This document shows, one piece after another, positions 1 through 64,000 of a stretch of DNA of 64,000 nucleotides (within the stretch, counting starts at the first letter, position 1; each line of letters begins with the position of its first letter). This DNA is from Roseobacter sp. GTDB taxonomy: Bacteria > Pseudomonadota > Alphaproteobacteria > Rhodobacterales > Rhodobacteraceae. The position numbers and the translations under genes are program-made. The notes beneath the pieces are model-generated. The model ran no database searches. It was not told where the DNA came from and saw only the letters and a program-made list of their open reading frames with translations. The stretch covers positions 1-64,000 of the forward strand of contig JADFAE010000007.1 in assembly GCA_015665415.1 (NCBI GenBank), given 5' to 3'.

Positions 1-242
1 CCGTCATGATATCACCCAAGAATTCGCATTTTTCCGGTCCAATTTCACCTGACCAAATATCGCAAAGACGGATCGCGGCTGGGCGCTACATATGTCGTCG
101 CGCCAAGGCACTTTCCGGGCAAAGAGAGTCAGACCTGGCCCCTAGGCAGGCCACAAGAGAGTAAAAATACCATGAGTAACGCATAAGGAGTCTGAACAAT
201 TTTAACCAATTCCGCCCCCATTCAGGGCTGTTCCCCCCATAG
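1..242. other. No recognisable gene
   Basis: All six frames are short and interrupted, and I recognise no protein family. Together with the next interval this looks like eroded DNA at the edge of the locus. An 81-residue minus-strand reading at 86-331 has no family signature and is not called. Confidence 0.4.
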
Positions 243-491
243 GCCGTCCCCGCGGGACCTCCATCCGGCCCCTTCCAAAACCTGTTCCGCCCGCTTGCGG
301 AGCTGCAGAAGTCCTGCGCCCTGGATTTCAAGCTCTATCGGGAGCTGCAAGACAGCGCCTTGCCCCAGACCGGCTGCCCCCCGGTCTACAAGGCTGAGCC
401 ACCTGCGGACACGCCGGGTAACACCTCCTCCTACGAGATAACCAATTGTTTTCTCATAGGAGGCGCACTTGAAAAGAATCTAGCCCTTTGA
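243..491 (+). pseudogene. Possible sulfotransferase C-terminal remnant
   Basis: An open plus-strand reading frame of about 82 codons runs from just after a stop at 240-242 to a TGA at 489-491. It has no plausible start codon or upstream coding continuation. Residues encoded at 297-350 read LAELQKSCALDFKLYRELQD, which resembles the C-terminal end of Sulfotransfer-type proteins, where a helix is followed by an Asp-X-X-Leu-Tyr motif. The frame converges on and overlaps by 12 bases the 3' end of the intact sulfotransferase on the other strand, so it may be the decayed tail of a second copy. The assignment rests on one short motif and is tentative. Confidence 0.3.
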
Positions 492-1370
492 TCTGGCTCT
501 CGGTCGGCGGGAGCGGGCAGGCATGTCCTGCGCCCATCCCTCTCGGGTGCTCAGACCAAGTGCAAACTCCTCCGGGTCGCGCGCCTGTGCGGCTGCCAGC
601 AGATCGGGTCCCGACATCAAAGCATAGCCAAAGTGCCCCATGATCTCAGGTACCTTTGCCAGACATTCTGTGGCGACCTCCGCTTCCTCCGGTTTCAAAA
701 ACCCGATCCCCCGGCAATATCCGGACTTGATACCCGTAAGGCCGGACCCCTTCTTGCCGCGAATGACCGCCTCCTTAAAAGGAAGGCCCAACCGGTCATT
801 GACCGCCCTCGGGTTGCTGGTGAATTCCTCATAGGAAATGAATGGGAAAAAGGGGTAGGCCTGCCTGATCTCGATGATCTTGCCGGCTCTTTTAAGCCAG
901 GTTTGAGCCGCGGCTTCGGGGCGCTTGTTATAGCGCCGCAGGCAGGAGGCAATATATTGGTATGGATTGCAGATGCTGATCAATGCGGAACTGTCCTCTC
1001 CAAAGACCGTCTTAATGTCTGGCACCCGCATCAGGTTGGGCGGAGAGGCCTCAATGAACATCTTTCCCGCTGCCAATGCTTCCCATTCCCCACGGATGAA
1101 CCTCCAATCAAACCTTTGAGATTCCTGCCAGTTAAGCGCGGACGGCGACTGACGCATGATATGCCGAACTGCCGGTGCCATTTGTCCTTCGTTGTTGCCG
1201 AAAGGGGGGAGGTATCCGCCAATCTGGCTGAGCAGATATTGCGACAATACGGTGGTGCCCGAATTGTTCGGGCAGAACAGAAACAAGAACTTCAAGCTCT
1301 TCAGATCCACCCAATCGCCATAAAAATTCCGCACGGTAATATCCTGCTGCAACGTCACATTATCCTTCAA
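480..1370 (-). CDS. Sulfotransferase-family protein
   Basis: This 296-residue protein has a 5'-phosphosulfate-binding-type loop at residues 33-40 (CPNNSGTT) after a hydrophobic strand, as in PAPS-dependent sulfotransferases. Length fits the family (about 250-350 residues). A second helix around residues 128-140 (ICNPYQYIASCLRRY) sits where the 3'-phosphate-binding segment normally lies. By family it would move a sulfuryl group from PAPS to a carbohydrate or lipid hydroxyl; the acceptor is unknown. It has no operon partner: a TetR gene lies upstream on the same strand and a decayed frame converges on its 3' end. Codon use is less GC-biased than in the polysaccharide locus, which suggests a different history. 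At least five further sulfotransferase-like genes occur between 12 and 22 kb. Confidence 0.7.
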   Translation of the reverse strand: MKDNVTLQQDITVRNFYGDWVDLKSLKFLFLFCPNNSGTTVLSQYLLSQIGGYLPPFGNNEGQMAPAVRHIMRQSPSALNWQESQRFDWRFIRGEWEALAAGKMFIEASPPNLMRVPDIKTVFGEDSSALISICNPYQYIASCLRRYNKRPEAAAQTWLKRAGKIIEIRQAYPFFPFISYEEFTSNPRAVNDRLGLPFKEAVIRGKKGSGLTGIKSGYCRGIGFLKPEEAEVATECLAKVPEIMGHFGYALMSGPDLLAAAQARDPEEFALGLSTREGWAQDMPARSRRPRARSKG

Positions 1371-1555
1371 TCACTTGTAATCCATTGATCAGAAATCTCA
1401 TACCCTCACGACGCACATCAGCCAACCCCTTCCTCACTGGGCTAGGCAAGGAGGGTGGCCCTGCTGAATTGCGCAGGGGGCCGTTTTCGATCAGACCCGG
1501 CAGCAATATCGGATGCCCCTCTCTCCTCAAGGCGCAGCAAAAGCAACCGCCTCCC

Positions 1556-2188
1556 TCACAGTCGCGTCGCCGCCCCGGAAGCTGCGACAGATCCCTTTTC
1601 ATCAAGCACCGATACGGCGAGATCGATAAAGGAGGTCAAACGCGTCATGTCTGCGCCAGCTCTTGCCATGCCGGTGATCGCAAGCGCCTGGCCGGTGAGA
1701 AAATGCGCCAGGGCTTCCACATTTAGGTCCCTGGCCAACTCCCCGCGCTCCAAGGCGGCCTCGAGACATTGGCGAAACACAAGGGACTGCCGATCTATCA
1801 AGGATTGACTAAAGTCACGTGGCTTTTCCGGCAGCTGATGAGCGTCCAGAAAGCTGGCAGATATAAAGCAGCCGTTGGGCAAGTCCGCACAGGTCACGGT
1901 CGAGGCAATGCCGATGAAAAGAGCCCGGAAAGAATCCGCAATCGGGGCTGGAGATTGCACAAGATCCGCCAGCATCGGTTCAGCGATCGTTTCAGAATAA
2001 TTCTGCAACGCCTTGATGAAGAGCTCCTCTTTATTTCCGAAATTCGCATAAAAGCCAGGCTTTGCCATTCCCGTCAGCTTTGACAGATCATTCAAACTGA
2101 TCTCGCTATATCCCGCTGTCCAAAAATTGCTCATCGCAATCTGCAAAATGTCTGCAGGGTTGGATTTTTGTGGCCTTCCACGCGGCAT
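1556..2188 (-). CDS. TetR/AcrR-family transcriptional regulator
   Basis: This 210-residue protein has the TetR layout. An N-terminal helix-turn-helix spans about residues 12-58 (a helix, then SLNDLSKLTGMAKPGFYANF, then KEELF), followed by an alpha-helical ligand-binding and dimerisation domain. The ATG at 2188 is preceded by AAGGAAG at a good distance, which supports the start. TetR proteins are dimeric DNA-binding repressors released by a small ligand. Its target is not obvious because both neighbours are unrelated: a sulfotransferase downstream and a broken transposase upstream. Two short palindromic words, ACCACTTGGT (2265-2274) and TACCAGGTA (2280-2288), lie in its AT-rich upstream region and could be part of an autoregulatory operator, but this is a guess. 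Confidence 0.85.
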   Translation of the reverse strand: MPRGRPQKSNPADILQIAMSNFWTAGYSEISLNDLSKLTGMAKPGFYANFGNKEELFIKALQNYSETIAEPMLADLVQSPAPIADSFRALFIGIASTVTCADLPNGCFISASFLDAHQLPEKPRDFSQSLIDRQSLVFRQCLEAALERGELARDLNVEALAHFLTGQALAITGMARAGADMTRLTSFIDLAVSVLDEKGSVAASGAATRL

Positions 2189-2293
2189 TTGACGTCTTCC
2201 TTAAATTAAATTCCAATCGGTATTTTATATATTGACGGTGCCACCTTCAATCGACAAATACAATACCACTTGGTGTTCCTACCAGGTAACATG

Positions 2294-2742
2294 TCAACAA
2301 ACCAAATGTGAGAGATCCCATGCCCCAAAGGCCACGGGTCGACCATACTGAAGCAGGTAGCTGTCCAGCGCCTCGAAATAGCTGAAGGAGCTTTCCGACT
2401 TCACAAAACGCAGCTCCATCAAGGTGCTGGTGGCATCATCGATGAAGACGAACAGGGTGCAGGGCGGGGCACGATCCTCAAACCAGCGATGATCCGAACC
2501 ATCGATCTGGATCAGCTCACCGTAGCATTCTCGGCCAAGCGTGGTTGGTGGAATGTTCGGCGATGTTTGCGCGATAGCCAAATTCCGTCCTCAATCATCC
2601 ATTTGCGCAAGGTCTCGCGAAAGATCGTCGATTTATGGCGCTTGAGGACACGCGCCATCTCTCTGACAGGCACCTTTGCATGCCTCCAACGTTCTATTCT
2701 GCGCCGTTCTGTGATAGATAGCTGGCTGTAAACACGCCCCAT
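2294..2742 (-). pseudogene. Chimeric, frameshifted transposase remnant (IS30-like head, ISNCY-like body)
   Basis: The first 43 codons from 2742 encode an IS30-type helix-turn-helix (MGRVYSQLSITERRRIERWR, then VPVREMARVLKRHKSTIFRE). At the Arg-Glu near 2614 the reading switches to sequence typical of ISNCY-group transposases (TLRKWMIEDGIWLSRKHRRT). That frame stops at 2512. Coding resemblance continues in another frame as GELIQIDGSDHRWFEDRAPP and VFIDDATSTLMELRF, part of a DDE catalytic core with the first Asp (IQIDG), up to GRPVAF near 2330. There it breaks off before the rest of the catalytic domain. So there is one family junction, at least one frameshift near 2535 and a 3' truncation. It cannot make active transposase. 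Confidence 0.75.
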
Positions 2743-2751
2743 AGTCGATTC

Positions 2752-2786
2752 CTCTTGTCAGTTAACATACTGTTTTATAACAAGAG
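2752..2786. repeat. Inverted repeat upstream of the transposase remnant
   Basis: CTCTTGT (2752-2758) and its exact complement ACAAGAG (2780-2786) flank an AT-rich core that itself starts GTTAAC and ends ATAAC. It lies just outside the transposase remnant, so it could be an eroded IS terminus or a hairpin. No matching copy was found at the other side of the remnant. Confidence 0.35.
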
Positions 2787-2872
2787 TCTCAGTTGAGGGT
2801 CGCGTGCTCCCCGCTACACAAACACATCCCTCGTAATACATATTATGTTAAAAACACTACCTCACTCTCATA

Positions 2873-5281
2873 TCAGAACAGAAAATCATCCGCCGTGATA
2901 TCGGCCAGCAGCAGCCCCTGCAACAGGATCTGACCATTGCCGGTCGCCACCAACACCCCGCTGGCAAGCTGGCTGATCTCCAGGTCCGAGAAATCATCCC
3001 CCGCCACCCCCATGCCGCTGAGGTCGATCAGATCCTCGCCGGGGGTGAAATCGAGGATCTCATCCTGGCCATGCACCTTGCCAAAGACAAAGCTATCCGC
3101 GCCGTCTCCCCCGGTGAGCCAATCACCGCCCATATCGCCCGACAGCTGATCATTGCCAGTGCCGCCAAACAGATTGTCGCGGCCGCGCCCCCCCTTGAGC
3201 ATATCATCCCCATTGTAACCCCAGGCCCAGTCGGGATCGGCGCCTCCCTTCAGGGTGTCATTGGCGGCGCCGCCCATCAGGCTGTCGCTGCCCGCCTGCC
3301 CCACCAGCAGATCGGCACCCTCCTCGCCCCAGAGCTGGTCATTCTCGGTGCCGCCGCGGATATCGTCATTGCCAAGACCGCCATAGAGGTGGTCCGCTCC
3401 CATATTGCCCTTGAGACTGTCATTGCCGGGACCGCCCCAGAGCGTGTCATTGCCCTTATGCCCCTGCACATCGTCATTGCCCTCATTGCCATAGAGCAGG
3501 TCATTGCCGCCGCCACCCAGCACCATGTCATCGCCGAGCTCGCCACAGACCGTATCCGCGCCCCAGCCGCCGCGCAGGATGTCATTGCCATCGCCGCCCA
3601 TCAGCTCATCGGCGCCGCCCTGGCCGCGCAGCTCATCATCGCCCCCCAGCCCCCAGATCCGATCCGCGCCACCACTGCCCTCCAGCAGATCGGCGCTGCC
3701 GCTGCCATAGGTGATATCCTCCGCAGCGCTATCCCCCAGCGCCAGCCGGTCGGCACTGTCAAACCGTCCATCGGGCCAGAGATCCTCCAGCGTCAAATCG
3801 GTGCCGCTGGCGCTCTGCACCACAATGCGGGTGCTGCCAAAGCGCAGCTCGAGGCCACCCGAGTGGCTGTGCTGCTGCAGCTGGGCCGGGCTGTAGAGCC
3901 CGGTAAAAAGCGACAGGTCCAGCCGGTCCTCGCCGGGGGTGAAATCCAATACCGTGATCGCGCCGCCGCCCGGGTCGGCAATTGCCCCCAGCGCAAAGAG
4001 ATCGGCACCCAGGCCGCCCGTCAGCCGGCTGCCCGCGCCACTGGCCACCAGGGTGTCATCGCCCCAGCCCCCCTGCAGGGTCACCGCGCCGCTGCCGCCC
4101 TGCAGCAGATCATCTCCGGCGCTGCCCTGCAGTGTTCCGGCCCCCTCCAGCAGACTGTGCTGCCCCCCCAGGTCGCCCAGATCCAGGGCCAGGCGGGATA
4201 TCCCGCCGCTGGTGCCCGAGCTCACATAGATCTCCAGCTGATCGCCCAGCAGGGCGCTCTCCAGCGCCGTCACATTCTGCAGCCCCAGCCCCGCCGCATC
4301 AGCCAGGCTGGTGACATGCATGAGCTGGCCCGAGGGCAGCAATCGCAACAGGCTGAGCCCATCATCCGCGCCAGCGGCCAGCACCAGCACATGGCCCTCG
4401 ACCACCACCAGTTCCAACAGCGACACCGCGCCAAAACGGGTGGCCAGGGTATCATTGAGCTGATCCACCAGCTGCAGGCTGCCATCCGCCGCCACCCGCA
4501 TCACCGAGAGGGAGCCGCTGCCCGCAGAGGCCAGCACCAGCCAATTGGCCCCATGGGCCTGGAGGCTTTGCAGCGCCGTCGGATCCGAGACCGGCAGGCC
4601 TTCGCTGATGCCCAGTTGGTCCGCCGCCTGCAGCGCCCCGCTCTCACTGTCGATGCGATAGCTGCGCAGCCCCTGACCCAAAGGATCCAGCGCAAACAGC
4701 AGCCCCGCCTCTGCCAGGATCTCCAGCCCGCTGCTGCCCGCGCCCGCAGCCGGCAGCTGATAGGCGCTATCCCCGCCGGTGGTGGCCAATTGAGCCTGAA
4801 CAGTTCCGCTCCCGTCCAGCCGCCAGCCCTGCAGCACCCCGCTTTCGGTGATGCCATAGACCAGGCTGTCACCGGCATGGGCCCCGGCGCTGAGCCCGCC
4901 CACAACCGATGTCTCCAATCCGCCCGCCGAGGCCGAGGCCAGACTTTGTGTCTGCTGGGCAGAGAGCGCGCCATTGCCGCCGATGTCATAAGACAGCAGA
5001 TCGCCACTGCTGCTGCCCTCAAACAGCAGTCGCATCTCGCCGCCGATCTCGCCCAGAGCAAAGGCCCCGGTGCCCAGGTCCGCCCCCTCGTGCCAATAGC
5101 GCTGCATCAGCTCAGGAGGGGCGGCGCTGCCATCCAGGCGAAACAGGCTGATGCCGCCATTCACCCCATTGACCGCATAGAGCCAGCTGCCGCTGTCGTC
5201 CTGCAACACCTCAAGATCGCGCAGATCGATGTCAAAGCGGTCGCTGCCGGTCTGAAAGCGCTGCAGAAACTGAAACTCCAT
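2873..5281 (-). CDS. RTX calcium-binding secreted protein with N-terminal propeller-like region
   Basis: This 802-residue protein lacks a Sec signal peptide. Residues 1 to about 370 are repetitive beta-strand sequence of the lactonase/propeller type, with recurring Tyr-Ala-Val and Leu-Ser-Val-Met-Arg-Val units. From about 385 to 420 and again from about 535 to 740 come glycine- and aspartate-rich nonapeptides of the GGxGxDxLx type, which form calcium-loaded parallel beta-rolls. The C-terminus (HGQDEILDFTPGEDLIDLSG, then a hydrophobic tail ending DDFLF) matches the type I secretion signals of serralysin-like proteins. The same ILDFTPGEDLIDLS-like phrase occurs earlier near residue 445. GGGGAGAG precedes the ATG at 5281. 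No type I transporter lies in the window, so export would depend on genes elsewhere. A role in the matrix or adhesion is inferred; no catalytic motif was seen. Confidence 0.85.
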   Translation of the reverse strand: MEFQFLQRFQTGSDRFDIDLRDLEVLQDDSGSWLYAVNGVNGGISLFRLDGSAAPPELMQRYWHEGADLGTGAFALGEIGGEMRLLFEGSSSGDLLSYDIGGNGALSAQQTQSLASASAGGLETSVVGGLSAGAHAGDSLVYGITESGVLQGWRLDGSGTVQAQLATTGGDSAYQLPAAGAGSSGLEILAEAGLLFALDPLGQGLRSYRIDSESGALQAADQLGISEGLPVSDPTALQSLQAHGANWLVLASAGSGSLSVMRVAADGSLQLVDQLNDTLATRFGAVSLLELVVVEGHVLVLAAGADDGLSLLRLLPSGQLMHVTSLADAAGLGLQNVTALESALLGDQLEIYVSSGTSGGISRLALDLGDLGGQHSLLEGAGTLQGSAGDDLLQGGSGAVTLQGGWGDDTLVASGAGSRLTGGLGADLFALGAIADPGGGAITVLDFTPGEDRLDLSLFTGLYSPAQLQQHSHSGGLELRFGSTRIVVQSASGTDLTLEDLWPDGRFDSADRLALGDSAAEDITYGSGSADLLEGSGGADRIWGLGGDDELRGQGGADELMGGDGNDILRGGWGADTVCGELGDDMVLGGGGNDLLYGNEGNDDVQGHKGNDTLWGGPGNDSLKGNMGADHLYGGLGNDDIRGGTENDQLWGEEGADLLVGQAGSDSLMGGAANDTLKGGADPDWAWGYNGDDMLKGGRGRDNLFGGTGNDQLSGDMGGDWLTGGDGADSFVFGKVHGQDEILDFTPGEDLIDLSGMGVAGDDFSDLEISQLASGVLVATGNGQILLQGLLLADITADDFLF

Positions 5282-5741
5282 GGCCTGTCTCTCCCCGGTT
5301 GCCCCCAGCCCTGCTGCGCCCCAGGACCACCTGAGACGCAGCGGGGGATAGCTTTTGTCATCCAGAGACAGGATCGCCGCGCCCCACGGCCAATTGCGGG
5401 ATCAAATTTGGGCGAAACAGCGGAGATTGTTTACAGATTGAAGACAATGCCTAAAGCCCTGAGGGCAGGAAACAATCCGCAGGCTTTCTTTCCGGATCAG
5501 AACCAATGCGGCGAGGTTTGCCGCCGCCTTGCAGCAGATTACCCGCTGCTGGCCGCCCCCTGCCCCTCCCATTTTTCCACCGGCGCTCTCCCTGGCGCTC
5601 TCCCTGGCGCACGCACTGGCAGCCACTCTTGTTGCAGGCTGCACGCGCGCCGCCTTAGCGCCGCCTTGACCCCCGCGCGCAATGCTGGCGGGCAATTCTA
5701 CTGTCGCTGCCCAGATCCCCTTGTTCAGGAACCCGCGCCCC
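5282..5741. other. Intergenic region with a short tandem repeat
   Basis: This lies between the divergent RTX and DUF2793 genes, so promoters for both are expected here, although I could not pick convincing -35/-10 boxes. A 12-base unit, GGCGCTCTCCCT, is repeated head to tail at 5582-5593 and 5594-5605 with a partial third copy. Nothing else is recognisable. Confidence 0.4.
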
Positions 5742-6926
5742 ATGTCCGAGACCTCTGCCATCCTCGCTCTGCCCTATCTGATGCCCTCGCAGGCGCAGAA
5801 ACATGTCACCCATAACGAAGCGCTGCAGCTGTTGGATGCGCTGGTGCAATTGCGCGTCACTGCCTTTGACGCCGAGACCCCGCCGCTGGACCCGGCCCTG
5901 GGCGCCGCCTATGCGCTGGGGGCCAGCCCCAGTGCCGCCTGGGCCGGGCAGGCCCAGGATCTGGCGATCTGGCAGGGCGAGGGCTGGCTGTTCATTCCGC
6001 CGCAACCCGGTTGGCGCGCCTGGGGGCAGGAGGCGGGCGAACTGCGGATCTGGCAAGGCAGCGCCTGGGAGCAGGTTCTGGGCCAGACCCAGAACCTGCC
6101 CCAGCTTGGCATCCAGACCAGTGCCGATGCCTCCAACCGGCTGGCGGTTGCCTCTGCGGCCAGCCTGTTCAGCCATGCAGGGGCAGGCCATCAGCTGAAG
6201 CTGAACAAAGCCGCCAGCGGCGACACCGCCGCACTGCTGATGCAATCCAACTGGGGCGGGCGCGCCGAGATCGGGCTGTTGGGCAATGATGATCTCAGCT
6301 TCAAGACCTCTGCCGATGGCAGCAGCTGGGGCACCGCGCTGGTGCTGACATCGGACGGCCATGCCGGCTTTGGCACCGCCAGCCCCACGGCGCATCTGGA
6401 GATTGCCGGCACCGGTTCGGATTATCTGATCGCCGGGGATGGCAGCGGCGCGGCCTTTCGACTGGCAGCAGATGGCAATGGCGCTTGTGATGGGGCCTGG
6501 TCGGGGGGCGGGGCGGATTACGCCGAATGGTTCGAATGGGTTGACGGCAACCCCGATGAGGAAGACCGCCGCGGCATCTCGGTGGTGCTGGAGGGGGCGC
6601 ATATCCGCCCGGCGCGCTCAGATGAGGACCCGATCGGGGTGATCAGCGCCGCCCCGGCCCTGATTGGCGATGGCGACCTGGATGAGTGGAAACAGCGCTG
6701 GCTGCGCGATGAGTTTGGCGCGCTCTTGCTGGATGCGGCGGGCCAGCGCCAGCAGAACCCCGATTATGATGCCGCCCAGCCCTATCGCCCCCGCAGCACG
6801 CGGCGCGAATGGGCCCTGGTCGGGCTTTTGGGCAAGCTGCGCCTGCGCGCGGGCCAGCCCCACAGCGCCTGCTGGCTGCCAATGCGCCAGATCTCAAAAG
6901 AGATCGAGGAATGGCTGATCCGCTAG
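5742..6926 (+). CDS. DUF2793 protein with a Peptidase_G2-like C-terminal domain
   Basis: The 394-residue reading starts at the ATG at 5742 (MSETSAILALPYLMPSQAQK); an ATG 60 bases upstream is possible but adds non-conserved sequence. Residues 1 to about 100 are the DUF2793 module with its diagnostic QAQKHVTHNEALQLLDALVQ. This module is common in alphaproteobacterial phage-tail and gene-transfer-agent-like proteins. From about residue 255 the protein changes to YAEWFEWVDGNPDEEDRRG, SVVLEG and WALVGLLGKLRLR, resembling the intramolecular-chaperone autoproteolytic domain (Peptidase_G2) of phage tailspikes. It stands alone, convergent with manC, with no other phage genes. A glycan-binding or glycan-processing role is possible from the setting but not shown. 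Confidence 0.7.
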   Translation: MSETSAILALPYLMPSQAQKHVTHNEALQLLDALVQLRVTAFDAETPPLDPALGAAYALGASPSAAWAGQAQDLAIWQGEGWLFIPPQPGWRAWGQEAGELRIWQGSAWEQVLGQTQNLPQLGIQTSADASNRLAVASAASLFSHAGAGHQLKLNKAASGDTAALLMQSNWGGRAEIGLLGNDDLSFKTSADGSSWGTALVLTSDGHAGFGTASPTAHLEIAGTGSDYLIAGDGSGAAFRLAADGNGACDGAWSGGGADYAEWFEWVDGNPDEEDRRGISVVLEGAHIRPARSDEDPIGVISAAPALIGDGDLDEWKQRWLRDEFGALLLDAAGQRQQNPDYDAAQPYRPRSTRREWALVGLLGKLRLRAGQPHSACWLPMRQISKEIEEWLIR

Positions 6927-6944
6927 AGATCAGCCATTGGCGAT

Positions 6945-8387
6945 TTACCCTTTGGCCCCCTGGCCGCGGGCATAGACATCCTCGTAGCGGATGATGTCAT
7001 CCTCGCCGAGATAACTGCCGGTCTGCACCTCGATCAGCACCATCGGCAGCTTGCCGGGGTTTTCCATCCGGTGCACCGCGCCCAAGGGAATATAGACCGA
7101 CTGGTTTTCGCTGAACAGCTGCACCTTGTCATCGACGGTGACCTTGGCGGTGCCTTCGACCACGATCCAGTGCTCTGAGCGGTGGTGATGGCTTTGCAGG
7201 CTCAGCGCCGCGCCGGGATGCACATGGATGCGTTTGACCTGAAACCGCTCGCCCACGGCGAGGCTCTCGAACCAGCCCCAGGGCCGGTGGTCCTTGGGGA
7301 ATTCCGTGGCCTGGCGCGCGCCCTTGGCTTTCAGCGCCGCAACCGCCTGTTTCACGTCCTGGGCGCGGCTGGCATCCGCCACCAGCACCGCATCCGGCAT
7401 CGCCACCGCAATCACATCTTTCAGCCCGATGCCAACCACCTCGAGACTGTCATCCTCTGAGCGCAACAGGCTGTCGTGACAATCGATGGCGCTGGCATTG
7501 CCGCTGGTGACCACGCCCTGATCATCCGGGCTGGCCTCGCGCCAGACCGCGTCCCAGCCGCCCAGATCGGACCAGCCCGCCGCAAAGGGCACCACCGTGA
7601 GGTTTTTGGCCTTTTCCATCACCGCATAATCGATGGAGATATCTTCCAGCGCCGCCCAGGCCGTGGGGTCGAGCCGGAAAAAGCCAAGATCGCTATGACC
7701 TGCCTGGATTGCGGCCTCAACCGGGGCCATCAGATCCGGCGCATGAGCGGCAAACCCGGCCAGAATGGTCTTGACCGAAAACAGGAAAATGCCGGCATTC
7801 CACAGGAAATTGCCCGAGGCCAGCATCGCCTCTGCCGTCTCGGCGTCGGGCTTTTCGACAAAGCGTTTGAGACCGATGGCGCGGGGCGAAAAATCGCCCG
7901 GATCCCCGGTCAGCTCGAGATAGCCATAGCCGGTTTCCGCATGGGTGGGCTTGATGCCAAAGGTGACGATCTGGCCCTGGGCGGCCGCCTCGCCTCCCAC
8001 CGCAACGGCGGCGCGAAAGGCGGCATCATCCGGCACCACGTGATCGGAAGGGGCCACCAGCATCAGCGCCTCCGGGTCCTGCTGGTGCAGCCACAATGCC
8101 GCCGCCAGCACCGCCGGCGCTGTATTGCGCCCGGCAGGCTCGATCAGGATGGCCCCAGGATCGATACCCGCCTCTGCCAGCTGCTCGGTGACGATAAAGC
8201 GGAAATCGGAATTGGTCAGCACCATGGGGGCTGCAAAGCCCGCACCGGCCAGCCGCTGGGCCGAGGCCTGAAACAGGGTGGTCTCGCCGACCAGGGGCAC
8301 AAATTGCTTGGGGTAGCTTTTGCGCGACAGCGGCCAGAGCCGGGTGCCGGAGCCGCCACACAATAGGACCGGGGTAATCTTTGCCAT
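6945..8387 (-). CDS. manC: Mannose-1-phosphate guanylyltransferase / mannose-6-phosphate isomerase
   Basis: This 480-residue protein has the full length of bifunctional type II GMP/PMI enzymes. The nucleotidyltransferase domain starts with the pyrophosphorylase signature at residues 10-28 (CGGSGTRLWPL, then SYPKQF). The C-terminal third is a cupin-fold isomerase domain with the metal-site segment HPGAALSLQSHHHRSEHWIV near residues 405-425. It converts mannose-6-phosphate and mannose-1-phosphate to GDP-mannose in the cytoplasm. It is the last gene of gmd-colC-colD-manC, 17 bases after colD, and so supplies the precursor that Gmd uses. The 3' end converges on the DUF2793 gene. Confidence 0.95.
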   Translation of the reverse strand: MAKITPVLLCGGSGTRLWPLSRKSYPKQFVPLVGETTLFQASAQRLAGAGFAAPMVLTNSDFRFIVTEQLAEAGIDPGAILIEPAGRNTAPAVLAAALWLHQQDPEALMLVAPSDHVVPDDAAFRAAVAVGGEAAAQGQIVTFGIKPTHAETGYGYLELTGDPGDFSPRAIGLKRFVEKPDAETAEAMLASGNFLWNAGIFLFSVKTILAGFAAHAPDLMAPVEAAIQAGHSDLGFFRLDPTAWAALEDISIDYAVMEKAKNLTVVPFAAGWSDLGGWDAVWREASPDDQGVVTSGNASAIDCHDSLLRSEDDSLEVVGIGLKDVIAVAMPDAVLVADASRAQDVKQAVAALKAKGARQATEFPKDHRPWGWFESLAVGERFQVKRIHVHPGAALSLQSHHHRSEHWIVVEGTAKVTVDDKVQLFSENQSVYIPLGAVHRMENPGKLPMVLIEVQTGSYLGEDDIIRYEDVYARGQGAKG

Positions 8388-8404
8388 CCTGTTTCTCTCT
8401 ATCT

Positions 8405-9571
8405 CTAAAGGGCTGCCAGTGCCTCGACGGCCTCGGGAATGGGGTAATGGTGGTTGCCCACAAACAGCCCGTTGGCATCAATGTAATCGGCATTGCTCAG
8501 GCTGCCGTGGATCTCATAATCGAAATACTGCATCACCTCGTTCTTGGCAAAATTGCCCGCCACGATGGGGCGGCATTCAAAGCCCTTGGCCAGAAGCTGC
8601 TTCACCAGATCGGCGCGGGCAATCCCTGCGCCTTCGCGGATGACCAGCGAGAAACCAAACCAGCTGGAGGCGCCGATCTCCTGCTGGATGGCAAATTTGG
8701 GATGATTGGCCAGCCGCTCCTGCAGCAAGGCGCCATTGGCGCGTCGCCCTTTGATGAGATCCGGCAGTTTCTTCAGCTGTTCGCGCCCCAGCGCCCCGGA
8801 CATCTCCAGCGGGCGCAGATTGTAGCCCGGCAGCACAAAGCGAAAGCTCTCCTCAAAGGGATCCTCAGATTTCTCGCCGGTCACATGGTTGAATTTGGGC
8901 AGGTTGCGGGTCCAACCATGGGCGCGCAGAGACAGCATCACATGATAAAGCTCTTCGTCATCGCAGGTCACCATGCCGCCTTCCATGGTGGAGATGTGAT
9001 GCGAGAAGAACGAGGAATAGGAGCCCATGACGCCAAAGGTGCCGGCCTGTTTGCCGTCAAAGGTCGCGCCCATGGATTCACAATTGTCCTCGATCATCAC
9101 GATGCCGCGCGGCGCACAAAGCGCCTGCAGCACCGCAAAATCATTGGGGTTGCCCAGGAGGTTCACCACCATCAGGGCGCGGGTCTTGTCACTGATCGCC
9201 GCCTCCAGCGCGTTCAGATCATAGTTCAGCGTGGCGCGGTCGATATCGACGAATTTCAGGTGCAAGCCGTACTGCTGCAGCGGGTAATAGGTGGTCGACC
9301 AGCTGACCGCGGGCACGATGATCTCATCGCCGGGCATCAACCGCAGATCGTCATTCTTGGTGTAGCGCAGCGCCGCCAGCATCAGCAGGTTGGCCGAGGA
9401 GCCGGAATTGACCATCACCGCATGTTTGCTGCCAAAATAGGCGGCAAACTCGTCTTCAAAGGCCCGCACCTCGGGGCCCATCGAATACATGTCACTGTCG
9501 ATGACGCGCTGCAGCGCATCCTGTTCCGCCTGATCCCAGGAGGAGGTGGCAAGAGGGTAAATCGGGCTCAT
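8405..9571 (-). CDS. colD: GDP-4-keto-6-deoxy-mannose 3-dehydratase (ColD-like)
   Basis: This 388-residue protein belongs to the DegT/DnrJ/EryC1/StrS PLP-dependent family: GSSANLLMLAAL at about 57-68, PGDEIIVPAVSWSTT at 80-94 and EDNCESMGA at 161-169. The usual PLP lysine in the SFxxxKxxTxxEGG motif is absent. The sequence there reads FFSHHISTMEGG at 188-199, with histidine at the lysine position (H191, followed by H192). Lysine-to-histidine replacement is the mark of the 3-dehydratases ColD and RfbH/E1, which remove a sugar hydroxyl and do not aminate. With gmd, a ColC-like epimerase/reductase and manC beside it, GDP-4-keto-6-deoxymannose is the likely substrate and GDP-L-colitose the likely end product. 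It overlaps colC by four bases. Confidence 0.85.
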   Translation of the reverse strand: MSPIYPLATSSWDQAEQDALQRVIDSDMYSMGPEVRAFEDEFAAYFGSKHAVMVNSGSSANLLMLAALRYTKNDDLRLMPGDEIIVPAVSWSTTYYPLQQYGLHLKFVDIDRATLNYDLNALEAAISDKTRALMVVNLLGNPNDFAVLQALCAPRGIVMIEDNCESMGATFDGKQAGTFGVMGSYSSFFSHHISTMEGGMVTCDDEELYHVMLSLRAHGWTRNLPKFNHVTGEKSEDPFEESFRFVLPGYNLRPLEMSGALGREQLKKLPDLIKGRRANGALLQERLANHPKFAIQQEIGASSWFGFSLVIREGAGIARADLVKQLLAKGFECRPIVAGNFAKNEVMQYFDYEIHGSLSNADYIDANGLFVGNHHYPIPEAVEALAAL

Positions 9572-10518
9572 GCGTATCCGCTTTCCAAATAGTGGCGATA
9601 GGTCTGCGCGATGCCGTCCCGCAGAGAGGTCGGGGCCTGCCAGCCCCAGTGGTCCTGACGGTCGGTGGCGCAGAGTTTCTGCTTCATGCCAACCGGTTTG
9701 CTCAGATCATGGCTGAAGTTTCCGTGCCAGCCAATGACCTCGGCGACGGTGGCGTAATAGTCGTTGATACTATGATCCTGGCCCAGACCGATGTTCATGC
9801 TATCGGGCAGGCTCTCCATATCGGCGGCGGCGCGCAGCACCGCATCGGCCAGATCAGCGGCATACATGAATTCACGCCGCGCGGTGCCATCGCCCCAGAT
9901 CTCGACGGTTTGTTCGCCCGTCTTCTGCGCCTGATGCACCTTGTGGATGATGGCGGGCAACAGATGCGAGTGTTTCGGGTCGAATTTGTCATGCGCCCCA
10001 TAGAGATTGCAGGGGATCAGCGTCTTGTATTGGGCGCTCTCATCCTCGCGGCGGATGTATTCGCACAGGCGCAGTGCCAGGATCTTGGCAATGGCATAGC
10101 CCTCATTGGTGGGCTCCAGCGTCCCGGTCAGCACCATCTCTTCGCGCAAAGGGTTCTCAGCCGCCCGCGGATAGATGCAGGTGGAGGCCAGGTTGAGGAA
10201 TTTGCGCACCCCACCGCGATGGGCCCCCATGATGATATTGCGCCCGATGGCGGTGTTTTCATCCAGAAAGGCCACCGGATTGGCCATATTGGCCTGAATG
10301 CCGCCGACCCGGCCCGCCGCATGCACCACCAGATCTGGCTGGTGGCGGGCAATATAAGCATCAACCGCCGCCGCATCCGTCAGATCCAACGCGGCGCTGC
10401 GCGGGGCCAGGATCTCCCAGTCGGCGGCACGGGGGTGCTCTTGAATATTGCGCCCCACCAATCCGCCGCCGCCGGTCAGCAGCATCCTCGCCTTACGGCT
10501 GCCCTGTCCTGCACTCAT
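9568..10518 (-). CDS. colC: GDP-L-colitose synthase-like epimerase/reductase (ColC; GDP-fucose-synthase family)
   Basis: This 316-residue short-chain dehydrogenase of the GDP-L-fucose synthase (Fcl/WcaG) family has a nucleotide-binding loop at 15-24 (TGGGGLVGRN), catalytic Ser in LNLASTCIYP (109-117) and the YxxxK pair at Y141/K145. Family members epimerise C5 and reduce C4 of a GDP-4-keto sugar with NADPH. Sequence alone does not separate fucose synthase from colitose synthase. The call rests on the four-base overlap with a ColD-type 3-dehydratase, which makes the dideoxy intermediate that ColC uses. If ColD were inactive the product would be GDP-L-fucose instead. Confidence 0.8.
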   Translation of the reverse strand: MSAGQGSRKARMLLTGGGGLVGRNIQEHPRAADWEILAPRSAALDLTDAAAVDAYIARHQPDLVVHAAGRVGGIQANMANPVAFLDENTAIGRNIIMGAHRGGVRKFLNLASTCIYPRAAENPLREEMVLTGTLEPTNEGYAIAKILALRLCEYIRREDESAQYKTLIPCNLYGAHDKFDPKHSHLLPAIIHKVHQAQKTGEQTVEIWGDGTARREFMYAADLADAVLRAAADMESLPDSMNIGLGQDHSINDYYATVAEVIGWHGNFSHDLSKPVGMKQKLCATDRQDHWGWQAPTSLRDGIAQTYRHYLESGYA

Positions 10519-10521
10519 GGC

Positions 10522-11640
10522 TTAATCCTCGCGTGCGACGGGTTCGTCATAGCCGTGATCCTTCAGCACCCGGGCGCGCTGCGCCGCCTTCAGATCCGCA
10601 GCTGCCATTTCGGCGCACATCTCCTGCACCGTGATCTCCGGCACCCAGCCGAGCTTTTTCTTGGCCTTGGCCGGATCGCCCAACAGGGTCTCCACCTCAG
10701 CGGGGCGGAAATAGCGCGGATCGATGCGCAGCACCACATCGCCAACCTTCAGGGCCGGAGCCTTGTCGCCTGTGATCGCGGCAACGGTGGCGATCTCATC
10801 CACGCCAGAGCCGCTGAACTCCAGGCTGATCCCCAGTTCGGCCGCCGACCATTCGATGAACTGGCGTACCGAATATTGCACCCCGGTGGCGATGACAAAA
10901 TCCTCAGGATTGTCCTGCTGCAGCATCATCCACTGCATGCGCACGTAATCCTTGGCATGGCCCCAGTCGCGCAGCGCATCGATATTGCCCATGTACAGAC
11001 AGGGCTCCAGTCCCTGGGCGATATTGGCCAAGCCGCGGGTGATCTTGCGGGTCACGAAGGTCTCGCCGCGGCGCGGGCTCTCGTGGTTGAACAGGATGCC
11101 GTTGCAGGCATACATGCCATAGGCCTCGCGGTAGTTCACGCAGATCCAATAGGCATACATCTTGGCCACCGCATAGGGGCTGCGCGGATGGAACGGGGTG
11201 GTCTCGGTCTGCGGTGTTTCCTGCACCAGGCCATATAGTTCCGAGGTCGAGGCCTGATAAAACCGGGTCTTTTTCTCCAGCCCCAGAAAGCGCACCGCTT
11301 CCAGCAGGCGCAGCGTGCCCATGGCATCGACATCGGCGGTGTATTCGGGCGATTCGAAGCTGACGGCCACATGGCTTTGGGCACCCAGATTGTAGATCTC
11401 GTCGGGCTGCACTTCCTGAATGATCCGGGTCAGGTTGGAACTGTCGCTCAGATCGCCGTAATGCAGTTTGAACCGGGCCCTGTCGGTATGGGGATCCTCA
11501 AAGATGTGATCGACCCGCTGGGTGTTGAAGGAGGAGGCCCGACGCTTGATGCCATGCACCTCATAGCCTTTGTCCAGCAGAAACTCCGCCAGATAGGATC
11601 CGTCCTGGCCGGTCACACCGGTGATGAGCGCTTTTTTCAT
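10522..11640 (-). CDS. gmd: GDP-mannose 4,6-dehydratase
   Basis: The open frame extends to 11796, but family length and the sequence [20 protein letters not shown] place the start at 11640, six bases after AGGA; this gives 372 residues. It has the Rossmann glycine motif GVTGQDG at 8-14, the catalytic Ser/Thr-Ser-Glu segment STSELYG at 131-137 and Y156/K160 in SPYAVAK, all as in Gmd. The enzyme converts GDP-mannose to GDP-4-keto-6-deoxymannose with tightly bound NADP. It is first in the operon gmd-colC-colD-manC; the gap to colC is only three bases. Confidence 0.95.
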
Positions 11641-12085
11641 CCGCATTCCTTCTCTGCCTGTGCCCCTGCCTTGCCCCGATGAGATTGCCGGGGCCGCAGG
11701 CCACCAAGACAGGCATCGGAGAGGACCCGCAACCGGATCCGCAACAGGGGTCTCAATAGCGGGGTACGATCCCAGCTGCCATTGTGCAAGCCTCACCCGG
11801 GCTGCAAGCGGCGGATTTCATCCGGGATTGGCCCGGGAATGCGCCAGGATTACACCAGGCCCAGGACAGACCCCCTGTCCCGCCCCCCCTGTCCGCCCCC
11901 CGTCCAGTCCGCATCCTGGCCCCTCTCCTGCGGGCCTGCCAGTCCCGTTTCCAGTCCCGCTTTCGTTGCAGGCTTTCAAAGTTTCTGATTGCATGCAAAT
12001 ATTTGCACACCCTCAAAAGTTGTCCTCCACAGCTGCTCTCCCAAGGGTCCCCGCCACGGGGATCGCCACAAGGTCAAACGCAACG
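11641..12085. other. Divergent intergenic region between gmd and the sulfotransferase cluster
   Basis: This holds the presumed promoters of the colitose operon (leftward) and the sulfotransferase series (rightward). It includes C-rich low-complexity sequence at about 11870-11960 with repeated CCAGTCCCG words, and a perfect 14-base palindrome at 11994-12007 listed separately. No gene is apparent. Confidence 0.4.
11994..12007. promoter_or_regulatory. Perfect 14-bp palindrome, candidate operator
   Basis: TGCAAATATTTGCA is fully self-complementary and AT-rich in a GC-rich surrounding, 79 bases upstream of the first sulfotransferase ATG and within the divergent gmd-sulfotransferase spacer. The size and symmetry suit a dimeric regulator site. 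No regulator gene lies beside it and no second copy was noticed, so its function is inferred. Confidence 0.35.
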
Positions 12086-13234
12086 ATGTGCAAAAAGACA
12101 GTTCATCTTCATATCGGGTCGCATAAGACCGCCACCACCACGCTGCAGAACACCCTGGCCGCCAATGCGGATCTGCTGGCCCGCGCCGGGCTGCTCTATC
12201 CACAGACCGGGCGCAGCTTCAACGGCCATCATCCGCTGGCGCTGCAGCTGCGCGACCCGGAGCTGCAGGATCAGCCCCTCGAGAGCCGGGGCGACTGGCC
12301 CGCCCTGCTGCAGGAGATCGAGACGGCGCAGACGCCGCATGTGCTGCTGAGTTCGGAGAATTTCGAATGGCTGCAACAGCTCGCCCCGCTGCAGGCGCTG
12401 CAGCGGCGCTACCGGGTGCGGGTGCTGTTTTACATGCGCAGCCCCCAGACCTATCTGGAGAGTTTCTACAACCAGGTGGTCAAGGATCTCAAAACCCGGG
12501 AATCGCGCACATTAGAGACCTATATCTGCGAGCACGGCCTGTTCTTTCTCGACAATGAAAAACTGCTGAACCGCTGGAGCGACGCCTTTGGCCAGGAGGC
12601 CGTCCAGGTGCAGCTCTATGAAAAATCCAGCAGCCCCGAGGCGCTGCTGGAGCGGTTTCTCGATGCTCTGGGCTGCCACAGCCGCTTACCGCTACTGCTG
12701 CCGCCGCAAACCGCGTTGCAAAAGGTCTCGCTGCCGCCCGATGCGCTGGAATATCTGCGATTGCGCAATCTGCATCAGGCCCCCACCAATGGGCAATATC
12801 ACCTCACCATGGCGCTGGCGCAGATCGCCCGGCACAAGGCCGCCGCGCTGCAGCGCACCCGCGCCGGGCTGTTGTCACTGGCGGCACAGCGCAATCTGCT
12901 GAACCGGTTCAGCGCAGGCAATCGCCGGGTGGCCCGGCGCTATCTCGGCAGCGACCGGTCGCCTTTTTTGCCCAGCCAGGCCCGGGCCCATGCGCAGTTC
13001 GACAGCCGCCTGCCCCAGGGCGATGACGTGATGATTTCCAAGGTGGAGGCGCTGCTCAGCCGCTTTGAACGCAGCGCCGAGCCCACAACCACCGCCTCAG
13101 GTGCGGGCAGATCCGGACCAAAGCCGCCGCAAGATCCGCCGCCTCAGAGCAGGCGCGCACCGCCAACCTCCTCAGCCCCTGCATCTTCGGCCCCGGATCT
13201 GCCCTTCGCCCTTTCCCTGCCTCCAACACGTTAG
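12086..13234 (+). CDS. Sulfotransferase-like protein 1 of the cluster
   Basis: Reading from the ATG at 12086 gives 382 residues; the open frame extends far upstream but that part is low-complexity and non-conserved. The start is chosen because MCKKTVHLHIGSHKTATTTL puts the family's phosphosulfate loop at the N-terminus (residues 10-20). SSENFEWLQ near 90 and VLFYMRSPQTYLESFYNQVV near 115-135, with the Arg-Ser-Pro of the 3'-phosphate site, also match PAPS-dependent carbohydrate sulfotransferase-like proteins of polysaccharide loci. The C-terminal 60 residues are Pro/Ser/Ala-rich and probably disordered. It heads a same-strand run of four sulfotransferase-like genes. Acceptor unknown; sulfation of the polysaccharide made by this locus is inferred. 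Confidence 0.8.
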   Translation: MCKKTVHLHIGSHKTATTTLQNTLAANADLLARAGLLYPQTGRSFNGHHPLALQLRDPELQDQPLESRGDWPALLQEIETAQTPHVLLSSENFEWLQQLAPLQALQRRYRVRVLFYMRSPQTYLESFYNQVVKDLKTRESRTLETYICEHGLFFLDNEKLLNRWSDAFGQEAVQVQLYEKSSSPEALLERFLDALGCHSRLPLLLPPQTALQKVSLPPDALEYLRLRNLHQAPTNGQYHLTMALAQIARHKAAALQRTRAGLLSLAAQRNLLNRFSAGNRRVARRYLGSDRSPFLPSQARAHAQFDSRLPQGDDVMISKVEALLSRFERSAEPTTTASGAGRSGPKPPQDPPPQSRRAPPTSSAPASSAPDLPFALSLPPTR

Positions 13235-13242
13235 GTTGCAAC

Positions 13243-14379
13243 ATGCATGTCGTGGTTCACATCGGCCCCTATAAGACCGGCTCCACTGCGATTCAGGCGG
13301 CCCTGCGCAGCGGGCAACAGGCGCTGGAGCAACAGGGCTGCTACTATTATCACGCCCCCTTGATGCCAGAGTTTGCGCTGCAGACCCTGGGTCTCAGCGC
13401 GCCTGAACAGATGGTCCCGGATCTGCGCCACCGCTTTGCCACCCTGGAACAGGCCCAGGCCTGGAGCGCACGCTGCTGGCAAGAGTTCGAGGCCCAGGTG
13501 CAGGCACGACGCCCCCTGCTCAGCCTGATTTCGAGCGAGCATTTCTCCGGGCTGCGCAACCCGGCCCCGCTGTTTGACCGGCTGCGGCGCAGCTTTTCGC
13601 GGATCACCGTGCTGGCCTATCTGCGCGCCCCTGCCAGCCTCTATCGCTCCACCCTGCAGCAGCGCATTCGCGGCAATGGTGAGCGGCTGGCAGACCTGCC
13701 CAGCCCGCTCAGTTTTGTCTATCCCGCGCGCCAGCAGCTGGAGCCCTTTCTCAACCTGGTGGGGCGCGACAATATGGTGGTGCGCCGCTTTGGCAGGACC
13801 ACCCAAGCCTCGCAGCCCTGGGATGTGGTGGCGGATTTCGCGGCCATGCTTGCGGATCTGGAACCGGGGTTGGCCGGACCCTGGCTACAGGCCCGCCAAC
13901 AGGCCAACCCGCAGGCCGATCCGCGGGTCAACAGATCCCTGCCCGGGGCCCTGCTTGCCTGGCTCTTGACCCAGAACGAGCTGCTGGACAGCCGCGGGCC
14001 CGGCACCCGTCGCCACCAGTTGCTGGCGCGGCTGGAACAGGACCCCGCCCTGCAGGCCCTGCCCCGGCTCGCGTTCAACGACCCCGCCCTGCCCGCGCTG
14101 ATCGAGGCCAGGGCCCGCCCCGCCTGTGCCTGGCTCAACCAGACCTTCCTGGCCGGGCAGACGCCCTTGCCGCTGGCCGCCGATGCTCCAGGCCCAGAAA
14201 CCTCAGGCCCAGAAACCTCGCCCCAGGCTCTGCGCGCCGCGCAAGAGGCCCTGCGCGACTGGCTGCTGGCCCAGCTCACCCCCGCGGCCACCCAGGTGCT
14301 GGCCCGCGCCCTCCTCACGCTGGATCCCCCGCCACGGCCTGCGCCCCCCCAGGAACCCCAGGAGCCCCCATGCCCCTGA
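13243..14379 (+). CDS. Sulfotransferase-like protein 2
   Basis: The 378-residue protein starts MHVVVHIGPYKTGSTAIQAA, placing the phosphosulfate-binding loop at 7-16. Further family features are SLISSEHFSGL near 88-98 and ITVLAYLRAPASLYRSTLQQ near 117-136, the expected 3'-phosphate-contact Arg region. It starts eight bases after the preceding sulfotransferase stop and overlaps the next by ten, so the three are translationally linked. The C-terminal 40 residues are Pro-rich. It resembles its upstream neighbour in layout (N-terminal loop, similar length) but the two are clearly diverged; they may act on different positions or sugars. Confidence 0.8.
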   Translation: MHVVVHIGPYKTGSTAIQAALRSGQQALEQQGCYYYHAPLMPEFALQTLGLSAPEQMVPDLRHRFATLEQAQAWSARCWQEFEAQVQARRPLLSLISSEHFSGLRNPAPLFDRLRRSFSRITVLAYLRAPASLYRSTLQQRIRGNGERLADLPSPLSFVYPARQQLEPFLNLVGRDNMVVRRFGRTTQASQPWDVVADFAAMLADLEPGLAGPWLQARQQANPQADPRVNRSLPGALLAWLLTQNELLDSRGPGTRRHQLLARLEQDPALQALPRLAFNDPALPALIEARARPACAWLNQTFLAGQTPLPLAADAPGPETSGPETSPQALRAAQEALRDWLLAQLTPAATQVLARALLTLDPPPRPAPPQEPQEPPCP

Positions 14380-15056
14380 ACAGCTATCGCTACATCTTCA
14401 TCATCACCTATGCCCGCTCCGGCTCCACCCTGCTGATGAGCCTGCTGAACCAATGCGCGGGCGTCTGCATCCGCGGCGAAAACAAGGCCACGCTCTATCA
14501 CCTGTTTCGCGCCAGCCAGGCCCTGCGTGAGACCTTTCGGCGCGGCCAGAACAGCCCCCAGGAAGACCCCGACCGCCCCTGGTTCGGGGCCGGAGCCACC
14601 CGGCCAGCCCGCTTCCGCCGCCAGCTGCTGCAGGGGTTTGTCCGCGACGCCCTGGTGCCGCCAGCGGGCACAAAAGTGACCGGCTGCAAGGAGATCCGCC
14701 ACCATCACCCCTTTGCCGATGACGTGGAATTTGCCGCCTATATCCGCTTTCTGCTTGAGAATTTCCCGGATGCGCGGCTGGTGTTCAACAGCCGCAACCG
14801 CGCGGATGTCTGCCGTTCCGCCTGGCTGGCTCAGCGCCCCCGCGCCCAGGTCGAAGGGATGATCACCACCTGCGAGCGCCGCTTTGCCAGTGCCATGGCC
14901 GCCCATCCCGAACAGTGTTTCTGGGTCGATCATGACGCTTTCACCGCCACACCGCAGCGCTATGAGGCGCTGTTCGCCTTTCTGGATCTGCCCCATGATT
15001 CCGCCCGCATAGCCCAGGTACTGGACAAGCCGCTGCTGCATCAGCCGCAGAAATAA
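14370..15056 (+). CDS. Sulfotransferase-like protein 3 (short form)
   Basis: The 228-residue protein has the loop YARSGSTLLMSLLNQ at 14-28, followed by a typical RGENK element near 38-42. The segment FPDARLVFNSRNRADVCRSA near 131-150 carries the Arg/Ser residues expected to bind the 3'-phosphate of PAPS. The ending is compatible with the compact Sulfotransfer_3 type. The ATG lies inside the 3' end of the previous gene (ten-base overlap), which argues for one transcript. As with its neighbours, the acceptor is not predictable from sequence. A 122-base gap follows before the next gene. Confidence 0.8.
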   Translation: MPLNSYRYIFIITYARSGSTLLMSLLNQCAGVCIRGENKATLYHLFRASQALRETFRRGQNSPQEDPDRPWFGAGATRPARFRRQLLQGFVRDALVPPAGTKVTGCKEIRHHHPFADDVEFAAYIRFLLENFPDARLVFNSRNRADVCRSAWLAQRPRAQVEGMITTCERRFASAMAAHPEQCFWVDHDAFTATPQRYEALFAFLDLPHDSARIAQVLDKPLLHQPQK

Positions 15057-15178
15057 CCCCCCGGCCCCAAAGCCCCCTCTCAAAAGCCCTGTCAAAACCC
15101 CCTGTCGGCCCTCGTCAGCGATTTGACTTTGCGCTAGGGTCGCGCCGAAACAGACGACCCAAAGGCCTTGGCTTTCTT

Positions 15179-15991
15179 ATGACGCAGACAGGATCACCGG
15201 GCCCGCAGACAGGTAGCCCACAGATAGGCGACCCACAGACAGACAGCGCCCAGGAGGTGCAGACCGTCCTGGTGCATATCGGCAAATGTGGCGGCTCAAC
15301 CCTGCGCCAGGCGCTGGAGGACAGCGCCAGCGGGGTGGATCTCGTCACCCATGTCCGCCAGCCGCCAATCGGGCCTCAGTATCGCTATTACATCACCCTG
15401 CGCTGCCCGCTGCGACGGGCGATCTCGGCCTTTTACTGGCGCCGCAAACTGGTCCTGCGCGAGGCCAGCCAGGCCACTCGGTTTCCCGGCGAGGCGCAGA
15501 TCCTGGCCCATTATGTCAGCTTGGATAATCTGGCGCGGGTGCTGTTTCACAAGGATGGCAGCGTCAATGCCATGGTCCAGGGTCAGTTCCGCGCCCTGCA
15601 TCACCTGGGCGAGGGTATCAGTTTTTACCTGCAGGATCTGTTGGCAGCGGTGCAGCCCGATCAGATCCTCGGCGTGCTGCTGCAAGAGCAGCTGGAGGCG
15701 GATCTTCTGCGCCTCTTTGGCCTCTGCAGCCCCGGGCGGCTCAACGATAACAGCCAGCCGGATCTGCACCCGGCCCATTCCGAGGACCGCCGTCTCAGCC
15801 TGCAGGCCCAGAACAATCTGCGCCGCTTCCTGCAGGCCGATTACGCCTGCATCAAAACCCTCGACGCCTGGGGCAAACTGCCGGCGGGCTACCTCCAGGG
15901 GCTGGACGAGGCGCTGCCAAGCCCCCCGCAGGACGGTGCGGATGGCTGGCGCGCCTGGGCCAAACCCCGCGGTCATGCCCTGTTCCCCTGA
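15179..15991 (+). CDS. Sulfotransferase-like protein 4 with repetitive N-terminus
   Basis: This 270-residue reading starts with about 27 residues of low complexity (GSPGPQTGSPQIGDPQTD), encoded by imperfect CACAGACAG-like DNA repeats. The conserved part follows: QTVLVHIGKCGGSTLRQALE at 28-47, where GKCGGST is the phosphosulfate-type loop of Sulfotransfer_2-like proteins. LRCPLRRAISAFYWRRKL at about 74-91 is the Arg/Ser segment. The ATG at 15179 is the only clear upstream start; a real start closer to residue 27 would need a rare codon. Its 3' end converges on the methyltransferase-glycosyltransferase fusion. Sulfation of the locus polysaccharide is inferred. Confidence 0.7.
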   Translation: MTQTGSPGPQTGSPQIGDPQTDSAQEVQTVLVHIGKCGGSTLRQALEDSASGVDLVTHVRQPPIGPQYRYYITLRCPLRRAISAFYWRRKLVLREASQATRFPGEAQILAHYVSLDNLARVLFHKDGSVNAMVQGQFRALHHLGEGISFYLQDLLAAVQPDQILGVLLQEQLEADLLRLFGLCSPGRLNDNSQPDLHPAHSEDRRLSLQAQNNLRRFLQADYACIKTLDAWGKLPAGYLQGLDEALPSPPQDGADGWRAWAKPRGHALFP

Positions 15992-16029
15992 TGGGCCCCA
16001 CATAACCGGGCCCAGCCAAAGACCTGCCC

Positions 16030-17925
16030 CTAGCGCATCGCGCCCATCATCTCGATGAATTCGGGTTGCCAGCGCCAGTCCTCCATGTGCAGCATGCCAC
16101 AGCCCTGGGGCAGATCCGCCATCTGGTTCAACCGCCGCTGCACCAGAAAGGCCAGCCCCTCGATGCCGCTGCGCTCCAGCTGGGCCGTGCTCAGCACCCC
16201 CGGACCAAAGGCCTTGGCCAGCATCGCCAGAAAACCAACCGCCGCCTCGCGGTAGATCTGCTGCAGCTCCGCAGGCAGCCCGGCATGGGACCAGCGCAGG
16301 GTATTGATCAGCGCGCTCACCACCGGCTGCAGATCCGGCCAGGCCTCGGCTTCGGCCCGCAAGAACACCTCGCGGAACATGTTGAAACTGTAGAAATGGC
16401 GCGCATCCCCCTGTTTGATGTCCTGGGCCGCGTGCTGGCGATAGTGATAGCTCTGGCCAAAGACATGGGCCATCTCGCCACCATGCTGGGCACAGAGCAG
16501 CTGAAAGACCTGATCGTCAAAGGCGCGCACATGTTCGGGAAAGCCGATCTGCCAGTGATCCAGAAAATCACGCCGGTAGATCCGCCGCCAGATGCTGGGC
16601 TGGCCCTGCATCAGATCCAGACTGGGACTGAGAGCATAGCGGATCTCCCCCAGCCGCTGCAGCGGCCCTTCGGAAAAACGCGCCTGCTCCGCCTGCGGAT
16701 GGCGCTGCTCTGCCCCGGTCGCATCCACCTCAAAGGCAAAGAACTCTCCCTCCACCATGTTAAAGCCGCCATAGCGGGCCAGTTCCAGCAGGCTGGAAAA
16801 CAGCCCCGGATCGACCCGGTCATCGGCATCGACAAAAGCAATATGGGAGGCGTCGGAACAGGCGCGACCATGGTTGCGGGCCGAGGCGCAGCCGCCATTG
16901 GCCTTGGGCAACAGCTGCAGCCGGGAGCAGTCACGATAACGCTCTGCCACCAGATCACCGCTGCCATCGGTTGAGCCATCATCCACCACCAGCACCCGGA
17001 TATCAGGATTGTCATCCGCCAGCAGGCTGTCGAGGCAGGCACCGATGAAATCCCGGGCGTTATACATCGCCACCACCACATCCAGCCCCGGGCGGCGCGC
17101 GCCCAGGCTGTCCTCATGATCACGCCGCAGTGCCAGGTCGCCATGGAGCAGATAGATCTGCCGCTTCACCTCGGGGTCCTGCGGCAGCAGCGCCGCACTG
17201 GGAACATGCGAGACCAGCCGACCGGTGACAAAGGCAGTGGAAGTCGCATGCATCGCCTGGGCCAGCTCGGTCTCGACGCCGGGCGCATCCAGCTTGACCA
17301 GATCCGGGGCCAGCGCCGTCAGCAGACCGGGCGGCAGCGCCGGGCAGCTCTGAACGGCGCCATCGCCCGAGACCGCAGTGGCCGGGGCCAAACGCCCGCC
17401 CAGCCCCGGCAGGGCGCAAAAATCGCCCCATTGCGGTTGCGCCAGAAACTCAGAGAGGATTGCAGAGAGAATTTCAGAGCGCTCAAAGGCGTGATTTTCC
17501 CGTTTTAGGCTCTGATATATTGGAATGTCAGAGGCTGTGGCCTCGGGGTGAAAGCCGCCCTGCAGGCATGAAATATTCTCCAGCCCGCTGCGCTGCACCG
17601 TCTCCTGCAGGGCCTGATAGCGCGCACTGTCCGCCTCGATGCACAGCACCTGCCAGCGCGGAAAGGCAGCGGCGAAGGCCAGGCCAAACCAGCCCGCGCC
17701 CGCCCCGATATCCACACAGAGCCCCTGGAGGGGCAGCACCCGCGAGGCCAGGAACAGCTCATAGATCTCTCTCAGATCCTGTCGCCGCTGCTGCACCTCC
17801 AGGGCCTCCTCGCGGTGCCAGATCTCCACCTGCTGGCCAAAGGCCTGCACCGATGCACGCTGCAGGCTATCGCCCGCGGGCCTCGGCAGCGGCGTTGCAA
17901 GCGGTGGCGAGGTCCAGAATTTCAT
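16030..17925 (-). CDS. Methyltransferase-like / family 2 glycosyltransferase fusion
   Basis: This 631-residue protein has two parts. Residues 1 to about 270 resemble FkbM-type SAM methyltransferases, with the glycine-rich loop LCVDIGAGAGWFGLAFAAAF near 68-87 and an acidic strand end CIEADSARY near 94-102. From about 283 it is a GT2 (GT-A) glycosyltransferase: LDVVVAMYNARDFIGACLDS, then VLVVDDGSTDGSGDLV, then HIAFVDADDR with the metal-binding acidic motif, and a long C-terminal helical part. Such fusions both elongate and methylate a glycan. It lies first in a leftward group with convergent sulfotransferases on its 3' side; the next gene (GT2) starts 49 bases upstream. Substrates are unknown. 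Confidence 0.75.
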   Translation of the reverse strand: MKFWTSPPLATPLPRPAGDSLQRASVQAFGQQVEIWHREEALEVQQRRQDLREIYELFLASRVLPLQGLCVDIGAGAGWFGLAFAAAFPRWQVLCIEADSARYQALQETVQRSGLENISCLQGGFHPEATASDIPIYQSLKRENHAFERSEILSAILSEFLAQPQWGDFCALPGLGGRLAPATAVSGDGAVQSCPALPPGLLTALAPDLVKLDAPGVETELAQAMHATSTAFVTGRLVSHVPSAALLPQDPEVKRQIYLLHGDLALRRDHEDSLGARRPGLDVVVAMYNARDFIGACLDSLLADDNPDIRVLVVDDGSTDGSGDLVAERYRDCSRLQLLPKANGGCASARNHGRACSDASHIAFVDADDRVDPGLFSSLLELARYGGFNMVEGEFFAFEVDATGAEQRHPQAEQARFSEGPLQRLGEIRYALSPSLDLMQGQPSIWRRIYRRDFLDHWQIGFPEHVRAFDDQVFQLLCAQHGGEMAHVFGQSYHYRQHAAQDIKQGDARHFYSFNMFREVFLRAEAEAWPDLQPVVSALINTLRWSHAGLPAELQQIYREAAVGFLAMLAKAFGPGVLSTAQLERSGIEGLAFLVQRRLNQMADLPQGCGMLHMEDWRWQPEFIEMMGAMR

Positions 17926-17974
17926 CGCAGCTCTCCTGTCGCCAGCGACGGCCTTGTGATGCAGGGGGGCCGTC

Positions 17975-18958
17975 TCATGCTCTGCCCGCCATCAGATGCG
18001 CCTGGGCATAGCTCTGCAGGCTCTGGCGTTCATTGCGCGGATCAGGCGTCTCGGGGGAAATCACAAAGAACTGCGGATCCACCTGCCCCAAAGAGGCCCG
18101 CAAGAGGGCACGGTAAGCCCCCAGCTGATGCCGGGCAATGCGCTCCTCGCACCATTTCAGCAGCCGCAGGGCGCCAATGGAAACCGCACCGCGAAACCGC
18201 GCATTGGCACAGTCGGGATGCGCGGCCAAAAGCTGGAACATCACCGTCGTGGTGGCAATGACATCAAAGCGGATCTCAGAGCTGGCGCCGGTCAGCTGTG
18301 GCCGCAGCTGGCGGCGGAAATAGGTGAAACTGCGCGAGGCCAGCAAATGCACCGACCGGGCCTGGGCAATGCAGAGCGTGTGAAACAGGATATCCTCGAA
18401 GAAGTGATCATTGGGAAAGCACAAGCGCGCGCGCGCCAGCAGATCGCGGGCGATGAACTTATTGGCCGATTGCGGCTCATGGCTGGCGGCCCAGGCCTTG
18501 GTGGCGGCCAGATCCAGCCCCACCTCCCCCGCCTCTGCCGCTTCGGCCTCGGCCTGCAGCGCGCTGTCCTCATCCATGAAGCAGGCCAGCCTGCCCTGCG
18601 GCGGTGCCATCACACCGCGTACCAACAGCAGCTCTGCGGGCTGCGCCTGCAGCGCCTGCGCCACCTCGGCAAAGGCCCAGGGCGCGCGCAGATCATCGCC
18701 ATCCAGAAAGCAGATGTAATCACCGCTGCAATGGCGCAGGCCCCGGTTGCGCGCCGAAGACAGCCCGTCATTGGCCTGTTGCAACAGGGAGATGCGCGGG
18801 TCCTGCAGCCCCTGCAGCACCGCGCGGGTCTGGGCATCGGCCCCATCATCGACAATCACCAGCTGCAGGTCCTCATGGGTCTGGTTCAGCACCGAGGCGA
18901 TGGACTGCGCCGCCAGCGCGCCTTCGTTGAAAACCGTCATGACACAGGAAAATTTCAT
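17975..18958 (-). CDS. Family 2 glycosyltransferase
   Basis: This 327-residue GT-A fold enzyme has an N-terminal strand-loop (MKFSCVMTVFNEGALAAQSI), nucleotide-binding acidic residues in LQLVIVDDGADAQTR near 31-45, GLSSARNRGL near 65-74 and the metal-coordinating YICFLDGDDLRAPW near 81-94. GT2 enzymes invert configuration while adding a sugar from a nucleotide donor. Donor and acceptor cannot be read from sequence. GDP-colitose, UDP-galactopyranose/furanose and dTDP-rhamnose are all plausibly made by this replicon. It is preceded by the unknown 206-residue gene (13-base gap) and followed by the fusion glycosyltransferase, forming a leftward operon. Confidence 0.85.
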   Translation of the reverse strand: MKFSCVMTVFNEGALAAQSIASVLNQTHEDLQLVIVDDGADAQTRAVLQGLQDPRISLLQQANDGLSSARNRGLRHCSGDYICFLDGDDLRAPWAFAEVAQALQAQPAELLLVRGVMAPPQGRLACFMDEDSALQAEAEAAEAGEVGLDLAATKAWAASHEPQSANKFIARDLLARARLCFPNDHFFEDILFHTLCIAQARSVHLLASRSFTYFRRQLRPQLTGASSEIRFDVIATTTVMFQLLAAHPDCANARFRGAVSIGALRLLKWCEERIARHQLGAYRALLRASLGQVDPQFFVISPETPDPRNERQSLQSYAQAHLMAGRA

Positions 18959-18971
18959 CAGTATTGCCCCT

Positions 18972-19592
18972 TCATGCCACCCCGGTCACCGCAAAATCGC
19001 TGATCTGCAAATCGCCACTGCCCGGGGGCAGAAACAGATGCAGATCCAGCGCATGGGCCTGCTCCAGCATCGCAACCGGTGGCGCGATCTCGGCGCTGAC
19101 CCAGCTCAGGCCGGGCTGCAGCGCCAGCGCGGTGGCGGCAAAGATGTCGGTGAACCCGCCCTCCTGATGCAGCCTGAGCGCCAACCGCGCCTCCAAAGGC
19201 GGTGCCTCAGAAAAATCTGCCGCCTCAGCCTCTGGGGGCGCTGCTGTCTTGGCGGGGGAAATGGGCTGCAGCGCCAGTTGCAAGCGGCAATAAAACCGGC
19301 TGCAGTCCAGCCAATCGCCTACGCCCCGATCTGATCCCTGGCCTGATCCCTGGCCTGATCCCCGGCCCAATCTCCGGCCGGTTCTGGCACCCAGCTTGAT
19401 CCCCACCTCCAACCATTGCGCCACCGCGGTGACAGCGCGGATCTGCAGATCAAGACCGGCGCTGCGGCGGGCGGAAATCTGCCCCTGATCCGGCTCCACC
19501 GCCGCGTGAATGCGGCGCGAGAGGCGAATGTGATCCGCCGCCCGGCAGGCCGGAAAACACTCGGTTTCGCGCAGATCAAAATTCACCAGCAT
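18972..19592 (-). CDS. Unrecognised protein in the glycosyltransferase operon
   Basis: I do not recognise a family. The open frame extends to 19679, but the likely start is the ATG at 19592 (MLVNFDLRETECF), giving 206 residues. Alternating hydrophobic/polar stretches (LDLQIRAVTAVAQWLEVGIK; LHLFLPPGSGDLQISDFAVT) suggest a beta-sandwich. The centre holds a low-complexity insert, roughly GRRLGRGSGQGSGQGSDRG, encoded by tandem CCTGATCCCTGG units at about 19330-19380. No signal peptide or membrane segment is evident. Its place, 13 bases before a GT2 gene, suggests a carbohydrate-binding or glycosylation accessory role; this is inference only. Confidence 0.55.
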   Translation of the reverse strand: MLVNFDLRETECFPACRAADHIRLSRRIHAAVEPDQGQISARRSAGLDLQIRAVTAVAQWLEVGIKLGARTGRRLGRGSGQGSGQGSDRGVGDWLDCSRFYCRLQLALQPISPAKTAAPPEAEAADFSEAPPLEARLALRLHQEGGFTDIFAATALALQPGLSWVSAEIAPPVAMLEQAHALDLHLFLPPGSGDLQISDFAVTGVA

Positions 19593-19812
19593 GCCCTGTA
19601 TGCTCCCCCTCCCCGCAAAAACAACACAACCATATAGTGCAATGACGCACTCCGACATTGCAAGAGATTGATCACCCATAGGTTGCCTGTCGAGAATTCG
19701 ATCGCGCGCAGGCCTGATTGCTCAGCTGAGGGAGCGCGTGAACGCGAGCCGCAATCCCGCCTGCGGCCGGGCGCTTCTGCACCTGGCCTGCAGGCGTTCT
19801 GCGCCCGTTTTG

Positions 19813-21069
<1,257 letters not shown>

Positions 21070-21113
21070 TCAGCAGCCCAGGCCCCGCAGCAAGGGGGTG
21101 GGCAGTGGCGCGC

Positions 21114-22118
21114 TCAGCTCGCCCCCTCCCCGCCCTGCTCCGACCTGTGCTGCGCGATCATCGCCCGCAAAAGCGGGGTGACAAAATCTGCCATCAACTG
21201 GTTGCTGTCGGCAGGCAGCGTCATCTCGGCCAGCGGCATCTCGACCCCCGGCAGCGGATCAAGGAACAGGGCCTCGCGGTCGAAATAGCGCCGGGCCAGG
21301 GCCCGGTTGCCGCGCGCATATCCGTTAAGGATCCGCTCTCTCTGCGCATGCGGGATCAGCAGCTGAGACGGGGCCTGTTGCCCCGCGGCGGCACCAATCT
21401 TAGCGCAGGCCTCGGTCAGCAGGGCGCGATAGGGCTCTGGGGCCTCATCCAGCGGCAGGCGGCGCATGAATTCCGAGACCTGCGGCGCAAAACTGGGGTT
21501 CACCGGTGGGCCGCTGCCAAAGCGCTCAGGCGGCGGCAGATCGATACTGGTGCAGAACATCTCAACCGCGCCCCCCGGCGGCATCTGGCTGGGCTCATAA
21601 AGGTTGAGAATGACATTCTCGCGGCCAAAAATCTGCTCCAGGTGGCGCACGTAACGGTCATAATCGATCCAGTGGAACTGCTGCCGCTGGGCCAGAAACT
21701 CGGGCAGGGTGCAATGGCTCAGGCGGGGGTTCCACTGCCATTTGATATTCTGCAAATACCAGCTTTCCAGCCAGAGATCCTGACGCCGTAAAGCGAACAC
21801 AACTTTTACGTTAAAATACTTGCGGAACTCTCCTAGAGCGCTAAGGTTTTCCCGTATGCAGATATCTTCATCACTCAGAATAATCGTATGCAGCTCCATC
21901 TCATGGGCCGCGATGCGCCGCATCAACTCGGCGCAGAGCTGCTGCGGGCTTTTGCGGCCCGAAAACAGCGCATTGATCAGATGCACGTGACGGCGGGCCT
22001 TGAAGGGATAAAGCACCCCCTGCTGTTTCAGCGCCGCGATATTGCGATGCAGATACTGCTGCACCGCCGAGGTGCCGGTGCGATGGGCCCCGATATGAAA
22101 GATGAGGTTGCGCGTCAT
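21114..22118 (-). CDS. Sulfotransferase-like protein 5
   Basis: With the start at the ATG at 22118 (MTRNLIFHIGAHRTGTSAVQ) the protein has 334 residues. The phosphosulfate-type loop lies at 10-20. IILSDEDICI near 80-89 and VKVVFALRRQDLWLESWYLQ near 104-123 match the order of motifs seen in the 12-14 kb sulfotransferases. The open frame to 22199 adds a non-conserved stretch. The gene is 143 bases upstream of glf and reads the same way, with the galactofuranosyltransferase-like gene divergent. That suggests it sulfates a galactofuranose-containing glycan, but acceptor identity is not shown by sequence. Confidence 0.75.
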   Translation of the reverse strand: MTRNLIFHIGAHRTGTSAVQQYLHRNIAALKQQGVLYPFKARRHVHLINALFSGRKSPQQLCAELMRRIAAHEMELHTIILSDEDICIRENLSALGEFRKYFNVKVVFALRRQDLWLESWYLQNIKWQWNPRLSHCTLPEFLAQRQQFHWIDYDRYVRHLEQIFGRENVILNLYEPSQMPPGGAVEMFCTSIDLPPPERFGSGPPVNPSFAPQVSEFMRRLPLDEAPEPYRALLTEACAKIGAAAGQQAPSQLLIPHAQRERILNGYARGNRALARRYFDREALFLDPLPGVEMPLAEMTLPADSNQLMADFVTPLLRAMIAQHRSEQGGEGAS

Positions 22119-22349
22119 GTCGTCTCTGCTCACGGCTGCGTTTCCCCTCTGCGCTGTCTCATGGCTCGCTCTGCGCGCCCCAGGACAGCAAGACAGCACA
22201 ACCAGAATGAAATGTCACACCAAATTTTTCTCCAAAAACGTGCACTTCATTTCCCTTTCAAGCCCTGTGCTCAGCCCCAATCCTCCGGCCCCAATCCCCG
22301 CAATAGGCGTGCCAAGTAAGCGCCCCAAATCGTCATCAAGGCCCCTTCG

Positions 22350-24155
22350 ATGCTGACATTGCAAAACATCATTGCTCCCGAGCCGGGCGTCTGCAGCGAG
22401 CCGGACCTCTATTATCATGCCACAGGCGCGGCGCAGATCTGCCAGCAGGGATCCGGCTTTTGCCTGCTAACCGGCAGTCGGATCCGTTTTGATACCTATT
22501 TCAATCTGTTCAACCTCGGCACCTGGACCCAGGCCTGCCTGCTGGAGGGGCTGATCCTCGAGATCACCGCCCGGGGGCCGGGCGAGATCCGGGTGCTGCA
22601 TCTGCGCCAGGGCCATCCCGCAGAGATCCTGCATCAAAGCCGCCCCCAGCTGCACCCGGACAGCCCATATCAGATTGACCTCTCTGCCCTGCTCAGCGGC
22701 ACCCCAGAGGGGCTCTTGGCGCTGGAGCTCGTCGCTTTGGGCCCCGAAAAACTGCAGCTTTATACGGCCCGCTTTGCCACCCGCCGCCAGCCGCCCTCCC
22801 TGCCCCGGCTGGCGATCTCCATCACCACCTTCCAGCGCGAGCACAAGGTGCGCGACACCGTGGCCCGGCTGGACACCTTCCTGGCGCGCTCTGGCTTTGG
22901 CGACAACATCCATGTCCAGGTCATCGACAATGGCCAAAGCGCTGATATCCGCGCCGGGCCCCGGGTCACCGCCTATGCCAATCGCAATCTCGGCGGGGCT
23001 GGCGGCTTTGCCCGCGGCCTGCTGGAGGCCGAGGACCGTGGCTTCAGCCATTGTCTGTTCATGGATGACGATGCCAGTTTCCACATGGAGAATATCCTGC
23101 GCAGCTATATGCTGCTGACCCTGGCCCGCGATCCTCAAACCGCCCTGGCCGGGGCCATGATCGGCAACCGGCGCCAATGGGAGATGTGGGAAAACGGGGC
23201 CTATTTCGACGGCTCCTGCCATCCGCTGTTCAACGGCATTGATCTGCGCTGCCCGCAAGCGGTGCAACAGATGGAGCTGCGCAGCACCCAGGCCCGGCCC
23301 GCAACCTTCTATGGTGGCTGGTGGTTCTTTGCCTTCCCGCTGGCCGGGCTGCGCCGCCACCCGTTTCCGTTTTTTGTACGTGGCGATGACATCAGCTTTT
23401 CGCTGGCCAATGATTTCAACATTTTCACCCTCAATGGCGTGGTCTCCTTTCAGGATGATTTCATCGAAAAGGAAAGCGCCCAGACGCTCTATCTCGATCT
23501 GCGCAACCACCTGCTGCATCACCTGATCTTCGCGCAATTGGAGCGCTCGGCGCTTGGCACCGCGCGGATTGCCTGCCGCTTCATGATGCGCTCGATGCTG
23601 CGTTGCAAATATGAGAGCGCCGCCGCCCAGCTGATGGCCTGGCGCGATGTCATGCAGGGGCCGGTGTTTTTTGATCGCAATATCGACATGCAGGCCCGTC
23701 AGGCCAGTATCCGAGCGCTGATCAAGCAGGAACATTGGCAGCAGAACACAGACACCGCGCCACAAGAGCGACGCTGCTTCAGCCGCCTGCCCCGGCGTCT
23801 GCGCCATCTTCTGGGCCTGTTCAGCCTCAATGGCCACCTCTTGCCCTTCTGGAGCCGGGTCGGCGATCAAATCGTGCTGGAGATCGACGATCGCGGATTG
23901 GTCTTTCCCGCCTTTGGCGCCGCCCGGCTCACCTATCGCAATGGCACCGGCACCCAGGCCTATACGGTGCGCCATTCCAAGGCCCGTTTCTTTGCTCTGG
24001 CCTGGCAGATGCTGCTGGCCCTGACCCATTGGCTACGCCATCACGAGGAGCTCAAGCGCGCCTATCGGCGGGGCTATGGTGACATGACCACACGGCCCTA
24101 TTGGGAGGCCAAGCTGGGCCCCGCGCGCGCGCCCCGGGATCAGGCCGCCGAATAG
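22350..24155 (+). CDS. Galactofuranosyltransferase GlfT2-like, family 2 glycosyltransferase
   Basis: This 601-residue protein has the three-part layout of GlfT2: an N-terminal beta-rich domain to about 150, a GT-A domain from ISITTFQREHKVRDT near 157, and a long C-terminal helical region. The catalytic metal motif is Asp-Asp-Asp at 239-241 (CLFMDDDASF). NLGGAGGFARGL near 213-224 and WWFFAFPLAGL with FVRGDDISFSLAN farther on also resemble the bifunctional galactofuranosyltransferase, whose second acidic motif supplies the base. It sits divergent from a sulfotransferase and near glf, which makes UDP-Galf. Galf transfer is a strong inference from family plus context. Confidence 0.8.
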   Translation: MLTLQNIIAPEPGVCSEPDLYYHATGAAQICQQGSGFCLLTGSRIRFDTYFNLFNLGTWTQACLLEGLILEITARGPGEIRVLHLRQGHPAEILHQSRPQLHPDSPYQIDLSALLSGTPEGLLALELVALGPEKLQLYTARFATRRQPPSLPRLAISITTFQREHKVRDTVARLDTFLARSGFGDNIHVQVIDNGQSADIRAGPRVTAYANRNLGGAGGFARGLLEAEDRGFSHCLFMDDDASFHMENILRSYMLLTLARDPQTALAGAMIGNRRQWEMWENGAYFDGSCHPLFNGIDLRCPQAVQQMELRSTQARPATFYGGWWFFAFPLAGLRRHPFPFFVRGDDISFSLANDFNIFTLNGVVSFQDDFIEKESAQTLYLDLRNHLLHHLIFAQLERSALGTARIACRFMMRSMLRCKYESAAAQLMAWRDVMQGPVFFDRNIDMQARQASIRALIKQEHWQQNTDTAPQERRCFSRLPRRLRHLLGLFSLNGHLLPFWSRVGDQIVLEIDDRGLVFPAFGAARLTYRNGTGTQAYTVRHSKARFFALAWQMLLALTHWLRHHEELKRAYRRGYGDMTTRPYWEAKLGPARAPRDQAAE

Positions 24156-24156
24156 G

Positions 24157-24810
24157 CTATTTCATCAGCCTCTCATGCAGGTCGATCGCCTCGTCCAGAT
24201 CCTCGAAATAAGACACTTTGCCATGTTCCAGAACCAGACCTGAATCGCAGAACTGGCGCAGCTGAGGCATCGAGTGATTGACCATGATGGCACCGGAATG
24301 GCGCATCCGCTGGGCAAAGATGGCGCGGCTTTTGGCGCGGAAGCTGGCATCACCTACCGCCGTGACCTCATCCACCAGATAGGTGTCAAAGCGGATCCCC
24401 ATCGAGGCGCCAAAGGCCAGCCGCGCCCGCATGCCGGAGGAATAGCTGCGCAGCGGCATATGGTAGGATTTGCCCAATTCGGAAAATTCACCAACAAAAT
24501 CCACCAGCTCCTCGGTATCCACCCCATAGACCCGGGCGACAAAGCGGATGTTTTCGACCCCGGTAAGCTGACCGTGAAACGATCCCGCCAGCCCAACCTG
24601 CCAGGAGATGGTGCCATCAGAGACCACCCGGCCGTGATCCGGGCGCATGGTGCCGGAGATAATCTGCAACAGGGTTGATTTGCCCGCCCCGTTGCGCCCC
24701 AAGAGCGCCAGCGAGCGCCCGGTGGGCAGGGTGAGGTTGAGATCATCGATGACGATCTTGCGCTCCCCCTTGAGCCAGAAGCTCTTGGTCAGATTCTCGA
24801 ACCGGATCAT
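24157..24810 (-). CDS. kpsT: ABC transporter ATP-binding protein for polysaccharide export (KpsT-like)
   Basis: This 217-residue ATPase is the short form typical of capsule and O-antigen exporters. Walker A is GRNGAGKST at 38-46, the signature YSSGMRARLAFG near 136-147 and Walker B TYLVDEVTAVGD near 155-166. It would power export of the finished glycan with the KpsM-like permease encoded at 26465-27337. It converges with the GlfT2-like gene at one-base spacing and follows the KpsE-like gene by 25 bases on the same strand, so kpsE-kpsT form one unit with kpsM divergent. Confidence 0.9.
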   Translation of the reverse strand: MIRFENLTKSFWLKGERKIVIDDLNLTLPTGRSLALLGRNGAGKSTLLQIISGTMRPDHGRVVSDGTISWQVGLAGSFHGQLTGVENIRFVARVYGVDTEELVDFVGEFSELGKSYHMPLRSYSSGMRARLAFGASMGIRFDTYLVDEVTAVGDASFRAKSRAIFAQRMRHSGAIMVNHSMPQLRQFCDSGLVLEHGKVSYFEDLDEAIDLHERLMK

Positions 24811-24835
24811 GGCAATGGGATCTCCCGGGTCAGTC

Positions 24836-26344
24836 TCAGCTGCGGTCGCGGATGGAATAATAGATCAGCGACAGGATCGACCAGCCCAGCACCAGGAACA
24901 GCGCCACCAGCCCGCTCAGCACAAAGCGCTCGGGATATTCTGCCTCCTGGGCCCGGGTCGGATTGATATAGGTGGCCAGATAGCGGCTCTGGCGGCTGGC
25001 CTCATCCCGGGCCAGCGCCAGCCCGGTCAGCGCCGCGCGATAGGCCTCTTCGCTATATTCACGATCCACCGTCAGCCGTTCGAATTCGGAAATCAGCGAG
25101 GGGTAATCTTCGCCGACGCCGCCGGTATCGGTATTGGTCGAGGTAAAGGTCTGACGCTCGATATCGATCCGCTGGCGGATCACGTCGATGCGCTGCTGAG
25201 CCTTTTTCAGACGCGGATCGCCGGTGGCCACGGTGCCGCGCAAAAGATCATATTCGATCAGGGAGGTGGCCAGTTCCTGCTGCAGATTGTTCATCACCCC
25301 CATGCGGCCTTGAATATCGGCCTCCGGATCGACAATCCGGGTGCGGGTGCGAAACCGGGTCAAGGCCTCGCGCGCCGCCTTCATCTCTTCCACCGCCTCC
25401 TCGAGATCAGCCTGGGCATAGCCGATGGCATCGGCGCGGGCCTGCTGGTTCAGCGCATTGATGCGGGTCTGGCTTTCGGCAACAATCGCCCGGGTGATGG
25501 CCTGGGCGGTTTTGGGATCAAACCCCAGGGCCTGCACCTCGATGAGGCCGGAACTGCTGTCAAAGGAAATGCTGACAATGCGTTGCCAATACCAGATCAT
25601 CTCTTCCTGGGTCGCCTCCGGCCAGATCGAGAAGGCCCAATCGCTGGGCCAGTGTTGGCTGTAATGGGCGCGCAGATCGATCTGCGCATCCACCGCTTCC
25701 ATCATCTCCTGGCTCTGGATGAATTCATAGAGGATATCGCTGTCCGAGGCCGTGGAACTGCCGGCAAAACTGGCCAAGCCGCCCAACAGATCATTGGCAG
25801 AGCTGCTGTCCTGGCTGCGCACGGTAAAACCGGTGGTCGACTGATATTGGTCCTCGGCCACGGTTGCGAGATAGAAGATCACCGCCGCCAGCGGGGCCAG
25901 CACCAGCACCACAAAGCTGGCAATCAGCCCCCAGTGGCGTTTGCGCATCTTCGCCGGTCCTGCCAGCGGATAGCTCTGGGCCTCGACTTTGGCTTCAGCC
26001 GCGCTGCGTTTTTGATCGGATATTTCGGCGGCGGCTTCGGCGGCCTTCAGCCGCGTTTTCAGCTCCTGCACCTGCCGGTCGATGGGGCGGTTGCCTTTCT
26101 GCGCGACTTTGCCCGGATTGGCACCTGCCAGATTTGCAGCAGATGTCTGCCCCATATCCTGTCCTGCGGTTTGAACCGCAGTCCGCTCCCCCTCCGGCTG
26201 CGGCTTACCGCCCGGTTTTGAACCTGCGCCACCGCCCTGTTTTTTTGCTCCGGCCGCTGTCATGGGATGTTGTTTCTCCTCATCCACCTTGCCTCCGTCC
26301 ATGCTGGCCCCGCTTGCAGTGCTGGCGGGCCTCGACATCTGCAC
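24836..26344 (-). CDS. kpsE: Capsule polysaccharide export inner-membrane protein (KpsE/Wzz-type)
   Basis: The open frame gives 502 residues; starts at 26338, 26302 or 26263 are also possible, because the first about 100 residues are Gly/Lys/Pro-rich and non-conserved. The PCP-2 layout is clear. A first membrane helix lies at about 133-157 (WGLIASFVVLVLAPLAAVIF). A large periplasmic part follows, with coiled coil from about 300 (DLEEAVEEMKAAREALTRF) to 420. A second helix sits near the C-terminus (FVLSGLVALFLVLGWSILSL). Such proteins join the KpsMT transporter to an outer-membrane exporter. No outer-membrane KpsD/Wza partner is in the window. Confidence 0.88.
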   Translation of the reverse strand: MQMSRPASTASGASMDGGKVDEEKQHPMTAAGAKKQGGGAGSKPGGKPQPEGERTAVQTAGQDMGQTSAANLAGANPGKVAQKGNRPIDRQVQELKTRLKAAEAAAEISDQKRSAAEAKVEAQSYPLAGPAKMRKRHWGLIASFVVLVLAPLAAVIFYLATVAEDQYQSTTGFTVRSQDSSSANDLLGGLASFAGSSTASDSDILYEFIQSQEMMEAVDAQIDLRAHYSQHWPSDWAFSIWPEATQEEMIWYWQRIVSISFDSSSGLIEVQALGFDPKTAQAITRAIVAESQTRINALNQQARADAIGYAQADLEEAVEEMKAAREALTRFRTRTRIVDPEADIQGRMGVMNNLQQELATSLIEYDLLRGTVATGDPRLKKAQQRIDVIRQRIDIERQTFTSTNTDTGGVGEDYPSLISEFERLTVDREYSEEAYRAALTGLALARDEASRQSRYLATYINPTRAQEAEYPERFVLSGLVALFLVLGWSILSLIYYSIRDRS

Positions 26345-26464
26345 CCGGACGGGTCACATCCTAAACGCCCTGCGATCAGAGCTGTTTGTAATTGCCTGTA
26401 CTATGACCCATAGTATCGCCTGCCAACCCCTCCTTCACAACCACAGAATCCCGCAAGCCCGCAT

Positions 26465-27337
26465 ATGTCCAATCCCCCCTCCGCCGCCCCCCAACCGGAG
26501 GGCTCCGCCGCCAGTCCGCACTCCTCTGAGCCGCAGTTCCCGCAGGCCCAAGAGCCCCGCGCCAAGGGCGGGCGCAGCTTTGCCCCCCTGCGCAGCATCA
26601 CCGCCCTGATCCTGCGGGAGATGGCAACCCGCTACGCCCGCACGCCCGGCGGCTATATCTGGGGGCTGCTGGAGCCGCTGGCGGCAATCATCTTTCTGTC
26701 GGTCGGCTTTTCCCTGATCATCAGGACCCCGTCCCTGGGCAATAGTTTCCTGTTGTTTTACGCCACCGGCTACATGCCCTTCGATCTCTACGGCAGCGTC
26801 TCAACCAAGACCTCCCAAGCGATCAACTTTTCCAAACCCCTGCTGCAGTTTCCCGCCGTCACCTGGATTGATGCGGTGCTGGCCCGGTTCCTGCTCAACA
26901 GCCTAACCTCGATCCTGGTCTCCGCCATCCTGCTCACCGGCATCCTCAGCGTGATCGACAGCCGCACCATCATCGCGCTGCCCACCATCGTCCAGGCGAT
27001 TGCGGCGACCCTGGTGCTGGGACTGGGCGTCGGCACCCTGAACTGCGCCCTGACCGGGCTTTATCCGGCCTGGGGCATCGCCTGGTCGATTTTCACCCGG
27101 CCGCTGTTTCTGGCTTCGGGGATTTTCTATCTCTATGAGGATCTGCCGCCGCTGGCGCGCGATATCCTGTGGTACAATCCGCTGATGCACATCATCAGCC
27201 TCGCCCGCAGCGGGTTTTTCCCAAGCTACAATCCCAGCTATGTGAATATGGCCTATGTGTTTTCGGTTGGGCTGATCCTGCTGGTCTTGGGTCTCTTGCT
27301 CATGGGGCGCTATCACCGCGACATCCTGCAGAACTGA
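26465..27337 (+). CDS. kpsM: ABC transporter permease for polysaccharide export (KpsM-like)
   Basis: This 290-residue ABC-2 type permease has six predicted membrane helices after a hydrophilic, Pro-rich N-terminus of about 40 residues. TALILREMATRYARTPGGYI at about 41-60 followed by WGLLEPLAAIIFLSVGFSLI is typical of KpsM/RfbA proteins. The ATG at 26465 gives the natural length. Gene order, divergent from kpsE-kpsT across 120 bases, supports a shared control region. It would form the channel for ATP-driven glycan export through the inner membrane. Confidence 0.9.
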   Translation: MSNPPSAAPQPEGSAASPHSSEPQFPQAQEPRAKGGRSFAPLRSITALILREMATRYARTPGGYIWGLLEPLAAIIFLSVGFSLIIRTPSLGNSFLLFYATGYMPFDLYGSVSTKTSQAINFSKPLLQFPAVTWIDAVLARFLLNSLTSILVSAILLTGILSVIDSRTIIALPTIVQAIAATLVLGLGVGTLNCALTGLYPAWGIAWSIFTRPLFLASGIFYLYEDLPPLARDILWYNPLMHIISLARSGFFPSYNPSYVNMAYVFSVGLILLVLGLLLMGRYHRDILQN

Positions 27338-27398
27338 CCCTGTACTCGCCACAGGGGCCACCATGACAGGGGGCCACCATGATCTCGGCCCGGGGCCC

Positions 27399-28451
27399 TC
27401 ACCCGGTCTTGGGCGGCTTTGCCAGCTCCAGCACCGCAGCATGCGGCACCGCCCGGCGGCGCAACAACCCGTCCCGGATCGCCCGTAGCATCAGACGCAA
27501 AAAGGCGCGGCGCTCCCCGGGATGGGCCCTCAGCTTGGACAGCCATTTCGGCACCACCAGCAAAAGCACCGGCCAGAACAGCCAGCCCGCCGCCATCCGA
27601 TAGAGCAGCAACAGGTTGCGGTGATAATAATAGACCTTCCACAGCGGGATAAAGCGACCCCGCTGAGCCCCCTCAGCGCCATCCTTGGCGGCAAAGGTGG
27701 TGAGATCATGCTCAAAGCGCACGCCGGGCTCAAAGCCGATGCGCCCGCCCGATTTGGTCAGCCCCAGAGTATAAAGCCCGTCATCGCCATAAATGAACAG
27801 ATCCGGGTCCGGATAACCGATGCGCCGCACCGCCGCCGCCGAGATGAAAAAACCGACAAAGGAGGTGACATCGATCTGCATGCCGTCCCCTTCGTAGTCG
27901 GCAGGCTGCACATGAAAGCCGGAGCGGCCGCCGCCAAACAGCGTACGCAGGAATTCACGGCTATGCCAGAAGGGGTTGCGCGAGGGCCGGTTCATCTCGC
28001 AGATGCCCCCTTCGGGAAAATAGACCGCTGCGGCCACCGCATCCCAGGTACGGGCCGGATCGCGATGAGCGGGCAGGGCATGGAACGCGGCCAGCCCCCC
28101 CGCGGCAGGGCGGCCATCGTCATCCATCACCACCAGCCAGTCGGGGGCATGGGCCTGCATGGCATGGCGCATGCCCATCTCAAAGCCACCGGCCCCGCCC
28201 CGGTTGCGGGCGCTGCTGCGGATATCAAGCCGCGGCTCTGACAGGCTGGCGAGCCAGGCAGTGGTGCCATCGGTGGAGGCATTGTCCACCACCACCACGG
28301 CAGCAAGCTCCGTTGCTGGGCTTTCCAGCAGCCGCGCCAGGGTGGGTTTCAACTTGTCGAGCCGATTGTAGGTCACCACCACCGCCACCAGACGGCCAAC
28401 AGGGGACACAGCGGGTGCCCCGTCCAGCTCCACGGCTTTTTCCAATGTCAC
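27399..28451 (-). CDS. Galactofuranosyltransferase-like (GlfT1-type) family 2 glycosyltransferase
   Basis: This 350-residue GT2 enzyme reads LVAVVVTYNRLDKLKPTLAR at 21-40, VVVVDNASTDGTTAWL at 52-67, ARNRGGAGGFEMGM at 81-94 and the catalytic WLVVMDDDGRP with Asp-Asp-Asp at 110-112. It then has FGFF/FIYGDDGLYTL-like motifs as in GlfT1 and rhamnosyl/galactofuranosyl transferases. A hydrophobic segment near 295-312 may attach it to the membrane. GlfT1 enzymes start a galactofuran chain on a lipid-linked rhamnose acceptor, and both a rml operon and glf are present here. The donor is not proven by sequence; a rhamnosyltransferase is the alternative. Confidence 0.75.
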   Translation of the reverse strand: MTLEKAVELDGAPAVSPVGRLVAVVVTYNRLDKLKPTLARLLESPATELAAVVVVDNASTDGTTAWLASLSEPRLDIRSSARNRGGAGGFEMGMRHAMQAHAPDWLVVMDDDGRPAAGGLAAFHALPAHRDPARTWDAVAAAVYFPEGGICEMNRPSRNPFWHSREFLRTLFGGGRSGFHVQPADYEGDGMQIDVTSFVGFFISAAAVRRIGYPDPDLFIYGDDGLYTLGLTKSGGRIGFEPGVRFEHDLTTFAAKDGAEGAQRGRFIPLWKVYYYHRNLLLLYRMAAGWLFWPVLLLVVPKWLSKLRAHPGERRAFLRLMLRAIRDGLLRRRAVPHAAVLELAKPPKTG

Positions 28452-28633
28452 GCCCGGCTCTCCTCATTTTGCCGCCCCAGCCCCCCCGGCTCGGGACCGG
28501 ATCCGGGGCTGTCGGTTCCTCTGGCAAAACTCATACTTGCCGCAGCATGTCAAATATTTTGCCCGCCGATTCAGGCCGTGACCTCAGGCTGCACCAGCCC
28601 CGCTGCGGACGAAAGTCTCACTTGGAACCCACT

Positions 28634-28661
28634 CCAAATGTTTCGCGCGCGAAACATTTGG
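28634..28661. promoter_or_regulatory. parS-like centromere palindrome, copy 1
   Basis: A perfect 28-base palindrome with half-site CCAAATGTTTCGCG. Its TGTTTCGC and GCGAAACA arms resemble the chromosomal parS arms TGTTTC and GAAACA. It is 117 bases beyond the 3' end of parB. A second palindrome sharing 10-base arms AATGTTTCGC is at 33111-33132, so two sites flank parB-parA-ori-repA. ParB binding is inferred. Confidence 0.8.
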
Positions 28662-28710
28662 GCAAAAAAGAACTCACACCACAGTGGCACAAATTAGCAA
28701 GTTAGAGACT

Positions 28711-28736
28711 AAAAAGGAGCTGCACGGATGTGCAGC
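28711..28736 (-). terminator. Rho-independent terminator after parB
   Basis: On the minus strand GCTGCAC and GTGCAGC form a seven-pair stem with a four-base loop (28719-28736), followed by TCCTTTTTAG. It lies about 42 bases past the parB stop and would end the parA-parB transcript. Confidence 0.65.
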
Positions 28737-28777
28737 CCCACAGGCAAGACAGGAGGCAAGACATGCTGTTTCAGATC

Positions 28778-29881
28778 TCAGCGTTGCCGCAACCAGACCT
28801 TCAGATCTTCCACGAGTTTCGCATCCACTGCCGCGCCACTCAGCTCGATGCGCCGGGCATCGGGCTGAAACCCCAGCCGCAGACCGGCGGCGATCTGGCT
28901 GCTGATCCGCTCCTGCGGGGCCGTCTCAGCAGCAGGCTGGCGGATTTGCGGCGCAATCTCTGCGCCAGATTCCTCAGGAGGTTGTGGCTCTAAACGTGCC
29001 TTTAGAGCCTGTTCATTCTGCAGATCTTCCAGCGCCGCAGTCAACACCGCCAGTTCCTCAACTGCCGTGGGGCGCGCGGCTAACTGCAGCGCCGCTTTTA
29101 GGCGGGGCGCAAACTCCGCATCCTCGCCCATCTGGCGCACCAGGGCCAGGCCCAGCTTCTCGCTGATCGCGGCGGGAAAATACAGCACCGCGTCCAGCGC
29201 CTCGACCAGGGTGACAAAACTGCCGATCTTGGAGCGCTTGGCCCGTGGTGCATTGGCAAACAGCCCCTGCAGCGCTTTCTTCTGGGTTGGGAACACCCCC
29301 TCCTTGAGCGCGCGCACCGCAATGCGGGCGCGTTCATAATGGGATAGATTGACCCGGATTTCATTCTCTTCGACCATGGCCACATAGGCCGCCTCGGCGC
29401 TGTCAGGGCGGATCACCAGCGCCTTGATCTGGGAGAATTCAGGCTCTGAATTCTCAGCATAGAGTCTGCGCAGCGCGCTCAGCCGGCGCCAGCCCGAAAT
29501 CAGCCCCCAGGATTTTCCGTCACGCCGCCCGCTCAGGGGCACCACTTCGATCGGGGTCTGCTGGCCGCGGGCGCGCAGGGATGCCATCAGCGCTGCCATT
29601 TCCTCTTCGTCCTGACTGATCCGGTCGCGCACCAGATGGGTCTCATCGATCGCCTCCAATGCGATCTCTTCCACCATCAACCCCTTGGCACGGGCATTGC
29701 TCAGCACATCCGACAATTCCTGCAGGGCGGCTTGGCTTGCGGCCTCGGAAGCTACCTGAGCAATGGGGGCGGGGGCAGCAGCGCTGGGGCTGGCCAGGGC
29801 CGGTCCCAGCGCCGATTTGCCCTCAGGCGCGCCGGAAAGATAGCTGTTCTGTGCCGGGGTAAGCCGCTTGCGTTTTGCCAT
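28778..29881 (-). CDS. parB: Plasmid partition protein ParB
   Basis: Starting at the ATG at 29881 (MAKRKRLTPAQNSYL) gives 367 residues. The ParB/Srx domain is clear. IALEAIDETHLVRDRISQDE is followed by LRARGQQTPIEVVPL near 100-115 and WGLISGWRRLSALRRLYAEN near 124-143, the box with the conserved G-X-R-R. VEENEIRVNLSHYERARIAV lies near 170-190. A helix-turn-helix region then follows, with FPTQKKALQGLF and AKRSKIGSFVTLVEAL. It binds parS and spreads to form the partition complex that ParA moves. It follows parA by 73 bases on the same strand; the parS-like palindrome lies just past its 3' end. Confidence 0.92.
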   Translation of the reverse strand: MAKRKRLTPAQNSYLSGAPEGKSALGPALASPSAAAPAPIAQVASEAASQAALQELSDVLSNARAKGLMVEEIALEAIDETHLVRDRISQDEEEMAALMASLRARGQQTPIEVVPLSGRRDGKSWGLISGWRRLSALRRLYAENSEPEFSQIKALVIRPDSAEAAYVAMVEENEIRVNLSHYERARIAVRALKEGVFPTQKKALQGLFANAPRAKRSKIGSFVTLVEALDAVLYFPAAISEKLGLALVRQMGEDAEFAPRLKAALQLAARPTAVEELAVLTAALEDLQNEQALKARLEPQPPEESGAEIAPQIRQPAAETAPQERISSQIAAGLRLGFQPDARRIELSGAAVDAKLVEDLKVWLRQR

Positions 29882-29954
29882 CTGCCTTGTCTCCTCCTCA
29901 TGCGATCCCGGGGGCATTTGCGCCGCACCCTGGGCTTTCTACCTTGTTAGAGCC

Positions 29955-31385
29955 TTAAGCGCCCGCACGCGCGCTTTGCGCTTTACCCTGATCTTCAGCC
30001 TGTGCTTCCAGCTCTGCCCGCCGCCAGACCCCCAGCAAAAGCCGCTTGAAGGCCGCATAGGTGGCGTCAAATGTTTCACGCCCACGGGCGTAGGTCTCGC
30101 GGTTGAAATCGCGGTAATCGGCCTCATAGATGCCGCTGACCTGCTCCCCCGCCTGGCCGATCAGGGCGGTGAAGTCCTGTTTATGCGGAGAGAGCACCGG
30201 GCCCATATAGGCCTGCATCAACCCGGCCAGCTCGCCCTGCTGGGCGCTGTCATAGCGGGTGATCACCGCGCGCACTGCATCCCATTCAAAACCCATCTCT
30301 GGCCGCCCCAGCGCGCGTGCGGCCAGGTTCTCGCCGTCTTCAATGGAGGCAAAGGTCGAATGCAGCATGTCAAAGAACCGACCGGTGCTGTCGAACTCCA
30401 GAAAAGACGCCCCCATCGGCACCAGCAGGATATCCGAAGCCGCCAGCCCGTTGATGGTGAGATAGCCCAGGGCGGGCGGGGTATCGATAAAGATCACATC
30501 ATAGTCATCCAGCACCCCATCCGCCTCCAGCCGGTCGGTGAGCGCATCCCACAGTTTCCAGCTGCGCGCGGCCATGCGCCAGACCGGGATCTGGAACTCG
30601 GCCCAGTACAAATTCAGCTGGGCGCCAATCAGATCGATATTGGGCCAATGGGTGCCCTGAATGACATCCCCAGCGGTCATCTCCATGGCAGTGCTCAGCG
30701 AGTCTTCCAGCGGCTGCGGGGCCTCACCACGCTCCAGTCGGCGCTGGTTGTCTGCGCGCAAATGCTCGCCGTAATGGCGCGCCAGCAGCGGAAAGGCGGT
30801 CTGCCATTCATCCTCGACACGGCCACCAAAGATCGAGGTCATCGAGCCCTGGCTGTCGAGATCGATCACCAGCACCTTGTAGCCATCCAGTGCCGCCGAC
30901 ATCGCCAGATGGGCGGCGGTGGAGGTCTTGCCAACACCACCTTTGAAATTGGCCACCGAGACCAGTTTGGCCGGCAGGCCCTTGGGGCGATAGGGGGTGT
31001 AATCCTTTGCCTTGGATCCCTGGGCACCAAAATGCGCCCGCAGCATCAGCACCTCATCCAGGGTGAACCATTTGGCCCCCCCCTCGGTTTCTGAGCGCCC
31101 CTGGGGCAAGTCCGGGTTGGCCTTGAGCACGCGGCGGAAATGGGCCTGGGCAACAGGGATCAGATAGCGGGTGATTTCCCAGGTGGAAAACAGGCGCAGC
31201 TCTTTGCGTCCCTCTTCGTTCATGCCCCGGCTGGAGAGATCCGCACGACCCCGGGCGCAGCCCTCGGCGATATCGGCAAAGCCTGCGGTATTGGTTGGAT
31301 TATCCAGCTCTGCCAGGGCCGCATCGGGATCAATGTTGAAATAGGGCGGCAGAGCGGCGCCTGCTTTGTGGATATCTCGTGCCAT
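29955..31385 (-). CDS. parA: Plasmid partition ATPase ParA
   Basis: The chosen ATG at 31385 (MARDIHKAGAALPPYFNI) gives 476 residues; the open frame reaches 31511 with a non-conserved extension. This is the long ParA form, with an N-terminal regulatory part of about 135 residues and then the deviant Walker A KGGVGKTS at about 148-155. The Walker A' strand VLVIDLDSQGSMTSIFG and the Walker B/Asp motif VIFIDTPPALGYLTINGL follow. Such proteins form ATP-dependent gradients on the nucleoid that separate plasmid copies and often repress their own promoter. It is transcribed away from repA, with the origin between. Confidence 0.92.
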   Translation of the reverse strand: MARDIHKAGAALPPYFNIDPDAALAELDNPTNTAGFADIAEGCARGRADLSSRGMNEEGRKELRLFSTWEITRYLIPVAQAHFRRVLKANPDLPQGRSETEGGAKWFTLDEVLMLRAHFGAQGSKAKDYTPYRPKGLPAKLVSVANFKGGVGKTSTAAHLAMSAALDGYKVLVIDLDSQGSMTSIFGGRVEDEWQTAFPLLARHYGEHLRADNQRRLERGEAPQPLEDSLSTAMEMTAGDVIQGTHWPNIDLIGAQLNLYWAEFQIPVWRMAARSWKLWDALTDRLEADGVLDDYDVIFIDTPPALGYLTINGLAASDILLVPMGASFLEFDSTGRFFDMLHSTFASIEDGENLAARALGRPEMGFEWDAVRAVITRYDSAQQGELAGLMQAYMGPVLSPHKQDFTALIGQAGEQVSGIYEADYRDFNRETYARGRETFDATYAAFKRLLLGVWRRAELEAQAEDQGKAQSARAGA

Positions 31386-31704
31386 GAGCTGTTGTCTGCC
31401 CTCGATCTGCGGCTGTTGCGCCGCTGTGCCTCTTGCTTTGGAGCCTTTGCCGGATCCAAAATTCCCGGCGAATGTATCGCCTTTATGAGCTGATATCAGA
31501 AAAGGCAGCACATGGGAAGAATATGCACATCCCTTTTTCTTTTTCTAAGCAATTCAGGGCTTTGCAACAGGGGAAAGGGGTGGATTTTGGGGCTTCCAAA
31601 ATTATCTACCCTGTTATTTATGAGTTATATTATAGTTATAGGCAGGCAGGCTCTTGCGCAAAGCCCTTTTTTTATTGGCGTTGAGCTTGGTTTTTGAAGC
31701 GGAA

Positions 31705-31770
31705 GTGACTCTGAAACCCCGTTGAGATGACTCCAAACCCCCGAAGCAGTGACTCTGGAACCCCGTTGCG
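31705..31770 (+). repeat. Three 22-bp iterons
   Basis: Direct repeats begin near 31705, 31727 and 31749, each with TGACTC followed by a C-rich tract. Copies 1 and 3 are nearly identical (TGACTCTGAAACCCCGTTG versus TGACTCTGGAACCCCGTTG); copy 2 is more diverged. These are the presumed RepA binding sites that set copy number. Confidence 0.8.
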
Positions 31771-31776
31771 GGGTCA

Positions 31777-31785
31777 TGTGGATAA
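31777..31785. promoter_or_regulatory. DnaA box in the plasmid origin
   Basis: TGTGGATAA is the exact reverse complement of the consensus TTATCCACA. It lies seven bases after the third iteron, as expected where host DnaA helps RepA open the origin. Confidence 0.75.
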
Positions 31786-31917
31786 CTCTAGGGTGGGCGT
31801 AATCAAAACCACGAAAAACGAGTCACCCCTCGGTTCTGTAAAATGCGCGCCACAGAGTGAATGAGCGCCATCAAACTGGGGAGAGGGTGAGCGAACAGGC
31901 AGAGCGGGCAGGCAGCG

Positions 31918-32943
31918 ATGAGTGCAATTGCATCAGGGGGAGTATATCCACCCGAGGGGCAGGCGGATTTTTTCCTCTGCGATATTTTTGATGCCATTCC
32001 CAAGAATGATCTGGCGTCGATGGAGCATCCGCTGTTTTCATTGGCGACGCGCCCCGATCGACGGATCCTGAACTATCAGCACAATGGCGCCGAGATCACC
32101 GTGGTGCCCAGCGTCAAGGGTTTGGCGACAATCCACGACAAGGATATCCTGATCTTTTGCATCAGCCAGTTGATGGCGGCGCTGAATGCGGGCCGTCAGG
32201 TCAGCCGCACTCTGCACCTGAAGGCGCATGATCTGCTGATTGCCACCAACCGCGAGACCTCTGGCGATGCCTATCGCCGGTTGCGTGAAAGCTTTGAACG
32301 CTTGGCCGGCACCCGTATCACCACCAATATCACCACCGGTGGCGAAGAGGTGACCAGCGGCTTTGGCTTGATCGAGAAATGGGAGATCGTGCGCAAGGCC
32401 CCCAGTTCCAAAAAGGGGCCGGGCCGCATGGTCAATGTGGCGGTGACGCTGTCGGACTGGCTGTTTCGCGCGGTGCTGTCGAAATCGGTGCTGACCCTCA
32501 GCCGTGATTATTTCCGTCTGCGCAAGCCGCTGGAGCGGCGCATCTATGAGCTCAGCCGCAAGCACTGCGGCCGCCAGGCGAGCTGGACCATTTCGGTAGA
32601 GACCTTGCTGAAAAAGTCGGGCTCTGCCAGTCCGCGCCGGGTGTTTCGCAAGATGCTGCGTGACATGATCGATGCCCAGCCGCTGCCGGATTACGCCATG
32701 GAGGAGCTGCCGGGGGATCTGATCCGGTTCAGCCAGAAACATGCACTGGTGGAACCGGGGGCCGGTGATGCGCCGGTGCTGAAGCCGGCCAGCCTGGAGC
32801 GTGCCCGCACATTGATGCCGGGGGCGGATGTCTATGCGCTGGAGGCCGAATGGCGCGCTATGTGGGCGCGTTCTGGCCGGCCCCGGTTGCGCCAGGCCGA
32901 TGCCGCCTTTCTGGGCTGGGTCAAAAAACGCAGCGCGGAGTAA
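31918..32943 (+). CDS. repA: Replication initiator RepA (RPA family)
   Basis: This 341-residue protein has the characteristic sequence of the alphaproteobacterial replication initiator protein A family. MEHPLFSLATRPDRRILNYQ near 40-59 and VTVVPS-like strands come first, then ATIHDKDILIFCISQLMAAL near 70-90, RRLRESFERLAGTRITTNIT near 120-140 and LSRDYFRLRKPLERRIYELS near 200-220. It would bind the iterons in the adjacent spacer and load the replisome with DnaA. It diverges from parA across the origin and is followed by the second parS-like site. RepA of this type with a neighbouring rml operon marks RepA-I plasmids in roseobacters. Confidence 0.92.
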   Translation: MSAIASGGVYPPEGQADFFLCDIFDAIPKNDLASMEHPLFSLATRPDRRILNYQHNGAEITVVPSVKGLATIHDKDILIFCISQLMAALNAGRQVSRTLHLKAHDLLIATNRETSGDAYRRLRESFERLAGTRITTNITTGGEEVTSGFGLIEKWEIVRKAPSSKKGPGRMVNVAVTLSDWLFRAVLSKSVLTLSRDYFRLRKPLERRIYELSRKHCGRQASWTISVETLLKKSGSASPRRVFRKMLRDMIDAQPLPDYAMEELPGDLIRFSQKHALVEPGAGDAPVLKPASLERARTLMPGADVYALEAEWRAMWARSGRPRLRQADAAFLGWVKKRSAE

Positions 32944-33027
32944 AAAAGAGGGGGCTTTGCCCCGTTCGACCCTCAAAGCGCCCAGAGGACGCTTTGCCGC
33001 CGCTGGCGGGCCGGGTCTCACCCCCCA

Positions 33028-33056
33028 GGATATTTTTGGCCAAATGAAGCCGGGCG
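33028..33056. repeat. REP-like intergenic repeat, copy 1
   Basis: CAGGATATTTTTGGCCAAAT and the flanking bases, just after repA, share the GGTATTTTTGGCCAAAATGAA theme with copies near 33071, 36217 and 38012. This kind of short GC-hairpin-plus-ATTTTTGG sequence recurs between genes in Rhodobacterales. It is written here in plus orientation; the neighbouring copy is inverted. Confidence 0.55.
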
Positions 33057-33070
33057 GGTGCTGGCCATCT

Positions 33071-33106
33071 GTTTTCATTTTGCCCAAAATACCTCCGCCG
33101 GAGGCT
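33071..33106. repeat. REP-like intergenic repeat, copy 2 (inverted)
   Basis: TTTTCATTTTGCCCAAAATA followed by CCTCCGCCGGAGG. The last word is a self-complementary hairpin (CCTCCGGCGGAGG on the other strand). Inverted with respect to copy 1, forming a convergent pair just before parS copy 2. Confidence 0.6.
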
Positions 33107-33110
33107 GTTA

Positions 33111-33132
33111 AATGTTTCGCGTGCGAAACATT
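33111..33132. promoter_or_regulatory. parS-like centromere palindrome, copy 2
   Basis: AATGTTTCGC and GCGAAACATT flank the two central bases GT, an arm-for-arm match to the central 22 bases of the palindrome at 28634-28661 (centre GC). It lies between repA and the GT4 gene, on the far side of the par-rep module from copy 1. Confidence 0.8.
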
Positions 33133-33136
33133 GACT

Positions 33137-34381
33137 CTAAATCGTGATCCGCTTGGCCGCGGGCACCAGGGCATTGATCTGGGCGATATGCTCTGGCAGG
33201 CAGCGGCTGAGGAAATCGTAATTTTCCAGCACATGGGCGCGGGCAGCGGGGCCGAGATGCGCATAGGCGCCGGGATTGTCCAGCACATCCGTGACCTGAT
33301 CCGCCAGGGCCGTGGGATCGAAGAAATCCACCAGCATGCCGGTCGCACCATGTCTCACCGCCTCGCGCACGGGGGCCACATTGGCAGCCACCACCGTGGC
33401 CTGCATCGACATCGCCTCAAGCAAGGACCAGCTGAGCACAAAGGGCATGGTCAGATAGATGTGGCAGCGGCTGATGCGGATGATGCGGCAGAGGTCGTCA
33501 TAAGGCACCTTGCCGAGGAAATGCACCCGGCTCCAATCGACCTGATCGCCCAGTTCCGCCTCCATCTTGCCGCGCAGCCCCTTGGGGTGGCTGCTTTCGC
33601 TGCCGTAGGAGGTCTCGTTGCCGCCGATCATCAGCACCCGGGCCTTGGGGCGTTTGGCCTGGATCTGGGGCAGGGCGCGCATCATGATGTGAAAGCCGCG
33701 GGCCCGCTCCATGTTGCGGGCAACATAGGTCACCACCTCATCGTCGCGGGTCAGGGGGCGTGACAATCGCCCCAGGCCAACCGAGGCCGCTGGATCCGCC
33801 TGCAACCGGTCGCAGCGAATGCCGTCATGGCAGGTATACATGCGGTCATGAAAGGAGGTCGGGAAGCGGTCGCGCTGCCAATAGGTGGGGGTATGGCCCT
33901 GATCCACCACCTCGATGCTGGCATAGGGCACGCTGTTGCGGGCCTGGGCAAAGAAACCGGCCTGATCATTGGGCGGGGCGTCAGGATCAAAACCGACCAG
34001 CCCACCGGAGGTGCGGTAGAAATACTCAAAGAAGCCAATCACCGGCACATCCGGCCAGATCTCCTTCATGAACAACAGCTCTCCCCAGCCGGTATGGCCG
34101 ATGATGATATCGGGCTTGAATCCTTGGTCGCGCTGCAGTTGGCGCGCGGCAAGGGCGGCACCAAGGCCGGCACCGGCGGCCGCCTCCCAATCCTTGGACA
34201 GCCCATAGGCCTCCTTGCCGGGCTGATGATGCGGCTGGTAAGTGACGGTTGTGACCCCGTCGATCCGCAGCCCCTTGCGCTGGGTCAGAAAAACGATCTC
34301 ATGGCCGCCCTGCTGGACCAGCCAGCTCAGCAGTTCGCGGTATTGGCCGGGCATGTTTTGATGCACAAAGAGAAATTTCAT
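33137..34381 (-). CDS. Family 4 glycosyltransferase
   Basis: The start is taken at 34381 (MKFLFVHQNMPGQYRELLSW), giving 414 residues of GT-B fold. The N-terminal half binds the acceptor (IIIGHTGWGELLFMKEIWPD, then VIGFFEYFYRTSGG). The C-terminal half carries the nucleotide-sugar site (VVTYVARNMERARGFHIMMR, ARVLMIGGNETSYG, and the YLTMPFVLSWSLLEAMSMQA segment with a conserved Glu). The upstream frame to 34537 is non-conserved. It lies divergent from rmlCBDA, so a rhamnosyltransferase role is plausible, but the donor is not shown by sequence. The segment before rmlC (207 bases) should hold both promoters. Confidence 0.85.
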   Translation of the reverse strand: MKFLFVHQNMPGQYRELLSWLVQQGGHEIVFLTQRKGLRIDGVTTVTYQPHHQPGKEAYGLSKDWEAAAGAGLGAALAARQLQRDQGFKPDIIIGHTGWGELLFMKEIWPDVPVIGFFEYFYRTSGGLVGFDPDAPPNDQAGFFAQARNSVPYASIEVVDQGHTPTYWQRDRFPTSFHDRMYTCHDGIRCDRLQADPAASVGLGRLSRPLTRDDEVVTYVARNMERARGFHIMMRALPQIQAKRPKARVLMIGGNETSYGSESSHPKGLRGKMEAELGDQVDWSRVHFLGKVPYDDLCRIIRISRCHIYLTMPFVLSWSLLEAMSMQATVVAANVAPVREAVRHGATGMLVDFFDPTALADQVTDVLDNPGAYAHLGPAARAHVLENYDFLSRCLPEHIAQINALVPAAKRITI

Positions 34382-34588
34382 GACGACAGGGCTTTCAGGG
34401 CAATATGGGACAGAGAATTCTTGGCTCCATGCTTGCCGGGGAATGCTGCGGGGTGCAAGCAACCCGGTGGGGCGGAGTTGCGACATCTCCCCGGCCTGGC
34501 AAAAGCCGCCGCTGCTGCGGGTTTGACCATGGCGCAATGGCGCGGCAATGGGTAGGACTGAGGGGGCAGGCAGGTGACAGGATGACAG

Positions 34589-35149
34589 ATGCAGATTGAA
34601 GAGACAGGATTACCGGGGCTGAAGCTGCTGGTGCCGCAGCGTTTTGGCGATGCGCGTGGATTTTTCAGCGAGAGCTGGAACCGGCAACGGCTGCTGGATC
34701 ACGGCATTGATCTGGATTTTGTGCAGGACAATCATTCGCTCTCGATGCAAGAGGGCACCCTGCGCGGGCTGCATTTCCAATCCCCGCCCCATGCCCAGGA
34801 CAAGCTGGTGCGCTGTGGCCGGGGCGCCTTGTTTGATGTGGCGGTGGATATTCGCGCAGGCTCGCCCTCTTATGGCAAATGGTTCGGGGTGGAGCTGACG
34901 GCTGAGAATGGCAGGCAGCTTTTGGTGCCTGCGGGGTTCCTGCATGGCTTTATCACCCGCGCGCCCGAGACTGAGATCATCTATAAATGCACCGACTATT
35001 ATGCGCCCGACTGCGATGGCGCGGTGGCCTGGGACAGCTGCGGCATTGAGTGGGGGTTCGACGGCCCCCCGGTGCTGAGCGATAAGGATGCCGCAGCGCT
35101 GTCGCTGGCGGAATTCAACAGCCCCTTTGTATTTGAGGATCCGGCATGA
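34589..35149 (+). CDS. rmlC: dTDP-4-dehydrorhamnose 3,5-epimerase
   Basis: This 186-residue cupin reads [20 protein letters not shown] at 11-30, [20 protein letters not shown] with HFQ near 42-65, [18 protein letters not shown] near 72-89 and FLHGF with the catalytic His near 110-120, all RmlC landmarks. It epimerises C3 and C5 of dTDP-4-keto-6-deoxyglucose. It is first of the four-gene operon and overlaps rmlB by four bases. RmlC is a homodimeric cytoplasmic enzyme without cofactor. Confidence 0.95.
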
Positions 35150-36198
35150 AGATTCTGGTGACCGGTGGTGCGGGCTTTATCGGTTCGGCGGTGGTGCGGC
35201 TGGCCATCGGGCGCGGGTATGAGGTGGTCAATCTGGATGCGCTGACCTATGCCGCCTGTCTGGACAATGTGGCCGAGGTTGCGGGCTGTGATCGCTACGC
35301 CTTTGAGCAGGCGGATATCCGCGACCGCGCCGCGCTGGATCGGGTCTTTGCCGTGCATGCTCCGGATGCGGTGATGCACCTGGCCGCCGAAAGCCATGTG
35401 GACCGCTCCATCGACGGGCCCGGGGATTTCATCGAGACCAATATCAGTGGCACCTTCAACATGCTTGAGGCGGCGCGCAAATACTGGCTTGAGGCCGGTC
35501 GCCCCGAGGGCTTTCGCTTCCATCATATCTCGACCGATGAGGTCTATGGCAGCCTGCCCGATGACCCGGAGGTCTTGTTCACCGAAGAGACCGGGTATGA
35601 TCCGCGCTCGCCCTATTCCGCTTCCAAGGCCGCCTCTGACCATCTGGTGCGCGCCTGGGGCGAGACCTATGGGCTGCCGGTGCTCTTGACCAATTGCTCC
35701 AACAATTACGGGCCCTTCCATTTCCCGGAAAAACTGATCCCGGTGGTGATCCTCAATGCGCTGGCGGGCAAACCGCTGCCGATTTATGGCGATGGCTCCA
35801 ATGTGCGCGACTGGCTCTATGTGGAGGACCACGCCGATGCCTTGCTGGTGGTGCTGGCCAAGGGCGCGGTTGGGCGGTGCTATAATATCGGCGGCGAGAA
35901 TGAGCGCTCGAACCTGGAGTTGGTGAAGACACTTTGCGCTATTCTGGATGAAAAGCGCCCGCGTGCAGATGGGGTGTCCTATCAGAACCAGATCAGCTTT
36001 GTGACGGATCGCCCCGGCCATGATGCCCGCTATGCCATCGACCCCTCCCGTATCCGGAATGAACTGGACTGGCGTCCCAGCGTTACCGTCGAGGAGGGGC
36101 TGGCGCGCACGGTGCAATGGTATCTCGACCATGAGCCCTGGTGGCGCGCCTTGCAAAATCGTGACGGCGTGGGCCAGCGGCTGGGGCGGGGGACATAG
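35146..36198 (+). CDS. rmlB: dTDP-glucose 4,6-dehydratase
   Basis: This 350-residue extended short-chain dehydrogenase has the NAD motif TGGAGFIG at 6-13, the catalytic triplet Thr130-Asp131-Glu132 ([12 protein letters not shown]) and the Y157/K161 pair in RSPYSASKA. These are the standard RmlB residues. It makes dTDP-4-keto-6-deoxyglucose from dTDP-glucose. It overlaps rmlC by four bases. A 69-base spacer, unusual within this operon, follows before rmlD and contains a REP-like repeat. Confidence 0.96.
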
Positions 36199-36216
36199 GG
36201 GCTTTCCACTTGGAAA

Positions 36217-36260
36217 GCCTGCCTCCGGCGGAGGTATTTGGGGAAAAGTGAAAACAGGGC
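36217..36260. repeat. REP-like intergenic repeat, copy 3
   Basis: CCTGCCTCCGGCGGAGGTAT followed by TTGGGGAAAAGTGAAAACAG lies between rmlB and rmlD. The hairpin CCTCCGGCGGAGG is followed by T/A-rich sequence, like copy 2 read in the opposite direction. It could act as an mRNA stabilising or attenuating hairpin inside the operon. Confidence 0.6.
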
Positions 36261-36267
36261 GCAGAAC

Positions 36268-37119
36268 ATGAGCATTCTGGTATTTGGCAAGACCGGTCAG
36301 TTGGCGCGGGAGCTGGCGTTGCAGGAGGGGGTTACCTGTCTGGGGCGCGATCAGGCGGATCTGTCGGATCCGGCTGCCTGCGCCGAGGCCATCCGGCAGG
36401 CGCGACCGCAGGCCGTGATTAATGCCGCAGCCTACACGGCCGTGGACAAGGCGGAGCAGGAAGAAGCACAGGCAAGTCGCATCAATGGCGCCGCCCCCGG
36501 TGCCATGGCACGCGCCTGCGCCGATCTGGGTATTCCCCTGGTGCAGGTCTCCACCGATTATGTCTTTGACGGCAGCGGCGAGACCGCCTGGCAGCCGGAG
36601 GATACAACGGCACCCATCAATGCCTATGGCCGCAGCAAGCTGACCGGCGAAGAGGCGGTGCGGGCGGCGGGCGGCACATATGCGATCCTGCGCACCTCCT
36701 GGGTGGTCTCTGCCCATGGCAATAATTTTGTGAAAACCATGCGGCGCTTGGGTGCTGAACGGGATCGCTTGACCATTGTGGCGGATCAGATCGGCGCGCC
36801 GACCTCGGCGCGCGATCTTGCGCTGGCCTGCCTTGAGATGGCGCGCCAGCTGATTGCGGACCCCAAAAAAGCGGGGACCTATCATCTGCAGGGCACCCCC
36901 TGGGTGAGCTGGGCAGGCTTTGCGGCGGAGATCTTTGCGCAAAGCAAGATCGCCTGCGCGGTGGCAGAAATCCCTTCCCGCAATTATCCCACCCCGGCGG
37001 CGCGGCCATTGAACTCAAGGCTGGATTGCACCTTGTTAGAGACTGTTTTTGGAATTGCACAGCCAGATTGGCGCTGCGGCTTAGCTGAGATTTTGCAGGA
37101 TTTGGAGGCCATATCATGA
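36268..37119 (+). CDS. rmlD: dTDP-4-dehydrorhamnose reductase
   Basis: The chosen ATG at 36268 ([20 protein letters not shown]) gives 283 residues; an ATG 30 bases upstream is less likely. It has the Rossmann loop GKTGQL at 7-12, VSTDYVFDG near 94-102 and the YxxxK pair at Y120/K124 (NAYGRSK). It reduces the C4 keto group with NADPH to give dTDP-L-rhamnose. It overlaps rmlA by four bases (ATGA). One in-frame TTA codon near 37036 falls inside a short repeated motif described in the findings. Confidence 0.94.
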
Positions 37120-37988
37120 GCATTAGAAAGGGCATCATTCTGGCGGGGGGCTCCGGCACCCGGCTCTATCCCATCACCATGGGCGTCTCCAAGCAGCTCC
37201 TGCCGATCTATGACAAGCCGATGATCTATTATCCGCTGTCTGTCTTGATGCTGGCGGGCATCCGCGAGATCTGCCTGATTACCACGCCACAGGACCAGGC
37301 GCAGTTTCAGCGCACCCTGGGCGATGGCAGCCAATGGGGGGTTTCGCTCTCTTATGTGGTGCAGCCTTCGCCCGACGGGCTGGCCCAGGCCTTTATCCTG
37401 GCCGAAGAGTTTCTGGCGGGCGCCCCTTCGGCGCTGGTGCTGGGGGACAATATCTTCTTTGGCCATGGCTTGCCAAAACTGCTGGCCGCGGCGGATGCCC
37501 AAGACAGTGGCGGCACCGTCTTTGGCTATCACGTGGCCGACCCTGAACGCTATGGGGTGGTGGATTTCGACGCGGCGGGCCGGGCCCGCCAGATCATCGA
37601 GAAACCCAGCGTGCCGCCCTCGAACTATGCGGTGACCGGGCTCTACTTCCTTGATGGCACCGCGCCCCAGCGTGCCCGCCAGGTGCAGCCCAGCCCCCGG
37701 GGCGAGTTGGAGATCACCGATCTGCTGCAGATGTATCTCGACGAGGAGAGCCTGCAGGTCGAGACCATGGGTCGCGGCTATGCCTGGCTCGACACCGGCA
37801 CCCATGGATCGCTTCTGGAGGCGGGCAATTTTGTCCGTACCCTGCAGGATCGTCAGGGGCTGCAGACCGGCTGCCCCGAAGAGATCGCCTATGAGGCGGG
37901 CTGGATCAGCGATGCGGCCCTGCGCACCCGCGCCCAGCTCTTTGCCAAGAACGACTATGGCCGCTATCTGGAACGGCTGCTGGGTTAG
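37116..37988 (+). CDS. rmlA: Glucose-1-phosphate thymidylyltransferase
   Basis: This 290-residue nucleotidyltransferase starts [20 protein letters not shown] with the pyrophosphorylase motif GGSGTRLYP at 11-19. [20 protein letters not shown] follows at about 32-51, and [12 protein letters not shown] near 107-118. The length and sequence are those of RmlA. It joins dTTP and glucose-1-phosphate and is normally inhibited by dTDP-rhamnose. It closes the rmlC-B-D-A operon, whose gene order matches the roseobacter biofilm-plasmid operon. Confidence 0.96.
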
Positions 37989-38011
37989 ACCGCGTATCGC
38001 GGTGGGATCTG

Positions 38012-38035
38012 TCTTCATTTGGCTGAAAATATCCC
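38012..38035. repeat. REP-like intergenic repeat, copy 4 (partial)
   Basis: TTCATTTGGCTGAAAATATC followed by CCGGGGG lies after rmlA, resembling the TTCATTTTGCCCAAAATACC half of copy 2 but without the CCTCCGGCGGAGG arm. The 286-base spacer that contains it separates rmlA from gspD and should hold the gspD promoter. Confidence 0.45.
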
Positions 38036-38274
38036 GGGGGAACGGGCCGCAGGTCCGTGGGGGCAGGGCCCCCTGAACTTTGCCGTCTCAAGCCTGGAGG
38101 AGGCTTTTGGCGCTCCGGCCACAGGTCCCGCCAGATATGGGAGTAGCGGGGCGAGAAAGCCGTGGGTTTTGATGGCAAATCCGCTATGGTGCCCAGCAAA
38201 GATCAAATGAGCAGCGGGCGGCAGATTCTATCGCGGATCTGAGGCCTGTCACGCAGGGACATAAAGAGCAGCCC

Positions 38275-40284
38275 ATGAACAAACGCGCAGTGAAACATGC
38301 GGTGGCCTTCAGCCTGGGCCCCAGCGGCCTGACCGGGTGGATCTCAGGTCTCAGAGCGGCGTTGGGGGCTGGCCTCTTGGCCCTGACCCTGTTGCTGGCC
38401 CCGCCGCTGCGGGCCCAGGTGACCCTAGATCTGCGCGACGCCGACCTGCGCAGTTTTGTCGAAATCGTCTCCGAGGCCACCGGGCGCAGCTTTGTGCTCG
38501 ATCCCGGCGTGCGCGGCACGGTGACGGTGCTGGCCCCCGATCAGATGTCGCCACAGGATCTGTTCGAAGTCTTCCTGTCGGTGCTGGAGTTGAACCGGCT
38601 GACCCTGATCACCGGCGCCGGGGCCGATCGCATCGTGCCGATGAATGTCGCGCGCGAGCTGTCCTCGGGGGGCAGTGCGGGTCTGCCCAGCGGCTTTGAG
38701 ACCCGGGTGATCCCGGTGCGCGAGGTGCCGCTGCAGGAGGTGATCGAAGTGGTACGCCCGCTGCTGCCCGCCGAGGCGGTGATGACACCGGTGCCGGGGG
38801 CCAAACGGCTGATCATCTCGGACCGGGCCGCTAATCTGAACCGGATCGCCAAGCTGATCGCGCGACTGGACCAGCCCCGTGCCGCGCCACCAATCGAGAT
38901 CATCCGGCTGCAGAATGCCAATGCCGGCGAGGTGCTTCAGGTGGTGCAATCGATGGACCTGATCCCCGAGGGCTCTTCGGTCACGGTGGACCGGCGCTCG
39001 AACGCCTTGCTGATTTCCGGCTCCGAGGCGCTGCGCCACCGGGTGCGTCTTTTGGTGGATGAACTGGACACCCAGCGCGACACCGTGGTCTCGCGTACGG
39101 TGCCTCTGAACTATGCCGATGCGGCCTCGATTGCCGATGTGGTGATGCGCACCCTCAACACCGATGATGGCAATACGGCGCGCGCGCCGGTGCGCATCGT
39201 GCCGGAGCTGCAGACCAATACCCTGCTGATCTCCGCCCCGCAGGAGCGCATTGCCGAGATCGTGCAGATGGTGCGCTATCTGGACCAACGTCCAACCCAG
39301 GTGCTGGTCGAGGCGGTGATTTTTGAAATGTCGGTCGAGGGGCTGTCGGATCTGTCGGTGCAGTTTGGCGCGGTGCTGAACAATGCCCTGGTGGGCGGGG
39401 CCCAGTTCGATCTGCCGGGACGCAGCAGCCTGACCAATCTGATTTCCTCGGTCTCCAATGGCACCACCCCGGCGCTGGGGGCGGGGGGTGTCTTTGGCGG
39501 CGCGGCGCGCAATGCCAGTGGCGATGGCATCGTCGGGCTGATCACCGCCATTGCCTCGGTCAATTCCACCCGGCTGTTGTCGACGCCCTCGATCCTGACC
39601 CTCAACAATCAGGAAGCAGAGATCGTGGTGGCGCAGAATGTGCCCTTTGTCACCGGCAGCTATTCCACCGTCAGCGATGGCAGCTCTGTCGACAATCCGT
39701 TCCAGACCATCGAGCGCCAGGACGTCGGGCTGACGCTGAATGTGACGCCGCAGATCAATGCCGATCGCACCGTGCGCATGCTGATCAAGCAGGAGGTCTC
39801 CAACCTCACCAATACCACCGCCTCCTCGGGCGGGGAGATCACCTCGCGGCGTTCGCTTTCGACCACGGCGCTGGTGCGCGATGGCAATGTGATCATGCTG
39901 GGCGGGCTCTTGGAAAATGGCTCTGGCGGGGTCAGCCAGAAGGTGCCCGGCCTGGCCGAGCTGCCGCTGGTGGGCGGGCTGTTTCGCGGCAAGAATGCCA
40001 GCAGCAGTCAGCGGGTGCTTCTGGTGATGCTGCGCCCGCAGGTGGTCTCTACCGAGGCCGAGGCGCAGCGCATCAGCCGCGAGCTGTCGCGCAAGGCCCG
40101 CGACATCAGCGCTGCCATCACCCCGGTGGATGACGGCCGCTTTCCGCATAATCAGCTGGGCGGGCTGCCCTTTGACGGCGCCGATCTGAACCAGCCCTTT
40201 GATGCCGGTTTCATCGATGATGTGGCGCAGCGCCGCAACTTCCCGCCCTTGCCCAGCAGGCTCCGGTTTGGCAGTGGCAACTAA
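38275..40284 (+). CDS. gspD: Type II secretion outer-membrane secretin GspD
   Basis: This 669-residue protein has a signal peptide ending near 48 (LLALTLLLAPPLRAQ). N0-N1-N2-N3 domains follow, with LDLRDADLRSFVEIVSEATG near 50-70 and repeated NALLISGSE/NTLLISAPQ signatures. The secretin barrel core includes VLVEAVIFEMSVEGLSDLSV, NNQEAEIVVAQNVPFVTGSY and KVPGLAELPLVGGLFRGKNA. It forms the gated outer-membrane pore. The C-terminal about 55 residues would be the place for pilotin binding. It heads gspD-gspE-gspF. GspN and a standard GspS were not seen. Confidence 0.95.
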   Translation: MNKRAVKHAVAFSLGPSGLTGWISGLRAALGAGLLALTLLLAPPLRAQVTLDLRDADLRSFVEIVSEATGRSFVLDPGVRGTVTVLAPDQMSPQDLFEVFLSVLELNRLTLITGAGADRIVPMNVARELSSGGSAGLPSGFETRVIPVREVPLQEVIEVVRPLLPAEAVMTPVPGAKRLIISDRAANLNRIAKLIARLDQPRAAPPIEIIRLQNANAGEVLQVVQSMDLIPEGSSVTVDRRSNALLISGSEALRHRVRLLVDELDTQRDTVVSRTVPLNYADAASIADVVMRTLNTDDGNTARAPVRIVPELQTNTLLISAPQERIAEIVQMVRYLDQRPTQVLVEAVIFEMSVEGLSDLSVQFGAVLNNALVGGAQFDLPGRSSLTNLISSVSNGTTPALGAGGVFGGAARNASGDGIVGLITAIASVNSTRLLSTPSILTLNNQEAEIVVAQNVPFVTGSYSTVSDGSSVDNPFQTIERQDVGLTLNVTPQINADRTVRMLIKQEVSNLTNTTASSGGEITSRRSLSTTALVRDGNVIMLGGLLENGSGGVSQKVPGLAELPLVGGLFRGKNASSSQRVLLVMLRPQVVSTEAEAQRISRELSRKARDISAAITPVDDGRFPHNQLGGLPFDGADLNQPFDAGFIDDVAQRRNFPPLPSRLRFGSGN

Positions 40285-41731
40285 GTTTTCCTTTGCCTTT
40301 GCCCGCGATCAGCAGGTCCTGTTTGAGGGCAGCTGCCTGTTGGCGGGCCCCGGGGTGACCCAGCTGGGCCTGCGCGAGGCGCAGCGGCGCATCGGCCTGG
40401 ATCCGGCGCTGCGCTATCAGGCCCTGGATCAGGCGGATTTTGAGACGGCGCTGGCGCGGATCTATCAGCAGGGCGGCGACAGCAGCGAGCAGGGCAGCGA
40501 GCTGAGCTTTGATCTGGAGGAAGCTGCCTTTGCCCGCCGCCAGCGTGATCTGTTGGATGAGCCAGGCGATGCGCCGGTGATCACCCTGGTCAACCAGCTG
40601 TTGCGCCGCGCCGTGCAAAGCGGCGCATCCGATCTGCATATCGAACCCCACGAGGCGGGCCTGCGGGTGCGCATGCGCATTGACGGCGTGTTGCAGCAGG
40701 TGATGGACCGCGCGGATGTGCCGGTCAAACGCATCGTCTCCCGGCTCAAGGTCATGGCCGGGCTGGATATCGCCGAGACCCGATTGCCGCAGGATGGCCG
40801 CATTCCGCTGGCCCTGGCCGGTCGGCAGATCGACACCCGCGTCAGCTCTTTGCCCGGCCATTACGGCGAGCGCATCGTGCTGCGGATCCTGGACCGATCC
40901 ACCGGGTTACGGCCGCTGGCGGATCTGGGGCTTTCGTCGCAACAACAGGCTCTATTGCAGCGGCTTTCGGGTTTTCCCAACGGAATTATCCTCGCCACCG
41001 GGCCCACCGGGGCGGGCAAGACCACGACGCTGTATTCGCTGCTGCAGCTGGCCGATCGCGCCGAGCGCAATATCGTCACCGTCGAGGATCCGATCGAATA
41101 TGATCTGCCCGGCATCAGCCAGAGCCAGATCAATGCCGAGATCGGCATGAGCTTTGCCGCCGGGCTGCGCGCCACCCTGCGCCAGGATCCGGATGTCATT
41201 CTGGTGGGCGAGGTGCGCGACGGCGAAACTGCCCAGACTGCGGCGCAGGCCGCCCTCACCGGCCATCTGGTGTTTTCCTCGCTGCATGCCAATAGCGCGG
41301 TGGGGGCGATTGTGCGCCTGCGCGATCTTGGTCTCGACAATTTCCTGATTGCCGCCACCCTGCGCGGGGTGATTGCGCAGCGCCTGCTGCGCCGTCTGTG
41401 CCCTGATTGCTGCGTGCCCCAAGACACCCCGGCCCGGGCGGCGGCGCTGTTTCACCGCCACGGGGTATCCCTGCCTGCGCAGATCCAGGACCCCGGCGCA
41501 GGCTGCGAGGCCTGCGGCGGCAGCGGTCATGCCGGGCGTCTGGGTATTTTTGAAATGGTGGAGATCAGCGAGGATCTGACCCGGGCCATTGATCAGGGCG
41601 CCAGCGAGGTGGCGCTGAAAGAGCAGGCGCTTGGGGCCGAGGAGACGCTGATCGGCCAGGGGCTGGCGGCGGTGGCCGCAGGCGCGGTCAGCCTCGATGA
41701 GGCGCTGCGGGTGGTGGGGGATGTGGCGTGA
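40274..41731 (+). CDS. gspE: Type II secretion ATPase GspE
   Basis: The start is probably the GTG at 40274 (VATKFSFAFARD), overlapping gspD's end by 11 bases; an ATG at 40199 would overlap much more. This gives 485 residues. Walker A is GPTGAGKTTTLYSLL, with the Asp box VTVEDPIEYDLPG, Walker B VILVGEVRDGETAQTAAQ and the His box LTGHLVFSSLHAN. The zinc site is present as CPDC and CEAC (near 385-425). It powers pseudopilus assembly at the inner membrane with GspL and GspF. The start is the least certain point. Confidence 0.93.
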   Translation: MATKFSFAFARDQQVLFEGSCLLAGPGVTQLGLREAQRRIGLDPALRYQALDQADFETALARIYQQGGDSSEQGSELSFDLEEAAFARRQRDLLDEPGDAPVITLVNQLLRRAVQSGASDLHIEPHEAGLRVRMRIDGVLQQVMDRADVPVKRIVSRLKVMAGLDIAETRLPQDGRIPLALAGRQIDTRVSSLPGHYGERIVLRILDRSTGLRPLADLGLSSQQQALLQRLSGFPNGIILATGPTGAGKTTTLYSLLQLADRAERNIVTVEDPIEYDLPGISQSQINAEIGMSFAAGLRATLRQDPDVILVGEVRDGETAQTAAQAALTGHLVFSSLHANSAVGAIVRLRDLGLDNFLIAATLRGVIAQRLLRRLCPDCCVPQDTPARAAALFHRHGVSLPAQIQDPGAGCEACGGSGHAGRLGIFEMVEISEDLTRAIDQGASEVALKEQALGAEETLIGQGLAAVAAGAVSLDEALRVVGDVA

Positions 41732-42951
41732 AGGCCTATCGCTATACCGCCTATACCGGGGCCGGGCGGCGGCGCAGCGGCACGGTGGTGGCTGAAACCG
41801 AAAGCGATGCCACCACCCAATTGGCGGCGCAGGATCTCTTTGTTGCAAAGCTGAGCGAGGTCGGCGCTGCGGGCAAAGTGGCGGCGGGCAGGCCCGCGCT
41901 CTTGGCGCGCCGCCCCCGGCTGAGCCCGGATCTGCAGGTGGTCTTTACCCGTCAGATGGCGGTGATGCTGGCGGCAGAGCTGCCGGTGGATGCAGCGCTG
42001 GAGGCGGTGCGCAGCGGCGGCCATCCAGCGCTGGATGCCATGGCCGCCGAGACCCGTGCTGCGCTGCTGGATGGGGCCAGCCTCAGCGCGGCGCTGACCC
42101 AGACCGGGGCGGGTTTTGCCCCCTATTACCTGGCGGCCCTGCGCGCCGGCGAGGCGGCCGGTGAGCTGGCCTCGGTCTTTGACGCGCTGGCTGATCATCT
42201 GGAGCAGCTGGGCAGCGACAAGGCGCAGATCGCCACGGCGCTGATCTACCCGGGCTTTGTCGCCGCCGTTTCGCTGCTGGTCTGCGCCATCCTGATGACC
42301 ACGGTCGCGCCCGAGATCGTGGCCATGTTTGAGATGTCGGGTCGCCCGCTGCCAGAGCTGACCCGCGCTGTGCTCTGGGTCTCTGATCTGATCCGTGACA
42401 ACGACCTGCTGATCCTGCTGTTGCTGCTGGCCTTGGCGGGGATCTTGCTGCTGGCGGCACGGCTGCCCCATCTGCGGGCGCGGCGCGATCAGCTGCTGTT
42501 GCGCCTGCCGCTGGTGGGGCGGCTGATGCGACTGTCGGCGGCGGTGCAATATCTGCGCACCCTGGCCCTGGTGCTGGGCTCCCGCCACGCGGTGCTCAGT
42601 GCCACCGACAGCGCTGTCGAGGTGCTGACCCTGGTGTCGTTTCAGGCCGAGGCCCGGGCGGTCACCCGGGCGGTGCAGCAGGGCGAAAGCCTGTCAAAAT
42701 CGCTGGAGCAGCTCAGCTTTCTGCCCCCGGTGGCGCGCCAGTTGATTGCGGCGGGTGAGGTCTCGGTGCGGCTGGCGCGGATGTCAGAACGCGCCGCCAC
42801 CCTGGTAGAGCATCGCCTGTCGACCGAGAGAAAGCGCATTGCGGCCTTGTTAGAGCCTGCTTTGATGATGCTGGTGGGCGGGCTGGTGCTGGTGATCGTG
42901 CTGGCGGTGCTACTGCCGATCTTTGATCTGCAGGCGGTGGTGGCCGGCTGA
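41728..42951 (+). CDS. gspF: Type II secretion inner-membrane platform protein GspF
   Basis: This 407-residue protein starts with GTG at 41728, overlapping gspE by four bases. It shows the duplicated GspF/PilC domain (FTRQMAVMLAAELPVDAALE near 73-92; QYLRTLALVLGSRHAVLSAT near 273-292) and three membrane helices near 170-195, 215-240 and the C-terminus (MMLVGGLVLVIVLAVLLPIF). It couples the GspE motor to pseudopilin extraction. Transcription converges with gspC four bases downstream, so gspD-E-F form one unit. Confidence 0.93.
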   Translation: MKAYRYTAYTGAGRRRSGTVVAETESDATTQLAAQDLFVAKLSEVGAAGKVAAGRPALLARRPRLSPDLQVVFTRQMAVMLAAELPVDAALEAVRSGGHPALDAMAAETRAALLDGASLSAALTQTGAGFAPYYLAALRAGEAAGELASVFDALADHLEQLGSDKAQIATALIYPGFVAAVSLLVCAILMTTVAPEIVAMFEMSGRPLPELTRAVLWVSDLIRDNDLLILLLLLALAGILLLAARLPHLRARRDQLLLRLPLVGRLMRLSAAVQYLRTLALVLGSRHAVLSATDSAVEVLTLVSFQAEARAVTRAVQQGESLSKSLEQLSFLPPVARQLIAAGEVSVRLARMSERAATLVEHRLSTERKRIAALLEPALMMLVGGLVLVIVLAVLLPIFDLQAVVAG

Positions 42952-42955
42952 CCCC

Positions 42956-43426
42956 TTAGTTCTCGGCAAAGCCCAAAAGCTCTGGCGCATCGCCCTGACG
43001 CGAGACCCACAGCCCCTCGGCATCGATGCGCACCACAGTGACATCCTCGCGTAGGGAATCGCCGCGGCGGACCAGCTGCTCACCACTGGGATGATCGACA
43101 ATGGCCCAGGTGGCCTGCCCCGCCTGCACCCGGCCTTTCAGCACATAGCCAAGCGAGTCCAGCGGTGGTTTTGGCGCCCGCGGGGGCTGCGGTTCCGGCG
43201 TCACCGGGGCGGCGGCGGGTCTGGGCGGCTGTTTCTCCCCAAAAAGTGCGGGCCAGTGCCTGCGCGCCCGCTGCGGCGCTGGCGGTGCGCTGCCCGCCGC
43301 CAGCGTTGGCAACTCCTGGCGCTGCTGCTCCGGCGGCGGCGCGGCCAGTACCTGCCACAGCTGATGCCCGGCAAGGCTGGCCAGGGCCAGACAGCCAAGG
43401 GTCGAGAGGGCAGCGATCAGGCGCAT
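42956..43426 (-). CDS. gspC: Type II secretion protein GspC (HR domain)
   Basis: The open frame reaches 43924, but AAGGAG just before the ATG at 43426 and the membrane helix at residues 2-24 (LIAALSTLGCLALASLAGHQ) identify the start; this gives 156 residues. A Pro-rich linker leads to PKPPLDSLGYVLKGRVQAGQ and WAIVDHPSGEQLVRRGDSL near 94-130, the homology region that contacts GspD's N0 domain. It has no PDZ or coiled-coil extension, so it is a short GspC. It lies alone on the minus strand, convergent with gspF, not at the head of the cluster as in many gsp operons. Confidence 0.8.
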   Translation of the reverse strand: MRLIAALSTLGCLALASLAGHQLWQVLAAPPPEQQRQELPTLAAGSAPPAPQRARRHWPALFGEKQPPRPAAAPVTPEPQPPRAPKPPLDSLGYVLKGRVQAGQATWAIVDHPSGEQLVRRGDSLREDVTVVRIDAEGLWVSRQGDAPELLGFAEN

Positions 43427-43579
43427 GGTGCTCCTTGCGAGGTTAGAGGCTGGCCTCAGGGCCGGCGCATATGGGTCACAGGTCCAGCTCCAGTACAGGG
43501 ATGTGGCAGGGCTGCGATAGACGGGTTGCGCCGACCATGGTAAATTTCTGTTCACAGTTAAACAGGAAAAGAGCAGGCA

Positions 43580-44095
43580 ATGCAGGCGATATCTTTGGCA
43601 CGGATCGGGATGATTTCCTGTGTGGCTTTGCTGCTGGGCAGCTGCGGCGAGGGCAGCGGGCCCGCAGGCAGCGGTTTTCAATCCAAATATGCGGTGGCGC
43701 GCAATGCGCTGGAAACGGGCGATTACGCCCGCGCCAAACGCAGCTATCAGCGGCTGATCGCAGAGGCTGGCCCGCTGGTGCCGCGTCTGCAGCTGGAATA
43801 TGCCCATGCGGAGTTGCGGGCCGGCAATTATGCCGCCGCGGCAAAGATCGCGGGCGATCTGGCCCAGAACCAAAGCGGCGAGGCCCGTGCGGTTGCGCTG
43901 GCGGTGCAGGGCACGGCCCAGCATGAGCTGGGGTTGGACCTGCTGGCCCGGGGCGAGGTCGAAGCTGGCAAGGCACAGCTGACCCAGGCCCGCGCGGCGC
44001 TGAGCGAAGTGTTGAAATCCAAAAGCGATCTGGATCCGCTGGGTTCCATGGCCGGGCGTCGGGCCAGCATTGAGGCGCGGTTGCAGAAATTGTGA
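43580..44095 (+). CDS. TPR-type lipoprotein embedded in the gsp cluster
   Basis: This 171-residue protein has a type II signal ending ALLLGSC at residues 16-22, so Cys22 would be lipidated. Two to three TPR-like helical pairs follow (SKYAVARNALETGDYARAKR; LEYAHAELRAGNYAAAAKIA; LTQARAALSEVLKSKSDLDP). The family is not clear to me. It is divergent from gspC with its 3' end facing gspM. Lipoproteins with TPR folds act as pilotins for secretins of the T4P/T2SS class, so a GspD pilotin is a reasonable hypothesis. No direct sequence evidence shows it. Confidence 0.7.
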   Translation: MQAISLARIGMISCVALLLGSCGEGSGPAGSGFQSKYAVARNALETGDYARAKRSYQRLIAEAGPLVPRLQLEYAHAELRAGNYAAAAKIAGDLAQNQSGEARAVALAVQGTAQHELGLDLLARGEVEAGKAQLTQARAALSEVLKSKSDLDPLGSMAGRRASIEARLQKL

Positions 44096-44135
44096 TCACG
44101 AGGCTGCGGCAGCGCGGATCCTGCCTGATCCGGGC

Positions 44136-44645
44136 CTAGTTTCCCGCCGGGCTGAGGCTGATCCAGGCCGCGACCCGGCCCGCATCCGCCGCGGCGTCCA
44201 GGGCCTCCAGCCGGAAACTGTCAATGTGATAGCCCCAGCCGGGATGGGCCTGCGACAGCCACTGGGCCAGCTGGATGAAATCCACCCGCTCAAAGCGCAG
44301 ATCGATGCCGCCATCGCCCGTGGTCGACAGCGCGCTGAGCGCCACCCGCAGCCGGGCGTTGATCAACCCCTGTTCGATACCGCTGGAGCCTATGGGATCC
44401 TGGGGGGTGACGGAATCTTCGCCTTTTAGAGCCTGTTTTTCCACCACGCGCGCGGCCACCCAGGCCTCCAGCGCCTGGGCGTCCTGTACCGCGAGTTCGG
44501 CGGCCAGACGGCGCTCCTGCAGCGGCAACAACAGGCCAAATCCGATACCTAGGACCGCAACCAGACCCGCCACAGCCAGCAGGGCGCGCTCCCGCGGGCT
44601 CAGCCGCAGCAAAAGATCAATCAGAGGCAGGGATATCGGTCTCAT
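44136..44645 (-). CDS. gspM: Type II secretion protein GspM
   Basis: This 169-residue bitopic protein has a cytoplasmic start, a membrane helix near 21-42 (LLAVAGLVAVLGIGFGLLLP), a short coiled coil and a periplasmic domain ending FERVDFIQLAQWLSQAHPGW and AWISLSPAGN, typical of GspM. GspM is an inner-membrane platform protein that binds GspL and GspF. It is the last gene of gspG-H-I-J-K-L-M and overlaps gspL by four bases. The 3' end faces the TPR lipoprotein. Confidence 0.85.
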   Translation of the reverse strand: MRPISLPLIDLLLRLSPRERALLAVAGLVAVLGIGFGLLLPLQERRLAAELAVQDAQALEAWVAARVVEKQALKGEDSVTPQDPIGSSGIEQGLINARLRVALSALSTTGDGGIDLRFERVDFIQLAQWLSQAHPGWGYHIDSFRLEALDAAADAGRVAAWISLSPAGN

Positions 44646-46012
44646 GGGCGGGTCTCCCCCAAAGCGGCAGCGGAGGCGGCAGGGCCCGGCGTGATCACAA
44701 ATTCGGCGCGCACGCCCTGGCTGTCTTCGCTGACCTGGGATTCGACCAGATTGGCCGAGAGATCCGCCGCTTGCAGCGCCGTGGCCAGACGGTCTGCGGC
44801 GGCAAAATCCGCCAGCCGCAGCACCAGCAGCAAGCCGCTGTCGCTGTGATAACTCAGCAGGTCGGGGCGCAGATCGGCGGCGGCCAGCACCTGGGCCACC
44901 CGGGCGGTCAGCTCCAGCGGGTTGTGTAGCGATCCGGCCGCGCCTTTTGCGCGGCGCAGATCCTCAAGCGCGCGGCTGACCTGCAGGCGCGCATCCAGCA
45001 CCGGGGCTGCGGGGATGAAATGGGTTTTGACCAGGGCCTGGGCACTGGCCTCTGCGGTGCGGCGTTCTGTCTGCAGCTGGTCCAGCTGGATCAGCTGCGC
45101 GGCGGCCCAGAGGCTGGCCGCCAGAGCGAGCGCCAGCAGCGGCCAGCGCCAGGGCAGCACTGCGGCAGCGAGGCGCGCGCGCGCCGCCATCGGGTTGTGA
45201 CGTAGATCGCAGTCCAGCTCACCATGGGCAAAGACCGCAGGCCTGGCCAGGCCAAGCGCCGGTGCCGCCTCGGGCTGGGTGATCAGGGGGATGTCATGCT
45301 CGGCGGCCAGGGTCTCGATCTCAGCCTGCAGCGCCTTGCCGGCAGGGCCCGGCTGGTCAGGCTGTTGTAGCAGGATTGCCTGGGGTGGGGAGATCTGTGG
45401 ATCGGGGCTCTGCAGGGCTTGGCGCAACAGGGCCAGGGCAATCGGGGACTGGGCGCCAAAGCCATCTTCGGGTCCCAGCCGGACCATCATCTGCGTCGGG
45501 ACATTGGGGTCGCCAGCCTCGGGAGTATCCGCCTCAGGGTTCTGGGTCTCGGGCTCCAGCCGCAGACTCCAGAGGCCGGCACTGGTGGGCAGGGTGAGGT
45601 AATCCGGCAGCACCGCCCGGCAGGAGATCCCTGCAAGCGTCTGCAGATAGACCTGATCTGCCACCATCACCCGGGTCCAGCTGTCCGGGTTCTGTCGCCC
45701 CCCCCGGGGCAGAAAGGGGCGCAGGCTCAGGCTGTCCTGGGGCAGGCCGGTGCGATCTGCCAATTGCCGCCGGGCCACCTGCTCGCGCGCCTGTCCGCGC
45801 AGCCCCTTTGGCAGATCCAGGGGCAGCAGCGGCACCTGACTGCCGGGCACCGTGACCACCGCCTCGACCCCCGCCTCGGTCAAGGTTTTGGGCCCTGAAT
45901 CGACCTGGGTCTCGGGGGCGCCGGCCTTGGGCTGCGCCAGGGCGGCAAGCCGGATCACCGGGCCAGGTGGGATCCGGGCGCGTTTTGCCTTGCGGGCGGC
46001 GGCGGGCATCAC
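44642..46012 (-). CDS. gspL: Type II secretion protein GspL
   Basis: This 456-residue protein has an N-terminal actin-like cytoplasmic domain that recruits GspE (VTVPGSQVPLLPLDLPKGLR; VMVADQVYLQTLAGI), a membrane helix near 275-297 (WRWPLLALALAASLWAAAQL) and a C-terminal ferredoxin-like periplasmic domain (LRPDLLSYHSDSGLLLVLRL). This is the GspL plan. A 164-base gap separates it from gspK upstream, the only sizeable gap in this run; an extra promoter or a small unnoticed gene is possible there. It overlaps gspM by four bases. Confidence 0.85.
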   Translation of the reverse strand: MMPAAARKAKRARIPPGPVIRLAALAQPKAGAPETQVDSGPKTLTEAGVEAVVTVPGSQVPLLPLDLPKGLRGQAREQVARRQLADRTGLPQDSLSLRPFLPRGGRQNPDSWTRVMVADQVYLQTLAGISCRAVLPDYLTLPTSAGLWSLRLEPETQNPEADTPEAGDPNVPTQMMVRLGPEDGFGAQSPIALALLRQALQSPDPQISPPQAILLQQPDQPGPAGKALQAEIETLAAEHDIPLITQPEAAPALGLARPAVFAHGELDCDLRHNPMAARARLAAAVLPWRWPLLALALAASLWAAAQLIQLDQLQTERRTAEASAQALVKTHFIPAAPVLDARLQVSRALEDLRRAKGAAGSLHNPLELTARVAQVLAAADLRPDLLSYHSDSGLLLVLRLADFAAADRLATALQAADLSANLVESQVSEDSQGVRAEFVITPGPAASAAALGETRP

Positions 46013-46176
46013 TGGGGGCTCCTGCGCAGGATCATCTGGTTTTCGGGTCTTTCATAGTTTGACGCAGCATGGCGATAGCATCGCCAAAGCGCAATGTCGC
46101 CTGTTCTGTGGCATCGGGTGGAAATGCACTGGGGAAACAAGATCCTGTGGACGCGGAGAAGCGGGGAAGGGGCTGG

Positions 46177-47235
46177 TCATGGGCGTTGGGTCACCTGCCA
46201 GATCAGCTCGGGTCGTTGCCCGGGGGCCTTGCGGTGCAGGATGGTCACCCGGCGGGCCGCAAGCGGGGCCAGCGCTGCCTGGCTGTCGATGCGAAACCAG
46301 CCTGAGCTGATTGTCAGCTGATCCGGGCCCAATTGGCTGGGGTCCGGATCTGTCTCGGCCTCGTCCTGGTTCTCTGCCTGCTGCAGCCGGGCCGCGATCA
46401 AAAAGGCCTCGACCGAGGGGAAGGGGCTCTGCGCGCGGGACTGGATCAGCCGGGACAGGGCGGCGGCGGGCAGATCGCTCAGAAAGGCAGAGAGCACCTC
46501 GGGGGCGGCGGTATTGACATTGAGGCGGCTGTCGCCGGGCAGAGCGGTGATCAGGGGGCGCAGCCGGGCATAGGCGCGTGGGCTGAGGCCGGGCAGATCG
46601 GCCAGTTGATCACCGCTCAGCAGTGGCCCGCCCACCGGATCAAGCGGCACCGGATCAAGATGTTGCGGGTTGAGGCTCGGCGCAGTGAGAGAGAGCTGCG
46701 GCGCCTGGGCCTCCCGCAGGGCCCCGGGGGTGACAAAGCGGCGTATGTCGGCGGCGATCTGTGGCGGCAATCCCAACTGCGCCAGCAGGCGGTCAAAGGC
46801 GGTCTGCGCCAGAGTGTTGTCCGGATCACTCAGCCAGTTCACGTTAAAGCGCCCCTGCAGGTCGTGGATCTCCCCCTGTACAGTCCCGCGGGCCAGGGTC
46901 AGGGGGGGCGTGGTGCGGGCCTGCGTGACAGGATTGCCACTGCTCTGGCCAGTGCCCTGACCCTGGTCGCGGGCCAGCCGGGTCAGGGCCAGGGCATCAA
47001 AACCATCCAGTGAGAGCGCAAGTTGATCCGCCATCAGGGCGGTCTCGAGCTGGTGACGCCCCTGTTCGGCGCGGCTCAGCAACAGGGTGGCGACAGCCGC
47101 CAGCGCCGCGACCAGAACCAGCGCATTGACCAGGACAAAGCCGCCATCGCCAAAGCGCGCTCCCTCGCCCACCTTGGTCCTTGCCCTGGCCACAGTTGGC
47201 TGGGTCTTGGGGGGATGTGGCCTGCGCGGGGTCAT
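46177..47235 (-). CDS. gspK: Type II secretion minor pseudopilin GspK
   Basis: This 352-residue protein has a prepilin leader cut in GDGG/FVLVNALVLV near residue 32, followed by a hydrophobic helix. The +5 glutamate normal for major pseudopilins is missing (Asn), as is usual for GspK. A large globular part contains LQGRFNVNWL, VNTAAPEVLSAFLSDLPAAA and helical SAM-like segments typical of GspK. It forms the tip complex with GspI and GspJ. It overlaps gspJ by four bases and starts the gap before gspL. Confidence 0.88.
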   Translation of the reverse strand: MTPRRPHPPKTQPTVARARTKVGEGARFGDGGFVLVNALVLVAALAAVATLLLSRAEQGRHQLETALMADQLALSLDGFDALALTRLARDQGQGTGQSSGNPVTQARTTPPLTLARGTVQGEIHDLQGRFNVNWLSDPDNTLAQTAFDRLLAQLGLPPQIAADIRRFVTPGALREAQAPQLSLTAPSLNPQHLDPVPLDPVGGPLLSGDQLADLPGLSPRAYARLRPLITALPGDSRLNVNTAAPEVLSAFLSDLPAAALSRLIQSRAQSPFPSVEAFLIAARLQQAENQDEAETDPDPSQLGPDQLTISSGWFRIDSQAALAPLAARRVTILHRKAPGQRPELIWQVTQRP

Positions 47236-47957
47236 TTCAGGCTCTCCACAAGGGAAATCTCGCCATGATCGCGGGTCACCAGGGTCAGTTCCACCGCCAG
47301 GGGCAGGCTGTTGGAATAGACCTCGCTGGCCACCGCGGTGCTGTCGCTATCCCCCGCAGCGGTGGGTGTGGCATTGGCACTGGCGCGACTGTGGGCGCCT
47401 TCGACCCATCCAATCTGTGGCCAATAGCTGCGCAGGCGCAGCGCCTCAATCGGACCAAATCCGCGGTCACGCTCGGCGGAGGGCCAGGGCACCGGGGCAC
47501 TGCGCGCATCGGCGCGCGCCGGAAACAGGCTGGGCCAGACCCGGCGGCTGAGCTGGCCCTGATGCAGAAGCCATTCGACCCGGATCGGCTGCAGAGAGGC
47601 GGTGGAGGCCGCTGCCTCGCTGTCAAAGCGGGACAGCCCCGCCCGCGATAGCGACAGCTTGGCACTGGGGCCCGCCGGTTCAAACAGCAGCGCTGAGCGC
47701 GGCGCGGCGCGATCCGGTGGGTAAAACAGCATCGGCACCAGGGCTGCGAGATCGGCGCGCAGCAGGCTGGTGAGCTCTGCCAGGGCCGCACTCTGGTCGG
47801 ATCGGATCACCAGATCATCGCGCATCCGCAGCATGCCGGTGAGCGCCTGCGCCCCCAGCACCGCGACCAGTGCAAAGATCGCCATGGCCAGCACCAGCTC
47901 GATCAGGCTGATGCCGCGATCGGGCCGCGCGGATTGATCCTGGGGCGCGCGCCTCAT
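47232..47957 (-). CDS. gspJ: Type II secretion minor pseudopilin GspJ
   Basis: This 241-residue prepilin-like protein has the leader and cleavage site DRG/ISLIELVLAMAIFALVAV near 14-32, with Glu at +5. A long helix and beta-rich C-terminus follow, with LFEPAG and VEWLLHQGQLSRRVWPSL as in GspJ. It overlaps both neighbours (gspK and gspI) by four bases, showing translational coupling. GspJ joins the pseudopilus tip with GspI and GspK. Confidence 0.88.
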   Translation of the reverse strand: MRRAPQDQSARPDRGISLIELVLAMAIFALVAVLGAQALTGMLRMRDDLVIRSDQSAALAELTSLLRADLAALVPMLFYPPDRAAPRSALLFEPAGPSAKLSLSRAGLSRFDSEAAASTASLQPIRVEWLLHQGQLSRRVWPSLFPARADARSAPVPWPSAERDRGFGPIEALRLRSYWPQIGWVEGAHSRASANATPTAAGDSDSTAVASEVYSNSLPLAVELTLVTRDHGEISLVESLK

Positions 47958-48346
47958 GGGCGGGGCTGCGGCGGCAGATAGAGGATCAGCTGCGCCCCCT
48001 CACCGCTGGCGCTGCGGGCGGTGACGCTGGCCTTGATCAAGCCGCCCTGGGTGGCTTGGCGCTGGGTGGTGAGGGTGATGCGATGCCCGCCCTGGACCAC
48101 CACATCCGGCAGCACCGGGGCGGCAGAGCCGTAGATCTGCAGCTCTTCGGCGCGGTTGCGGGCGGCAATGCGGGCCAGCAGGCGCGGCATCTCACCGCCA
48201 ATGGCCAGGCGGGATTGATCGCTGGCGCGCAGGGCGGCCAGACTGCCAAGCGCCAGCACCAGGATCGCCACTGCCAGTTCCAGCAGGGTAAAGCCGCGGT
48301 TGCGCGCGGCGCGCCCGCTCTTGTCTCGCATCAGGAGGCCTCGCAT
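47954..48346 (-). CDS. gspI: Type II secretion minor pseudopilin GspI
   Basis: This 130-residue prepilin-like protein has the cleavage site RNRG/FTLLELAVAILVLALGSL near 17-36. The short GspI-like body contains RNRAEELQIYGSAAPVLPDV and ends soon after a beta strand (AQLILYLPP). It may start at codon 1 or 6. It overlaps gspH by 16 bases and gspJ by four. GspI starts the assembly of the pseudopilus tip. Confidence 0.87.
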   Translation of the reverse strand: MRGLLMRDKSGRAARNRGFTLLELAVAILVLALGSLAALRASDQSRLAIGGEMPRLLARIAARNRAEELQIYGSAAPVLPDVVVQGGHRITLTTQRQATQGGLIKASVTARSASGEGAQLILYLPPQPRP

Positions 48347-48894
48347 CTGAGCCCGGTCCAGCCATCGCTGCGGCAGCTGCCACCGGGGGCACCGCTTGCG
48401 CGGGGGGAAAACCGGATGACAAAGGCAGAGCTGCGCCCATCGCCGAGGACCTGGATCTGCGGGATTTGCGTGCCGCTGCTGCGGCGCGCGCCGGCCGTGG
48501 TGCCGGTGGCGTCAAAGCGCACCACCCCGTGCCAGCGCTGCTCTTGCTTTGAGATCTGCCAGCCCTGTTTGTGCCAGCCCTGGTTCTGCGTGCCCTGTTG
48601 CGGTGTCGACTCGCGTCTGGCCTGGCGCATGCCACGGGCATTCACCACCAGCCCCAGTGTGTGTTGCCCGGCAATGGCACGCTGACGCAGGCTGTCAAAT
48701 TGGCGTTGAAACCGTGCCATATCGCTGTCGCCGCTGCTGCTGCGGGGCAGGCTGAGCGTAAGGCCAAGCGCCAGCACCGCCAGAATGGCGATGCTCACCA
48801 GCAGCTCAATCAGGGTGAAACCAGCCTCAGCTGCAGCGGCTGGGGCTGCTACAGGCGCATCTGCCGCTGAAACAGGCTCTAATTCAGGGTCCAT
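48331..48894 (-). CDS. gspH: Type II secretion minor pseudopilin GspH
   Basis: This 187-residue prepilin-like protein has an Ala-rich leader and the cleavage site AEAG/FTLIELLVSIAILAVLAL near 24-42. The rest is a beta-sandwich (LRQRAIAGQHTLGLVVNARG; QILGDGRSSAFVIRFSPRAS-like). The sequence GAATTAGAGCCTGTTT near the start codon carries a repeated motif described in the findings. It overlaps both gspG and gspI by 16 bases. Confidence 0.85.
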   Translation of the reverse strand: MDPELEPVSAADAPVAAPAAAAEAGFTLIELLVSIAILAVLALGLTLSLPRSSSGDSDMARFQRQFDSLRQRAIAGQHTLGLVVNARGMRQARRESTPQQGTQNQGWHKQGWQISKQEQRWHGVVRFDATGTTAGARRSSGTQIPQIQVLGDGRSSAFVIRFSPRASGAPGGSCRSDGWTGLRCEAS

Positions 48895-49415
48895 GAGCCG
48901 ATATCCCGATCCGCACCCGTGCCCCCGGCACTGCCATTGGCGCCATAGCTGAAGATGTCGAAATCCCCATGCACCCCCGGCGAGAGATAGTGATAGGGCT
49001 GGCCCCAGGGATCCACCGGCAGCCGGTCCATATAGCCGTTCTCGGCCCAGTTGGCGGGCTGGGGGTCGCTGCTGGGGCGGCTGACCAATGCGGCCAGCCC
49101 CTGTTCGCTGCTGGGGTAGTTGAAATTGTCCAGCCGATAGAGTTTCACCGCGCTGGAAATGGCGGCGATATCGGCCTTGGCGCGGGCGGCGCGGGCCTGA
49201 TCGGGACGGTCGATCACCCGCGGCACCACCACCAGCGCCAGGATCGACAGGATCACCACCACCACCATCAGCTCCAGCAGCGAGAACCCGGCATCGCGGG
49301 CCCGGGTTGGGGCTTCACGCTGGGCAGGATCAGGGGCCTTGGCGCGGCGTTGCAACGGGACCAGAGCGGGACAGGCAAGAGGGGGCATGGGAGACTTTCT
49401 TTTGAATGGCTTCAT
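48879..49415 (-). CDS. gspG: Type II secretion major pseudopilin GspG
   Basis: This 178-residue protein has the major-pseudopilin sequence RDAG/FSLLELMVVVVILSILAL with Glu at +5, DIAAISSAVKLYRLDNFNYP, GLAALVSRPSSDPQ, LPVDPWGQPYHYLSPGVHGD and FDIFSYGANGSAGGTGADRD, all diagnostic of GspG, including the C-terminal calcium site. The leader before cleavage is about 43 residues, longer than usual, so translation could begin at a later ATG near codon 10. It is the first gene of the leftward gspG-M operon; gspO diverges from it. Confidence 0.95.
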   Translation of the reverse strand: MKPFKRKSPMPPLACPALVPLQRRAKAPDPAQREAPTRARDAGFSLLELMVVVVILSILALVVVPRVIDRPDQARAARAKADIAAISSAVKLYRLDNFNYPSSEQGLAALVSRPSSDPQPANWAENGYMDRLPVDPWGQPYHYLSPGVHGDFDIFSYGANGSAGGTGADRDIGSWTLN

Positions 49416-49485
49416 GATAAGGGAGGGGGGGAGAGCTTGTCCATCACCCGCCCCCGGATCAGGGAAAATCAGTTGATGCCAAAGA

Positions 49486-50367
49486 GTGCTGCCTGTGCCA
49501 AGTGACCTGCTAACGCCGTTTTTGCCCCAGGTTTCATCCCTGCCCTTGTCGCAGCCTGTGTCTTTGCCCTGGGTGCTGTTCCTGCTGTTGTTGGCACCCG
49601 CTCTGGGCTCGTTTCTGGGGGTGCTGGTGGATCGGCTGCCGCGCGGCGAGGATGTGCTGCGCGCGCCCTCGCGCTGTCGCAGCTGTGCGCATCGGTTGGG
49701 CCTGCGGGATTTGCTGCCGATCCTGTCCTTTGCGGCCAGTCGCGGGCGTTGTCGTCACTGCAGGGCCGTCATTCCACCCTGGAGCCTCTATCTGGAGATC
49801 TCCGCCACCGGTGCGGCGGTGCTGGCGCTGGCCGCGGGTGGCAGCCTCGCGGAGGTGCTGTTCTCCTGCCTGTTTTTATGGCTGCTGTTGGCGCTGGCGG
49901 CCTGCGATCTGATCTGGCTGCGGCTGCCGGATCTGCTGACGGCGGCGCTGGCGCTGCTGGTTTTTGCCTGGGTGGGACTTGGCGCTGGCCTGGAATTTAG
50001 ACTGGGGCTGGAATTTGAGCTGGCGCTGGTCGGAGCGGGACTGGGCCTGGGCAGTTTTCTGGCCCTGCGGCTGGGCTATCGGGCCTGGCGGGGGCGCGAA
50101 GGCCTGGGCCTGGGCGATGTCAAGCTGATGGTGGGGCTGGGGGCCTTTGCCGGGCCTTTTGATCTGCCACTTCTGGTGCTGATGGCAGCGCTGATGGGGC
50201 TGACAGGGGGCGGGGCGGCGGCGTGGATCAAAAGGCGGCAAAGGCTTGGGGCGGCGGCGATTGGATCTCCGCCTCTGGGGCAGCAGGCGCTGCCCTTTGG
50301 GGCCGCCCTTTGCGCCGCTGCCGCGCTGCTCTGGCTGCTGCGCGCCCTTGATCTGCTGCCCGGTTGA
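49486..50367 (+). CDS. gspO: Prepilin peptidase (GspO/PilD)
   Basis: This 293-residue membrane protein starts with GTG at 49486. It has paired CxxC zinc motifs (CRSCAHR and CRHCRA, near 63-89) and about eight hydrophobic helices. The catalytic aspartates are in AACDLIWLRLPD and GLGLGDVKLMVGLGA, the latter carrying the GxGD signature near 207-221. It cuts and N-methylates the GspG/H/I/J/K pseudopilins. Divergent from gspG across 70 bases, it provides the system with its own peptidase. Confidence 0.93.
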   Translation: MLPVPSDLLTPFLPQVSSLPLSQPVSLPWVLFLLLLAPALGSFLGVLVDRLPRGEDVLRAPSRCRSCAHRLGLRDLLPILSFAASRGRCRHCRAVIPPWSLYLEISATGAAVLALAAGGSLAEVLFSCLFLWLLLALAACDLIWLRLPDLLTAALALLVFAWVGLGAGLEFRLGLEFELALVGAGLGLGSFLALRLGYRAWRGREGLGLGDVKLMVGLGAFAGPFDLPLLVLMAALMGLTGGGAAAWIKRRQRLGAAAIGSPPLGQQALPFGAALCAAAALLWLLRALDLLPG

Positions 50368-50472
50368 GGCTGCGGGTTTGATCTTGCCAGCGCCAGCGCT
50401 TAGGGTCCGGGCTGATGTCGCTTCCACAGCGGCGCTGACGCGTTTTTTCAGACCTATTCACACGTGAGAGAC

Positions 50473-52092
50473 ATGGCGATTTCCAATACCTTTCCCCGCG
50501 CCCTGCAGATGGCGAGCACGGCTTTGATCCTCACAACCTGGCCTGTGGCGCTTTGGGCTGAGGGGAGCCCGTCGCAGGCGAGCAGCGAGAGCAACGGGTC
50601 CGCCGCTGAGGTAGCCTCGCTCAGCATGGCCGAAATCGAAGCGGCCTGGGCGGCGGGGGATTTTGTCTCTGTGCGTCAGGGGCTGCAGCATCACGCCGAG
50701 ACAACCGGAGCCCCCTTTGCCCAGTATCGCTATGGCCGGGTGCTGCTGGAGGGGCGCGGCGGGCCGCAGGATCTGATGGCGGCGCGCGACTGGCTGGAAC
50801 GCGCAGCGGCGCAGAACCAGTCCGAAGCGGCGGTGCTGTTGGCGCGGCTTTACCTCAGTGCCCCTGCCGGTGGACCGCCGCGTGATCCGGCCCGCGCGGC
50901 GGTGCTGTTTCGCCAGGCTGCGGTGCGTGGCCAGGCCGAGGCGCAGTATTACCTGGGGCTGCTATATGGCCAGGGCACCGGGGTGACCGCAGATCCGGTC
51001 GAGGCGCTGACCTGGCTGCAGGCGGCGGCGGAACGCGACTATACCGAGGCTCAGTTCGAGCTGAGCCGCGCCTATGCCAGCGGCAGGGGCACCGCCGAGG
51101 ATCCGGCCAAGGCCTTGCACTGGTTGCAGGCGGCCGCCACTGCGGGCCATGCGCAGGCGCAGTATTTTCTGGCCTATGCCCTGGACAGTGGCCAGGGCGC
51201 GCCGCGCAACCGCGCAGAGGCGCTGAACTGGCTGCATCGCTCCGCCGAGGGAGGGTTTCTGCGTGCGCAGGTGGCCTTGGGCAAGAAATATCTGCGGGGT
51301 GACGGGGTTGAACCCAACCCGCAGGAGGCGCTTCGCTGGCTGGCACTTGGGGTCCAAGCGGACAACCAGGAGGCGGTGCTGACCCTGGGGCTGGCGCTGT
51401 TGGGCGGAGAGGGCATTGCCGCCAATCCGGCCCAGGCGCAGATCCTGCTGACCCAGGCTGCCGCCGAAGGCCAACCCGCTGCCAGTCATGCGCTGGGGCG
51501 GATGCTGGAACAGGGGCTGGGCCAGCCCGCCAATCTGCCGGAGGCGGTGAAACTCTATCGCCAGGCGGTGGATCAGGGCAGCACCAAAGCGGCGCTTCGC
51601 CTGGGAGAGCTGGCGGTGGCGGGTCAGCTGCAGGGGATGATGGCCCCGCATCGTATGGTGCCTTGGGTCGAGACGCTGAGCGGCGCGGCAGCGCGTGATT
51701 GGCTGCAGGCCCAGGCACAGGATGGGCTGCGCCCGGCGCAGCGGGCCTTTGGCGAGATGCTGTTGGCAGAGGGCGAAGCCGAGACGGCGGCGCAGTGGCT
51801 GACCCTGGCCGCGCGCGCCTATGACATGCGGGCCCAGCACCAGTTGGGGCGGCTTTATATTCAGGGCGAAGGGGTCGAACAGGATTATGTGCTGGCCCAT
51901 AAATGGCTCAATCTGGCGGCGGGGGCAGGTGATGCCAAAGCCTTGGAGATGCGCGCGGTGGTGGCAGATCTGATGACGCCAGAGCAGGTGGCCCAGGCCC
52001 AGGCCCTGGCGCGGGAACATCTGGAGACCGCCAGATCCGGCCCGGATGCACAAACCCTCCGGCAATCCGTGCCGCAAGCGGCCTCGCAATGA
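50473..52092 (+). CDS. Sel1-repeat protein A
   Basis: The ATG at 50473 is preferred over the GTG at 50464, giving 539 residues. A signal peptide is plausible (residues about 1-30, ending LWAEG). The body carries about ten Sel1-like repeats, each about 36 residues, with the pattern A-x-x-x-L-G-x-x-Y-x-x-G-x-G-V-x-x-D-x-x-x-A-L-x-W; for example AQYYLGLLYGQGTGVTADPV and AQYFLAYALDSGQGAPRNRA. Sel1 repeats form solenoids for protein contacts. It overlaps the next gene by four bases. Function is not known; the placement after the T2SS suggests a periplasmic or envelope scaffold. Confidence 0.85.
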   Translation: MAISNTFPRALQMASTALILTTWPVALWAEGSPSQASSESNGSAAEVASLSMAEIEAAWAAGDFVSVRQGLQHHAETTGAPFAQYRYGRVLLEGRGGPQDLMAARDWLERAAAQNQSEAAVLLARLYLSAPAGGPPRDPARAAVLFRQAAVRGQAEAQYYLGLLYGQGTGVTADPVEALTWLQAAAERDYTEAQFELSRAYASGRGTAEDPAKALHWLQAAATAGHAQAQYFLAYALDSGQGAPRNRAEALNWLHRSAEGGFLRAQVALGKKYLRGDGVEPNPQEALRWLALGVQADNQEAVLTLGLALLGGEGIAANPAQAQILLTQAAAEGQPAASHALGRMLEQGLGQPANLPEAVKLYRQAVDQGSTKAALRLGELAVAGQLQGMMAPHRMVPWVETLSGAAARDWLQAQAQDGLRPAQRAFGEMLLAEGEAETAAQWLTLAARAYDMRAQHQLGRLYIQGEGVEQDYVLAHKWLNLAAGAGDAKALEMRAVVADLMTPEQVAQAQALAREHLETARSGPDAQTLRQSVPQAASQ

Positions 52093-53369
52093 GGCGGCGG
52101 CAGCGGCGGCCCCTTTGGCTTGCGCCTGCGCTGCTGAGTGCGGGGATTGGGACTGGGGTGATGACCGGACTGGTGAGTGGACTGGCCAGCCCGGCTCTGG
52201 CACAGCAGCAAAATCCGGTTTCCCCTCCCGTTCAGAGCGCCTCTCTGCAAAGCCAGGCGGCGGCAGGGCAGGCCGAAGCGCAATATCAGCTGGCCCTGCA
52301 GCTGCAGCGCGGCGAGGCGCTGCTGCAGGATTACGCCGCAGCGGTGATCTGGCTGCGCCGCGCCGCCGAGCAGGGCCATGTCGCGGCGCAGACCCGTCTG
52401 GGTCAAAGCTATCTGCACGGGCTGGGGCTGGCCCAGGATCCGGAGCAGGCGCTGGTCTGGCTGCGCCGTGCAGCCGCCAGTGGCGCGCCAGAGCCGCAGT
52501 TTCAGCTGGCCAGCCTGCTGGAACAGGGGCCTGCCAGCCTGGCAGATCCCGTCCAGGCGGCGCAGCTTTATGCCCTGGCGGCCGAACAGGGCCATGTGGA
52601 TGCCTCCGTCAGCCTTGGGGTGCTTTATCAGAATGGCACCGGTGTGGCACAGGATCCGGTGCGCGCGCGCCAACTCTATGAGGGACCGGCCCAGGCGGGT
52701 CACGCCCGGGCGTTGAACAATCTCGGCCTGATCTATGTGCGTGGCGCGGGCGTGGCGCAGGATTATGCGCTGGCGGCACAGCTGTTTCAGGCCGCAGCCG
52801 AGCGGGGGCTGGCGGTGGCGCTGAACAATCTTGGCACGCTTTATGAAAACGGTTTTGGCGTTGATCTGGACGAGGCCCGCGCCGAGGCGCTGTACCGTCA
52901 GGCCGCGGATCTGGAGCGCGGCGGCGCTAGTCTGATCTCCCGGACCCGCCCCGGCGCGCTTTATGACCCCAGCCCGGCGATGCCCGATCTGGGTGGCTCC
53001 GGGTTGAGCCAGCTGCAAACACGGGCCAAGGCGGGGGATGTGCAGGCGCAGTTTCAGCTTGGCTGGCTGATGTTGCAGCCTGCGGCAGGCGCGGATCGCG
53101 AAACCGAGGCACAGGCGCTGGCGCTGTTGCAGGCCGCCGCCCGGGGCGGACAGCCGGCGGCCATGGGCAATCTGGCGCTGCTTTATGTCGAAGGCCGGTT
53201 GCTGCCGCAGGATTACATGCTGGGGTATATGTGGCTGGTGCTGGCGATTGCCGCAGGCCAGCCCGAAGCCCCGGCGCTGGCCGAAAGCCTGGCAGCGCAA
53301 CTGCCGCCGGCGCAGCTGCGCGCCGCCCAGGACCGGGCCGCAGCCCTGGTGGCGGCTGCCAGGCCCTAG
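52089..53369 (+). CDS. Sel1-repeat protein B
   Basis: This 426-residue protein overlaps its neighbour by four bases (ATGA). It has an N-terminal hydrophobic segment consistent with a signal peptide (residues about 10-37, ending SPALAQQ). About seven to eight Sel1 repeats follow (AEAQYQLALQLQRGEALLQD; VAAQTRLGQSYLHGLGLAQD; VDASVSLGVLYQNGTGVAQD). The pair was probably made by duplication and then diverged. Transcription ends at the hairpin at 53431-53462, convergent with the autotransporter. A specific role is not predictable. Confidence 0.85.
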   Translation: MRRRQRRPLWLAPALLSAGIGTGVMTGLVSGLASPALAQQQNPVSPPVQSASLQSQAAAGQAEAQYQLALQLQRGEALLQDYAAAVIWLRRAAEQGHVAAQTRLGQSYLHGLGLAQDPEQALVWLRRAAASGAPEPQFQLASLLEQGPASLADPVQAAQLYALAAEQGHVDASVSLGVLYQNGTGVAQDPVRARQLYEGPAQAGHARALNNLGLIYVRGAGVAQDYALAAQLFQAAAERGLAVALNNLGTLYENGFGVDLDEARAEALYRQAADLERGGASLISRTRPGALYDPSPAMPDLGGSGLSQLQTRAKAGDVQAQFQLGWLMLQPAAGADRETEAQALALLQAAARGGQPAAMGNLALLYVEGRLLPQDYMLGYMWLVLAIAAGQPEAPALAESLAAQLPPAQLRAAQDRAAALVAAARP

Positions 53370-53430
53370 CCGCTGCCGCCACGGCCTTCAGGGGGAAGAC
53401 AGCAGAGGCTCTCGCCTTCCCGAATAAACA

Positions 53431-53462
53431 AAACAGCCGCCCCCGGATAGGAGCGGCTGTTT
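53431..53462. terminator. Bidirectional intrinsic terminator
   Basis: AAACAGCCGC (53431-53440) pairs perfectly with GCGGCTGTTT (53453-53462) around a 12-base loop. Flanking A-rich sequence on the left and T-rich on the right let it work for both the Sel1 operon and the convergent autotransporter gene. Confidence 0.8.
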
Positions 53463-53503
53463 GCGGTTGCAGGACCTGCGTTGGATCAGAACTCCCGTTT
53501 GGT

Positions 53504-56500
53504 TCAGAACTCCAGGCGCACCCCATGTTCAATCTTCAGCGCATCGCTGTTGGGCATCGACAGGCGGGTGACCACCGCGCCGCGATCATTGGCAAAGCGG
53601 CGCTCGCGGTGGAAATTGGCGCTCAGCCGGTCGCTGTCATTGACCGTCTCATAGTCGATCTCAAAGCGGTAGCTCAGCCCGGTGAGCGGGTTGAACAGCT
53701 CATGGGCAAAGCCCAGTCCCAACCCACAGCCCAGGCTGCTGTCATAGGAGGAGGTCTCGCAGATCAGCCGCGGCGTCAGCGCCAGGCTGGTTTGCACGCC
53801 ACGGGGGTCCGCCTCAGCGCTGTTGCCAAAGCCGGAGAACTCGATTTCGGCAAAGATGCGGCTGCCATCGAAATCGGGGATATCAATGCTGCCAGTATCT
53901 GTCTGCGACAGCTGGGTGGCGGTGACATCGGCGTCGCTGGCGCGGGCGATGGCCAGATCGAGCCCGACGCGCGGGGTGATCCGCAGCCGGTCCAGCTGAT
54001 GCTGCCCCGACAGGGCTATGCCGCCAAAGAGAGCGGCATAGTCATAGCTGCCATCGGCCTGGATCGGGGTGGTTGTGGTGGCAAAGCTGAGATCAAACCG
54101 GTGATGGCCCACAGCGCCGGCGGCGTAATAGTCGAGGAACAACCCATCGCCCAGCTGACGGGCGCCATAGACACCGCCATTGACGCCAAAACCATTGATC
54201 GAGCCATCGGCCAGACCGGTGACATTGGTGCGGCTGAGATAGCCGCCCCAGAAGCGCCCGCGCAGGTCCTGCTCTGACAGGAAGCGCTCGCGTTGCTGCG
54301 AGAACTGTACCAGTGCCTGGGTGCCGATGCTCTCGCTGCGGGTCAGGCTGAAGCTGCCGGCCAGGATCTGGCGACTGCCGCTGGCGCAATTGTAGACGTC
54401 ATAGCCGAAAGTGCCGTCGCTTTGGCCGGTGCCGCCCTGGATGTTCAGGCTGCCATCAATATCAAAGGAGGAGAGCGTGCCACAGCCGAGCCCGGCCGCA
54501 CCGGCCTGCAGCCGCGACAGCGCACCTTTGGCGATGGTGCTGAAATGGCGCTGCTGGTTGCGCACCGTCTGCTCGAGATCGTTTTTCAGGATCTCGGTCA
54601 GCGGCTCACGGATCTGGTCGATCAGATCATCCGTCACGGTGACCGCCGACAGGGTGAGGGCAAAGCCGTCAAAACCGGCATCCCCGGAGCTGACGGTGAC
54701 CGTGGGCTGACAGCTGTGCGATCCTTCGACCACGTCATCGTCGATGGCGGTGATGGTCAGGCTTTGCGACGTATCGTAAGTGCCGCTGGTGAAGGTCAGG
54801 CTGGCGGGCGAGACGTTGCACTGCGCATCGCCGGCAAAATCCAGCTGCACATCCGCCGTGGGCTGACCCAGCAGCACAAAGGACATGGCGGCGGTGTCAT
54901 TGCCGCTTTCGGAGGCGGTGAGATCGTCATTGGTGACAGAAATGACCGCGGAATCGTCGTCAAACAGCGTGGTGCTGCCGGTCAGATCCGCAGGGGTGGT
55001 CGACAGCGCCACATCGGCCGCACCAGAGGTGACAGCGGTGAGGGTCAGGGTGACGGTCTCATCGCCCTCGATCAGCCCGTCTTCCAGCACCGGCAGATCC
55101 ACCACCGCCGAGGTATCGCCGGTCAGAATGGTGACGCTGCCACTGGGGGCGGTGTAATCCGTGCCGGAGGTGGCGGTGCCGCCCAGGGTATAGCTGATGA
55201 CGCTGTCCTGGGCAGAGACCAGATCCTGGCTGACGGTAAAGCTGACACTGTCGGTTGCACCGCCATTGGCCTCTGCGCCGGTGTCGCTGGCGCTGACCGT
55301 GACCGCATTGATCTGGCAATTGGTCATCGGGATATTGTTGGCCAGCACATCCGGGTCACCGGCCTCGATCACGAAGGTGTCATAGAACACCGGGTTGGCG
55401 GCCAGGGAGGCATCCGCCAGCACCCCGGTCGAGCCCACTTCGGTAGAGCCCAGCACGGCGGGGTTGGAGGGCAGCAGCGTGGTCACATCAATGCTGCCCG
55501 AGGACAACCGCGCGGTGCTGGCCACGCCGGTCGAGGGGTAGCTATAGGCCACACTATAGGTGCCGGGCACCAGGGCGAACCACTGGTATTCCCCGGTGGA
55601 GCCATCGCGCACGATCGTGATGTTGTTGGCGGTCCCGACCGAGCTGTTGGAGCCCGAGTCGCCGGTCACGGTGATGCCACCGCCCGACAGGATGCGGCCA
55701 TCGTCTTCGCAGTAGAAATAGCCCTGCGGGTCGTAATCGGCGCTGTCGACGATACCATCGCCATCGCGGTCGGCGCTGCTGCTCTCGAGACTGTCGGGAA
55801 CACCGTCGCCATCGGCATCCGGCTCGGGGCTGGGATCGGGGGTGCCGGTCAGATCGGCGGTGACCTCGATGGCGCTGCTGGCGGAGTTGCCATTGCCACT
55901 GCCGTTCACCGCCGCATCCAGCGGCAGAGAGATGGTAAGGGTGCCATCGTGATCCGGGGACACGGTCAGGGTGTAGCTGGTACCGCTGCCGGTCAGCGCT
56001 GTGGCGGTGCCGCCATCAATGCTGAAATCGCTGTCGGCCAGGCCTGTCACGCTCTCGCTGAAGGTGACGGTGACGCTAAAGGCGTGGCTCTGCGCATCCG
56101 AGGGCCCGCTGAGGGTGACGCTGGGACGATCGGTGTCCTTGGTGGCGGTGTCATTGATCACCGGCGCGGCATGGCCAAGGCTGCCGGTCATCCCCACCGC
56201 CAGTGTCACGGTGCCATCACCCAGGCCAGAGACATCGAGGCCGCTGATCTGTTCGCTGCTGCTGGACACGGTGCCGCTGCCGGTCACCGTGGTGCCGCCA
56301 CCACTGGAGGACAGGCCATAGCTGTAGCTGGCGCCGACTTCGGCATTGGCAAAGGTAAAGCTCACCGCGCTCTCATTGGCGGTGGTGATTGGATCCTGAT
56401 CCAGGCTGACGCTGGTGGCGGTGGCGGTCAGGGTGTCGCTGGAGCTGCCGGAATCGCCCAGAGAGGAGGTCAGATCGCCACTGGTATTGACAAAACTGCC

Positions 56501-59500
56501 GCCCACTGTGGCCTTGACGTCCACCGCGACGGTGCAGCTGGCCCCGGCACTGGTGCTGCCGCCGGTATAGGACAGCGTGCTGGTATTGGTCACGGCGGTG
56601 ATCGTGCCGCCGGTGCAGGTGGTGCTGGCATTGGCGGGGCTGGCCACAACCAGGCCCGATGGCAGGGTGTTGCTGAAATCCAGGCCGCTGGCCGCCAGGG
56701 CTGCAGCGCTGTTGTCGATGGTGAATGTCACAGTGCTGGTGCCGCCCTGATCAACCGTTGCCGGGGAGAAACTCTGGGTGAAACCGGGGGCAGGTTCGAC
56801 GGTGAAGCTGGCGGTGGTGGCGGCGGCGACAACAGTGCCGCCCTCGGTCAGGCTGGCGGAGGTGATGTCATAGCTGCCCGCAGTGGCCGGACTGGGCAGT
56901 TGCACCACCAGATCAAGGCTGCAGCTGTCGCTGGGCGCCAGGGAGGCGCCAGAGAGGGTCAGCAGGCTGGAGCCGGTGAGGCTGGACCCTGCACCGCAGA
57001 GATCGCTGCCGGTGCCCGAGGTGACGGTCATGCCGGAAATCACCGCATCGAGATCGGTGCTGAAGCGCAGGTCCGACAGGGTGGCGCTGGTATCGGTATT
57101 GGTGATCACATAGGTCAGCGTGCTGCTGCCGCCACTTGCCAGGGCGCTGTCGGCGAGGCTGGCGGTAAAGCTGGGCAGATCAAAGCTGCTGACGGTGAGC
57201 GCCGCCGAGGTGGCAGGGCCGGTGACGGCCAATCCGCTGGCGGTGCCGGTCAGGCTGCTGGTATCGCCGGAATGGGTCTCGGCGCTGGCGCCTGCGGGCA
57301 CCACTTGGGTCACGCTGAAGCTGCAGCTGGCACCGGCAGCAAGGCTGCCACCACTAAAGCTGAGGGGCGAGGTGCCGCTGATTGCGGAGCCGGATCCGCA
57401 GATATCGGAGAGGCTGCCGGAGCTGGAGGTGAGACCTGAGAGCTGCGCATCCAGATCATCGCTAAAGGCCAGAGCGCTGAGCGCATGGCTGCTGCTGAGA
57501 TTGGTCAGCGTATAGTCGACACTGACGCTGCCGCCGGGGGCGGTGGGGCTGCTGGCATAGGATTTGCTCAGCGAGATCAACTCCCCCTCGACCAAAAGAT
57601 TGGCCACGATGGGATCCAGGGTCACCGCATTGCCGTCCAGCTGCGCCGAGAGGCTGGAGGTGGTTGTCCCATAGGTGCCATCTGCTGCGCCGAGGGGCAC
57701 CACCACATCCAGATCGATGGTGCAGGTTGTTGTCGGCAGGACCTCTAGATTGAGGAAGATGAGAAAGGTTGTGCCGCTGCCCGAAGCAGAGCCACCGCAA
57801 TTGTCGAACACCGCCGTGGAGGCATCTACCGCCCCCAGGCCGGAGAGCGGGGTGGAGAGGCTTTCGGTGAAAAGGGTGATGTCATAGGTGGCGGCGGCAT
57901 CGGGGTTTTGCAGGCTGTAGCTCAGCCTGATGGTCTCGCCGGGCAGGGCCGAGCTGGGGGCAAAACTCTTGGAGGTCACCAGCGGTTCGGCCGCCAGCAC
58001 CTGCAAATCATCGCTGCTCGCGGGGACTGTCAGGGCTTCGCCGCCCGCTGTGCCGGCGAGGCTGGAGCTGGTATTGGTATAGGTGCCGTTGCTGGCCCCG
58101 GCGGGAATGGCGACGCTCATCACGATCTCGCAGCTGGCCCCGGGGGCCAGGCTGCCGCCACTATAGCTCAGCAGCGTATCGCCGGCCGAGAGCGCCGGGC
58201 TGCCGCCGCAGCTGTCGCTCACGGTGCTGAAGCTGGCCCCGGACAAAAAAGTGGTCAGATCATCGCTAAAGCTGAGGCCAGTGGCGGTATTGGGCGATTC
58301 CGCCTCGCTGGCGAGGGCGAAGGTCAGGGTGGCGCTGTCGCCGGCACCGATCACGGATTCGGTGAATTCCTTGACAAAGCTGAGATTGGCGCCGCCTTCC
58401 ACCTGCAGGGTGGCGCTGGCGCCCAGGGTGACCACCGATCCGCCATTGACGGTGGAGTTTACGTCCCCGGTGGTGAAATCATAATCGCCCGGTGTGGCAT
58501 CGGAGGCAACGCTGAGCACCAGATCAAAACTGCAGCTGTCGCCGGCGGCCAGAACCCCATCGGTGAGGGTAAAGGCCCAGGTATCCGTATCGACAAAGGT
58601 CTGGGCAAATGTACTGCCAGCGCCGCAGTCGCCCGCTGTGGGCAGGGTATTGATGGTGACATCATTGCCGCCGGTGATATCGGTGATGATGTCACTGAAG
58701 GTCACGTCGCTGAGGGCAAAGCTCGCGTTGGGATTGGTGAGCGTATAGCGCAGGGTGCCACTGCCGCCCGGGGCCACCGGATTGTCGATGACACTCTTGC
58801 TGAGGCTGGCGCCCTGGCCGCCATCGCCCAGGATGCGCAGATCGGCCGTGGCGGTGCCGCCGGTATAGGGGTTGCCGCCGATATCGGCCGTCAGCGCGCT
58901 GGTGGTATTGGTGTAATCCCCGGTGGTGGCCGCGGCGGGCGTCAGCAGGGTGACGTCAAAGCTGCAGCTCTCGCTTGAGGCCAATGAGGCGCCAGCAAGG
59001 GTCAGACTGCCGGAGCCGGTCAGGGTTGATCCGGCTCCGCAGAACCCGTCGGCGGGCAGGCTGGTGGCAACCAACCCGCTGAGCATGGCATCGAGATCAT
59101 CGGTGAAGGCAATATTGGTGGCGGCGCTGTCGCGGCTGGTGTTCTGCAGATCAAAGCTGAGGGTCACATTTTGCGACAGGCCCACCTGGGTCAGCGAAAA
59201 GCTCTTGGAGAAATTGATCTCGCTGGGGGTGGGGGCTTCGACCACCAGGGTGCCGGTGCCGGTGACCTGGCTGCTGGAGAAGTTGGAGAAGGTCGAAAAC
59301 AGGGTGCTGGTGGCGATCTGATCGCCCAGGCTCAGCGCTTCGACATCAACGGTGATGGTACAGCTGGCCCCGGCCGTCACCGCCAGACTATCGGCATCGA
59401 TATTGTCACCGCCGGAAGCGGCCACAACCGTGCCGCCGCAGCTGTTGCTGATATTTGCCGGGGTGGTGAGCGCCAGCCCGCTGGGCAAGGTTTCGTCGAA

Positions 59501-60079
59501 ACTGGCGGCGAGGATGTTGAGCCCACCACCGGTATTGTCGATGGTATAGGTCAGGGTGCTGATATCGCCGGGATTGACGGTGCTGGGCGAGAAGCTGTGG
59601 GAAAACACTGGGGTCGGCAGGCTGACGATCAGATCATCCGTGGCACTGCCGCTGTTGCCCTGCGAGGAGGTCAGATCGCCGGTCGTCAGCGTGTGCGTGG
59701 CCACGGTGCTGGAGGTCACCGGCAGGGTGATGGTGCAGCTCTCGCTGGCGCCCAACCGTCCTTCCGTCAGGCTCAGGCTGGTCCCGCCGGAGGTGGCGGT
59801 GAAAGTACCGCTACAGCTGTTGGACTGGCTGCCTGCGGCCACGGTAACACCGGTGGGCAGGGTGGCGCTGAAGGTGAGATCGCTGGCGGTGCTGGCGGAG
59901 GTTTCGGTGAGGGTAAAGATCAGGCTGGTGTTGTTGCCCGTCGTGACTGTGTCCGGGGAAAAGACCGCCGTGAATGTCGGCGCCGATTGGGCCCTGGCAA
60001 GACCTGGGATCAGACCCGACATCAGGATCAGAAAAGACGCAAGGAACAGATTGGAAAAAGGGCGCAACAGGCTGGTCAT
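53504..60079 (-). CDS. Giant autotransporter adhesin-like protein
   Basis: Starting at the ATG at 60079 gives 2,191 residues; ATG at 60136 or TTG at 60184 would add a longer N-terminus, and none has a strong ribosome site. A Sec signal follows (LFLASFLILMSGLIPGLARA). Then come about nine tandem DUF11-like beta modules of 110-125 residues. Each opens like FSPSTVNPGDISTLTYTIDN or SYASSPTAPGGSVSVDYTLT and contains two conserved cysteines. After about residue 1230 come Ig-like domains, a calcium-type linker (PDADGDGVPDSLESSSADRD) and two Calx-beta-like domains. The last about 320 residues form an autotransporter barrel ending in VRLEF. A surface adhesin role is inferred. Confidence 0.9.
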   Translation of the reverse strand: MTSLLRPFSNLFLASFLILMSGLIPGLARAQSAPTFTAVFSPDTVTTGNNTSLIFTLTETSASTASDLTFSATLPTGVTVAAGSQSNSCSGTFTATSGGTSLSLTEGRLGASESCTITLPVTSSTVATHTLTTGDLTSSQGNSGSATDDLIVSLPTPVFSHSFSPSTVNPGDISTLTYTIDNTGGGLNILAASFDETLPSGLALTTPANISNSCGGTVVAASGGDNIDADSLAVTAGASCTITVDVEALSLGDQIATSTLFSTFSNFSSSQVTGTGTLVVEAPTPSEINFSKSFSLTQVGLSQNVTLSFDLQNTSRDSAATNIAFTDDLDAMLSGLVATSLPADGFCGAGSTLTGSGSLTLAGASLASSESCSFDVTLLTPAAATTGDYTNTTSALTADIGGNPYTGGTATADLRILGDGGQGASLSKSVIDNPVAPGGSGTLRYTLTNPNASFALSDVTFSDIITDITGGNDVTINTLPTAGDCGAGSTFAQTFVDTDTWAFTLTDGVLAAGDSCSFDLVLSVASDATPGDYDFTTGDVNSTVNGGSVVTLGASATLQVEGGANLSFVKEFTESVIGAGDSATLTFALASEAESPNTATGLSFSDDLTTFLSGASFSTVSDSCGGSPALSAGDTLLSYSGGSLAPGASCEIVMSVAIPAGASNGTYTNTSSSLAGTAGGEALTVPASSDDLQVLAAEPLVTSKSFAPSSALPGETIRLSYSLQNPDAAATYDITLFTESLSTPLSGLGAVDASTAVFDNCGGSASGSGTTFLIFLNLEVLPTTTCTIDLDVVVPLGAADGTYGTTTSSLSAQLDGNAVTLDPIVANLLVEGELISLSKSYASSPTAPGGSVSVDYTLTNLSSSHALSALAFSDDLDAQLSGLTSSSGSLSDICGSGSAISGTSPLSFSGGSLAAGASCSFSVTQVVPAGASAETHSGDTSSLTGTASGLAVTGPATSAALTVSSFDLPSFTASLADSALASGGSSTLTYVITNTDTSATLSDLRFSTDLDAVISGMTVTSGTGSDLCGAGSSLTGSSLLTLSGASLAPSDSCSLDLVVQLPSPATAGSYDITSASLTEGGTVVAAATTASFTVEPAPGFTQSFSPATVDQGGTSTVTFTIDNSAAALAASGLDFSNTLPSGLVVASPANASTTCTGGTITAVTNTSTLSYTGGSTSAGASCTVAVDVKATVGGSFVNTSGDLTSSLGDSGSSSDTLTATATSVSLDQDPITTANESAVSFTFANAEVGASYSYGLSSSGGGTTVTGSGTVSSSSEQISGLDVSGLGDGTVTLAVGMTGSLGHAAPVINDTATKDTDRPSVTLSGPSDAQSHAFSVTVTFSESVTGLADSDFSIDGGTATALTGSGTSYTLTVSPDHDGTLTISLPLDAAVNGSGNGNSASSAIEVTADLTGTPDPSPEPDADGDGVPDSLESSSADRDGDGIVDSADYDPQGYFYCEDDGRILSGGGITVTGDSGSNSSVGTANNITIVRDGSTGEYQWFALVPGTYSVAYSYPSTGVASTARLSSGSIDVTTLLPSNPAVLGSTEVGSTGVLADASLAANPVFYDTFVIEAGDPDVLANNIPMTNCQINAVTVSASDTGAEANGGATDSVSFTVSQDLVSAQDSVISYTLGGTATSGTDYTAPSGSVTILTGDTSAVVDLPVLEDGLIEGDETVTLTLTAVTSGAADVALSTTPADLTGSTTLFDDDSAVISVTNDDLTASESGNDTAAMSFVLLGQPTADVQLDFAGDAQCNVSPASLTFTSGTYDTSQSLTITAIDDDVVEGSHSCQPTVTVSSGDAGFDGFALTLSAVTVTDDLIDQIREPLTEILKNDLEQTVRNQQRHFSTIAKGALSRLQAGAAGLGCGTLSSFDIDGSLNIQGGTGQSDGTFGYDVYNCASGSRQILAGSFSLTRSESIGTQALVQFSQQRERFLSEQDLRGRFWGGYLSRTNVTGLADGSINGFGVNGGVYGARQLGDGLFLDYYAAGAVGHHRFDLSFATTTTPIQADGSYDYAALFGGIALSGQHQLDRLRITPRVGLDLAIARASDADVTATQLSQTDTGSIDIPDFDGSRIFAEIEFSGFGNSAEADPRGVQTSLALTPRLICETSSYDSSLGCGLGLGFAHELFNPLTGLSYRFEIDYETVNDSDRLSANFHRERRFANDRGAVVTRLSMPNSDALKIEHGVRLEF

Positions 60080-60212
60080 GGAGGATCCCGAAAAGTCAGA
60101 GGTCTTTGAGAATATCGTGATGTTTGTCCGGGGCATCCCGCACAGGTTGGCGCCACGGTAGGGGGAGCCAAGCCTCTGCGGCAACGGCGAATTTTCAAAA
60201 CATTAAATTTTT

Positions 60213-60224
60213 TGACAACTGTCA
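60213..60224. promoter_or_regulatory. Imperfect palindrome upstream of the autotransporter
   Basis: TGACAACTGTCA has five-base complementary arms (TGACA/TGTCA) and a two-base centre, about 133 bases upstream of the autotransporter ATG, in an AT-rich stretch (60190-60240) that probably holds its promoter. A dimeric regulator site is possible. Only one copy was noticed. Confidence 0.3.
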
Positions 60225-60377
60225 CAGATTGGCCATTTTTTGCCGATGCAGTTGCGATGTTCCCGTATAAAGAGAGCTTAGCGCCAGGTAATCACCTGAT
60301 TTCAATCTGCGTTTGGGCCCAAAGCTGACCTAGCGGCAGGGGAGGCCGGATCGGATCGGATTTTGTCGCCGCGTCTC

Positions 60378-63300
60378 TCAGCGCTGGCGGCGAATCCGAT
60401 AGAGCTGCCCGACGGCAAAATCGCCCGCAATCCGGGTCTCCTGACCATCGGGCCAGCGGATCTGCAGGGCCTCGACCTGGTGGCTGTCGCCGAGGCCAAA
60501 ATGGGCCCGGGCGGCATCATAGCTCATGAAGCCGCCGCCCAGCTGCAGCTCGCGGCTCTGGCGACTGCCATCGGCCATCTCCAGGGTGAGACGGGCGCCG
60601 ATGCCATCATGGTTGCCGTGCAGATCCTGCAGCTGCACCACGATCCCGCGCCGCTGGCTGTTGTTGCGAAACGCCACCAGCGGGCCATTGACCGGATGGG
60701 TCACCAGATCCAGATCGCCATCGCCATCCATATCAAACTGGGTGGCGGCGGCGGTCATCAGGTAATCCTCCAGCCCGGCCGGTCCCGAGGCCTCGGCAAA
60801 GCTGCCATCGCCCTGGTTGCGAAAGAACAGGTTGGAGGGGGAGACCTCATTGGGCACCCAGGTGCCATTGACGATATAGAGATCCTGCCAGCCGTCCTGG
60901 TCGAAATCCGCCACCTTGGTGTCCCAGCTCCAGCCGCCGACCTCGAGCCCGCGCGCCGCAGCGCTGTCCCTGTAGCGGTCTCCCTGCCACTCCAGCAGCA
61001 CATTGGCCCGCAGGATCTGGGGATGGCTGAGGGCAATTTCTGCCGCCAATGGCTGGCGGCTGGGTTTGAAATGCACCGCGCAATAGGCCCGCGGCAGCGC
61101 CTGGCTGGCGGGGATCAGGGCGCAGAGGCTGGCATCGCGTTTCTGAATGGCCAGATCCTTGATCAGCATCGCCTTGCACTGGGCCGCCAGATCGCCGCTC
61201 AGCTCTTGGCAGCGGGCGGCATAAGACGGATCAAAGCGGTTGCCAGAGCGGTACCAGCGCTTGATCTCCATGTTCTGCAGGCAGGTCGCCTTGGCTTCCG
61301 GATCCTGGATGACGTCGCAATATTGCCCCAGGGGCTGCATCTTCAACCGCTCAGAGACCCCCGAAGAGCGCCCGGCGATCTGCGCCAGATAGATCTCGGG
61401 GCGACCATCATTGAACAGATCGGCGGTGCTCACTGCCATGGTGGTGGTGGTGGTATGGGGGATCAGCCCCTCGGGCTGGGTCAGCATGGTCAGGCCGCCT
61501 GCGCCATCGCCGCGATAGAAGTAATCGGGAATGTCGAAATCATTGCCGATGATCAGATCCTGCGCCCCGTCGCCGTCAAAATCGCTGACCAGCACCGACA
61601 GGGTCTCGCCGGGGATGCCGGGCAGGTCACGATACTGGCTGCCATCCAGGGTGCCGCCGGGATTAAAGATCACCCGGTTGCGCGATTCCTCACCGGGAAT
61701 GCGCCGGTACCAGCCCGCCGCCCAGTTGCCCAGGGCCAGATCGAGATAGCCGTCGCCATCAAGATCGCCAAAGCTGAGCCCCAGGGTCAGCGGCGTATCG
61801 GCGCGGTTCTGCACCCTGCGCAGCGGGCTGTCACCAAAGCGCCCCTGATGGTTGCGCCACCAGGAATTGCCCTGGCCATAGCTGGTGAAGAACAGATCCA
61901 GCCAGCCATCATTGTCGATATCCACCAGGGCTGCATTGAACACCGCCAGATCCGCCAAAGGGCCCAGATCCAGCTTGACGCGCAAGAACTGCCCGGCGCC
62001 GTCGTTTTCATAAAGATAGAGCCCGGCCTGGGTGGAGGCCACGGCCAGATCGATGTCGCCATCGCGGTCGAAATCGCCCGAGGCCAGGCTGCGCCCTTCC
62101 CAGAAGGGGGGCCACATGTCGCGCATGGAGAATTCCAGCGGCTTGTCGATGCCGATGCGGGTGGCCTCCAGGCGGGTAAACAGCGTCTCGGCAGGCGGCG
62201 AGGGTGGAGCCAGGGGCTGGCTGCTGATCTGTATCTCGGCGACATCAGCGCTGAGGATCTGCGGCAGTGGCGCGGGATCTGCCTGGGCTGTGTCCAGCGT
62301 CGCGGCCTGGGCAGCCCCCCAGAACAGCCCGGAAGCGGGGGGCGGGGCCGGGCGCGCCTCGCTGTGCAGCAACATCTCCAGGGCGCGTTGGCTTTGCCAG
62401 TGGTGATAGCCCTGGGCCCCCAGTCCGGCCAGCACGCCCAGGGCGGCAATCGACGCCGCCATCAGGGCGGCCAGGCGCAGCCCCAGCATCTGGTGAATGA
62501 TAAAGAAGGAATAGATCGAAAAGCTGCCAAGGCAGATCAGCAGCGCCATGACATAGCCCTGGGCCAGTCCACTGGCGATCAGCACCCCACAGAGCACCAC
62601 GTCAAAGCCCATCGGCACCGGCAGGAACAGCCCCACCAGGGCAATCAGCACCAGCAGCCCCAGCCCAAAGGGCAGCCCGGTGATCAGATCCGGTGGCAGC
62701 AGCGTCGCCACCAGGGCACCAAGAAAACCGGCCAGCAGCATCAGGGGCACTGTCAGGCGCAGGATATACCAGAGATTTCCAAGATAGGCGCGCGCCACCG
62801 CCAGGGTGGCCGCGATCACCCCCTCTGGCGAGGGGCTGTCTGATGCCAACTCGGCAGCGCTCCAGGGCTGTGGCAACTGTTCGGGGGGCTGAACCTGCCG
62901 CTGATCCGGGCCCAGGACACGGCAGATCAGCGGCACCAGCCCCAGGATCACCACCAGGCTGAGGAAGATCTTGGCCAGCACCATGTAAAAGGGCAGCAGG
63001 CTGAACAACATGGTCAGCACCACAAAGTTCAGACTGGGCGAGGCCACCATCGCCGCCAGCGCTGTCTCGACCCGCATCCCCGAGGCATAAAGCCCGCGGC
63101 CGATGGGAGCGGCGCAATTGGCGCAGACCCCAAGCGGCGTGCCAATGAACAGCCCCAAAAGCGCATTGGCCAGCGGGCTGGCAAAGGCGCGCTGGCGCAG
63201 TTGCGCCAGCAGGGTCATGAACCCAGCGGCAAAGAGAATGCCAAATGTCATCCCCTGTTTGTTGGTATAAAGCCAGTTCAGGGTGGAATAGATCACCCGC

Positions 63301-63545
63301 TCCGGGATCGACATGGTCTCGTTCAGGGCAAAGCGCGCCTCAAAGCTCAAGGGATCCTCGAGCTGGATGGCCCCGGACATCATCAGTTTTTCATTCAGCG
63401 CCGGATAGCGCGAGCCTGTCCAGAACAGGGCGCAGAGCAGCGCCAGGATCGCCAGGGAGATCCCCAGGCGCAGAGGACTGGGCAGAGGTTGGCGCAGATG
63501 GGTCTGGTCGGAGGGGGCGGGCATGCGCAAAGGGTTTGCTCTCAT
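60378..63545 (-). CDS. Permease fused to FG-GAP repeats and an ASPIC/UnbV domain
   Basis: The start is taken at the ATG at 63545 (MRANPLRMPAPSDQTH); this gives 1,055 residues. The first about 400 residues have roughly ten hydrophobic helices and resemble predicted permeases of the ArsP_1/DUF318 type. The two halves have matching Cys/Pro loops: GVCANCAAPIGRGLYASGMR with ASPSLN, and LPVPMGFDVVLCGVLIASGL. A large soluble part follows with at least seven FG-GAP/VCBS units (DFDRDGDIDLAVAS; DIDNDGWLDLFFTS; DLDGDGYLDLALGN; DFDGDGAQDLIIGN; DFDQDGWQDLYIVN; DMDGDGDLDLVTHP). It ends in an ASPIC/UnbV domain (FGLGDSHQVEALQIRWPDGQ). The FG-GAP loops should bind calcium. Substrate and topology are unknown. 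Confidence 0.8.
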   Translation of the reverse strand: MRANPLRMPAPSDQTHLRQPLPSPLRLGISLAILALLCALFWTGSRYPALNEKLMMSGAIQLEDPLSFEARFALNETMSIPERVIYSTLNWLYTNKQGMTFGILFAAGFMTLLAQLRQRAFASPLANALLGLFIGTPLGVCANCAAPIGRGLYASGMRVETALAAMVASPSLNFVVLTMLFSLLPFYMVLAKIFLSLVVILGLVPLICRVLGPDQRQVQPPEQLPQPWSAAELASDSPSPEGVIAATLAVARAYLGNLWYILRLTVPLMLLAGFLGALVATLLPPDLITGLPFGLGLLVLIALVGLFLPVPMGFDVVLCGVLIASGLAQGYVMALLICLGSFSIYSFFIIHQMLGLRLAALMAASIAALGVLAGLGAQGYHHWQSQRALEMLLHSEARPAPPPASGLFWGAAQAATLDTAQADPAPLPQILSADVAEIQISSQPLAPPSPPAETLFTRLEATRIGIDKPLEFSMRDMWPPFWEGRSLASGDFDRDGDIDLAVASTQAGLYLYENDGAGQFLRVKLDLGPLADLAVFNAALVDIDNDGWLDLFFTSYGQGNSWWRNHQGRFGDSPLRRVQNRADTPLTLGLSFGDLDGDGYLDLALGNWAAGWYRRIPGEESRNRVIFNPGGTLDGSQYRDLPGIPGETLSVLVSDFDGDGAQDLIIGNDFDIPDYFYRGDGAGGLTMLTQPEGLIPHTTTTTMAVSTADLFNDGRPEIYLAQIAGRSSGVSERLKMQPLGQYCDVIQDPEAKATCLQNMEIKRWYRSGNRFDPSYAARCQELSGDLAAQCKAMLIKDLAIQKRDASLCALIPASQALPRAYCAVHFKPSRQPLAAEIALSHPQILRANVLLEWQGDRYRDSAAARGLEVGGWSWDTKVADFDQDGWQDLYIVNGTWVPNEVSPSNLFFRNQGDGSFAEASGPAGLEDYLMTAAATQFDMDGDGDLDLVTHPVNGPLVAFRNNSQRRGIVVQLQDLHGNHDGIGARLTLEMADGSRQSRELQLGGGFMSYDAARAHFGLGDSHQVEALQIRWPDGQETRIAGDFAVGQLYRIRRQR

Positions 63546-63809
63546 GGATAGGCTCTCGGGGATCTGGTGCCCAGGTCCGGCACCCGCGGTCTGATGGCGG
63601 TTTTGCCGCCAAGCTAGAACCGGCAGCGCCGCTTGCCAAGCCACAACAGGGGCTGGCGCCGCGAGCGAGGCGCTGGCCTGCAGGCCCCCAGTCAGATCAG
63701 ATCCAGACAGATCCCGTCAGATCAGACCCTGTTCAGGCCAGAAGGGGCGACAAGGCTCCGCGCCTTGCCAACCCCGCCCTTTGCGACTGTTTTTGAGTGT
63801 TGCGGCTGA

Positions 63810-64000
63810 TCACTGCGACTGCAGGCGGGTTTCCAGCTCTGAAATCCGCCGGGTCAGCTGTTCGATCTGCAAATCTGCGGCATCCCGCTCTGCCATCCGG
63901 GTATTCAGCTGTTCGATATAGATATGGGCGGTCTCCAGCTCATTGAGCATCCGCAGCAGTTTCTGCGAGACATTGACCGGAATGCCGGGGCCGGTTGGGC
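63810..64000 (-). CDS. 3' end of a gene with a C-terminal coiled coil (partial)
   Basis: The minus-strand frame enters from the window edge and stops at 63810-63812. The 63 visible codons include IPVNVSQKLLRMLNELETAH, IYIEQLNTRMAERDAADLQI and EQLTRRISELETRLQSQ, a heptad-like pattern of a long alpha-helical coiled coil. It is cut by the window edge, so the domain content and start are unseen. No family is assigned. The 264-base spacer to the permease-fusion gene contains a run of CAGATC-like repeats near 63692-63735. Confidence 0.55.
   Translation of the reverse strand, partial: PTGPGIPVNVSQKLLRMLNELETAHIYIEQLNTRMAERDAADLQIEQLTRRISELETRLQSQ

Follow-up and report, generated by a model that had tools for sequence, protein, structure and literature searches.

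Gene content of the locus and its replicon

The window analysed here, a stretch of 64,000 nucleotides from a Roseobacter sp. draft contig (JADFAE010000007.1), carries on its minus strand four intact genes, gmd, colC, colD and manC, whose very probable product is colitose, a rare sugar (Table 1). The spacing is three bases between gmd and colC and 17 bases between colD and manC, and an alternative upstream start of gmd is possible at 11646. A single leftward operon with small overlaps had been described in an earlier note made from the sequence alone; the operon stands, but the only overlap, of four bases, is that of colC and colD. The same note regarded the GDP-colitose pathway as complete. 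All four of its genes are identified, but the operon contains no phosphomannomutase, and "complete" is thus slightly too strong. A search of the genome with the E. coli O111 phosphomannomutase yielded two weak matches (30% and 28%; C1:335427-336479 and C2:77514-78551).

Table 1. Predicted features of the window, with the matches on which the predictions are based.
Feature	Coordinates	Strand	Basis
RTX calcium-binding protein	2873..5281	-	PF00353; frequent neighbour
DUF2793 + Peptidase_G2 protein	5682..6926	+	Pfam; frequent neighbour at cassette locus
manC, bifunctional mannose-1-phosphate guanylyltransferase / mannose-6-phosphate isomerase	6945..8387	-	TIGR01479 GMP_PMI 591 bits, cut-off 373
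colD, PMP-dependent GDP-4-keto-6-deoxy-D-mannose 3-dehydratase, DegT family	8405..9571	-	PF01041 254 bits, cut-off 19.8
colC, GDP-L-colitose synthase (C5 epimerase / C4 reductase), SDR family	9568..10518	-	ColC side of ColC/Fcl tree split
gmd, GDP-mannose 4,6-dehydratase	10522..11640	-	TIGR01472 584 bits, cut-off 415
Two GT2 glycosyltransferase genes	16030-17925, 17975-18958	-	PF00535
ABC-type polysaccharide export genes	24157..27337	ATPase -, sugar transporter/KpsE-like -, permease +	PF00005, PF01061; middle gene without Pfam match
parB and parA partition genes	28778..31385	-	ParA AAA domain; ParB without Pfam match
RepA replication initiator	31918..32943	+	PF10134 330 bits; 83.7-89.6% to RepA of closed Phaeobacter plasmids
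rfbCBDA dTDP-rhamnose operon	34589..37988	+	RfbA 89% to pP71_d

The gene content, namely RepA, ParAB, the rhamnose operon and polysaccharide genes, supports the assignment of the replicon to the RepA-type roseobacter "biofilm plasmids". Among these, Phaeobacter piscinae pP71_d has RepA, ParAB, RfbA, glf and exporter genes in common with the window; its ParB and ParA are 62% and 90% identical to those found here, and the export genes, which are likely to encode the exporter of the polysaccharide, 65-77%. That the replicon is plasmid-like is supported by RepA, ParAB and the closed plasmids of matching architecture, but it is not cleanly separate in the draft assembly: the contig covers a 95-kb circle about 1.7 times before continuing, inside a galU-like gene, into apparently chromosomal genes. 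A second copy of colD was considered as a sign of a terminally redundant circular contig, and this was rejected, as the contig is 400,792 bases long.

A closely similar setting with colitose genes is the plasmid unnamed3 of Phaeobacter sp. G2 (CP104103.1), a closed circle of 131 kb that carries RepA, rfb, T2SS and gmd-colC-colD genes and whose ColD and gmd are 96% and 94.6% identical, respectively, to those of the window. Unlike the window, it has no manC at the locus and carries other glycosyltransferases. The rfbCBDA genes are annotated beside RepA in the identical order; a dTDP-rhamnose operon is a hallmark of roseobacter biofilm plasmids.

The two GT2 genes are unproven candidates for the colitosyltransferase. 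Their homologues (62% and 76%) lie near the cassette in another colitose-type genome of the genus, G394; against the compared genes of the G2 plasmid, the first gave a 28% partial match and the second none. Since the glycosyltransferase sets of the window and the G2 plasmid differ, comparison with the E. coli O111 and G2 glycosyltransferases did not firmly name a colitosyltransferase, the best E. coli match being 25% over 87 residues.

Identification of ColD and ColC

By sequence, the product of colD is the ColD 3-dehydratase. It is 61% identical to the crystallised E. coli ColD (2gms), and chance is not an issue at E = 2.4e-159. It scores 533 bits against that protein, 195 against RfbH/E1 and 118 against perosamine synthase. 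The motif FFSHHISTMEGG contains His191 and His192, and His191 takes the place of the pyridoxal phosphate (PLP) lysine, aligning with the catalytic His188 of E. coli ColD, with asparagine in the ColD mutant 3b8x (titled H188N) and with lysine in 2r0t. This agrees with the earlier note, which had pointed to histidine instead of the PLP lysine in a DegT-family enzyme. All 98 matches rounding to at least 50% identity (of 112 collected), including the E. coli O111 ColD, have SHH at this site.

The note had also proposed placing the protein in a tree. In a tree of hand-picked sequences (43 of the 112 collected matches and six others, several outgroup branches being very long), it falls inside the ColD clade beside the crystallised E. 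coli enzyme and apart from RfbH/E1; two lysine-bearing aminotransferases of the same genome also fall apart from it. A Foldseek search with the predicted structure retrieved ColD chains as the 12 best matches (TM 0.83-0.85, rmsd about 10 A). At residues 186-196, the region that holds His191, pLDDT is below 50, and the model is therefore uninformative about the geometry of this residue.

These data bear on two other assignments of the protein. According to PMC8987622, RfbH/E1, the CDP-4-keto-6-deoxyglucose 3-dehydratase, resembles ColD in having histidine for lysine and in removing oxygen at C3, but has four [2Fe-2S] cysteines and depends on a reductase. In the alignment, the E1 cysteine stretch (CYC...C) is missing from the window protein, which scores 270 bits against the NCBIfam RfbH/E1 equivalog, below the cut-off of 423. 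With the tree placement, this led us to reject a CDP-dideoxysugar pathway. The other assignment is an aminotransferase, with GDP-perosamine or another amino sugar as the product. PF01041 bears the name of aminotransferases, and public records annotate proteins of this type accordingly, but the Schiff-base lysine is replaced by histidine, both in the window protein and, as SHH, throughout the matches counted above, and the score for perosamine synthase is far below that for ColD. We therefore rejected this reading, the least probable of those considered.

The product of colC is an SDR protein that could be taken for the GDP-fucose synthase Fcl, in which case the operon would make GDP-L-fucose and the DegT protein would serve another route. 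Its best match in PDB is indeed a GDP-fucose synthase (264 bits), the same being true of E. coli O111 ColC (248 bits), and the catalytic residues of ColC and Fcl are identical. Still, the tree separates the two: in the comparison proposed by the earlier note, the window protein groups with 30 other ColD-linked ColC sequences, E. coli O111 included, and not with GDP-fucose synthases (support 96/85), with one label change among 31 ColC and 21 Fcl-labelled rows. The ColC side was hand-picked (30 of 97 collected matches and the window), and the Fcl side was drawn from 17 of 30 loci and one plasmid, together with two PDB chains and an archaeal gene, L124. The latter was labelled Fcl, was also entered unlabelled, fell outside both groups and was excluded from the count of signature columns (31 against 20 rows). 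In these columns, the window protein has the ColC-type letter in 20 of 20, being itself among the 31 defining rows. Moreover, it scores 316 bits against the NCBIfam Fcl model, under the cut-off of 500, and is 45% identical to the Fcl of pP71_d compared to 59-90% for the ColCs of five ColD plasmids. A roseobacter Fcl query found nothing in the genome closer than ColC itself (44%). The identification as GDP-L-colitose synthase, apart from Fcl, is thus supported, and we rejected the fucose reading, now highly improbable, on the tree, the signature columns and the Fcl cut-off.

It is likewise very unlikely that ColC reduces C4 without inverting C5, which would give a D-configured GDP-3,6-dideoxyhexose. 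No match in the PDB searches was a chain named ColC, and hence the epimerase step was judged by residues alone. The equivalents of Fcl Ser107, Tyr136 and Lys140, the Ser-Tyr-Lys of SDR enzymes, and of Cys109 and His179, the epimerase residues of Fcl, are kept in 31 of 31 ColC rows, the window included.

Proposed pathway and comparison with E. coli

The place of ColD in its clade and the grouping of ColC uphold, at the sequence level, the proposal that GDP-L-colitose, and not fucose or perosamine, is the likely product, as inferred from the genes. ManC would provide GDP-mannose, which Gmd would convert to GDP-4-keto-6-deoxy-D-mannose. ColD, with PMP as the cofactor and His191 as the probable catalytic acid/base, would then take off the C3 hydroxyl, glutamate supplying the amino group needed to regenerate the cofactor. 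Inversion at C5 and reduction at C4 by ColC would yield GDP-L-colitose (GDP-3,6-dideoxy-L-xylo-hexose). In all likelihood the operon makes this compound. The sugar would then be built into a surface polysaccharide, with the ABC-type exporter of the plasmid as its probable route out of the cell, and gmd-colC-colD appears to be an exchangeable cassette.

The colitose O-antigen clusters of E. coli O111/O55, where ColD is named WbdK, share gmd, manC and colC-colD with the window, and in O111 colC and colD also overlap by four bases. Those clusters are chromosomal and include the phosphomannomutase gene rfbK, wzx and wzy; a scan of the window genes surrounding the cassette, which include an ABC exporter, revealed none of the three.

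Fucose and colitose genes at the plasmid locus

The pathway itself is not new, since colC adjoins colD in all of the best 80 public-genome ColD loci; gmd lies beside colC in 79 of them. The rarity of such genes had been overstated: ColD is thinly but widely spread, with matches in 12 genomes of a sample of 394 from the family and in 14 of 398 from the phylum, both counts including the window's own genome and some matches only 42-54% identical. What is new is the setting, with colitose genes on a roseobacter biofilm-type plasmid where close relatives carry fucose genes. Colitose has been described in the polysaccharides of enteric bacteria and Vibrio (PMC8987622) and in those of some marine gammaproteobacteria, among them Pseudoalteromonas, Colwellia and Aeromonas. 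The accessible text of PMC3210612, PMC7725333, PMC4052302, PMC8914368 and PMC13322260 contained no report of colitose in a roseobacter, and no literature match was found for dideoxyhexose together with roseobacter.

Among 12 species genomes of the window's genus, all with gmd, five carry gmd-colC-colD, seven gmd-fcl and none both. Family-wide, 0 of 149 had both ColD and Fcl, which is not significant alone (p 0.09); outside the family, Fcl-like pieces (53-64% and 42%) lie near ColD at two loci, L092 and L080. The gene order gmd-X-manC-DUF2793-calcium-binding gene is common to the window, where X is colC-colD, and to the Phaeobacter plasmids pP71_d, pP97_d and pP51_c and genome G395, where X is fcl. 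The DUF2793 and calcium-binding genes occupy the equivalent place in the three plasmids; the former also takes this place in five of 11 fetched genus stretches, of both sugar types, and the latter has further homologues. In the fucose-type genomes G397, G398 and G403 the surroundings of the cassette differ, and in four of the five colitose-type genus members the stretch fetched around colD contains no manC.

We compared trees of the cassette and its neighbours. The gmd DNA tree (20 rows) splits by sugar type (100/99). By contrast, the trees of ManC (13 rows) and RepA (12 rows) have four label changes each, no better than shuffles; both are small with few strong branches, and starred branches force two changes on RepA and only one on ManC. 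The closest of the 12 other ManC rows to that of the window is from a fucose-type genome, G399 (89%). The ManC tree was limited to genus rows with more than 400 aligned residues, and G396 was dropped because its ManC is in two pieces; its RepA (one stop, cut) was likewise excluded. No RepA was found in G397 and G403 at E 1e-120, and RepA and the cassette share a contig in only seven of the 12 genomes (four colitose, three fucose type).

Because gmd divides by sugar type but neither manC nor repA does so, the plasmids seem to exchange a fucose or a colitose cassette at a single locus. A clean replacement of fcl by colC-colD beside an unchanged gmd fails among the plasmids and near relatives, because there gmd itself splits by type. 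On a wide gmd tree of hand-picked rows (19 of the 80 public-genome ColD loci and others), the sugar labels mix, with seven changes, three of them forced by starred branches; hence over longer times gmd may have been retained while the following gene or genes changed.

As gmd-fcl occupies the place of the cassette on the RepA-type biofilm plasmids that close relatives carry, recombination could switch a plasmid between L-fucose and L-colitose, which is L-fucose minus one hydroxyl, and so change the surface antigen. We tentatively suggest, giving it somewhat less than an even chance, that roseobacter biofilm plasmids have one "deoxysugar slot" in which the two cassettes replace each other, changing the attachment polysaccharide and leaving the exporter, rhamnose operon and replicon constant. 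If true, a mobile replicon would thereby bring about serotype switching, for example under phage, lectin or fucosidase pressure. One paper matching biofilm plasmid and fucose (PMC11295528) dealt, in its relevant text, with phage-borne genes. Megablast found no phage record with near-identical module DNA. The alternative cassettes would also form a natural paired system, as closely related plasmids are expected to be distinguished by a single hydroxyl group of one sugar, making it testable whether the deoxysugar decides algal attachment, phage entry or fucosidase resistance.

Finally, the assignments made here correct the annotation of the plasmid records consulted, which list the ColDs as "DegT/DnrJ/EryC1/StrS family aminotransferase" and the ColCs as "GDP-L-fucose synthase".

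The probable colitose operon and its predicted products

The genes named in the earlier note as a leftward four-gene operon were all found intact on the minus strand (see the table). The gmd and manC products score above their NCBIfam cut-offs, while the SDR protein and the DegT/DnrJ/EryC1/StrS protein fall below those of Fcl (GDP-fucose synthase; 316 vs 500 bits) and RfbH (270 vs 423 bits), respectively.

In a PDB search with the DegT-family protein, the top four sequences were all E. coli ColD (533-528 bits), followed by RfbH/E1, the CDP-sugar 3-dehydratase (195 and 191 bits), a putative NDP-4-keto-6-deoxyglucose 3-dehydratase (121 bits), and sugar aminotransferases including perosamine synthase (118 bits). 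The DegT-family protein and E. coli ColD share 61% identity, and the invariant columns of the ColD alignment include S190-H191-H192, W91, H218, W220, and R222. The first histidine of the SHH motif aligns with asparagine in 3b8x (titled H188N) and with lysine in 2r0t; hence, His191 matches the catalytic residue. The review PMC8987622 describes the ColD histidine as the catalytic acid/base, the cofactor as recharged by glutamate, and a [2Fe-2S] cluster on four cysteines as present in E1 and not in ColD. Unlike RfbH/E1, the window protein lacks the cysteine stretch of E1. In a tree of 49 rows, it falls inside the ColD clade with 2gms and E. coli O111 ColD, RfbH forms a separate group, and two lysine-bearing aminotransferases from the same genome are far away, in agreement with the suggested 3-dehydratase of the ColD kind. 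As several outgroup branches are very long, we used this tree for the ColD clade and not for the outgroup order. A Foldseek search with the predicted structure, whose active-site loop is weakly modeled, placed ColD chains at ranks 1-12. In the tree, E. coli ColD (L121, 2gms) itself sits among marine alphaproteobacterial ColDs (L107, L049), a hint, under thin sampling, of gene transfer.

Proteins encoded next to ColD on five other plasmids share 59-90% identity with the SDR protein, against 45% for the Fcl at the corresponding place in pP71_d, the RepA-type biofilm plasmid of Phaeobacter piscinae. In a 53-row tree, one branch (support 96/85) parts all 31 ColD-linked rows, including E. coli O111, from 21 Fcl-labelled ones, and the window protein stands on the ColC side, as had been proposed. 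The positions equivalent to Fcl residues 107, 109, 136, 140, and 179, which we take to be functional, are kept in all 31 ColC rows; at 20 further columns that part ColC from Fcl, the window has the ColC letter every time. With the pP71_d Fcl as a query, no closer Fcl was found in this genome: the best match was ColC itself (44%), and the next ones reached 29-31%.

By orthology, ManC would produce GDP-mannose, Gmd would convert it to GDP-4-keto-6-deoxymannose, ColD to GDP-4-keto-3,6-dideoxymannose, and ColC to GDP-L-colitose, the steps known for the enteric enzymes (PMC8987622, citing Alam 2004). The sugar would then be transferred by a glycosyltransferase and exported via the ABC genes, and the polysaccharide could have a role in attachment. 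The glycosyltransferase genes have homologues near the cassette of G394, a member of the genus (62% and 76%), but among the genes compared from plasmid unnamed3 of Phaeobacter sp. G2 (CP104103.1) there was only one 28% partial match, and so we name no colitosyltransferase. Several genes in two nearby regions open with the sulfotransferase-like motifs HIGSHKTATTTLQ, HIGPYKTGSTAIQ, and HIGAHRTGTSAVQ; only one of these genes passes Pfam Sulfotransfer_3. The polymer may be sulfated.

Features of the window and of its contig
Feature	Coordinates	Strand
DUF2793 + Peptidase_G2 protein	5682-6926	
manC	6945-8387	minus
colD (DegT family)	8405-9571	minus
colC (SDR)	9568-10518	minus
gmd	10522-11640	minus
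Regions with motif-bearing genes	12086-15991; 21114-22118	
Gene passing Sulfotransfer_3	14370-15056	
Glycosyltransferases	16030-18958	
ABC export genes	24157-27337	
Direct repeat, two copies	1514-71203; 96700-166388	

Alternation of fucose and colitose genes

The order gmd-fcl-manC-DUF2793-calcium-binding gene is found in plasmids of P. piscinae, P. porticola, and P. inhibens and in the genus member G395; the window has the same order with colC-colD in place of fcl. The DUF2793 + Peptidase_G2 protein, with its phage-tail likeness, is a frequent neighbour of either cassette on such plasmids.

All 12 genomes of the genus carry gmd. ColD is present in five of them (G000, which is the window's genome, G394, G400, G401, and G402), and true Fcl (73-78%) in exactly the remaining seven. 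Such a perfect complement has a chance of 1 in 792 for independent genomes, which these are not. In the 149 genomes sampled from the family (G000-G148), ColD occurs in 6, true Fcl (identity at least 51%) in 49, and both in none, about two being expected by chance (p 0.09); G034, with a match of only 36%, was counted as neither. Outside the family, both kinds can lie close, as at loci L092 and L080 with Fcl-like pieces near ColD.

Among the 11 other genus stretches, DUF2793 adjoins the cassette in five (colitose-type G394, G401, G402; fucose-type G395, G399) and manC in four, all of the fucose type (G340, G395, G396, G399); in G397, G398, and G403 the surroundings differ. No manC was found in the stretches examined around colD in the four colitose-type relatives L205, L211, L212, and L214, and in all of these except L211 DUF2793 follows colD almost directly. 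RepA shares a contig with the cassette in G000, G394, G400, and G401 (colitose) and in G340, G395, and G399 (fucose).

The gmd DNA tree (20 rows) splits cleanly by type (100/99). On the ManC (13 rows) and RepA (12 rows) trees, the type labels need four changes each, no fewer than shuffled labels, with one and two changes, respectively, forced by strongly supported branches; among the ManC rows compared, that of fucose-type G399 is nearest to the window's (89%). The simplest reading of these sequences is that plasmids which are otherwise related have exchanged a block consisting of gmd plus either fcl or colC-colD. On a broader sampling of gmd the two labels are intermingled (seven changes, three forced), so that over longer periods the genes following gmd may also have changed independently of it. 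The GDP-colitose pathway and its enzymes are already known; for the host replicon and the alternation, we found no report in the mostly open-access literature searched.

Distribution of the module

A search of genome contigs yielded at least 572 ColD relatives among at least 583 matched stretches. Among the best 80, ColC adjoins ColD in all, gmd adjoins ColC in 79, and 17 have manC no more than 400 bases from ColD. At E 1e-80 and with the window's own genome included, ColD was present in 12 of 394 genomes sampled from the family, 14 of 398 from the phylum, and 5 of 12 from the genus, the weakest matches having only 42-54% identity. This adjacency and these counts point to a GDP-colitose module that is widespread but infrequent, the window being one more member. 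Three consecutive genes on a plasmid of the archaeon Haladaptatus pallidirubidus (L124) are gmd, one of SDR type, and one that is ColD-like (42%, FFFSHHISTIEGG). On an Azospirillum ramasamyi plasmid (L029), a ColD-like protein (50%) is encoded next to genes of the thiamine-pyrophosphate E1 type, and the annotation of the 17 kb shown includes neither gmd nor colC; this relative perhaps has a different use.

The host replicon

The window carries RepA, ParA/ParB, rfbCBDA, glf, and genes of an ABC polysaccharide exporter. Its RepA is 83.7-89.6% identical to those of the closed Phaeobacter plasmids compared, which supports the plasmid-like replicon of the earlier note. The window DNA resembles the G2 plasmid across the type II secretion genes, and this closed 131-kb plasmid has both the backbone and the colitose cassette as in the window.

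The window comprises bases 1-64000 of contig C2 (400,792 bases) in a draft genome of 4.47 Mb and 40 contigs. C2 contains a 69.7-kb direct repeat (99.996%), and one turn, from one copy to the next, is 95,186 bases; bases 1514-64000 of the window lie within the first copy. The second copy exits inside a galU-like gene into apparently chromosomal genes, with names read from translations. This arrangement could reflect either a chimeric assembly or integration of the plasmid.

A plasmid of Leisingera sp. S132 (L123, NZ_CP083559.1), whose replicon is typed like that of the G2 plasmid, possibly has a third, CDP-linked deoxysugar module: it encodes rfbF and rfbG, a methyltransferase, and a DegT protein nearest to RfbH in PDB (201 bits).
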